Shown one piece after another: positions 1 to 33,189 of a DNA stretch of 33,189 nucleotides. Where the stretch lies: contig CALFPI010000452.1 in assembly GCA_937919035.1 (NCBI GenBank), positions 1-33,189 of the forward strand. Direction: 5' to 3'. Under the pieces are notes generated by a model. The model made no database searches. It saw only the letters and a program-made list of their open reading frames with translations, and was not told the DNA's origin. Source of the DNA: an uncultured Gemmatimonadaceae bacterium. Its GTDB lineage: Bacteria > Latescibacterota > UBA2968 > UBA8231. Positions within the stretch are counted from its first letter, which is position 1. Each line of letters starts with the position of its first letter. Made by a program: the position numbers and the translations under genes.

Positions 1-1431
1 TCCTTCACGCTGTTCACCGATGGCGACTATCAGGTTCCGGCAGGCGTCGATGGCGCCGGTGATGTGCTGGCGCCAGGTGGCCGTCTCGAAGTGCCCGGGG
101 GGCGTGTCGCCGCCATCCACATGTTGAACGGCGCGGCGCCCATGTTGATCGAAGGACCGAGCCTCGACGGCGACAGCCGCCAGATCGAGGGGCGATTGTT
201 TGTGGATCGCAACGCCGACGCCGTACACCTGTCGCTGCCTGGAACGGATGTCATTCTCCGGGCTGGGGAGTGGAGCCCCTGGATCGAACTGGACTTTGGC
301 CGGCAGCCGGGTGGCCTTGGCCGTGTCGCTGCCATTACGCGTTTCTATCTGCGCGGCACGGCACCGCTGTGGCTGTACCAGACGCCGTTGAATCTGCACC
401 CACGCCAACCCATGATGCCCATCTCGGTGCCTGCGGATGCGGCGGCGGAACTGGCGGCTGAGGAGGTCTACTACACCCAGGGGATGCCGGCCGATACGAA
501 GGCGCTGGAGTCGGCGGTGTTCACCGAAGCGGAGTTTCTGGCGCAGGTCGAGATCACGCTGGCCGAGCGTGAACGGCACCTCGATGTGGAGCTTGCACAG
601 TTTGATGCGGGGCTGCTGTTCTTCTACGTGCACAGCCTGGATCAGGTCAGTCACATGCTCTGGCGCGCCACGGACCCGACGCATCCGGGCTATCGCGCCG
701 ACCTGCAGTCCTTCGCTCTGGCCATCGACGATCACTACGTACGCATGGACCGGTTGCTTGGCCGGGCCCTGGCCGGTCTGCAACGGGAGGGCGTTCCACC
801 GGCAGACGTGCTGGTGTTGTCCGACCACGGATTCGCCCCGTACGCCCGCTCGGTGAATCTGAACCGCTGGTTGGTGGAGCAAGGCTTTCTTGTGCTGAAG
901 AAGGGAGCAGCGGCGACGGCGGATCTGCTGGGCCCAGCGGACATCGACTGGTCCACAACGCGGGCCTATGCACTGGGATTGAACGCGGTGTACGTGAACC
1001 TGCAGGGTCGTGAGGCGCAGGGCAGCGTCCGGCCTGCGCAGGTTGCCCGGGTGCGGCATGATGTGGCGGCCGCTCTGGAGCGGGCGCTGGATCCGCAGAA
1101 TGGAGCGTCGGTTGTTCAGCAGACGTACGAGCTGACCGGGGCTGGAGTTGTGCCGCAGCTGACACCGGATCTGCTCATCGGCTACGCTCGCGGTTATCGA
1201 TCCTCTGGCAACTCGGCTGTGGGGCGCATCGATCCGGCGTGGCTCAGCGACAACCTGTCGGCCTGGAGTGGCGACCACTGCATGGCGGCGACGGCGGTGC
1301 CCGGCGTACTTGTCGCCTCGAAGCGCTTCGCGGCACCCGCGCCGGCCTTGTGGGACATTCCCGTCAGCATTCTCGCGCACTACGGTGTGGCGCCACCCCC
1401 CGGGGCCGCCGGTCAAACGATCTGGAGATAG
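1..1431 (+). CDS. Alkaline phosphatase superfamily phosphodiesterase/nucleotide pyrophosphatase-like protein, 5'-truncated
   Basis: The reading frame is open from the first base, so the gene begins upstream of the window; 476 residues are visible. Metal-ligand motifs of the alkaline phosphatase/nucleotide pyrophosphatase superfamily can be seen: SLDQVSHMLW (codons near 634-660; D and H four apart), VLSDHGF (near 817-834; DH) and GDHCMAA (His codon 1276-1278). The Ser/Thr nucleophile lies in the missing N-terminus. A segment reading VYVNLQGRE sits between the last two metal motifs, as in bacterial 'type I phosphodiesterase' proteins. Expected chemistry is hydrolysis of phosphate mono- or diesters; the substrate cannot be told. 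The stop codon overlaps the Shine-Dalgarno site of the next gene, so the two are surely co-transcribed. Superfamily is confident, exact activity is not. Confidence 0.85.
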   Translation, partial: SFTLFTDGDYQVPAGVDGAGDVLAPGGRLEVPGGRVAAIHMLNGAAPMLIEGPSLDGDSRQIEGRLFVDRNADAVHLSLPGTDVILRAGEWSPWIELDFGRQPGGLGRVAAITRFYLRGTAPLWLYQTPLNLHPRQPMMPISVPADAAAELAAEEVYYTQGMPADTKALESAVFTEAEFLAQVEITLAERERHLDVELAQFDAGLLFFYVHSLDQVSHMLWRATDPTHPGYRADLQSFALAIDDHYVRMDRLLGRALAGLQREGVPPADVLVLSDHGFAPYARSVNLNRWLVEQGFLVLKKGAAATADLLGPADIDWSTTRAYALGLNAVYVNLQGREAQGSVRPAQVARVRHDVAAALERALDPQNGASVVQQTYELTGAGVVPQLTPDLLIGYARGYRSSGNSAVGRIDPAWLSDNLSAWSGDHCMAATAVPGVLVASKRFAAPAPALWDIPVSILAHYGVAPPPGAAGQTIWR

Positions 1432-1435
1432 GAGG
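1430..1435 (+). promoter_or_regulatory. Shine-Dalgarno site AGGAGG overlapping a stop codon
   Basis: A perfect AGGAGG shares two bases with the TAG stop of the phosphodiesterase gene and lies 5 bases before the ATG at 1441. It fixes the start of the small downstream gene and implies coupled translation. Confidence 0.75.
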
Positions 1436-1440
1436 CACAC

Positions 1441-1650
1441 ATGGCCTGGTGGAAGGGCAATCGAGTACGGCTGCCGGCGGCACTGTATCAAACAGCCGAG
1501 GCGCACGCCGGCCAGGCGGGCTACGCGAGTGTGGACGAGTTCGTCGAGCACTGCGTGCGCCAGCAACTGCAGCGCAATATTCCGCAGGAGGACGGCACCG
1601 ATGCACAATTGCTGCAGGCCCGCCTGCGTGGGCTGGGGTACGTGGAGTAG
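1441..1650 (+). CDS. Small ribbon-helix-helix-like protein with C-terminal LGYVE motif
   Basis: This 69-residue protein has a strong SD site. The N-terminal 45 residues have the rhythm of a ribbon-helix-helix (CopG/Arc-like) unit: a short strand with VRLP, then a helix with LYQTAEAHA, a GYAS turn and a second helix with VDEFVEHCVRQQL. The last residues, LRGLGYVE, closely match the end of the sulfatase-like protein in this window (LRSLGYIE); this ending is common at sulfatase C-termini. It lies between the phosphodiesterase and a membrane protein, with gaps of 9 and 3 bases. It could be a DNA-binding regulator, or an adaptor whose RHH-like part dimerises. Function is unknown; the gene itself is well supported by SD, spacing and composition. 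Confidence 0.7.
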   Translation: MAWWKGNRVRLPAALYQTAEAHAGQAGYASVDEFVEHCVRQQLQRNIPQEDGTDAQLLQARLRGLGYVE

Positions 1651-1653
1651 TCC

Positions 1654-2499
1654 TTGCTGATTCTCGACACCGTACAGGATATCGCGGGTCTCGTCGTTGA
1701 TGGCGCACTGTGGCCCGCCCGGGCGCTGCCGGACAACTGGCAGTGGGTCTGGGCGGCGCTGCTGACCGGTGCCGGGTTGACGGCGCTGTGGCAGCGATTG
1801 CTGTCACGGTCTCGACTGCAGGCGGCCCTGTCCCGAGCCTGGACCGGTCTGCTGGCGGTCTGGCTGTTTCGCCACGAACCCGGCGCCGCGGCACGGGCGC
1901 AGGTGCGAGCACTGCGGGCAAATCTGTCCCTGCTGCTCTGGCTGCTGCTGCCCGGTGTCGTGAGTATGGCCATCGCGGCGCCGTTCCTGGTGCATCTGCA
2001 GCCCCGATACGGCTATCGTGCGTTGACGCCCGGCGACAGCATCGTCGTGCACTTCACCTGCGCTGATGCTGCTGCTGCGGGTCGTCTGCAGATCGACTGG
2101 CCCGATACAGCGGGCAACGTCGACGTACTGGTTCATGAACCGGCAACTGCGTCTGTCGTCGCCCGCCTGGCAACGGTACGGCGCGGTCATTCGCAGTTGC
2201 TCGTATCCACCGGTGGGGCAGCAGTCTCCGTACCGGTCTCTGTCGGTCTGCCGCCCACGGCGGTCGAACTGGGACCGTCGTCGCTGCCGAAGAATTCCGG
2301 CGTCGTACACATCTCGATCGGCTATGCGCCGGTATCATGGCGCTGGTGGCTGCTGTTCGGTTGTGTCAGTTGTGTGGGTGCCGCGGGGATCTGGTTGCTG
2401 GGTCTGTTTGCAGGGTCCGTTGCTGGGTCTGGGGTTTGCCGCGTGCCGGCGCTATCTTCCGTTACCCCGGGATCGAACGGTGCCCCCGGCGTGACGTGA
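1654..2499 (+). CDS. Three-helix membrane protein of unknown function, third gene of the phosphodiesterase operon
   Basis: The TTG start at 1654 is preceded by GGAG (1644-1647) inside the end of the previous gene. The 281-residue product has hydrophobic segments near residues 31-47, 91-113 and 231-254. Between the second and third lies a beta-rich domain (about 118-228) that begins LQPRYGYRALTPGDS, probably exposed outside the membrane. The part between the first two helices is basic and may be cytoplasmic. I recall proteins of this shape beside alkaline-phosphatase-like genes in related uncultured bacteria, but cannot name a family. The tail after residue 255 is rich in Gly, Ser, Pro and Val and looks unstructured. 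It ends 5 bases before the next start. Confidence 0.65.
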   Translation: MLILDTVQDIAGLVVDGALWPARALPDNWQWVWAALLTGAGLTALWQRLLSRSRLQAALSRAWTGLLAVWLFRHEPGAAARAQVRALRANLSLLLWLLLPGVVSMAIAAPFLVHLQPRYGYRALTPGDSIVVHFTCADAAAAGRLQIDWPDTAGNVDVLVHEPATASVVARLATVRRGHSQLLVSTGGAAVSVPVSVGLPPTAVELGPSSLPKNSGVVHISIGYAPVSWRWWLLFGCVSCVGAAGIWLLGLFAGSVAGSGVCRVPALSSVTPGSNGAPGVT

Positions 2500-2504
2500 G
2501 AACC

Positions 2505-4736
2505 ATGAACGATTGCCACGATTGCCGGGCGACGAGGCGCTTTGCTTCGGCGTTCCCAGTACTGCCGTTGATGCTGTGTCTGCTGTCTGCCTCCGCCGGC
2601 GTTGGCCACGAAGAAATCCCTCCCTATGTCGCTGCAGACCCGCGCGTGGGTGAAAGTCTGAACGTGTCTCTCGTTGGCAGCCTGCAGGTGGAGGCCCCCT
2701 GGGATCCAGCAGGTGGCGGCTACTTCTCCACGACCGATCTGTTCATCGCCGGTGACTGGGGCTACATGGGCAGCAATTCCGGTCTGCTGCATGTCATCGA
2801 TATCTCGCATCCCGATGACATGCGACTCGTCACCCAGGTGCAGATGCCGGGTCCCGCCCTCGACGTAAAGGTGCAGGGAGATCTGGCCGTCGTCGCCGTG
2901 CAGAACGGTGATATCAACGAACTGGGTATGGTCGTCGTTGATGTCAGCGATCCAGCGCAGGCGCACATCCTGTCGATACTGCAGGACCCCTTCTGGTCGG
3001 GCGTACACAACCTGTTTCTGGCAGGGGATCGGGCCTACCTGGCCCACTCCGCCAGTCGTGGACTCACCGTGGTCGATCTGTCCGATCCGCTGCGACCGGT
3101 GATCTCCGGTACGTGGCTCAACGAGATCTCCGGCGCGGCCAGCATCATCCACGATGTATTCATCGGCGGCGGTCTCGCCTTCCTCAGTGACCTGCCGCGC
3201 GGCACGGGCGGCCTGGTCATTCTCGATCTCGCCGATCCGGATCGGCCCCGCACCCTGTCTTCCCTGCCCATCGAAGAGGGTCTGCACAACTGTTTCCGCA
3301 GTGGCCGGTTCGTCTACTGCAATCAGGAACTGGGCGGCTGGCAACGGGGCCTGCACATCGTCGACATCGCCGATCCGCAGCACCCTGTCGAAGTAGCGAC
3401 AGCCACCATGAAACGCGCCTCCGTGGGTGGCGGCATCGGGCCGCACAACACCTGGATCAAGGAGGATCTGCTCTATTGGGCGTTCTATGATTCGGGATTC
3501 CGCATTCTCGACATCCAGGACGCGACACGGCCCGTCGAGATCGGTTACTACCGCACACCGTACGCCTGGAGCGCGCAGCCTCACGATGATGGTCTGATCT
3601 ACGTCGCCGATGCACGGCTGTCCTCGCTGCGGGCCTTCCGCTTTGACCGACCGGGATTTATCGTCCGCGATGGGAACCTGGAACGCAGCATACTGTCCGC
3701 CGGCACACAGCAGCAGATCCGCGTCGAAGCTCTGGTGGAACCACGGACGGGATCGACGCGCTCCCTGCGGCAGGTAACGGCGCGGTTGCTGCCGGATCGT
3801 GACCTGAGCTGGCTGCTGGGCGACGATGGTGGCGGTCGGTACAGCGGTCTGCTGACGCTGCCGTCGGACCTGCGCAGTGGGGAGTACCACGTGGAGATTC
3901 GAGCCGAGGATGATGCGGGAGCCGTCTACCCCTTCAGTGAGTTGTCCCTGCAGCTGGTTCCCGAACGGGATTTCACCCTCCTTGATGAGGACATCACCCT
4001 CGCTGGCACAACCTTTCATGTCGAGGGTGGGGCGCTGGCGCCAGGTTTCCTGGCGACAGGACCCGTGCTCAAGGGGGATCGGTCCCTCGCTGTGCAGGTG
4101 AAGCCCGCCGGGCAGGACTGGCACGCGGAGCTGCGCTTCGCCGATCACCTCGATTTTCTCGGGTACTCCGCACTCCGATTCTCGTTGCACCCGGGGGATG
4201 CCAGAGGCCAGAACCTGACGCTGCAACTCGGGGAGCTGGATGTTCGCCTCGTCGGCCGTCGGGGGAACCGGCGCATCGATCTGACGAGTCCCACATGGCA
4301 GACGGTGGTGGTCCCCCTCGACGTCTTCTTCCGCGAACGCGGCATCACTGAAATGGGCTTCACCGGGGATCTGACGGGAACCTTCTACGTGGACGATATG
4401 CAGCTTGTCAGCCAACAGCAGATGCCGACCCTTGTAGCGGGCACAGGCTCGGTGCCTGAGACTCTGCTGTTGCAGCCGAATTACCCGAATCCCTTCAATG
4501 CGCAGACGCTGATTCCCTTCCGCGTGCCAGCGACAACTCGTGTGGAGTTGCGCATCCTCGATCTTCTGGGGCAGACCGTAGCCATCCTGGTGGAGCGAGA
4601 TTTTGCCGCTGGCGCACACGTCGTTCCCTGGGACGGAACGGGTGCGACAGGCAAGCCGCTGGCGACAGGTGTGTATCTTTATCAATTGCGCGCCGGTGAT
4701 CGTCAGACGACGCGCAGGCTGCTACTGCTTCGCTGA
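2505..4736 (+). CDS. Secreted LVIVD-repeat protein with PNPFN-type C-terminal sorting/FlgD-like Ig domain
   Basis: The 743-residue product starts at ATG 2505, 5 bases after the previous stop. An in-frame ATG at 2337 is rejected because it overlaps the upstream gene and puts unlikely sequence before the hydrophobic signal (about residues 13-31). Residues about 60-385 carry repeats of the LVIVD type: LHVIDISHPDDM, MVVVDVSDPAQ, LTVVDLSDPLR, LVILDLADPDR, LHIVDIADPQ and FRILDIQDATR. These are predicted to form a surface beta-propeller. A beta-sandwich near residues 520-640 ending in TFYVDDMQL resembles a carbohydrate-binding or galactose-binding module. The last 90 residues contain NYPNPFNAQT, LRILDLLGQ and GVYLYQL, the hallmarks of T9SS type A/FlgD-like domains. 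Likely exported and held at the cell surface; ligand unknown. Confidence 0.85.
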   Translation: MNDCHDCRATRRFASAFPVLPLMLCLLSASAGVGHEEIPPYVAADPRVGESLNVSLVGSLQVEAPWDPAGGGYFSTTDLFIAGDWGYMGSNSGLLHVIDISHPDDMRLVTQVQMPGPALDVKVQGDLAVVAVQNGDINELGMVVVDVSDPAQAHILSILQDPFWSGVHNLFLAGDRAYLAHSASRGLTVVDLSDPLRPVISGTWLNEISGAASIIHDVFIGGGLAFLSDLPRGTGGLVILDLADPDRPRTLSSLPIEEGLHNCFRSGRFVYCNQELGGWQRGLHIVDIADPQHPVEVATATMKRASVGGGIGPHNTWIKEDLLYWAFYDSGFRILDIQDATRPVEIGYYRTPYAWSAQPHDDGLIYVADARLSSLRAFRFDRPGFIVRDGNLERSILSAGTQQQIRVEALVEPRTGSTRSLRQVTARLLPDRDLSWLLGDDGGGRYSGLLTLPSDLRSGEYHVEIRAEDDAGAVYPFSELSLQLVPERDFTLLDEDITLAGTTFHVEGGALAPGFLATGPVLKGDRSLAVQVKPAGQDWHAELRFADHLDFLGYSALRFSLHPGDARGQNLTLQLGELDVRLVGRRGNRRIDLTSPTWQTVVVPLDVFFRERGITEMGFTGDLTGTFYVDDMQLVSQQQMPTLVAGTGSVPETLLLQPNYPNPFNAQTLIPFRVPATTRVELRILDLLGQTVAILVERDFAAGAHVVPWDGTGATGKPLATGVYLYQLRAGDRQTTRRLLLLR

Positions 4737-4763
4737 CGGTTCCACAGAAAGAGAGCGCCCCCG

Positions 4764-6653
4764 GTGTTCATGCGTCTCCGTCTTCTGGTTTTCTGTCTGC
4801 CGCTCGTTGGTGCCACGGTCGCGGAGGCAGAGTTCCGCGTCCAACCGTACCTGCAGAACCCGACGGCGACGTCCATGACGGTCGTCTGGTTTTCGGCAGA
4901 GGACGCAGCGGGCACGCTGACGCTTTTCGCCGGACCGGCGACGACCCCCATCGCCGAAAAGATCTCACGCCCTGAGGCAGCCACAGCCCTGGCCTATCCC
5001 GGGTGGGAGGCGCAGAAGTTTTTTTCCGGCAACGCCCCGGCGCCGCCCTTCGCCCACCAGATTGATCTGGTTGGACTGGCACCGCGACGAACCTATCGCT
5101 ACCAGGTCCGGCAGGGCGCCGAAGCCTGCGGGGGTTTTTTCACCACCGCGCCGCAACCAAGCAGCGGTCCCGTGCGGTTGATCTTCTTCGCCGACAGTGA
5201 GACCGAACCGGAGTCCACGGACAAGCGTGTGGACTGGCCCGATCCAACAGCACCGGGGCAGCCCCGTCCCTACCTGCTCGATCAGACAACCGGCTTTGCC
5301 AACAACCTGCGCGTCATTCTCGAGCGCGACCCGGATCTGCTCCTCATCGCCGGAGATCTGGTGGAATCGGGGGGTGAGCAGCGCGATTGGGACGAGTTCT
5401 GGATGCACATGACCGACGTCGACGGCATCAACCTGGCAGGTCGCATTCCACTGCTGGCAGCGCCCGGCAACCATGAGTACTACGAAGGGCCGTCGATGGG
5501 GGGCTACAACCAGCCGGGTTCGGAACAGGCCGTCGGCCGCTTCCGCAGGTACTTCAGCGTCCCGGAAAATGGCAACCACGATCCAGCTGCACGAGATCGT
5601 TACTATCGCCTCGACTATGGCCCCGTGACGCTCATTGCCCTCGATGTGACCAACGGTTCGCCACACGGCTCCAGTGACGACACCAATTTCTTCCTCCTCG
5701 GTGCGGGTGAGGCCGGTGGCGGCGCCTCCCCCGGATTCGGCCCCGGCTCAGAGCAGTATGCATGGCTGGAAGCGCAGTTGGCCGACGCTCGTGAGCGCAG
5801 CGCCTTCACCTTCGTGTTCTTCCATCACGTGCCATACTCGGTAGGACCCCACGGCTGGCCCCCGGGTGAAGGTGAGGGTGAGGATACTCAGTCGGGTGTC
5901 CCCGTGCGCAGCCTCACACCACTGTTCCACCAATACGGTGTGGATGCATTGATCGCCGGTCACGATGAGATGTGGGAACGGTCGGAGCTCGACGGCACGG
6001 AAGTGTTGCCTGACGGCAGTCGCGTAGCGCACACGCTACAGGTCTACGACGTGGGCATTGCCGGCGACGGCCTGCGGGGACCCGAGGTCGGTCTGCACAA
6101 CCCCTATCAGAGATTCTTCGCCCACACCGACGCGCCCGAGGTCTGGGTCGAGGGCAGACTGCTTTCCGGTGGCAAGCACTACGGCCATCTTGAGGTGGAT
6201 GTTCTGCGTACCGGCACCGGTGGCTGGCAGGCCGTGCTCAAGCCCGTATACATCTTTCCGTTGATGGACACAGATCATCTCCAGAGCGTCGAACGACGTC
6301 TCTACGGAGATGTGGTGACGTTGACTTCCGCGCCGCGTGCCACGGCCGTGTTGGGGGAAGAGCGAGTCGCAGCGGCGGCGTCCGCCTTCGAACAACCGTA
6401 CCCGAATCCGTTCAACGGCTCGGTACTGCTGCGTTTCTCACTGGCAACAGCGACCACCGTCCACGTCGATGTCTACGATGTGGCGGGGCAACGCGTGCGG
6501 CGCCTGCTGCATGAGGCACGTGGCGCTGGTCATCATGCTGTGGAATGGGATGCGACGGACGACGCCGGCGGCGCGCTTGCCAGCGGCATCTACCTGTTCA
6601 GGCTGCAGGCCGGCGCCCTGATGGATACGGTGGCGGCGGCGCTCATCCGCTGA
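4764..6653 (+). CDS. Secreted purple-acid-phosphatase-like metallophosphoesterase with PNPFN-type C-terminal domain
   Basis: The product is 629 residues. GTG 4764 lies 8 bases after a GAAAGAGAG purine run; ATG 4770 is an alternative. A signal peptide covers about residues 1-22. Residues 24-128 form a fibronectin-like N-domain typical of purple acid phosphatases (RVQPYLQNPTATSMTVVW). The metallophosphoesterase core shows FFADSE (144-146), AGDLVESGG (196-204), GNHE (235-238), FFHHVPYS (352-359) and AGHDEMWER (398-406). The first motif reads D-S-E rather than the common D-x-H, so one metal site may be unusual. The C-terminal 90 residues (PYPNPFNGS, VDVYDVAGQRV, GIYLFRL) match the sorting/FlgD-like domain of the gene before it. 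Predicted to hydrolyse phosphomonoesters or diesters outside the cell. A hairpin follows the stop. Confidence 0.85.
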   Translation: MFMRLRLLVFCLPLVGATVAEAEFRVQPYLQNPTATSMTVVWFSAEDAAGTLTLFAGPATTPIAEKISRPEAATALAYPGWEAQKFFSGNAPAPPFAHQIDLVGLAPRRTYRYQVRQGAEACGGFFTTAPQPSSGPVRLIFFADSETEPESTDKRVDWPDPTAPGQPRPYLLDQTTGFANNLRVILERDPDLLLIAGDLVESGGEQRDWDEFWMHMTDVDGINLAGRIPLLAAPGNHEYYEGPSMGGYNQPGSEQAVGRFRRYFSVPENGNHDPAARDRYYRLDYGPVTLIALDVTNGSPHGSSDDTNFFLLGAGEAGGGASPGFGPGSEQYAWLEAQLADARERSAFTFVFFHHVPYSVGPHGWPPGEGEGEDTQSGVPVRSLTPLFHQYGVDALIAGHDEMWERSELDGTEVLPDGSRVAHTLQVYDVGIAGDGLRGPEVGLHNPYQRFFAHTDAPEVWVEGRLLSGGKHYGHLEVDVLRTGTGGWQAVLKPVYIFPLMDTDHLQSVERRLYGDVVTLTSAPRATAVLGEERVAAAASAFEQPYPNPFNGSVLLRFSLATATTVHVDVYDVAGQRVRRLLHEARGAGHHAVEWDATDDAGGALASGIYLFRLQAGALMDTVAAALIR

Positions 6654-6654
6654 G

Positions 6655-6676
6655 GGCCCAGGGAACTACCTGGGCC
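6655..6676 (+). terminator. GC-rich stem-loop after the metallophosphoesterase gene
   Basis: GGCCCAGG (6655-6662) and CCTGGGCC (6669-6676) form a perfect 8-bp stem with a 6-base loop, one base after the stop codon. There is no U-tract, so it is either a weak terminator or a 3'-end stabiliser. It runs straight into the tandem repeat and lies between convergent genes. Confidence 0.5.
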
Positions 6677-6735
6677 AGTCGCCTGGGTCAGTCGCCTGGG
6701 TCAGTCGCCTGGGTCAGTCGCCTGGGTCAGTCGCC
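6676..6735. repeat. Tandem repeat, 13-bp unit CAGTCGCCTGGGT, four full copies plus 8 bases
   Basis: Units occupy 6676-6688, 6689-6701, 6702-6714 and 6715-6727 with no mismatches, followed by CAGTCGCC (6728-6735). The array fills the gap between two convergent genes. The TGA stop of the minus-strand lipoprotein gene (6727-6729) is made by the junction of the last full unit and the partial one. The flanking hairpin's right arm has the same CCTGGG core, so the array may have grown from it. Confidence 0.9.
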
Positions 6736-7485
6736 CTCTGGCGAGTGTGTGACAACACGCCGACCATCCGCATACTGGCGGCCCGTGAGCCGCTCGAAGG
6801 CGTAGGTGATCTGCGTCGTCTCACTGGGTTCGTCGCGATAATCGAAACGCAGGACCACGTCCTCGAGGATCAGGCGCACGTCCTCGACGTCGGCATGCAG
6901 GACCGGAAAGACGATATACCCTTCGGCTTCCTGGCCGGAGAATACCACATCGGGCTTCAGCAGGGTGCGTCGCAGCAGATCAAGGCGCTCGCGGTGTCGG
7001 GCATACTCGTTGCCCTCGTACCCCCTGGCATAGGCGCGGAAGTAGTTCTCCAGTTGCGCCAGCGACAGACTGTAATACTCCCGCTTGTTGCCGGCCTCCA
7101 GCACCGCGCGCGCAGGATCGACCTGAACCTTCGGGTAGCTGTAGTTCTTTACGGCAACATGAAACACGGCGAAGCGGGATCGTGTCGAGTCGGGGCCGTC
7201 AAACTGCAGATCACCATAGGTATAGGCATTCGTCGAGTGACTGCCGTTGCTGGATGCCTCGACAAACTGTCGATTCAGCTCCGCGTCCGTCATCGGTCGC
7301 ACGGTAACTTCAAAGCGGTCCAGTTGATAGACGACACTGCCATCGTCATGGACCGTCATCAGCGGCGCCTGTTTGTTGAGCGGCACCAACGGACCGGTGA
7401 AGGGCCGATAGGCGCAGGACAGCAGGCCGACGACCAGGGCAAGTCCACAACCAAAGAGCACGGGGCGAATTTTCTTCTGCATCAT
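6727..7485 (-). CDS. Lipoprotein of unknown function
   Basis: The 252-residue product begins with a basic stretch, a hydrophobic core and a lipobox LLSC (Cys about residue 24), so it should be lipid-anchored and face the periplasm or outer membrane. The mature part alternates beta-type segments (VVYQLDRFEVTVRP, RFAVFHVAVKNYS) with an amphipathic, basic region (about 145-185). A later segment reads EAEGYIVFPVL, a feature of domains such as DUF4352-like immunoglobulin-fold lipoproteins, but I cannot assign a family. GGAG lies about 11 bases before the start. It is transcribed towards the metallophosphoesterase gene and divergently from the surface-protein cluster. The C-terminus ends inside the 13-bp repeat. 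Function unknown. Confidence 0.75.
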   Translation of the reverse strand: MMQKKIRPVLFGCGLALVVGLLSCAYRPFTGPLVPLNKQAPLMTVHDDGSVVYQLDRFEVTVRPMTDAELNRQFVEASSNGSHSTNAYTYGDLQFDGPDSTRSRFAVFHVAVKNYSYPKVQVDPARAVLEAGNKREYYSLSLAQLENYFRAYARGYEGNEYARHRERLDLLRRTLLKPDVVFSGQEAEGYIVFPVLHADVEDVRLILEDVVLRFDYRDEPSETTQITYAFERLTGRQYADGRRVVTHSPEGD

Positions 7486-7707
7486 GTCGAGTCGGCTCCG
7501 GTGCCACTGAAAGGCGGAAAATCAACTGTGAACAATGGTAAGTTAGCCCGAAATACGCGGACGCCACAACCGGTGGGTCCGGCGATGCTTGACGGATTCG
7601 ACGATAACTACCTTAGGTTACCTCAGATCTGTACCGGCCTCGTGGCGCTCTGGCATCGCCGGCGAGAGACCGCAACTTGATCCGCCAGTTCCCGTTAGCG
7701 TGATGCT

Positions 7708-9663
7708 GTGAAGAATCTGCGCCACATTCTGCTCCTCTCCTGCCTCCTGGCTGCTGCTGCCGAGGCTGAATTGTTCGTTGTTGGTGGCAGCCAGCACCCC
7801 TGGCGGGACGCGGGCACCACCCCCGGCGGGGTTATTCGCTTCGTCGACGACCTGAGCAGCATCCGTGATGGTGATGTGCCGCTCTTTGCCGGGGCGGCGG
7901 ATTCCCTCGATGGGTGGATTGTCCCGGTTCGTGTCGATCCCACTGCCAACATCTCGCTGGATGTGCTCGAGCGCGGTGGCAGCATCGATATCAACCTGTC
8001 CGCCGAGCAGGTCGATCAGGGACAGCTGGAGGGCATGCTCAACGGGGACCATACCGTCGCCTTTGACCGCAAGCCCATCGACGGTCGGGCCATCCAGAAC
8101 AACGGGATCATCGTCACCCTCGATCTGGGCGCTCGCTTCGGTGTCAATCGCATCCTGTTCTACCCACGTATGACCCAGTCCTTCCCATTCGGCAATGACT
8201 TCATGCGTGGGTATGAGCTGTACCTGAACGATGGCTTGCCGGCCAATCTGTTTGCCAGCGGCCAGCCCAACTTCGTGTCACCGGTACGGCGTGTGCCAGA
8301 CAACAGCGATACCGTCGTTGTAACCGATATCGATCCGCAGTTCGTCCGTTACATCCAGCTGAAGTCGATTATCAATGCGGGATACGAGATTGACGAACTC
8401 GAGATCTACGGCACCGGCTTTGTTCCCGAGGCGGCGTACGAGTCGCTGCCGCTGGAGATGACGAGCGAATCCGTATGGGGTGTGATCCGCTGGCTCGAGC
8501 AGACAGCCGGTGAATCCACCGATTCTGCCATCGAAGTCCGCGTCCGCAGCGGCTCCGACGACACGCCCGACGCCTACTTTCGCGAGTTGCTCGTCGGCGG
8601 CGTTCGTACCGGACTGTCCGCCGAAGACGAGCAGGGCACGCTGCTGACGGAGGCCAGCTATCAGCGTCTGCTGCGTGAGGGACGGGCGGTGATCAAGCAG
8701 ACCGACATCGACAACTGGAGCGGCTGGCAATTGGTGGCCAACGGCGAGCGTCTGACCCTGCCTGCTCCCAGGAAATATTTCCAGTTCCGCATCGATTTCG
8801 CCAATGAGTCTCTCGATGCAACGCGGGCGCTGGCGCAGTTGAGTTTCGAATTCGACCCGCCCCCTGTGGATGCACTCATCGCCGAGGTGACACCGGCAGA
8901 GGCGCAGATCGCCACGGAGACGACATTCACATTTGTCGCTCGTGTCGACAACGAATCAGGTCGCGATGGTTTCGATCGCTTCGAGATTGAGACGCCGGCA
9001 CGGGTGACGGCTGTGCGCTCCGTCGAACTGCAGGATTCGCTGTTGCAGGGTATCGGGCGGGCGGATTTCTCGCTCGATGACCTGTCGAACCTGCCAGTCA
9101 CCCATGGTGATTTTGTGCTCGAGTCCGTGACCGACGACCATTTCACTCTGGGCCTGCCTCGTATCACGGCATCGGGCACACGTATCAAGGTGGTCTTCGA
9201 TGGTGCCGTGTTCCGCTACGGTACGAGATTCCAGGGCAGGGCCTTCGCCAGCGGTGTTGCTCTGCCATTGCTCACCGAAGGTGGGGATGCAACCTCGGAA
9301 ATCAGCACCAATGACCAGTTGGTCCGTGTCACGCTGGGCTCGCAGATCGCCGGCGCCGTACATGCTCAACCCGCCGTGTTCACGCCGAACGCGGACGGTG
9401 TGAATGATCAGACATCCATTCAATACTCCATCCTGCATCTGCTGACGCCGTCGCCTGTTGATGTCAGCATCCACGACCTCAGCGGTCGGCGGGTTCGCAG
9501 CCTGCAGGTTGCCGATGCAATCAGTGGTCGATTCCTCATTGCCTGGGACGGTCGTGATGCCGCCGGCAAGCTTGTGCCCCCGGGGATCTATCTGATTGCC
9601 GTGGAAATCCGGTCCGACGCGGGTTCCGAACGCAGCGTCGGGCAGGTGGCCGTGGTCTATTAG
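7708..9663 (+). CDS. Secreted discoidin-like surface protein with FTPNADG-type C-terminal domain (paralogue 1)
   Basis: The 651-residue product uses a GTG start and has a signal peptide of about 20 residues ending AEAE. Mature sequence begins LFVVGGSQHPW, like paralogue 2 (VFQFGGGSGLPW). A discoidin (F5/8 type C)-like fold spans about residues 80-235: NGDHTVAF, a DLG motif in LDLGARFGVNRILFY, RGYELYLNDG, then a closing strand DELEIYG. A middle region has NWSGWQ and a beta-domain with FDRFEIET and VFRYGTRFQG. The end has FTPNADGVND, VSIHDLSGRRVRSL, WDGRDAAGK and PPGIYLIAV, a FlgD-like Ig domain of the gliding-motility-associated kind, and finishes VAVVY. Probably surface-displayed and binds a glycan or other ligand. 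It is 14 bases ahead of the outer-membrane-like gene. No good SD is seen. Confidence 0.8.
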   Translation: MKNLRHILLLSCLLAAAAEAELFVVGGSQHPWRDAGTTPGGVIRFVDDLSSIRDGDVPLFAGAADSLDGWIVPVRVDPTANISLDVLERGGSIDINLSAEQVDQGQLEGMLNGDHTVAFDRKPIDGRAIQNNGIIVTLDLGARFGVNRILFYPRMTQSFPFGNDFMRGYELYLNDGLPANLFASGQPNFVSPVRRVPDNSDTVVVTDIDPQFVRYIQLKSIINAGYEIDELEIYGTGFVPEAAYESLPLEMTSESVWGVIRWLEQTAGESTDSAIEVRVRSGSDDTPDAYFRELLVGGVRTGLSAEDEQGTLLTEASYQRLLREGRAVIKQTDIDNWSGWQLVANGERLTLPAPRKYFQFRIDFANESLDATRALAQLSFEFDPPPVDALIAEVTPAEAQIATETTFTFVARVDNESGRDGFDRFEIETPARVTAVRSVELQDSLLQGIGRADFSLDDLSNLPVTHGDFVLESVTDDHFTLGLPRITASGTRIKVVFDGAVFRYGTRFQGRAFASGVALPLLTEGGDATSEISTNDQLVRVTLGSQIAGAVHAQPAVFTPNADGVNDQTSIQYSILHLLTPSPVDVSIHDLSGRRVRSLQVADAISGRFLIAWDGRDAAGKLVPPGIYLIAVEIRSDAGSERSVGQVAVVY

Positions 9664-9677
9664 AACGAGAGGTTGAT

Positions 9678-12347
9678 GTGCGGAACCAGACAACAAAATT
9701 CGCCATTTTCTGGCCCATCCTGCTGTGTGTGTCCATGGCGCAGACGCTTGCAGCCCAGGACTACGGTTCGCGCCTGGGTGTGACTCAACGCGGAGGCGTC
9801 GTCACCTTCGAACCCAAGGGCCCCGGCGTGCTGTTCGACGCACTCGATCCGGCGGTGCGCAAGTGGTACGTGCCCCAGGAGCTGTACAACGAGTACGGAT
9901 ATCGCAACTGGGACTACACCAACTACGCCCGGGAGCGCTACGAGCGCTACGTCGACACAGCGTTGGAAGGTGACTACTTCTACGACCTGTACGGGTCGCT
10001 CGTCACCCGTGGCTGGCTGGTCTACGACTGGCAGGAGGACCGTCCCCAACAGTTCGGCAGCACGATTTTCAAGACGCGCCGATACCGGGACTGGTTCAAT
10101 CGGGTTGTGATCGCCTCCGACTCCAAGGGGCAGTACCACTACACGCTGACCATCGGCGACCAGATCCGCTCGACGTTGACGCCGATGACGTTCTCGAAGC
10201 CGGCTTTCAACGGAATTCAGTGGGATTTTGCCGCCGACAAGTACGAAGGCACTGTGTTGCTGGCGCGGCCGAGCCGCCCGGCAGAGGTCTTCGACAACGA
10301 GATTCCGGATACACGCACGAGTGTGACCAACCTGTTGGGTGGCCGCGGTGTTGTGCAGGTGGGTGACTTCATCAAACTGGGGGCAACGTATGTATCGGCC
10401 TTCCAGGCGCAGACGCTGCGAGACGATGTCGCCGGCACACCCTTCTCTGGCGGGTCGCTGACAACGGATCAGAATTCGGTGCCCATATCCCGCATCGTCA
10501 TCCGCCTCTCCGACGATTCACCTGAGGATGGCACGGGCGGCGCCGCCCTGTTTGACGACGAAATCGTCATCACCGATGTCGACGGCAACGTGCTGCGAGG
10601 TGGTGAGATCGGCTTCGAACCCATCCGCGAGGGGGGGTTCCAGCGCGTCGGGTTCCTGGCGGCAGACGGCAACGAGCGCATCACCCTGACGTATGACTTC
10701 ACCGATCCGGGGTACCTGGGGCCGGACCGGTCGGTCATCAAGGATGTGGCTTTCGAGATGGTCGTTTCCAACGACTATCGGATCGAAGTGACCTCGGACC
10801 GCCAGACCAACAGCGACCTGCAACCGGTGTTTCTACTGGCAGAGCGTGCCCCGGGAAACATTCAGGACAACTCCAACCAGCGGTTGTTGCGGTTCAGTTA
10901 CGGTCTGCCGACGTCGAACGTCATCTACGGGTTCACTCTGGAAGCCAGCAAAGTTCTCGGTTTCGACCTGTACGGAGAGTATGACATTAACACCCGCTAC
11001 CGGCAGTATCCCAACGTCAATCGATCGACGCACGCCACCGCGACGGACGAGGCCAGCGCCTGGATGGTGAACCTGTCGCGCACGACCTACCCGTGGTTCG
11101 TGTCTTTCGAGGGGTACAGTATGGACAGCGACTACTCGACGAGCACCTTCCTGGCCGGCACCCGGCAGCAGGATGAAATCGACTACGAGGACAAGCGCCT
11201 CTACCTCTACGAATTCGTCGAGGACAACGACGATCAGGACCGGCGGCCGGACTGGGAACGCTTTGGTCAGCCCGTGGTCGACAACGCGATCTTTCCGGGG
11301 TACGACGAGAACAATGACTTCATCTCCGATTTCAACCAGAACGACACTGATGATCGTCCCAACCTGATCCCTGACTACGACGAGCCCTTTCTCCGCTACC
11401 ACACGGATCGACCCGAGTTTCTCTTCGGTGTCGACATGAACAACAACGGCTGGATCGATCGCTTCGAGAACGATGACGAGCCCGACTACCCCTACCAGCG
11501 GGATCATCGCGGCTACAACGCCTATGGTGGCATACATCTGATGGCGGATGCTCGCCTGACGGCGGGCCGCATCGATGAACGCGAGATCTCCGGGGATGGC
11601 AACAATCGCACGACGTATGTGATGTTCACCCTGGATCGTGATCTGCCCGCCCTGGGGCGTCTGCGGGTGTATGAATATCTGCGCCTGGCAGAGGATGACA
11701 TTGAGAACAACCTGCTCCAATGGGTGCAGCCCACGGACTCCCGGGGAGCCTTGCAGCGGGTCTTCGATCCACTGGCGGCACAGGACACCTGGATCAATAC
11801 CACCTATTTGCAGTTCGACTATCGCAGCCTGAAGCGGCTGAATGTGATCAACAAGATCAAAGTGGAGACGTTCTCTCAGCGCGATACGCCCCTCGGCCTG
11901 CGGGACCGGGGCAGCTTTATCGGGGTGATCAACAAGGCGGACTATACCGTCGACGTCGGGCACGTGCAGATCCAGCCCCGTTGGAAGAGTGAGTTTCTCC
12001 GGCAGCGTCCGGTGCTCAAACGTGACCCGGTGCGCCGGGAACTGATCGAGACGTTGTTCCTCGTCTCGCGCTTCCCGGTACTGCGCCAGACCGTCCTTGA
12101 ACTCGGACTGGAGATTTCTCACTTCGAACAGTTCCGTGACGAGGATGGTGTGCCCGTCAACAGGGCGCTGGCCCCCGACTCGAACAGCCGTGTCCTCGGT
12201 TTTCAGATCAGCAACAACTCTGCCTATCTGGGCTATGATCTCAACGTGCGCGCTGGTCTGCGACTGCAGAAAGAGACCTTTGAGACGTTGCCGTCGAGCA
12301 CGACGAGTTCCCTGTTCATGACGATCTACGCTGGCCTTGGGAACTGA
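9678..12347 (+). CDS. Large secreted, probable outer-membrane protein with EF-hand-like calcium loops
   Basis: The 889-residue product starts at GTG 9678, with GAGAGG (9667-9672) 5 bases upstream. A signal peptide ends near LAAQ (residue 26). The rest is rich in Tyr, Arg, Asp and alternating hydrophobic residues, with many short amphipathic strands and no internal hydrophobic helix, as expected of an outer-membrane beta-barrel or barrel-associated protein. Residues about 500-615 are extremely acidic. They include DMNNNGWIDRFE (11433-11468), which matches an EF-hand loop at positions 1, 3, 5, 6, 8, 9 and 12, and a second related loop, DENNDFISDFNQ (11304-11339). I know no characterised family for it. 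It sits between paralogue 1 and the CBM9-like gene. The C-terminal residue is Asn, not the aromatic residue of classical barrels, so the barrel call is inference. Confidence 0.7.
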   Translation: MRNQTTKFAIFWPILLCVSMAQTLAAQDYGSRLGVTQRGGVVTFEPKGPGVLFDALDPAVRKWYVPQELYNEYGYRNWDYTNYARERYERYVDTALEGDYFYDLYGSLVTRGWLVYDWQEDRPQQFGSTIFKTRRYRDWFNRVVIASDSKGQYHYTLTIGDQIRSTLTPMTFSKPAFNGIQWDFAADKYEGTVLLARPSRPAEVFDNEIPDTRTSVTNLLGGRGVVQVGDFIKLGATYVSAFQAQTLRDDVAGTPFSGGSLTTDQNSVPISRIVIRLSDDSPEDGTGGAALFDDEIVITDVDGNVLRGGEIGFEPIREGGFQRVGFLAADGNERITLTYDFTDPGYLGPDRSVIKDVAFEMVVSNDYRIEVTSDRQTNSDLQPVFLLAERAPGNIQDNSNQRLLRFSYGLPTSNVIYGFTLEASKVLGFDLYGEYDINTRYRQYPNVNRSTHATATDEASAWMVNLSRTTYPWFVSFEGYSMDSDYSTSTFLAGTRQQDEIDYEDKRLYLYEFVEDNDDQDRRPDWERFGQPVVDNAIFPGYDENNDFISDFNQNDTDDRPNLIPDYDEPFLRYHTDRPEFLFGVDMNNNGWIDRFENDDEPDYPYQRDHRGYNAYGGIHLMADARLTAGRIDEREISGDGNNRTTYVMFTLDRDLPALGRLRVYEYLRLAEDDIENNLLQWVQPTDSRGALQRVFDPLAAQDTWINTTYLQFDYRSLKRLNVINKIKVETFSQRDTPLGLRDRGSFIGVINKADYTVDVGHVQIQPRWKSEFLRQRPVLKRDPVRRELIETLFLVSRFPVLRQTVLELGLEISHFEQFRDEDGVPVNRALAPDSNSRVLGFQISNNSAYLGYDLNVRAGLRLQKETFETLPSSTTSSLFMTIYAGLGN

Positions 12348-12561
12348 GGCTGCCAGCACCTGCAGAATGGCAGTTGCTTCGTCGGCCAATATTGCGGTAA
12401 TTGCTTGTTAAATATGTTGTTGGATTCGGTGTGATCACGCTCAAGGGCCGCGGCTGGGGAGATCCCTTGCAGGCCCTGTGTGTGTTGGATAGCTTAGCAA
12501 GAAGATCTTAGGGACGTTCAGGATCGCGTCCATCATCTCCATCATCAGCAGGAGCACCCAG
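12348..12561 (+). promoter_or_regulatory. Intergenic leader, probably carrying the promoter of the CBM9-like gene
   Basis: These 214 bases hold no supported ORF. An AT-rich patch (about 12388-12424) stands out from the G+C-rich surroundings and is the most likely promoter site, but I could not fix convincing -35/-10 boxes. The end contains the SD GGAG (12551-12554) for the ATG at 12562. The gap suggests the CBM9-like gene can be transcribed separately from the two genes before it. Confidence 0.35.
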
Positions 12562-13419
12562 ATGAAGAGAGCCATAACCGCATTTGCTCTGGCGACGATG
12601 TTGTTTGCCGTCAGTGCCTCCGCCCACCAGGGCGATGTGAGGTTCATGTTCCAGTTCCCTGCCGGCCTGGAGCCCACGCTTGACGGCGATTTCGGTGATT
12701 GGTCCATCGTCCCCGAGGTCTACTACGCCCGCGCCGAGAACATGTTCAACCAGTACGGAGCCCCCCTCGATCTGAGCGACTTCAACGCCTTCACGGTTTG
12801 GGGATACTCGCTGGCGACCAACAAGGCGTATTTCGCCTACTGGGTGGCGGACGACATGGTCCACAACACCGAGAAGTGGTCGACCACGACGGACTGGGAC
12901 CACACGGGTGGTCAGTTCCGCAGCTTCAGTGGCGAGAGTGATGAGTTCGTCGCGCGCTGGGCCGGCGCTCAGGGCCAGCGGTATGACATCTATGGCCCCA
13001 CCTTTGCATCTGGTGGCTACTATGTGCGTGCCCATGACAAGGCCTGGGCTGGCGAGCCGCCGTATCTCGAGTGGGGTGGCAAGTATCTGAAGGGTGAAGC
13101 GGGGACCTTTGAGCCAGCCGAGCTGCAGGGCGAGGTCGCTTTTGTCCCCTTCGATGACGCACACCCCGACGGTCCCGAAGCCAGCACCGAGCATCAGTTC
13201 GCTGTCAATCAGATCGTCGGTATCGAGACGAACTGGGGTGACAAGGATCCCGATCCGGGCGCCTACGACGATGCCTACTGGTCGATCTTCGGTGGCATTG
13301 GTGCTTCAGCCAACGCCGATGTCTTCGGTGACTACCTGCTGGCTCCTCTCGAGCCGGGTCTGCCCACAGCCGTACAGGCTGGCACTTGGGGGCAGGTGAA
13401 GGCCTCCTTCGCCGAATAA
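12562..13419 (+). CDS. Secreted protein with CBM9-like (carbohydrate-binding family 9) domain
   Basis: The 285-residue product has a clear signal peptide (MKRAITAFALATMLFAVSASA) and SD GGAG 7 bases before ATG. The mature part opens with FPAGLEPTLDGDFGDWS, the N-terminal signature of CBM9-type domains ('DGxxxDW'). It continues with aromatic, beta-rich sequence such as AYFAYWVADDMVHN, corresponding to the usual 'lyvaf.v.Dd' strand. No catalytic domain, transmembrane segment or FlgD-like C-terminal domain is seen; the whole protein appears to be one binding module. Its own leader and a strong downstream hairpin suggest a single-gene transcript, perhaps abundantly expressed. Likely a periplasmic or extracellular glycan-binding protein; the ligand is not known. 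Confidence 0.75.
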   Translation: MKRAITAFALATMLFAVSASAHQGDVRFMFQFPAGLEPTLDGDFGDWSIVPEVYYARAENMFNQYGAPLDLSDFNAFTVWGYSLATNKAYFAYWVADDMVHNTEKWSTTTDWDHTGGQFRSFSGESDEFVARWAGAQGQRYDIYGPTFASGGYYVRAHDKAWAGEPPYLEWGGKYLKGEAGTFEPAELQGEVAFVPFDDAHPDGPEASTEHQFAVNQIVGIETNWGDKDPDPGAYDDAYWSIFGGIGASANADVFGDYLLAPLEPGLPTAVQAGTWGQVKASFAE

Positions 13420-13462
13420 GCGCAACTGTTGGCTTGATCAAGCGAGGATCCATTGCATGACG

Positions 13463-13494
13463 GGCGGGGCTCACGAAGTACGGTGAGCCCCGCC
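13463..13494 (+). terminator. Strong stem-loop, probable rho-independent terminator
   Basis: GGCGGGGCTCAC (13463-13474) pairs perfectly with GTGAGCCCCGCC (13483-13494) around an 8-base loop, followed by GTCCTGTTT. The 12-bp G+C-rich stem is the best terminator candidate in the window. The T-run is short. It separates the CBM9-like gene from paralogue 2, whose start lies 26 bases downstream. Confidence 0.65.
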
Positions 13495-13520
13495 GTCCTG
13501 TTTCACGTCGTGAGGGAGCT

Positions 13521-15380
13521 ATGGCTGGCGTAATCATCTTTGTCGCCGCTCTGCTGCTATGTGCCGGTCCGGCGCAGGCACGTGAGGTGTTTCAGTTCGG
13601 TGGTGGCTCGGGACTGCCTTGGTCGGAGCAGGGGACTCTTTCCTTCATCAACACCGAGAGTGCGCCCGGCAGCATCCGCCCCTTTGAGACGGAACCCACG
13701 CACAACCTGATCTTGTCCATGCGCTCTCGCGGTGGCGATGTGTCGAGCCTGCTCAATACCTACACACTGGCCGGCGAATGGATCGGGGGTGACTCGGAGT
13801 TCGTCATCGACGGTGATTCAACGACGGCTTTTGTGCATCCACCCCGGATTGTGATTCTCGGTGGCGGTGGCGGCTTCTGGACAGTACCCATGTTCTTCGA
13901 TCTGGGTGCCCCGTTCCTGGTGGAACGTATCCGTTTTTTCACGCGGCCCGACCATCCTGAGAATCAGATGCGCGGATACGTGCTGTTCCTCAACGACGGA
14001 ACCGACGCCACCAAGGACGAAGTGGGCAACCTCATCTGGACGAAATATCGGGACGAGATCGACAACCTCGAGAGCGTCGTCGATCTCGACATCGAGCCAC
14101 AGATGGTGCGCCACATCCGCTTGCGTCCGGGCACGATGGCCAGCAACGGCGGCCTGAGCGAAACCTGGGAGGTGGCGGAAATGCAGGTTTTTGGGCGCGG
14201 CTTTGTGCCCACGGCCAGCTTTGTCTCCGCCCCCATCGATCTCGGTGAACCGGCAAGTCTGGGGACCATTCGCTGGGCGTGGCACGTCGATCCGGGTGCC
14301 CAGATCGTCGTGCAGACTCGCAGCGGTGTCGACGATCAGGCCAGCGTCTACTGGCGCAAGACGGGGATCGGCACCGAAATCTCCCCCCTCGACGAGCGGG
14401 GCCAGCCATTGACGGCGGACAGTTACAACCTGCTGCGCCCGGACAAGCGCGGCGGTATTACCGATGATCTGAGCAACTGGAGTCCCTGGCAGACATACGA
14501 ACTGGAAGATGGGCGGCAGGGCACGCAGTTGTTGTCCCCGAGCCCACGGCGCTACGTCCAGGTGCGCGTGCAACTGTTCTCGGTAGGGCTTGCCGGCGGC
14601 CAACTGGATTCGCTCTCCTTTGACTACTCACAGCCGCCCGTTGCGCGTGCCGCCATCGGCGAAATTTCGCCATCGCTGGTGGAGCCCTCCACCAGTACCC
14701 TGTTCACCTACGCAGTACGGGCCCGCATCGATGCGGGCCAGTCCGGCTTCGACGCGTTGCGTCTGAGCACGGTCGCCCAGATCGATTCGATCACCGCGGT
14801 GCGGATCAACCGCCAATCCGTCGACTTCAGCACGACGCTGCTGGCAGATGGCAGCCGGTCGGTGAGTTTTCCGCGCATTGTGCAGGATCAGACGCTGCTC
14901 GAAGTCGATCTGCTCGCCCGCGTATTTCGCTATGGCACACCCTTCGATGGCTCCGTCAGCGATTCGGCGACGGACGAGGTGGCTCTGCAAGTTTCCGCCG
15001 GCGATGCTGCCGCCGATGTGGTTGGTGATGATCTCATGGTGCGCATAAGACTCGTCGACGAACTGCTGTCCGATCTGCGCGTCCACCCCAATCCCTTCAC
15101 GCCCAACGGCGATGGCCTGAACGATCTGACGACGGTGTCCTTCTCGCTGCTGCGCCTGACCACAGCCACACCGGTAGCGCTGCGCATTTTCGATCTGGCG
15201 GGACGGCTCGTACGCCGCCTCGAGGTGGAACTGGCAGGCAGCAGTGCCGCGCAATTGCAGTGGGATGGTCGCAATGACAAGGACGTCCTGCTGCCGCCCG
15301 GATTGTACGTGTTTCGCCTCTCCATCGAATCCGATGGGGGCACGCAGGACCGCGTCGGCCACATCGCGCTGGCATACTGA
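13521..15380 (+). CDS. Secreted discoidin-like surface protein with FTPNGDG-type C-terminal domain (paralogue 2)
   Basis: The 619-residue product has GAGGGAG just before its ATG and a signal peptide ending near AQA (residue 16). Its order of parts matches paralogue 1: N-terminal VFQFGGGSGLPW; a discoidin-like region (about 90-230) with DGDSTTAF, FFDLGAPFLVERIRFF, RGYVLFLNDG and AEMQVFG; then TIRWAW and NWSPWQ; a beta-domain with FDALRLST and VFRYGTPFDG; and a C-terminal domain with HPNPFTPNGDGLND, LRIFDLAGRLVRRL, WDGRNDKD and PPGLYVFRL. It ends IALAY. The isomerase gene begins 3 bases after the stop. Predicted to be exported and surface-held; ligand unknown. Confidence 0.8.
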   Translation: MAGVIIFVAALLLCAGPAQAREVFQFGGGSGLPWSEQGTLSFINTESAPGSIRPFETEPTHNLILSMRSRGGDVSSLLNTYTLAGEWIGGDSEFVIDGDSTTAFVHPPRIVILGGGGGFWTVPMFFDLGAPFLVERIRFFTRPDHPENQMRGYVLFLNDGTDATKDEVGNLIWTKYRDEIDNLESVVDLDIEPQMVRHIRLRPGTMASNGGLSETWEVAEMQVFGRGFVPTASFVSAPIDLGEPASLGTIRWAWHVDPGAQIVVQTRSGVDDQASVYWRKTGIGTEISPLDERGQPLTADSYNLLRPDKRGGITDDLSNWSPWQTYELEDGRQGTQLLSPSPRRYVQVRVQLFSVGLAGGQLDSLSFDYSQPPVARAAIGEISPSLVEPSTSTLFTYAVRARIDAGQSGFDALRLSTVAQIDSITAVRINRQSVDFSTTLLADGSRSVSFPRIVQDQTLLEVDLLARVFRYGTPFDGSVSDSATDEVALQVSAGDAAADVVGDDLMVRIRLVDELLSDLRVHPNPFTPNGDGLNDLTTVSFSLLRLTTATPVALRIFDLAGRLVRRLEVELAGSSAAQLQWDGRNDKDVLLPPGLYVFRLSIESDGGTQDRVGHIALAY

Positions 15381-15382
15381 GA

Positions 15383-17092
15383 ATGATGGATCGACGAACT
15401 TTCGTGCTGCTCGTTCTGCTCTTCGCTGTCGCGTGTGAGAGACCAGCGCCCCCGGCGGAGCCCGGGGTGGTGGCGCGCATTGATTCGCTTCGCATCATGC
15501 GGGGGGACGTGCAGGCTTTCGCTGCCAGGACCTCTGCGGCGGGTGATCCGGACCGTCGTCGTCAGTCCTACCTGCGGGGACTCATGGCCCGTCATCTGCT
15601 GGAGAGAGAGGCGCACAATCTGGGCCTCGATACACTCGCCCGTGTGCGGATCCAGACCGAAGTTCAGTGGCAGGGCCGCATGCGCGAGCGCTATCGGCGC
15701 GACGTATTGTGGCGCAATCTGCAGGTTACCGATGCGGATATCGAAGCCTACTTCGACAGCCTTGGCCTCGGCAGCCAGCGAGAGGTATCCGGTATCCTGG
15801 TCGAAACACGATCGCAGGCCGAGGCGGCGCTGGCTGAACTGCATCAGGGCCGCCCCTTCGACGCCGTCGCGCGGACCTATTCGCAGCATAAGTCATCCGC
15901 CCAGCTTGGTGGCAGGCTGGGTTTCATCTCGCAGCCTCAGGCGCGTGTACTGCAGATCCCGGACAGTCTTTTCAGTGGCCTGTCCGACGGCGTGATTTCG
16001 CCTCTGCTGCCACAGGGTGAGCGCTTCCAGATCATCCGCTTCACTGGTCGCCGGGAGGTCGCACTCGACGAGCATCGCATTCAGATCCGTAACGTGCTCA
16101 AAACGGCCGCCCTTGGGCGGGCTGAGCAGCAGGCGCTGAATGAATTGGCCGGCGAATTCCATTGGCAGCTACAGTCCAGGGGCCTACGGATGTTGCAGAG
16201 CAAGGGGGCCGCAACAAACGGGGTCCAGCCCTGGCAACTGACCGAGGAGGAAGCGGCCGAGCCGCTGTTCACCTACGACGGTGGTATCATCAGCGTCGGT
16301 CAGTACGTGCAGGGCCTGGCATCTGCCGGCAAGGTGCAGCCGGATCGTGCCGGTGACAGTGCGGGTGCCAAGGAGGGTGATCCTCTCCTGGTCTCGGCTG
16401 TGGTCGACAATTTCCGCACGGCGGCGCTGTTCTACGAAGCCTCGCGTCGCTCCGGCCTCGGCGACAACGACGCAGATCGTCGCTGGCGGCAGCAACTGCT
16501 CGTGGAACTGGCGATCAGAGAGCTGCGCCGGATGCGGCTGAGTGAAGCCGAAGAGATCAGTACGGAAGATGCGCGAACGTTTTATGATTCCTACCCCGAG
16601 GCTTTCCGCGAGGCGGATCAGATCGTCATTGTTGAGGCGCATGTGGACAGTCTCGATGAGGCCGAAGAGGTCGTCGCCGCTGTCCGTGGCGGTCAGCCCC
16701 TGGCGGAGGTGGCAGCGGCGCACACAAAGAGGGGCGAATCCCTGTGGCAGGCGAAGGGTGTGCTGCGTCTGGGTCACAAGGAAAGGCTGCAGATGCCCGA
16801 GCTCTATGCGGCAGCGCAGGAAGCTGAGACGGGCCGACTGATTGGCCCGCTCGCCGTCGACGGGGGCTACAGTGTCTTTGAGGTACTGGATCGCCAACGT
16901 GGCGTGGTTCCCGAATTCGCCAAGATTGAAAAGCGGGCCCGGGGTCTGGCGGGTCGCCAACGGGAGAGTGAGCAGTTCGAGGCATTCGTCGACGAACTGT
17001 TGAGCAAGTATGCTGATCTGGTTTCTGTGTATCCCGAGGAGCTGGCCGGCGCCCTGCCCGACTCTCTTCTCGAGCGGTTGTCCGCGGACTGA
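15383..17092 (+). CDS. Peptidyl-prolyl cis-trans isomerase (SurA/PrsA-like) lipoprotein with two parvulin-type domains
   Basis: The 569-residue product has a short hydrophobic signal and a probable lipobox FAVAC (Cys18), so it should be lipid-anchored in the periplasm. Residues 20-125 form a helical chaperone-type N-domain, with an RQSYLRGLMARHLLEREA-like segment typical of SurA/PrsA. Residues about 130-225 are a parvulin-like domain: VSGILVETRSQAEAAL, GRPFDAVARTYS, LGGRLGFIS, and a closing FQIIRFTGRRE. A second, more divergent unit lies at about 410-505 (VDSLDEAEEVVAAVRGGQPLAEVA, GPLAVDGGYSVFEVLDRQRG). A helical C-terminus follows. It would catalyse proline isomerisation and chaperone exported proteins. 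It is 3 bases after paralogue 2 and 24 bases before paralogue 3, so these are its likely clients. Confidence 0.85.
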   Translation: MMDRRTFVLLVLLFAVACERPAPPAEPGVVARIDSLRIMRGDVQAFAARTSAAGDPDRRRQSYLRGLMARHLLEREAHNLGLDTLARVRIQTEVQWQGRMRERYRRDVLWRNLQVTDADIEAYFDSLGLGSQREVSGILVETRSQAEAALAELHQGRPFDAVARTYSQHKSSAQLGGRLGFISQPQARVLQIPDSLFSGLSDGVISPLLPQGERFQIIRFTGRREVALDEHRIQIRNVLKTAALGRAEQQALNELAGEFHWQLQSRGLRMLQSKGAATNGVQPWQLTEEEAAEPLFTYDGGIISVGQYVQGLASAGKVQPDRAGDSAGAKEGDPLLVSAVVDNFRTAALFYEASRRSGLGDNDADRRWRQQLLVELAIRELRRMRLSEAEEISTEDARTFYDSYPEAFREADQIVIVEAHVDSLDEAEEVVAAVRGGQPLAEVAAAHTKRGESLWQAKGVLRLGHKERLQMPELYAAAQEAETGRLIGPLAVDGGYSVFEVLDRQRGVVPEFAKIEKRARGLAGRQRESEQFEAFVDELLSKYADLVSVYPEELAGALPDSLLERLSAD

Positions 17093-17104
17093 CCGATGAC
17101 TCTC

Positions 17105-17110
17105 AGGAGG
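17105..17110 (+). promoter_or_regulatory. Shine-Dalgarno site that decides the start of paralogue 3
   Basis: AGGAGG lies 6 bases before ATG 17117. An upstream in-frame ATG at 17096 has no SD and would place this site inside the coding region, so 17117 is the better start. Confidence 0.7.
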
Positions 17111-17116
17111 CGAAGA

Positions 17117-19771
17117 ATGCCGACGCTGTCCAGCAGATATCCGGGCGTGGTGCTCGTCGCGTTGTGCCTCATTCTGCCGCTTTCAGCGCAACAGGGATAC
17201 CGGTTGTCGAGTCGCGCCGTAGACGTCAGCACACGCTCGCACTGGCAGGCATGGAGTGCCGTGTCGCAACTGGTGAACATCTCGCCATCGGGCGCGGTCA
17301 GCCCCGTGCGCCTGGCGACACAGACCAATGCCGCCGCCGATGCCGCCGATTTCAGCTACCCCATCGCCGGCAATCTCAGCCAGCTGTTCAACAATTCCTA
17401 CAGTGACAACGGCACGCAGCGCGCGCGGGGTGGCATCAAGCTCGCCGGTACGACGGCGACAAGTGCAGACCGGATCATGGATGGCGCCATGGCGACCTTC
17501 TGGGAGCCGGACTCCACCGACGGCCTCGACAGCTGGTGGCTGGAAGTCGACCTGGGACGCCTGGTAAGCGCTTCGCGCCTTGTGGTCCGGTTCGTCGAGG
17601 ACACTGAAACCCGGCGCTCCGATCCGTTCCTGCAGTTTCGTGTCCACACAGCGACGGGACAGAACCCTTTCGGCGATCAGAGTGGCGCGCTGCAGTACCA
17701 GCTTGCTGGTGGCACCACGGAACCCAACATCGACAAGCGCGAATTCATCTTTGATCTCGAGCCATCGCAGACACACACCGATGGCTGGACGGGCCGGCTG
17801 GCGCAGTATGTGCGCCTGCAGGTGACCGGCACCCGGGGCACTCGGGCCGAGCAGGTCAGCGAAGAGGTGTGGGGGGCGTTGCCCGCAGCCGATCGCGGCA
17901 CCGTGGAGAACATCTGGCTCATTGCCGGCGAGCAACGACTGGTCACGGCCAGCGACTACGCCGCCCTGCCACCCGAAGAACAGGGCGGACTCCGGTTCTT
18001 TCGTCGCGAGCGGCCTCGCCTAGCAGAGCTTGAGGTCTGGACCGTTGGTGAGAACGTCTCCATGGGATTGCTGAATCGTGGTGGAACCCTGATCGACGGC
18101 AACCCCACTGCGGCACCGGAGTCGGCCTTTGACGGCAGCATTCAGACAAACTGGAATGCCGCCGTGTTCAGCACGGTAGGTGACATCGCTGGCTGGGGGC
18201 TGCTGACGGTAGATCTGGGCGCTCTGCTGCGCATCGACGCCACCCGGATCATCACGCGGGTCCTCGAGCGCGGCGAACGTGTCCTGTACGGGTACGAATT
18301 GCGCGGCTCCGACGGCTCGGTTGCCCCCGATGGCAGCCTCATCTGGGAAACGCTGAGCAATGAGGACCGCCTGCTCAATCAGGACACCCACCTCTTCGAA
18401 GACCGTTTCGAGCCGCGCTCCCTGCGCTACCTGGAGTTCCGCAACATGGACGTGGCGCGGCGTACAAATGCCCATCTCGGGCACCGTTTTCAGAGCGCCG
18501 TTACCGAGTTTCAGGTCTACTCCAGCGGTTACGTTCCCGAGATTGTGCTGACGTCGGATCTCATCGACCTGGCAGATTCGCGCACCTTGCGGACCATCAC
18601 CTGGGATGCCGATACACCCCCTGGAACATCCGTACAGATCCGCACCCGTACCGGCAACGATCTGCGCGAAGTCAGTCGCTACTTCCTGTCCAGCGGCGAA
18701 GAGGTGCCCAAGGCCGAATGGGACAGCAAACCTTCGTTCTTCCAGGGACCGATCGTCACGGAAACCGTACCCGGTCCCGGATGGAGCAACTGGAGTCAGG
18801 CCTACCTGAGCCCGGGAGAACGCATCCGCTCGCCGAGCCCGAGGCGGTATCTGACGATTGAAGCGCGTCTGTTATCGACGACGCCGGACACGGCCGCCGT
18901 CCTGCGATCGATCCGCATCCAGACATTGCCACCTGTCGCTGACGAACTGGCAGCGGAGATCAGTCCCAAGCAGGCTGTTCCAGTGGGGGAGTTGATCGAC
19001 TTCGAGATGTACCTGAAGCCGACGTTCGCCAGTGCCGCAAGGTCCGGATTCGATCTTTTGCGACTGACGGCACCGTCGCGAGCTTTGCTGCATCTGCGTG
19101 GTATCGAACGGGGTACCGAAGCCGAGCTCAGAGCCGGTTCGGCGGATGCTTTCACCGGTCTTGATGGCGATTCTCTATTGCATAACGCGGCAGGGCTTGC
19201 GGTGCAGGTCAGTGGTCAGGGTCGCGATACGCTGCTCGTCCGACTGCCCACAAGGGTACGAGCCGGTAGCAACGATCTGTTCCGCCTGAGATTCTCCTCG
19301 ACCGTGTTTCTGAGCGGCTCGACGTTCCAGCTGGCGGTGGCCAGTTCCAGTGCTGATACCCTCTGGCAAGAGGCGGATCCGGGGGACGTTGTCAGTGACG
19401 ATCTGGCACCAGGGGCGGGTCTGACCGTACTCACCACCCTCGGTGGGGGCAGCATCAAGATGGGTGAGGAAGCCGGCGTGTTCACACCGAATGGCGATGG
19501 ACACAACGACACGGCGGTCTTTTCCTTCGTCGTGCTCCGCGTCAATATCGACCGTGAAGTGAGCGTTGAGTTGTTCGATCTGCGCGGCAGCAAGGTTCGC
19601 AGCCTGCATGAAACCCGGGCCGAGGCAACGGGGACGTACCGAATCGAGTGGGATGGGTTGGACGAGGCGGGACAACTGGTGCCACCGGGTCTGTATGTCG
19701 CGCGTATCGGGATCGATACCGACGCCTCCGGCGGGGAGGCGGTCGCCACCGTTGTCGCCGTGGCCTACTGA
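17117..19771 (+). CDS. Secreted surface protein with two discoidin-like domains and FTPNGDG-type C-terminal domain (paralogue 3)
   Basis: The 884-residue product begins at ATG 17117, chosen by its SD. A signal peptide ends near LSAQ. It is larger than paralogues 1 and 2 because it has two discoidin-like regions. The first (residues about 95-315) has DRIMDGAMATFW, WWLEVDLGRLVSASRLVVRF and AELEVWTVG; the second (about 320-475) has AFDGSIQTNW, LLTVDLGALLRIDATRI and TEFQVYSSG. The rest follows the family plan: TITWDA, WSNWSQ, PSPRRYLTIEA, a beta-domain with FDLLRLTA and VFLSGSTF, then FTPNGDGHND, VELFDLRGSKVRSL, WDGLDEAGQ and PPGLYVARI, ending VAVAY. Likely exported and surface-held, binding carbohydrate or another ligand. 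It closes the cluster and converges on the sulfatase-like gene with a 14-base gap. Confidence 0.8.
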   Translation: MPTLSSRYPGVVLVALCLILPLSAQQGYRLSSRAVDVSTRSHWQAWSAVSQLVNISPSGAVSPVRLATQTNAAADAADFSYPIAGNLSQLFNNSYSDNGTQRARGGIKLAGTTATSADRIMDGAMATFWEPDSTDGLDSWWLEVDLGRLVSASRLVVRFVEDTETRRSDPFLQFRVHTATGQNPFGDQSGALQYQLAGGTTEPNIDKREFIFDLEPSQTHTDGWTGRLAQYVRLQVTGTRGTRAEQVSEEVWGALPAADRGTVENIWLIAGEQRLVTASDYAALPPEEQGGLRFFRRERPRLAELEVWTVGENVSMGLLNRGGTLIDGNPTAAPESAFDGSIQTNWNAAVFSTVGDIAGWGLLTVDLGALLRIDATRIITRVLERGERVLYGYELRGSDGSVAPDGSLIWETLSNEDRLLNQDTHLFEDRFEPRSLRYLEFRNMDVARRTNAHLGHRFQSAVTEFQVYSSGYVPEIVLTSDLIDLADSRTLRTITWDADTPPGTSVQIRTRTGNDLREVSRYFLSSGEEVPKAEWDSKPSFFQGPIVTETVPGPGWSNWSQAYLSPGERIRSPSPRRYLTIEARLLSTTPDTAAVLRSIRIQTLPPVADELAAEISPKQAVPVGELIDFEMYLKPTFASAARSGFDLLRLTAPSRALLHLRGIERGTEAELRAGSADAFTGLDGDSLLHNAAGLAVQVSGQGRDTLLVRLPTRVRAGSNDLFRLRFSSTVFLSGSTFQLAVASSSADTLWQEADPGDVVSDDLAPGAGLTVLTTLGGGSIKMGEEAGVFTPNGDGHNDTAVFSFVVLRVNIDREVSVELFDLRGSKVRSLHETRAEATGTYRIEWDGLDEAGQLVPPGLYVARIGIDTDASGGEAVATVVAVAY

Positions 19772-19782
19772 CCCGAGTCAGT
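19767..19782. terminator. Short stem-loop between convergent genes
   Basis: ACTGAC and GTCAGT form a 6-bp stem with a CCGA loop, spanning the stop codon of paralogue 3. It is short, with no T-run, so a role in ending either transcript is only possible. Confidence 0.25.
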
Positions 19783-19785
19783 GCG

Positions 19786-21326
19786 CTACTCGATGTAGCC
19801 CAGCGAGCGCAGCGTTCTGAGATCCTCCGGTGCGGCAGCAGGCGTTGCCAGTGGTGTGGTGGTCGACCATTCGTCCAACAGAGTCGACAGCCGCTCAGCC
19901 ACCGCCGGGAATTGAGCCGTCACGTCGTCGCGCTCCACCGGATCCTGCCGCAAATCATACAGCTGACGCACGAACCCTCCCTGCAACACGGGCCGCTCCA
20001 CCAGCTTGAAGCGTCCGTCCCGCAGGGCCCGTTCCCGCACTTGCTCGGGGCGCCATCGGCGCGAACTCTCCAGCAAACGTTGCAGGGCCTGCGGATGCTG
20101 CTCGGCAACGTCCGTCTCCAGGAAGGGGTCCGTCTCGTGGTCGAACAGGTGCGCTTCGCGCCCTGGAAATGCGCAAAGGGAGAAGCGTTCATCGTGAATA
20201 CATGTGCGGCTGTGGGTACGACCGGAGAAGATGCGCTTGGTGTAACTGACATTGAGGGCGCTGCCCGCCTCGATGCGGGCAATGGGCGTGGTCTCCCGTG
20301 CGGCACGTCCCTGGAGGCGGGCCGAGAGATCCAGGCCATCCAGGTCTGCCGGCAGGGGCAGACCCAGCAGTCCCAGCAGGGTGGGAGCCACATCCTCCAG
20401 GCGGATGGGCAGAGGGTCGGATCCACCTTCGATGCCCGGTCCTGTGACGATCAGCGGCACGTGCACGGCGGCGTCGTGCAGACTGGGGCCGTGGCCGTAG
20501 AAGAAGTCATCCTCGCCGAGATTTTCGCCATGATCAGAAGTCAACAGGACATAGGCGCCCTGGGTCAGACCGGCGGTTGACAGGGCATCCAGCAACTGAC
20601 CCACCTGCAGGTCGGCGTTGCTGATCTCGGCGTCGTACAACTGTGTGCAGTCATGCAGCGCTCGTGAGGAAAATCCCATCACGTCCCCCTCGACGTGACC
20701 CATGCGCAGGCGACCGGCACCAATCTCCGCCAGCAACCGTCGGCACTCCGGCGCCTGCGGTTGTGCCTGCTGAGTCTCTCTGGCTCGTAGGGGAAATGCG
20801 GGTCCATGAAGTGCACCCACAGAAACAGTTCGCGACCGGCGTCGACCCGCTGCAACAGCTCCAGGGCGGCGTCGACGACATGCTCTGCCGAGTCTTGCGG
20901 CAGAGCATCGGCCTCAACAAAAGCATCGAAGCCCCGATCCAGATGCTGACGCCCCCCGGCAGCGGGGTTGGCACTTACACCCACGGTTGTATAACCCTCG
21001 GCCTGCAGGATTTCGGCGAGGGTCGTTCCCCGGGTGAAAGGCTGCCAGATCTCCCGTGAACCATGGTGGTACGGTTGCAGCCCGGTGAACAACGAAGCGA
21101 TGGCCGGCGTCGTCCGCGGAAAGGGGGTCGTCGCCTGCAGAAACATCCGGCCCTGTTCGGCGAGCCGATCGATGGAGGGTGTAGCGCCGACGGCATAGCC
21201 GTATGCGCCCACGTGGTCGGCGCGCAGGGTATCGATCGTGATCAGGATGATGTTGGGGCGCGGCACATCCGAGCAGGTTGCCAGCAACAGCGGCAGGATC
21301 ACCACCAGTGCGGCACTCACCCTCAT
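19786..21326 (-). pseudogene. Sulfatase/alkaline-phosphatase-superfamily lipoprotein gene, disrupted by a frameshift
   Basis: The N-terminal half (21326 to about 20780) starts with a lipoprotein signal (LLLATC) and contains NIILITIDTLRADH, TPSIDRLAEQG, SLFTGLQPYHHG and VHFMDPHFPYEPE. The C-terminal half (about 20775 to 19786) continues in another frame with YDAEISNADLQVGQLLDAL, TSDHGENLGE and ends LRSLGYIE. The frame change falls at a (CT)3 run near 20773-20782 (plus strand). Restoring one base there gives a 513-residue protein of normal sulfatase length and order. The formylglycine motif C/S-x-P-x-R reads T-T-P-A-I, so classical sulfatase maturation looks impossible; a phosphodiesterase or phosphotransferase-type activity is more likely if the protein is made. 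Its start overlaps the acetyltransferase stop (ATGA). Either decayed or an assembly error. Confidence 0.8.
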
Positions 21327-21940
21327 GGCGTACCGTCCAGCCCCTGCAGCCAGTCTGCCAGCACAGGGTGATGGATGACGGTCTGCACATTGCGCCAGCC
21401 CTGTTGCACGTCGGGCTTGTCGAGTTGTCGAGGGTCCGGGCGGAAACCGAAATCGAGATACAGCTTCACCGCCCACGGCCGCCCCGCCGAGGTGCCCAGC
21501 ACGGCGCCGGCGTGGCTGCAGACAAGTCGTTCCATGGCGTGTGTCATCATCGCCTTGCTGATCCCACGCCCCTGATGCTCCGGGTGTACGACGACCCAGT
21601 GGATGCGACCCCGGTCCGTCGGCGTCGGTGGCTCATGCTCCCACCAGGCGCTGATGCTGGCCGCCGCCGCTCCTGCCTCGGTCTCGACGTACCACATGCG
21701 GTCCGGCAGGTCGCCGCGATGTTTGCCGTACTCCCGCTCAAACAGATCATCCGGGATGTCAAAGAAAGGTTCGGCCGCCCGCTGCAGCATGGTCCAGACC
21801 GAGTCATCACCAGGTCGAAACGGCCGCAACCGGTATCCCGCGGGCAGCACATGATGAGGTATGTCGGCGCCAACATCGCAAACCATGCCGAAGGACTGGT
21901 TCTCGTAGGTCACGCGCGGGTCTTTGGCCGCTCTGCTCAT
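21323..21940 (-). CDS. GNAT-family N-acetyltransferase
   Basis: The 205-residue product has a good SD (GAGGAA, about 8 bases before ATG). Residues about 36-80 (YRLRPFRPGDDSVWTMLQRA) form the N-terminal GNAT helices. Motif A is clear as IHWVVVHPEHQGRGISKAMM (about 113-132), with the Q-x-x-G-x-G-type acetyl-CoA pyrophosphate loop as QGRGIS. Motif B follows as AVKLYLDFGFRPD. It should transfer an acetyl group from acetyl-CoA to an amine; the acceptor is unknown. Its TGA overlaps the ATG of the sulfatase-like gene, so the pair is translationally coupled. Confident on family. Confidence 0.85.
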   Translation of the reverse strand: MSRAAKDPRVTYENQSFGMVCDVGADIPHHVLPAGYRLRPFRPGDDSVWTMLQRAAEPFFDIPDDLFEREYGKHRGDLPDRMWYVETEAGAAAASISAWWEHEPPTPTDRGRIHWVVVHPEHQGRGISKAMMTHAMERLVCSHAGAVLGTSAGRPWAVKLYLDFGFRPDPRQLDKPDVQQGWRNVQTVIHHPVLADWLQGLDGTP

Positions 21941-22007
21941 ACAGCAACTTCCTCATGTGAACATGCAGGGAGTAACATAAGCTGATCCCGGACTGGGGCC
22001 CCTCGCA

Positions 22008-23348
22008 TCAGTCCGGGAACGGCCACTCCCGTACCGCGCTGCGGATCTCTTCCACGAGCCGCGTCGTGTGTTCCGGCGTCATCGGCAGGGACAGGCAACC
22101 GCCCTGACGTGTGGCGATGCCGTGGTTCAGTAGCCAGAAGTTGAGCCAGCGGTGTCTGGCGCCTGAATCGAGCGCCGCCTGTCGGTAGTTGTGCGGCGGA
22201 CGGCGCAGAAAGAAGATGCGGAAGATCGAACCGGCGACGACGACGCTGGCGGCGATGCCCGCTGCCTGGAAGGTCTCCTCCAGCTCCGGGCCGAGTTGCT
22301 GTGCCGCCTTGTTGAGACGGGAATAGGCAGCCGGTGTCATCGCCCTGAGCGTCGCCAGGCCGGCAACGGCGACGAGAGGATTGCCGTTGTACGTGCCGGA
22401 CTGGGAGATCCCCGGGTGTCCGGATGTCGGGTCATAGATCGCCATAATCTCCGCACGGCCGCCAAAGGCGCCTCCCGGTGTACCCCCGGCCATGACCTTG
22501 GCCAGGCACGTCAGATCCGGCACGATCTCGTAGACGCCCTGGGTGCCTCCGGGCGAGATTCTGAAGGAGACGACCTCATCAAAGATGAGCAGGATCCCGT
22601 GAGCGGAGGTAATCTCCCGCAGAGACTCCAGGAACCCGGCCTGAGGCAGCGTCAGCCCTGCCGCTGTCGACAGGGGATCGATGATCACCGCCGCCAGATC
22701 ATTGGCATGGGCCCGGATGATCGCCGCGCACGCCGCTGGATCGTTGAACGGCAACACGACGACGGAATCCGCCGTGCCAGGTGCCAGCCCCTGAGATGAC
22801 GCAACCGAGTGGGGTCTGTCCTCCGGGCCCAGTTCCGGGCCCAGGACCGGCAGGTAGCTGATCATGGCGGGGTCATCGATGCCATGATAGGCGCCCTCGA
22901 ACTTGGCGATCTTCGGCTTGCCGGTGAACGCTCGGGCGACCCGGAGCACGTTCATCACCGCCTCCGTTCCCGAACTGCAGAAGCGGAGATGTTGCAGCGA
23001 GGGCAACCGTGCCTGCAGCAACTCGGCCAGGTCAATCTCCAGTTCGGTGGGACCAAAGAAGGCCGACCCCTGCGCGGCACGGTCCTGCAGAGCGCCAACG
23101 ACGGCAGGATGTGCGTGCCCCAGGATCAGCGCCGTGGCGTTGTTGACGAAATCGAGTCGCTGGTTGCCGTCGACATCGTTGACATACACACCCGAACCGC
23201 TCTGCGTGTACAACGGAAACGGATCAACGTAGACACCTGTGCGCGTATTGCCACCGGGCATCGACGCCTGAGCCCGCTGGAACAGGCTCTGGGAGCGGGG
23301 GTTTTGCCGGACGTATTCGACGACGAGTTGTTCGAGCGTAGTCGACAT
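22008..23348 (-). CDS. Class III PLP-dependent aminotransferase, glutamate-1-semialdehyde 2,1-aminomutase-like
   Basis: The 446-residue product begins at ATG 23348 with GGAGG 4 bases upstream; the frame stays open further upstream but without such support. The family core is intact: SMPGGNTRTG, FVNNATALILGHAHP, CSSGTEAVMNVLRVAR (cofactor phosphate site, about 124-139), FEGAYHG (150-156), FDEVV with Asp257 for the pyridine nitrogen, and the PLP lysine Lys284 in LAKVMAGGTPGGAFGG. True HemL has an EPVxGNMG segment; here that place reads DPLSTAAGL. With no other haem genes nearby, a catabolic or amino-sugar aminotransferase is more likely than haem synthesis. It faces the aldo/keto reductase gene across a 160-base divergent region. 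Confidence 0.85.
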   Translation of the reverse strand: MSTTLEQLVVEYVRQNPRSQSLFQRAQASMPGGNTRTGVYVDPFPLYTQSGSGVYVNDVDGNQRLDFVNNATALILGHAHPAVVGALQDRAAQGSAFFGPTELEIDLAELLQARLPSLQHLRFCSSGTEAVMNVLRVARAFTGKPKIAKFEGAYHGIDDPAMISYLPVLGPELGPEDRPHSVASSQGLAPGTADSVVVLPFNDPAACAAIIRAHANDLAAVIIDPLSTAAGLTLPQAGFLESLREITSAHGILLIFDEVVSFRISPGGTQGVYEIVPDLTCLAKVMAGGTPGGAFGGRAEIMAIYDPTSGHPGISQSGTYNGNPLVAVAGLATLRAMTPAAYSRLNKAAQQLGPELEETFQAAGIAASVVVAGSIFRIFFLRRPPHNYRQAALDSGARHRWLNFWLLNHGIATRQGGCLSLPMTPEHTTRLVEEIRSAVREWPFPD

Positions 23349-23382
23349 GCTGCCTCCGCCGAGAGCGGTGAGAGGAACCAGG

Positions 23383-23399
23383 GGCCATAATATATGGCC
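23383..23399. promoter_or_regulatory. 17-bp palindrome in a divergent promoter region, candidate operator
   Basis: GGCCATA-ATA-TATGGCC is a perfect 7-bp inverted repeat with a 3-base spacer, lying 34 bases upstream of the aminotransferase start. Its AT-rich centre (TATATT on the minus strand) could serve as a -10 box, so a bound regulator would block transcription. It is the only AT-rich patch in the region. Confidence 0.4.
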
Positions 23400-23508
23400 A
23401 GAGATGGGCTTGCCGCTGAGGGCATTCCCGGCATGTCCTATCTTGTCCTGTGACAATCGAAAGCAGCTGCCTGGAATTCACTGCCCTCACGGCACGAAGA
23501 GAGAGACC

Positions 23509-24378
23509 ATGGAGACACGCAGACTCGGTCGTACGGAATTGCAGGTATCAGTCCTTGGTTTCGGCGCCTGGGAGATCGGTTGGACGCCGGTTGCTGCGGG
23601 CGACGATGTGGGGGTGTTGCTCAATCGGGCGCTGGATGAGGGCATCAACTTTGTCGATTCCTCCGCCGCCTATCGCTGGAGTGAGGAGCTGATCGCCAAG
23701 TACATCGGCCATCGACGCCAGGAGTTCATCTTTGCCACCAAATGCGGCTCCGGGCGTGTGCAGCAGCCCGATGGCGAGTGGGTGCAGACCCTCGACTACT
23801 CCGCCGCTGCGATTGCGCCGCAGATCGACCGCAGTCTGCAGCGCATGGGGACGGATTACATTGACATCATGCAGTTGCATTCGCCAGCACTTGATGATCT
23901 GCTACATGGGGATGGCATCGACGGGCTGCAGCGAGCCCAGGAGCAGGGCAAGGTGCGCTTCATCAGCCTGTCTGCCGATGACGAGGCCGCCGCCCACGCC
24001 GTGGAAATGGGAGCGTTCGACACGTTGCAGCTCAGCTACAATGTGCTGGATCAAGGCCCGGCGCAGGTCATCGCTGCGGCACGGGCGAAGGATATGGGCA
24101 TCATCATAAAAAATCCCATTGCCAATGCCATCTACGAGGGGCCCCGACCGGAGCAGGATGCCAGCCTCTGGGATCTGGGACGGCAGCGTCTGTCAGCCGA
24201 CGTCATCGGTGACCTGCCACGCGTCGAGGCGAGTCTGCGCTGGCTGTTCAACAACGACCATGTACACACCGCCATTGTTGGCACGACGAACATCGATCAC
24301 CTGCAGGACAACGTGACGGGTGCCCGAAGGGGCCCGCTGTCGCCGGATCTGTACGCAGCAATCCAGGCGACGTTATAA
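23509..24378 (+). CDS. Aldo/keto reductase
   Basis: The 289-residue product starts at ATG 23509 after a purine-rich run. The catalytic tetrad of aldo/keto reductases is visible: Asp50 and Tyr55 in FVDSSAAYRWSEELI, Lys78 in FIFATKCG, and His124 in DYIDIMQLHSP. The N-terminal RRLGRTELQVSVLGFGAWEIG and C-terminal region (LFNNDHVHTAIVGTTNIDHLQDNV) are typical of the short AKR/oxidoreductase subgroup near YajO and related proteins. It should reduce a carbonyl or oxidise a sugar alcohol with NADP(H) in the cytoplasm. It opens the plus-strand catabolic run and is 55 bases before the Tat-exported protein. Substrate unknown. Confidence 0.9.
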   Translation: METRRLGRTELQVSVLGFGAWEIGWTPVAAGDDVGVLLNRALDEGINFVDSSAAYRWSEELIAKYIGHRRQEFIFATKCGSGRVQQPDGEWVQTLDYSAAAIAPQIDRSLQRMGTDYIDIMQLHSPALDDLLHGDGIDGLQRAQEQGKVRFISLSADDEAAAHAVEMGAFDTLQLSYNVLDQGPAQVIAAARAKDMGIIIKNPIANAIYEGPRPEQDASLWDLGRQRLSADVIGDLPRVEASLRWLFNNDHVHTAIVGTTNIDHLQDNVTGARRGPLSPDLYAAIQATL

Positions 24379-24433
24379 CAGAACGGGTGCCACCGGCATT
24401 GCTGATTTCAACATCAACGAGGAGATTCGCCCC

Positions 24434-25687
24434 ATGCGACGACGTCAATTTCTGGCGGCCAGCGCCGGCGTGTTGCTCACCGGTCTGCCCACACGCGCTG
24501 CGACCCGGCCCAAACGCATCGCCTTCCTTGGCACTGTGGTACGCGAGCATTCACACGCCCAGCACTTTCTCGACCGTCTGACGCAGGGACAGAACTGGGG
24601 TGGTCGCTGGCTGGCGCCACGGGTCGAGGTCGCATCCGTGTACATCGATCAGTTCCCCGAGGGGGATCTGGGCCGTCAGCGGATCGCCAAACACGGGCTC
24701 AAGCAGTATGGCACGATCGCTGAGGCGCTCTGTCTCGGCGGCTCGAGCCTGGCCGTGGATGGTGTCGTCATCATCGCCGAGCACGGCAAGTATCCGCGCA
24801 ATGACAAGCGCCAGACACGCTACCCGCGCTACGACTGGTTCAAGCAGGTCGTCGAAGTCTTCGAGGCGTCCGGACGCTCGGTACCCGTGTTCAACGACAA
24901 ACATCTGTCGACGACGTGGGACGAGTGCGCCGAGATGGTGGCCGACTCGGAGCGTCTCGGTTTCGCCTTCCTTGCCGGATCATCGCTGCCGGTGACGTGG
25001 CGTCTGCCGTCCATCGATGTGCCCTACGGTGCACCGATGACGGAGAGTGTCTGCGTCGCCTACGGTGGCGTCGACAGTTATGACATCCATGCGCTGGAGA
25101 CGGCGCAATGCATGTCGGAGCGTCGCCAGGGCGGGGAGGTCGGCATCCGTCAGGTCCAGGCCCTGCGGGACGAGGCCCTGTGGGATCGGTTGAACGCTGC
25201 CGATTGCCAGCGCACGCGGGAGTTGTTCGTCGCCGCTCTGACGCGCAGCCACAACCTGCCGGTGGAGGGGGGCTATCCGACGGATCCGGTGACCCTGGAG
25301 TGGGCGCAGCAAACCATGCCGGAGATGACGGGTTATCTGATCGAGCATCGTGATGGTTTCCGTACGTCGATGTTTCTGACGAAAATCCGGGACTTCAACT
25401 ATGCCGGCCATCTGAGCGCTACCGACGAGATCCTGTCCTGCCAGATGTATCTGCCGATGCCAGGCCATGGTTCGACGACGGCGGACTTCTTCAACCCGCT
25501 GACACGTCACATCGAGGATCTGATCCTTACCGGGCAGGCGCCCTATCCCGTGCAGCGCACCTTGCTGACGTCGGGCATGGTGATCGCCGGGATCGACTCG
25601 CTGTACCAGGAACAACAGGTCATCATGACCCCTGAAATGGGTGTCCGCTACCGGGCGCCAGAGTCATCACTATTCTGGAGAGTGTGA
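24434..25687 (+). CDS. Tat-exported protein of unknown function with Rossmann-like N-terminus
   Basis: The 417-residue product starts at ATG 24434, with GAGGAG 9 bases upstream. The N-terminus RRRQFLAASAGVLLTG is a twin-arginine signal, implying export of a folded protein. The mature part begins KRIAFLGTVVREHSHAQHFLDRL and continues with VYIDQFPEGDLGRQRIAKHG and DGVVIIAEHGKYPRN, as in Gfo/Idh/MocA-like Rossmann folds, and then has PVFNDKHLS and GFAFLAGSSLPVTWR. I recognise this as a recurrent uncharacterised family in Planctomycetes and related groups, often beside Gfo/Idh/MocA or sugar-catabolism genes, but know no proven reaction. The conserved Glu/His/Asp-rich segments suggest an enzyme. 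It is followed after 3 bases by the RidA-like gene. Confidence 0.75.
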   Translation: MRRRQFLAASAGVLLTGLPTRAATRPKRIAFLGTVVREHSHAQHFLDRLTQGQNWGGRWLAPRVEVASVYIDQFPEGDLGRQRIAKHGLKQYGTIAEALCLGGSSLAVDGVVIIAEHGKYPRNDKRQTRYPRYDWFKQVVEVFEASGRSVPVFNDKHLSTTWDECAEMVADSERLGFAFLAGSSLPVTWRLPSIDVPYGAPMTESVCVAYGGVDSYDIHALETAQCMSERRQGGEVGIRQVQALRDEALWDRLNAADCQRTRELFVAALTRSHNLPVEGGYPTDPVTLEWAQQTMPEMTGYLIEHRDGFRTSMFLTKIRDFNYAGHLSATDEILSCQMYLPMPGHGSTTADFFNPLTRHIEDLILTGQAPYPVQRTLLTSGMVIAGIDSLYQEQQVIMTPEMGVRYRAPESSLFWRV

Positions 25688-25690
25688 GGC

Positions 25691-26371
25691 ATGGGAACGT
25701 TTTACGACAATTCGATCATCCCCAACCACCTGCGGCGCGATTTCGACGTGTACGACCGCATCGGCAAGTTGGATCTGGACCTGGGCAGCTTCGACAGCTG
25801 GATGGGGCGGGATCTGAAGAATGCCAATATCTGCTCGGTGATTTTTCATGAATCCGGTCTCGTCTACCTGTCCGGGTACGGCTACGGTCCCGGACAGATG
25901 TACGATGATCCCGAACGTATCAAGCAAGGGCAGGAAGCGGCGCAGTTCATCGCGGACTCGATGATTGGGCGCCTGCACTGGGCCATCCTCTGTGGCGGCG
26001 AAGGAGGCGACCTGAATGACATGCTCTATACCGTCAAAGGCCTGGGCATGGTGGTGTCCACCGACACGGCTTTCCACGGGGCACCCTCGGTGACCAACGG
26101 CTTTTCCGCCCGTTGGCAATCCGTTTTCGGCGGTGGTGCCGGCGCCTTTGCCATGGAGGGTGAGGACAGCAACTATTCCGGCGTGCACGCGCGCAGTGCC
26201 ATCGGTGGCTTTACGGGGCGATTCTCCATCGAGCCGGAATTGATCGTCGCCATCCCACCGGAACTGGCCAAGGCGATCATCCGCAACCGGGGCTGGATCT
26301 TTCCCCTGCCCCCGACAGAGGCGAAGCGGGTGCGCCAGGAGTACCACACGGCCCACGGAGAGTCTGCATGA
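25691..26371 (+). CDS. RidA/YjgF-like protein, divergent
   Basis: The 226-residue product has features of the RidA (YjgF/YER057c/UK114) fold: FHESGLVYLSGYGYG near the N-terminus (the usual 'G.lvy.SGq' strand), a helix QGQEAAQFIADSM, then GGEGGDLNDMLYTVKGLGMVV ('G..l.dvv..tvyv'), WQSVFGGGAGAF, and HARSAIGG, in which the Arg corresponds to the conserved imine/keto-acid-binding Arg. It is longer than a canonical 130-residue RidA, with about 40 extra residues at each end. It could deaminate an enamine/imine intermediate, or be a binding protein. It follows the Tat protein by 3 bases and overlaps the amidohydrolase start by 4 (ATGA), so the three are one operon. Confidence 0.6.
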   Translation: MGTFYDNSIIPNHLRRDFDVYDRIGKLDLDLGSFDSWMGRDLKNANICSVIFHESGLVYLSGYGYGPGQMYDDPERIKQGQEAAQFIADSMIGRLHWAILCGGEGGDLNDMLYTVKGLGMVVSTDTAFHGAPSVTNGFSARWQSVFGGGAGAFAMEGEDSNYSGVHARSAIGGFTGRFSIEPELIVAIPPELAKAIIRNRGWIFPLPPTEAKRVRQEYHTAHGESA

Positions 26372-27306
26372 AGGTCTGTGATCCGCACTTCCATCTGTGG
26401 GACATCGGCAAACGTCCAAACCCCAATCTCGGCACGGCGGTGGCCGAGCATATGCCGAGATACGTCGCCGCGGAGTACCTGGCCGATATGGCGCAGTTGC
26501 CGGCCCCCCTCGAACTGGTCTCCAGCGTACATGTGGAAACCGTCGTGGGGCAGATGGCGGGCGGCGCCATCGTCGACACAGTCGAGGAGACGCGCTTTGT
26601 CAGTGCCCAGATGAATGCCCGGCTCCATCCCGGTGGCATTGTCTCCTATGTACATCTGGCTCAGGACACGGAGCTTGCGGAGAAAGTCCTGCATCAGCAC
26701 GCCGAGGCGGCAGACGGGCGCTTGCGTGGTGTGCGCATGATTCTCAACCATCATCCGCACAATCCGGATCTGACCTGGCCCCAGGTGGAGCGGGGTGATT
26801 TCCTGCGCAGTGCCGTGTTCAAGGAAGGCATCGCCCTGCTGGGGGAACACGACCTGTCCTTCGATCTGCAGTGCAACCCGCACCAGTTCATGGATGCGGC
26901 GGCGACGTTTGCTGAACTCCCACAGACGCCCATCATCCTGAACCATCTCGGCTCGTTCCATACGGGCGAGGATGATGAGTACGAGGAGATGTGGCGTGCG
27001 GGCATGCAGGCCCTGGCGTCGTTGCCTCACGTATCGGTGAAACTGTCGATGCTGTTCTTCTGCGCACCGGGGTATCACCTGGACACGGATAAGGAAGAAC
27101 TGCCGCGTCGGCTCGTGCGCGAAGTGATAGATCTATTCGGCCCGAAGCGGTGCATGTTCGCCAGCAACTACCCGGTGGACCGCATTCAGGGCATCGACGT
27201 GGCGACGCTCTACGGAAAATTTCTGGCGTGGACCCAGGACTGGTCAGAGGAGGATCGTGCGGCGCTGTTCCACGGCACGGCGGCGCGGGTCTACCGCGTG
27301 GCCTGA
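26368..27306 (+). CDS. Amidohydrolase family 2 metal-dependent hydrolase
   Basis: The 312-residue product has the TIM-barrel signature of amidohydrolase_2 enzymes: DPHFHLWD at the start (metal ligands His7 and His9), His172 in DLQCNPHQ, His193 in ILNHLGS, and Asp271 in FASNYPVD. This class includes L-fuconolactone, 2-pyrone-4,6-dicarboxylate and other lactone hydrolases and decarboxylases. A sugar lactone or similar ring ester is therefore the likely substrate, in the cytoplasm. Its ATG overlaps the stop of the RidA-like gene. Together with the aldo/keto reductase it suggests oxidation of a sugar to a lactone followed by ring opening, which is inference. The minus-strand small protein gene ends 16 bases later. 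Confidence 0.9.
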   Translation: MKVCDPHFHLWDIGKRPNPNLGTAVAEHMPRYVAAEYLADMAQLPAPLELVSSVHVETVVGQMAGGAIVDTVEETRFVSAQMNARLHPGGIVSYVHLAQDTELAEKVLHQHAEAADGRLRGVRMILNHHPHNPDLTWPQVERGDFLRSAVFKEGIALLGEHDLSFDLQCNPHQFMDAAATFAELPQTPIILNHLGSFHTGEDDEYEEMWRAGMQALASLPHVSVKLSMLFFCAPGYHLDTDKEELPRRLVREVIDLFGPKRCMFASNYPVDRIQGIDVATLYGKFLAWTQDWSEEDRAALFHGTAARVYRVA

Positions 27307-27322
27307 GTCCGGCCGGGGTCGA

Positions 27323-27535
27323 TCAGCGCCGACGCAGCAGCTTGGCTGCCAGCAGCGCCGCAGGCGTGCCATGCATGCACAGATCGAAGATGTCCAGGGG
27401 CCGGATCAACTCACAGGCAACGAGCATCTTGAGCTTCTGCCACAGGTGCGGCTCGGGCATGAAGGGCGCCAATCCCAGCAGCAGGGCGGCGACGAGCAAC
27501 GAACTCAGGGGAAGGCGGTCGAGCCACTTCATCAT
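27323..27535 (-). CDS. Small membrane protein, conserved family sometimes annotated as RND transporter-associated
   Basis: The 70-residue product has two hydrophobic segments (about residues 10-28 and 55-68) around a loop containing FMPEPHLWQKLKMLVACELIRPLDIFDL and HGTPAALL. From memory this pattern, W-L-D-R-L-P...GLAPF-PEPHL...RPLDIFDL..HGTP, is a conserved small protein of proteobacteria and other phyla, often labelled 'RND transporter' without experimental support. It should sit in the inner membrane. Alone on the minus strand between two plus-strand operons, it has no obvious partner here. Confidence 0.7.
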   Translation of the reverse strand: MMKWLDRLPLSSLLVAALLLGLAPFMPEPHLWQKLKMLVACELIRPLDIFDLCMHGTPAALLAAKLLRRR

Positions 27536-27578
27536 CTCGTGCTACCTGCTTTCGAACGGATGGCGCCGCGTCCCGGGT

Positions 27579-27597
27579 CCCGCCCTTCGGGGCCGGG
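27579..27597. promoter_or_regulatory. Hairpin with UUCG tetraloop in the divergent region upstream of the DUF1537 kinase
   Basis: CCCGCCC (27579-27585), loop TTCG, and GGGCCGGG (27590-27597) form a 7-bp stem with one bulged C. The cUUCGg loop is unusually stable in RNA. It may structure the leader or 3' end of a transcript; its role is unknown. The rest of 27536-27656 holds nothing else clear except the SD AGGGAAGAG (27639-27647). Confidence 0.35.
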
Positions 27598-27656
27598 GTG
27601 ATGCACTCGTAAGATGACTCCCACTCTGGCATCCTGCCAGGGAAGAGCTGCACTGG

Positions 27657-28892
27657 TTGCCGACACCGATGTCCATGCCCACCTGCATACTGCTGGCCGA
27701 TGACTTCACCGGTGCTTGCGACACGGCTCTGCAGTTCGTCCGCGCCGGATTGAGCGCGCGGGTACAGATCGCCGGTGTGCCCGCGGGGGATGTAGACGTG
27801 CTGGTCTGGGACACGCAGACGCGCAATCATCCAGCCGCGGTGGCGCGCGCCCGGGTGGCCGACGCCGTCGCGCGGCTCGAGCCGTTTCTCGACCGTCTCT
27901 GGTACAAGAAAGTCGACTCCACTCTGCGTGGTCCGATCGGCGCTGAGCTGGAAGTCCTGCTGTGTCGGACGCGACGCAACTTGTGTGTGCTGGCGCCCGC
28001 CTTGCCCGATGCTGGACGTACAACGCTGGCTGGAACCCACTTCGTGGACGGCATGCCCCTGCATCGATCACCGGCCAGCCGGGACCCGGGTGCGCCGGTC
28101 CTGCACAGTTCGATCGCCGACCTGCTGGCCTCGACGGCCAGCCTCAGATCCACTGTGGTGCCCCTGTCTCTGGTGCACGCCGGCGCCGAGGCGTTGCACG
28201 CCGGTCTGGCCCGACTTACCGGGCCTGCGGTGGCGATCGTTGACGCCCAGGAATCATCCGATTTGCGGACGATCGCTGCAGCGGCTGCCCGACTGGATCG
28301 GCCGCCTCTGCTGTGCGGCAGTGCCGGGCTCGCCGCCTTCATCCCGGAGGCCTTCGGCCTGCGCTCACAGGCGCCCCGACCACAGGCCGGTAGCAGCAGG
28401 GGCCGGATGCTCCTGATCCTGGCAGGCAGCGCTGCCCGGCATACGCGCCAGCAACTCGATTGCCTGCACGAGCACCTGCATCTGCATTGGACGGTGCAGG
28501 AGATCCTCGTTGCGGCAACCGACGCCCCCGATGGTATCGCCGCTCGCGCCACCGCCGGTTCGACGGCGGGTTCGAACATCACCATACTATCAGTGCCGCC
28601 GGACGAGCCAGACCCGGACGCGGCGCTGCGGACCATGGCGCGCGCCGCCAGATGTTGTACTCGGGATCCCAGGCTCAGTGGTATCGCCGTTACCGGCGGA
28701 ACCACGGCGATCATCCTGCTCAACGAACTGTCTGTCGGCGCCGTGAATGTGCTTGAGAGTGTCGAGGCACAGGTGCCATTGTGCCGACTGGTGGACGGTC
28801 CCGCGGCGGGCCTGCATCTGATCACCAAAGCAGGCGGCCTCGGTGGCGAGGATGTTTTTGTGCGCGCCGCCCGCCGCCTTCTCCCGATCTGA
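27657..28892 (+). CDS. Four-carbon acid sugar kinase (DUF1537 family)
   Basis: The 411-residue product uses TTG 27657, 9 bases after AGGGAAGAG; ATG 27669 is an alternative. The family motifs are present: LADDFTGACD (13-22), WDTQTRN, YKKVDSTLRGPIGAE (83-97), APALPDAGRTT, then the C-terminal nucleotide-binding half with VTGGTTAIIL and TKAGGLGGED. Members phosphorylate four-carbon sugar acids such as D-threonate, D-erythronate or L-threonate at C4. The next gene, 7 bases on, is a PdxA-like dehydrogenase. This matches the established DtnK/PdxA2 pathway that turns the acid into dihydroxyacetone phosphate, so D-threonate or D-erythronate is the best guess. Confidence 0.85.
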   Translation: MPTPMSMPTCILLADDFTGACDTALQFVRAGLSARVQIAGVPAGDVDVLVWDTQTRNHPAAVARARVADAVARLEPFLDRLWYKKVDSTLRGPIGAELEVLLCRTRRNLCVLAPALPDAGRTTLAGTHFVDGMPLHRSPASRDPGAPVLHSSIADLLASTASLRSTVVPLSLVHAGAEALHAGLARLTGPAVAIVDAQESSDLRTIAAAAARLDRPPLLCGSAGLAAFIPEAFGLRSQAPRPQAGSSRGRMLLILAGSAARHTRQQLDCLHEHLHLHWTVQEILVAATDAPDGIAARATAGSTAGSNITILSVPPDEPDPDAALRTMARAARCCTRDPRLSGIAVTGGTTAIILLNELSVGAVNVLESVEAQVPLCRLVDGPAAGLHLITKAGGLGGEDVFVRAARRLLPI

Positions 28893-28899
28893 GTTGCCT

Positions 28900-29952
28900 G
28901 TGAATCCTGCACCCCTGCCTTTGCTGGCCCTGACGATGGGCGACCCCTGCGGTGTGGGGGCCGAGGTCATCGCCCGTTCACTTGCGGACCCGTCCCTGCG
29001 CCAGACCTGCCGGCCCGTTGTGATCGGCGACGCCGAGATCCTGGCGCAGGCCGCTCGCAGCTGCGGTGTCGATCTGCCCGTGCGTTCGGTTGTCTCCATC
29101 GCCGCCGCCACGAGTGCAGTCGGCGTCATCGAAGTGTGGAGTCCCGTGCCGGTGCAACGGGAGGCGCTGACGGTGGGCCACGTCTGTGCCGAGGGTGGAC
29201 GCCTGGCGGTGGAGTGGGTCATGGCCGCCGTTGATCTGGCCCTGGCAAATGAGGTGGACGGCATCGTCACGGCGCCCCTCAACAAGGAAGCCATGAACCG
29301 CGCCGGTTTCGCCTATGCGGGCCATACCGAGTTGCTGGGGGAGCGCACCCACACGCGGGACTTCCGCATGATGCTGGCAAGCGACCGGCTGCGGGTGATT
29401 CATGCCACGACCCACGTAGCCCTGGCCCGGGTGCCAGAGCTGCTCACCGCCGAGCGTCTGGACGCCACAGTGCGCCTGGCCTGGCAGGCCTTGCTCGATC
29501 TGGAGGTCGAAACACCGCGTCTGGCGGTGGCCGCCCTGAACCCCCACGCCGGCGAGTCCGGTCTGTTCGGTCAGGAGGACCAGGAAAAGGTGGCTCCGGC
29601 GGTGGCGCGTGCACAGCAACGGGGTTGGAACGTCACCGGTCCGGTACCGGCGGACACGCTCTTCCTGCGGGCCTGGCAGGGCGAGTTCGACGGCGTCGTC
29701 GCTCTGTACCACGATCAGGGTCACATACCGGTGAAGCTGGTCGCCTTTGCCGACGCGGTGAATGTGACCCTGGGCCTGCCCATCGTGCGCACCTCTGTCG
29801 ACCACGGCACGGCCTTTGATATCGCCGGCCGCGGCGTGGCGGATGCCACGAACATGACCTGCGCCATTCGCCTCGGCACGCGCCTGGCCCGATCCCGAAC
29901 GGCCAGAAACGCTTCAGGGATGATGGACGGGAGTACGACTCCTGCGCTATAA
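28900..29952 (+). CDS. pdxA2: 4-phospho-D-threonate/erythronate dehydrogenase (PdxA2-like)
   Basis: The 350-residue product begins at GTG 28900, 7 bases after the kinase stop; TTG 28894 is an alternative. It has the PdxA fold: LALTMGDPCGVGAEV at the start, ITAPLNKEA-like TAPLNKEAMNRAGF (about 124-137), and the three divalent metal ligands of E. coli PdxA as His142 in GHTELLGE, His216 in NPHAGESG and His271 in YHDQGHIPVKL, then SVDHGTAFDIAG. It should oxidise the 4-phosphorylated four-carbon acid with NAD, with decarboxylation to dihydroxyacetone phosphate. The kinase neighbour argues for PdxA2 rather than vitamin B6-making PdxA; no other B6 genes are in view. Confidence 0.85.
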   Translation: MNPAPLPLLALTMGDPCGVGAEVIARSLADPSLRQTCRPVVIGDAEILAQAARSCGVDLPVRSVVSIAAATSAVGVIEVWSPVPVQREALTVGHVCAEGGRLAVEWVMAAVDLALANEVDGIVTAPLNKEAMNRAGFAYAGHTELLGERTHTRDFRMMLASDRLRVIHATTHVALARVPELLTAERLDATVRLAWQALLDLEVETPRLAVAALNPHAGESGLFGQEDQEKVAPAVARAQQRGWNVTGPVPADTLFLRAWQGEFDGVVALYHDQGHIPVKLVAFADAVNVTLGLPIVRTSVDHGTAFDIAGRGVADATNMTCAIRLGTRLARSRTARNASGMMDGSTTPAL

Positions 29953-29968
29953 GCCGTTCGCTCCATCG

Positions 29969-32302
29969 GTGCGCTGGCCGGTGCTGTTGCTGGCAGCCGT
30001 CCTCGTCGGCGCCGGGGTGCTGCGCTCCTGGGCGTTGTGGTCCGGTGAGCTGGTCTGGCACCCGGACGAGATCTTCATGGTCATCTACCCGCTGAATCTG
30101 TTCAGCGGCGATCTCAACCCCCACGTCTTCTCCTACCCCAGCTTCCACTTCTACGAACTCGGGATGCTCTACGGCGTCGACTGCCTCTGGCAGTCTCTGG
30201 TGCACGGCGTCGGCAGATTCGACTGGCTCGCCAACCGCTACTTCGTTGATGCCACACCCCTGCGGGACATGGCCCGCTGGCTCAGTGTTGCCTACGGCCT
30301 TGGTACCGTGATCCTGGCGGGGGTCCTCGGGGGGCGACTGACGGCTGCGGGTCGGTTGCTTTCAAGGCCAGGCCTGTTGGCGGCGGCGCTGATGGCAGTC
30401 AACGTCGTGCACGTGCGGCAGACGCCTCTGGCCGCCGTTGACACACCTATGGCATTCTGGTTCACCGCCGCCACGATCGCCTCGGTGCGGTTGCTGGCTT
30501 CGGCGCGATACCGCGATTATCTGCTGGCGGGTGTTCTGGTTGGTGTCGCCGGCGCCACCAAATACCCGGGCGTTGCCTGTTGTCTCGGCGTCGTGGCGGC
30601 CCATGGGATCAGCCGCCGCCACCCATTTGACGGGCGTCTGTGGCTCTCCGGGGTCGGTGCCGTTGTCACCTTCATCCTCCTGTCACCCTACGTGCTGCTC
30701 GACTTCGGCACTTTCAGCGACACGTTCCTGTTCCAACTGGCCCATGCGGAGGCCGGTCGCTTCGGCATCGATCCCGGGCCGCTGTTCCATCTGGGCCACG
30801 GTCTGCGGCAGGGCGTGGGCCTCATCGGCTGGCTGGTATGGCTTGCGGCCAGCCTCTGGGCGCTCCGTACCCGGCAGGCGACGTACCTGGTCGTGCTGGC
30901 GGCAACCCTCGGTGGCTACGTCGCTATCAGCTGGGGTGATCTGGTCTTCCTGCGCTACGTGCTGCCCCTGCTGCCGCTGCAGGCGGCCGTTGCCGGTGCC
31001 GGACTGAGCCACGCGCTGGGCCGCCTCTCCAGTCTATTGTCACCGTGCCGACGGCGCTGGGCCCTTCCCGTTGTTGTGGGTCTGCTGCTGGCGCAGCCGC
31101 TGCTCGGAGCGCTCCGTCTTGCAGAGTTTTCCGCCCGGCGAGACACGAGGACGCTGGCGCGCGAATGGTTTCAGCACCACGTGCCTGCCGGTACATCCTA
31201 CTGCAACTTTGGCGGCTGGTCGGGGGACGTGCAGCTGCGTACCTACGAGAATCAGTGGTGGCGTTTCAACGGTTTACTCGCCTACTGGCCACCCGATACA
31301 CATGCGCAACTGGCGGCAGCGCTGACGCCGCTGGATGGCGGGATCCCGTTCTATACGCAGGCGGTGCGCAACATCAATCGCGAACTGGAGCAGGGATCGA
31401 TCGAACTGATCCATCAGAACCAGTGCGCCTACATCGTGACCCACCAGCATGGCCTGAGCTATTCGGTGATTGACAGCAGCTTCGCCCAACGTCTGGGGGC
31501 CGAGGCCCGCCGCGTGGCGCGCTTCGATCCCGGGAGTGACGACGACGCCGTATTTGATGGGATGGACAGCTACTACGTGCCGGTCTCAGGTTTCGATGCC
31601 GAGCGGCCCGGACCCCTCATCGAAATCTGGGAGGTAGCCGCCTATCAGACGCCGGCGCGTTCCACCTCGCAGCGCAGTGCCCTCTCCAGGGTGCTGTCGC
31701 AGATGGCTGCGAACGCCGTCAACGATGGCGACCGGCCCGCCGCCGCAGAAGCGCTGCAAGCGGCGAAGGCTCTGGATTCCGACAATGGCCATGCATGGCT
31801 CGTGGCGACGAGGATGCACTGGGATGTGGGGGATACAGCGATGGCGAAGCAGAGCCTTGCCGAGATGCTGTCGCGGGACTCGCTGGCGTCGCCAGCGATG
31901 GCAGGCATGGCCCGGCTTGCCATGGCGCGCCACGACACTGCGGCGGCCATTGGCTGGATGGAGGACGTGTGTCGGCATCGACCGCGTGACGCCCAGGCTC
32001 TGCGCAGGCTGGCCGCCCTGCGCTGGCAGACGGGTGATCACCAACGCTCCCTGGATCTGTACCGACGGATCGTCGAACTGCGGCCGTGGCTGGCGCAGAG
32101 CCATTTTGACCTCGGCGCCGGCCTGCTGCAGTTGGGGGCCTTCGAAGAGGCCCTGACCCATCTGCAGCAGGCGATCGCCATGGCCCCCGAAACAGCCGCC
32201 TACTATCCCAAAGCGGCGGCAGCGTACGAGGCGCTCGGCCAGCATGAACAGGCGGCAGATCTGCGCCAGCGGGCCCGTCGTCTCGGCCAGGACACACCGT
32301 GA
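29969..32302 (+). CDS. GT39/ArnT-like membrane glycosyltransferase with C-terminal TPR domain
   Basis: The 777-residue product starts at GTG 29969, 16 bases after the dehydrogenase; no good SD is seen. About the first 390 residues are a chain of hydrophobic segments. Right after the first comes WHPDE (Asp33-Glu34), the acidic pair used by lipid-linked-sugar glycosyltransferases of the PMT/ArnT/GT39 type. Residues about 400-560 are a soluble domain (AREWFQHHVPAGTSY, CAYIVTHQHG). Residues about 575-777 carry helical repeats of the TPR kind: LRRLAALRWQTGDHQRSLDLYRRIVELRP, FDLGAGLLQLGAFEEALTHLQQAIAMAPE and YEALGQHEQAADLRQRA. It probably glycosylates a protein or lipid facing the periplasm, with TPRs recruiting a partner. 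Confidence 0.8.
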   Translation: MRWPVLLLAAVLVGAGVLRSWALWSGELVWHPDEIFMVIYPLNLFSGDLNPHVFSYPSFHFYELGMLYGVDCLWQSLVHGVGRFDWLANRYFVDATPLRDMARWLSVAYGLGTVILAGVLGGRLTAAGRLLSRPGLLAAALMAVNVVHVRQTPLAAVDTPMAFWFTAATIASVRLLASARYRDYLLAGVLVGVAGATKYPGVACCLGVVAAHGISRRHPFDGRLWLSGVGAVVTFILLSPYVLLDFGTFSDTFLFQLAHAEAGRFGIDPGPLFHLGHGLRQGVGLIGWLVWLAASLWALRTRQATYLVVLAATLGGYVAISWGDLVFLRYVLPLLPLQAAVAGAGLSHALGRLSSLLSPCRRRWALPVVVGLLLAQPLLGALRLAEFSARRDTRTLAREWFQHHVPAGTSYCNFGGWSGDVQLRTYENQWWRFNGLLAYWPPDTHAQLAAALTPLDGGIPFYTQAVRNINRELEQGSIELIHQNQCAYIVTHQHGLSYSVIDSSFAQRLGAEARRVARFDPGSDDDAVFDGMDSYYVPVSGFDAERPGPLIEIWEVAAYQTPARSTSQRSALSRVLSQMAANAVNDGDRPAAAEALQAAKALDSDNGHAWLVATRMHWDVGDTAMAKQSLAEMLSRDSLASPAMAGMARLAMARHDTAAAIGWMEDVCRHRPRDAQALRRLAALRWQTGDHQRSLDLYRRIVELRPWLAQSHFDLGAGLLQLGAFEEALTHLQQAIAMAPETAAYYPKAAAAYEALGQHEQAADLRQRARRLGQDTP

Positions 32303-32332
32303 GGGCAGGTCCTGGGCGGTCACGGTCGGGGA

Positions 32333-32361
32333 TTGACCGTCCGTGTCCTATGGGTCATGAT
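32333..32361 (+). promoter_or_regulatory. Candidate sigma70-type promoter before the dioxygenase operon
   Basis: TTGACC (32333-32338) and CATGAT (32356-32361) are 17 bases apart and match 5 and 4 of 6 consensus positions, about 70 bases before the small gene's ATG. The region has no other gene (32303-32431). The -35 box overlaps a 6-bp inverted repeat (ACGGTC/GACCGT, 32322-32340). Confidence 0.35.
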
Positions 32362-32431
32362 AGTGCGCGCACCGCCCGCCAAGGGCACGATCCCACAGCA
32401 ACTCGCACCAACACCGATCGAGAAATTGACA

Positions 32432-32734
32432 ATGGCTGATGTGCAAGACGTTCTCGTGTTGTTCCAGACCACACCTGGCCTCGATGCGCAGGTGGTTGCC
32501 TGGTCACGCTACGAAGCCTCCAAGGGCCCGGGGATCACGGACCTTGTCGAGGAGGAGGAGCCACCGTATCGCAACGCCATGGCTGCCATGCGTGACGGCT
32601 GGCAGGTGATCCAGATGTCGGAGATGAAGCATCGCCCACCGGGAGATGCTGCCTACGAGGATGGTCCCCTGCCGTATCAGACCGTCCTGTCCCGCTTCAA
32701 CCCCATGGTGCAAGACGAGGAGACCGCGCAATGA
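32432..32734 (+). CDS. Small protein of unknown function coupled to the dioxygenase gene
   Basis: The 100-residue product starts at ATG 32432; the frame is open further upstream but the extension has unlikely composition. The sequence is acidic (EEEEPPYRNAM) with amphipathic strands and helices: DVLVLFQTTPGLDAQVVAWSRYE near the N-terminus, GWQVIQMSEMKHRPPG in the middle. There is no signal peptide or membrane segment. Its stop overlaps the ATG of the phytanoyl-CoA dioxygenase gene by 4 bases (ATGA), so the two are made together and may interact. I do not recognise the family. Confidence 0.6.
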   Translation: MADVQDVLVLFQTTPGLDAQVVAWSRYEASKGPGITDLVEEEEPPYRNAMAAMRDGWQVIQMSEMKHRPPGDAAYEDGPLPYQTVLSRFNPMVQDEETAQ

Positions 32735-33189
32735 GTGAACACCTGCTTTCGGCGACACAAATGGCGCAGTTCGTCGCCTCCGGTTACCTGAAGTTCGAGG
32801 ACATGGTGCCCCGCGATCTATGCGACGCCTGCCTGGGAGAAATGCAGCACAACAATGGGTATCTGGCAGTGGGCACCCCTTTCGAGGAGACCTGGCCCAA
32901 GGGGACCGCCCTTGGTGACGCCTTCCGACTGCCACAGGTCCGGGGCCTGATCCACTCCTCGTCGGTCCCGATCCGCTCTACGATCACCATGCGGCCCACT
33001 TGGTGAAGGGAGGGGTGATGAAGGGTCCCGATATGCATCAGGACTCCGTCATCGACTTCCGCGACAATTACTTCGATATCCAGCTGTCACTGTTTCCGGC
33101 GGACACACCCGATGCAATGGGGGGCACCTTCCTGATTCCGGGCACCCAGTTCCGCAATGTGCGCACCTCCGAGATCACCATGTATCAGC
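32731..33189 (+). pseudogene. Phytanoyl-CoA dioxygenase-like gene, frameshifted and cut by the window edge
   Basis: From ATG 32731 the product reads normally to LRLIHS-type sequence (residues 1-75: SATQMAQFVASGYLKFEDMV, GTPFEETWPKG). The frame then runs to a stop at 33006. In the next frame, family sequence continues to the window end: GPDPLYDHHAAHLVKGG, then MHQDSVIDFR holding the Fe(II)-binding H-x-D (His and Asp), and GGTFLIPGT. Adding one C to the CC at 32957-32958 restores LIHSLVGPDPLYDHH. Members are Fe(II)/2-oxoglutarate oxygenases that hydroxylate small molecules. The second metal His and Arg lie beyond the edge. The break may be a real mutation or a homopolymer error. Confidence 0.8.

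Follow-up and report, generated by a model that had tools for sequence, protein, structure and literature searches.

A multicopy gene module of Latescibacterota that pairs discoidin-type secreted proteins with a predicted outer-membrane barrel and may serve surface display

How might an uncultured Latescibacterota bacterium export a set of large secreted proteins and hold them at its surface? The question is raised by six genes, all on the + strand, at positions 7708-19771 of the window, that is, of the whole stretch of DNA analysed here, one entire contig of 33,189 bases from a 5.9-Mb draft genome of this phylum (87% complete). Their order is P1, barrel, CBM9-like, P2, PPIase, P3. Gene calls are longest open reading frames (ORFs) and not an annotation, and every structure cited is predicted.

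7708-9663, + strand: P1, secreted; discoidin / beta-sandwich / Ig-chain with an FlgD_ig-CHU_C tail
9678-12347, + strand: barrel, 889 aa; predicted 24-strand outer-membrane beta-barrel, founder of its family
12562-13419, + strand: CBM9-like secreted protein, without a Pfam match of its own
13463-13494, + strand: terminator-like hairpin, 12-bp stem with 10 GC pairs and a weak T tail; a pattern match only
13521-15380, + strand: P2, paralogue of P1 (288 bits to P1)
15383-17092, + strand: PPIase with two PPIC domains (Pfam) and a lipoprotein signal
17096-19771, + strand: P3, longer paralogue with an additional N-terminal discoidin-like repeat

Only 14 bp separate P1 from the barrel gene, and the PPIase gene starts 2 bp after P2 and ends 3 bp before P3. 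The hairpin suggests two transcription units, P1-barrel-CBM9 and P2-PPIase-P3. Two gene calls of an earlier note on this DNA are revised: its P3 (17117-19771) keeps its end, but the ORF opens at the ATG at 17096 and 17117 is the second Met, while the EF-hand-bearing large secreted protein that it had listed apart from a barrel-like protein is one and the same gene, 9678-12347.

Further genes flank the module. Upstream, at 2337-6653 (+), an LVIVD beta-propeller protein and a metallophosphatase, both secreted, bear type A tails of the type 9 secretion system (T9SS) above the TIGR04183 cut-off, so that both tail types are neighbours in the window; the two genes were rejected as module members, as only the two nearest relatives have them in that place. 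Downstream, a sulfatase-family gene at 19786-21476 (-) is divided between two overlapping ORFs (20679-21476 for the N-terminal half, 19786-20820 for the C-terminal half), through either a genuine frameshift or an artefact of assembly. Further on, at 27657-29952 (+), a four-carbon sugar-acid kinase (SBD_N/NBD_C) adjoins a PdxA-like dehydrogenase, likely a sugar-acid catabolic pair.

The earlier note regarded the three P proteins as closely spaced paralogues of shared architecture, and this was borne out. Alignments are near full length for P1-P2 (32% identity, 288 bits, E 7e-93), P2-P3 (28% identity, E 5e-38) and P1-P3 (28% identity, E 3e-36), and the NWSxW, VFRYGTxF and FTPNxDGxND segments are a consensus across the P family. 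The possibility that the three are unrelated can thus be set aside, as they are full-length homologues; the claim of an identical domain order holds as near end-to-end homology, except for the additional N-terminal repeat of P3. The following features were assigned within them.

7975-8418, + strand: P1 discoidin-like domain, about residues 90-237; the family profile matches the PDB F5/8-type / CBM32-type chains 8ayr and 4a41 (E 0.004)
9370-9660, + strand: P1 C-terminal FTPNADGVND tail, T9SS type-B-like (CHU_C, FlgD_ig)
15087-15377, + strand: P2 C-terminal FTPNGDGLND tail (CHU_C at residues 523-616)
19478-19768, + strand: P3 C-terminal FTPNGDGHND tail (CHU_C, FlgD_ig)

The AlphaFold2 model of P1 (pLDDT 92) matches galactose-oxidase-type and Ig-chain proteins in Foldseek, and Pfam finds F5_F8_type_C_2 in two stretches of P3 (31.1 bits against a cut-off of 27.8). 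All three proteins (3/3) have the C-terminal FTPNxDGxND-type motif and a signal peptide read from the sequence, of the signal-peptidase-I type and not of the lipoprotein type. Pfam scores for the tails vary: P2 exceeds the cut-offs of both CHU_C (PF13585, gathering cut-off 27 bits; P2 33.9 bits) and FlgD_ig, P1 that of FlgD_ig only (39.6 bits, 5.2e-10; CHU_C 23.2 bits, 7.4e-5) and P3 neither (CHU_C 23.1, FlgD_ig 26.2 bits). CHU_C is over its cut-off in dozens of family members. TIGR04131 (cut-off 35 bits) stays below threshold for P1 (15.3 bits), P2 (28.5) and P3 (17.8); among 40 family members, 22 match it at E<0.001, with a best E of 2.5e-8.

The barrel is a more unusual component than the three discoidin proteins, which the earlier note had put first. 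It has no Pfam, NCBIfam or PDB-sequence family match, and neither have 44 aligned relatives, isolated chance-level matches aside. An AlphaFold2 model built with the alignment of these relatives (pLDDT 81.8, pTM 0.79) contains 24 membrane strands, as counted on its DSSP string. Its turns alternate, the even-numbered ones all being 2-6 residues long and the odd-numbered loops ranging from 3 to 156, and the model accordingly has ordinary outer-membrane topology with both termini predicted to be periplasmic. Two large predicted features lie outside.

10413-10880, + strand: inserted beta-domain, predicted to be extracellular, between strands 7 and 8 (residues 246-401, DSSP of the model)
11205-11504, + strand: predicted extracellular Asp/Asn-rich, Ca-binding-like loop (residues 510-609)

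The Asp/Asn-rich outside loop as a whole spans residues 483-609 in the model, and its 510-609 part is the most conserved of the barrel family, with a mean pairwise identity of 0.62 compared with 0.41 for the strands and 0.31 for the short extracellular loops. Outer-membrane barrels rarely have strongly conserved outer loops, and this conservation suggests a common partner or a Ca-dependent structure. The N-terminal segment 26-107 is conserved too but poorly modelled, and a plug may be located there. Foldseek returned only generic large barrels at low TM (SlpA, MtrB, FimD, porins), and none qualified as a known fold relative, as the TM-score normalised by target was at most 0.39. MtrB and Deinococcus SlpA are the best or near-best of these matches; they differ from the barrel in that TM is at most 0.35, the sequences are unrelated and no matching partner genes were seen. 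Homology to SprA was likewise rejected: the barrel HMM finds no SprA, and hhalign gives a probability of 2.3% and a single shared 34-column Asp/Asn motif.

Since SlpA is the best Foldseek match (E 6e-10) and the conserved loop is Asp/Asn-rich, Ca-dependent barrels and P proteins could be imagined to build an S-layer-like coat. We consider such a structural surface layer improbable, as the SlpA match has a TM of only 0.25 and a coat would be expected to consist of one protein and not of dozens of divergent paralogues.

The abundance of these paralogues is clearest in G018, a complete Latescibacterota chromosome (OX638377.1, 6.3 Mb), where the barrel ORFs number 47 and the P ORFs 90, in about 31 loci. 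The upstream neighbour of the 47 barrels is a same-strand P gene in 33 cases, another barrel in nine (tandem second members) and something else in five. In a wider, partly redundant set of 132 loci, P lies upstream in 107, 15 are family tandems and eight have no gene called there, mostly at contig edges. Often several P genes belong to one barrel in G018, or two barrels to one P. The source genome itself holds ten near-full-length barrel copies (41-100% identity) and several distant ones, and the majority of genomes in its family show at least a dozen barrel matches, the candidate copies reaching about 60. Carriage of the module on plasmids was considered and gave no match.

Companion genes recur along with the pair. 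In the 31 module loci of G018 we found PPIase in 26, CBM9-like in 25, TPR in 23, ASPIC/FG-GAP in 14, DUF6785 in 13 and a protein of about 265 aa in 12, as opposed to 0, 0, 1, 1, 1 and 0, respectively, in a background of 20 regions (400 kb) spread simply over the same chromosome. Barrels were absent from this background, and its P matches were weak ones of the tail type; because the 20-kb regions were picked for barrels, the enrichment of barrels is by construction, whereas that of the companions is not. The protein of about 265 aa (e.g. L201 18946-19998, -) has no Pfam match and occurs in other families of the phylum as well as in the 12 of 31 G018 barrel loci. In the window, the two-domain parvulin lipoprotein foldase of the earlier note was recovered as such (Rotamase_2 3.2e-13, Rotamase 9.1e-11; the lipoprotein call rests on an LFAVAC signal). 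Its CBM9-type protein is a looser assignment: the window copy matches nothing in Pfam, and a homologue scores 20.1 bits for CBM9_1, below the cut-off of 23.4.

Within G018, divergence of the barrels is mirrored by that of the P1/P2-type proteins (Mantel r 0.88), the CBM9-like proteins (0.69), the P3-type proteins (0.64) and the PPIases (0.43). This joint divergence indicates that modules duplicate as units; by itself it does not show contact.

Order is also conserved across genomes. The earlier note had named scattering of the genes in relatives as what would refute a system, and they are not scattered: the full six-gene order occurs in nine other genomes, which represent two other genera, and a third genus has part of it on a truncated contig. 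A variant in family f8 runs P1 - barrel - (TPR) - CBM9-like - P2 - P3, without the PPIase. In the barrel tree the window copy groups with its orthologues (support 1.0) and apart from the paralogues of the source genome, so that the paralogues are older than the split of the genera. Genomes of the same genus lack a close orthologue of the locus and its nearest relatives are in genus g3, so the contig may belong to another bin, or the locus may have been retained patchily; the source-genome paralogues sit on other contigs and are independent of the binning of this one.

More distant homologues extend the picture. Two genomes from outside the phylum encode a distant homologue of the barrel next to a gene with an FlgD/CHU_C tail, which there lies downstream. 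In the more distant clusters of family f6, as in one distant cluster of G018, P and barrel are separated by the gene of a PorV-like protein that scores below the family cut-off. Also outside the phylum, the partner of a distant barrel at L245 10438-12624 (+) has a type-B-like tail together with a fimbrial-type match to TafC (62 bits against a cut-off of 410), and genome G102 encodes distant relatives of the barrel, about 1110 aa long (L243, L244), that bear a lipoprotein-like signal and have no P gene recognised in their vicinity.

These observations bear on whether there is a system at all. Individual domains of this kind are common among secreted proteins, and independent genes might come together by chance; with the order kept in nine other genomes and about 31 loci against a near-zero background, this explanation is refuted and we give it practically no weight. 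The dedicated surface-display system proposed by the earlier note is well supported by the kept six-gene order and about 30 repeats per genome; the matrix assembly that it offered beside display found no specific support. The locus looks like one of some 30 related clusters per chromosome that form an unrecognised, much-multiplied surface display.

As to export, the earlier note saw no T9SS component in the window and left the route unexplained, a statement now superseded by the rest of the genome. SprA is present in the source genome (contig C252, 559 bits against a cut-off of 200) and exceeds its cut-off in 58 of the 60 genomes searched. PorV-family proteins occur in all five genomes tested, the source genome among them, and in a relative, G018, PorU (629.8 bits) adjoins PorV. 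The T9SS motor component GldM (TIGR03517) was found in none of seven genomes, where a divergent motor is possible, and PorP/SprF (TIGR03519) exceeded its cut-off in none of the 60; the barrel and its 44 aligned relatives do not match it either. SprA, PorU and PorV homologues over their cut-offs, with no GldM detected, are seen in Latescibacterota at L203, L206, L207 and C252. Families that lack the barrel have ORFs (about 400-1400 aa, e.g. L228 3788-6874) that match the SprA profile at positions of about 570-700 only and are possibly another SprA-related surface family. T9SS has been described as confined to Bacteroidota (PMC12618676), and our literature search found no paper on the barrel family or on T9SS in Latescibacterota.

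Tails and barrels vary together. Counts of CHU_C tails and barrels, which are first-look candidates from non-independent genomes (those without barrels come mostly from one clade and from f7), have a Spearman correlation of 0.93 over 60 genomes, 0.88 within the family and 0.92 there with genome size held constant. The median number of CHU_C matches is 39 in barrel-bearing genomes and 4 in barrel-less relatives, nearly all of both having SprA. On the G018 chromosome, 54 of the 83 CHU_C tails listed are no more than 10 kb away from a barrel gene, where 11% would be expected.

In Flavobacterium, type B cargo depends on a cognate PorP/SprF barrel, in most cases encoded immediately after it (PMC12618676), and published AP-MS from Bacteroidota shows such cargo attached to its cognate barrel, SprF and PorP binding their cargo at the surface (PMC9143113). 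The module resembles SprB-SprF and other type B pairs in that P is a large surface protein with a C-terminal FTPNxDGxND-type tail, the barrel gene lies directly downstream of the tailed gene, several cognate pairs occur per genome and SprA is present. It differs in its roughly 47 copies, its added PPIase, CBM9-like and TPR genes and the undetected GldM, and the barrel has 24 strands and large outside insertions, unlike the FadL-like PorP/SprF of about 14 strands.

Because the P-barrel order mirrors the logic of type B cargo and PorP/SprF, with a larger and unrelated barrel, we propose T9SS export and retention of P by the barrel. What is established is the genes and their family membership, the pairing with its copy number, the topology of the model and the presence of SprA and PorV in the source genome; from these we infer an export route, a P-barrel complex and a ligand, a reading that we hold tentatively and at not quite even confidence. 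The Sec pathway would take P proteins to the periplasm, where the PPIase lipoprotein may aid folding of the barrel and of P. The SprA (type 9) translocon would then move P across the outer membrane by means of the type-B-like FTPNxDGxND tail, and the 24-strand barrel encoded next to it would retain P at the surface, much as SprF does SprB, with the Ca-binding-like loop and the inserted domain as its likely docking surface. The CBM9-like protein and the discoidin domains would bind glycans and form an exposed glycan-binding platform, whose ligand may differ from one module copy to the next.

Docking is favoured because the gene order, cargo first and barrel second, is that of type B pairs, tails track and cluster at barrels, SprA and PorV are present and PorP/SprF was not found, and also because a tail gene lies beside a barrel outside the phylum, a PorV-like protein is encoded between P and barrel in f6 and barrels diverge in step with P among the paralogues of one genome. 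It is weakened by TIGR04131 scores below or near the cut-off, by P1 and P3 falling under the CHU_C cut-off and by the failure to find GldM, as well as by a barrel whose sequence is unrelated to PorP/SprF and which has 24 strands versus 14. Moreover, co-variation with the barrel for P1/P2-type proteins is r 0.24 for the tail and 0.90 for the P body, so that this mirror test gives no specific sign of recognition between tail and barrel. Such weak co-variation argues against direct recognition of the tail and allows PorV as the carrier: PorV could be the shuttle for P, with the barrel in another role.

Another rival reading makes the barrel usher-like, itself exporting P with the aid of the PPIase and independently of SprA. 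The 24 strands are those of FimD, which is among the Foldseek matches, and chaperone-usher systems likewise have Ig-like partners and a dedicated foldase; the PPIase and P genes are, in addition, translationally close. Yet TM-scores are about 0.2, neither the barrel nor its 44 relatives match an usher family in sequence or domain, and the foldase is a parvulin. SprA in the genome, tails of the T9SS kind and the frequent occurrence of several P per barrel, or two barrels per P, also make self-secretion hardly probable.

The strongest rival is SusCD-like uptake, in which the barrel would serve as an import channel for a specific substrate, with P and the CBM9-like protein capturing glycans outside and handing them through it and an ABC importer completing the pathway. 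Like SusC/SusD, the module combines a paralogous barrel with a surface partner of glycan-binding type many times per genome, with about 40-50 diversified paralogues, a number reminiscent of SusC. Solute-binding proteins and ABC permeases each make up 4 of 71 neighbours and neither ranks in the 25 most common background families, the window has the sugar-acid kinase and PdxA-like genes downstream, and SusD (PF07980) is found in 0 of 6 family genomes, which we count on the same side. Unlike SusC/SusD, however, the module has no plug match (0 of 44 barrel members match Plug, TonB-receptor or SusC families), no SusD, no lipoprotein P (the P signals being of the signal-peptidase-I type) and no clear glycan-degrading enzymes nearby: the leading neighbour families include no glycoside hydrolase, and enrichment of glycan-degrading enzymes among them was sought and rejected. 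Ordinary TonB receptors exist apart from it, at 13-28 matches per family genome, and the highest conservation falls in a predicted outside loop, which is unexpected for receptors of diverse ligands. A replacement of SusCD by reciprocal loss was also rejected, because TonB-receptor numbers show no fall in barrel-rich genomes and SusD, absent from the family, is nearly absent elsewhere, leaving no replacement signal. We consider uptake rather unlikely, and it could also hold for the same complex as docking. A broader view, which we find doubtful but somewhat less remote, is that the barrel family is a separate kind of surface assembly, with a 24-strand barrel, T9SS-delivered discoidin proteins, a conserved Ca-dependent extracellular docking loop that receives them and about 30 modules per chromosome, that would combine in Latescibacterota the roles that SusCD and SprF have separately in Bacteroidota.

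The 47 barrel ORFs, at about 0.9 kaa each, take up about 2% of the 6.3-Mb G018 chromosome and are without a Pfam or NCBIfam entry or a PDB-sequence relative. They link a barrel family to tails of the type-9-secretion kind in a phylum other than Bacteroidota. Relatives with SprA, without barrels and with very few tails provide a natural comparison for the anchoring of type B cargo. For uncultured Latescibacterota, the module is a concrete candidate for the handling of particulate or algal glycans.
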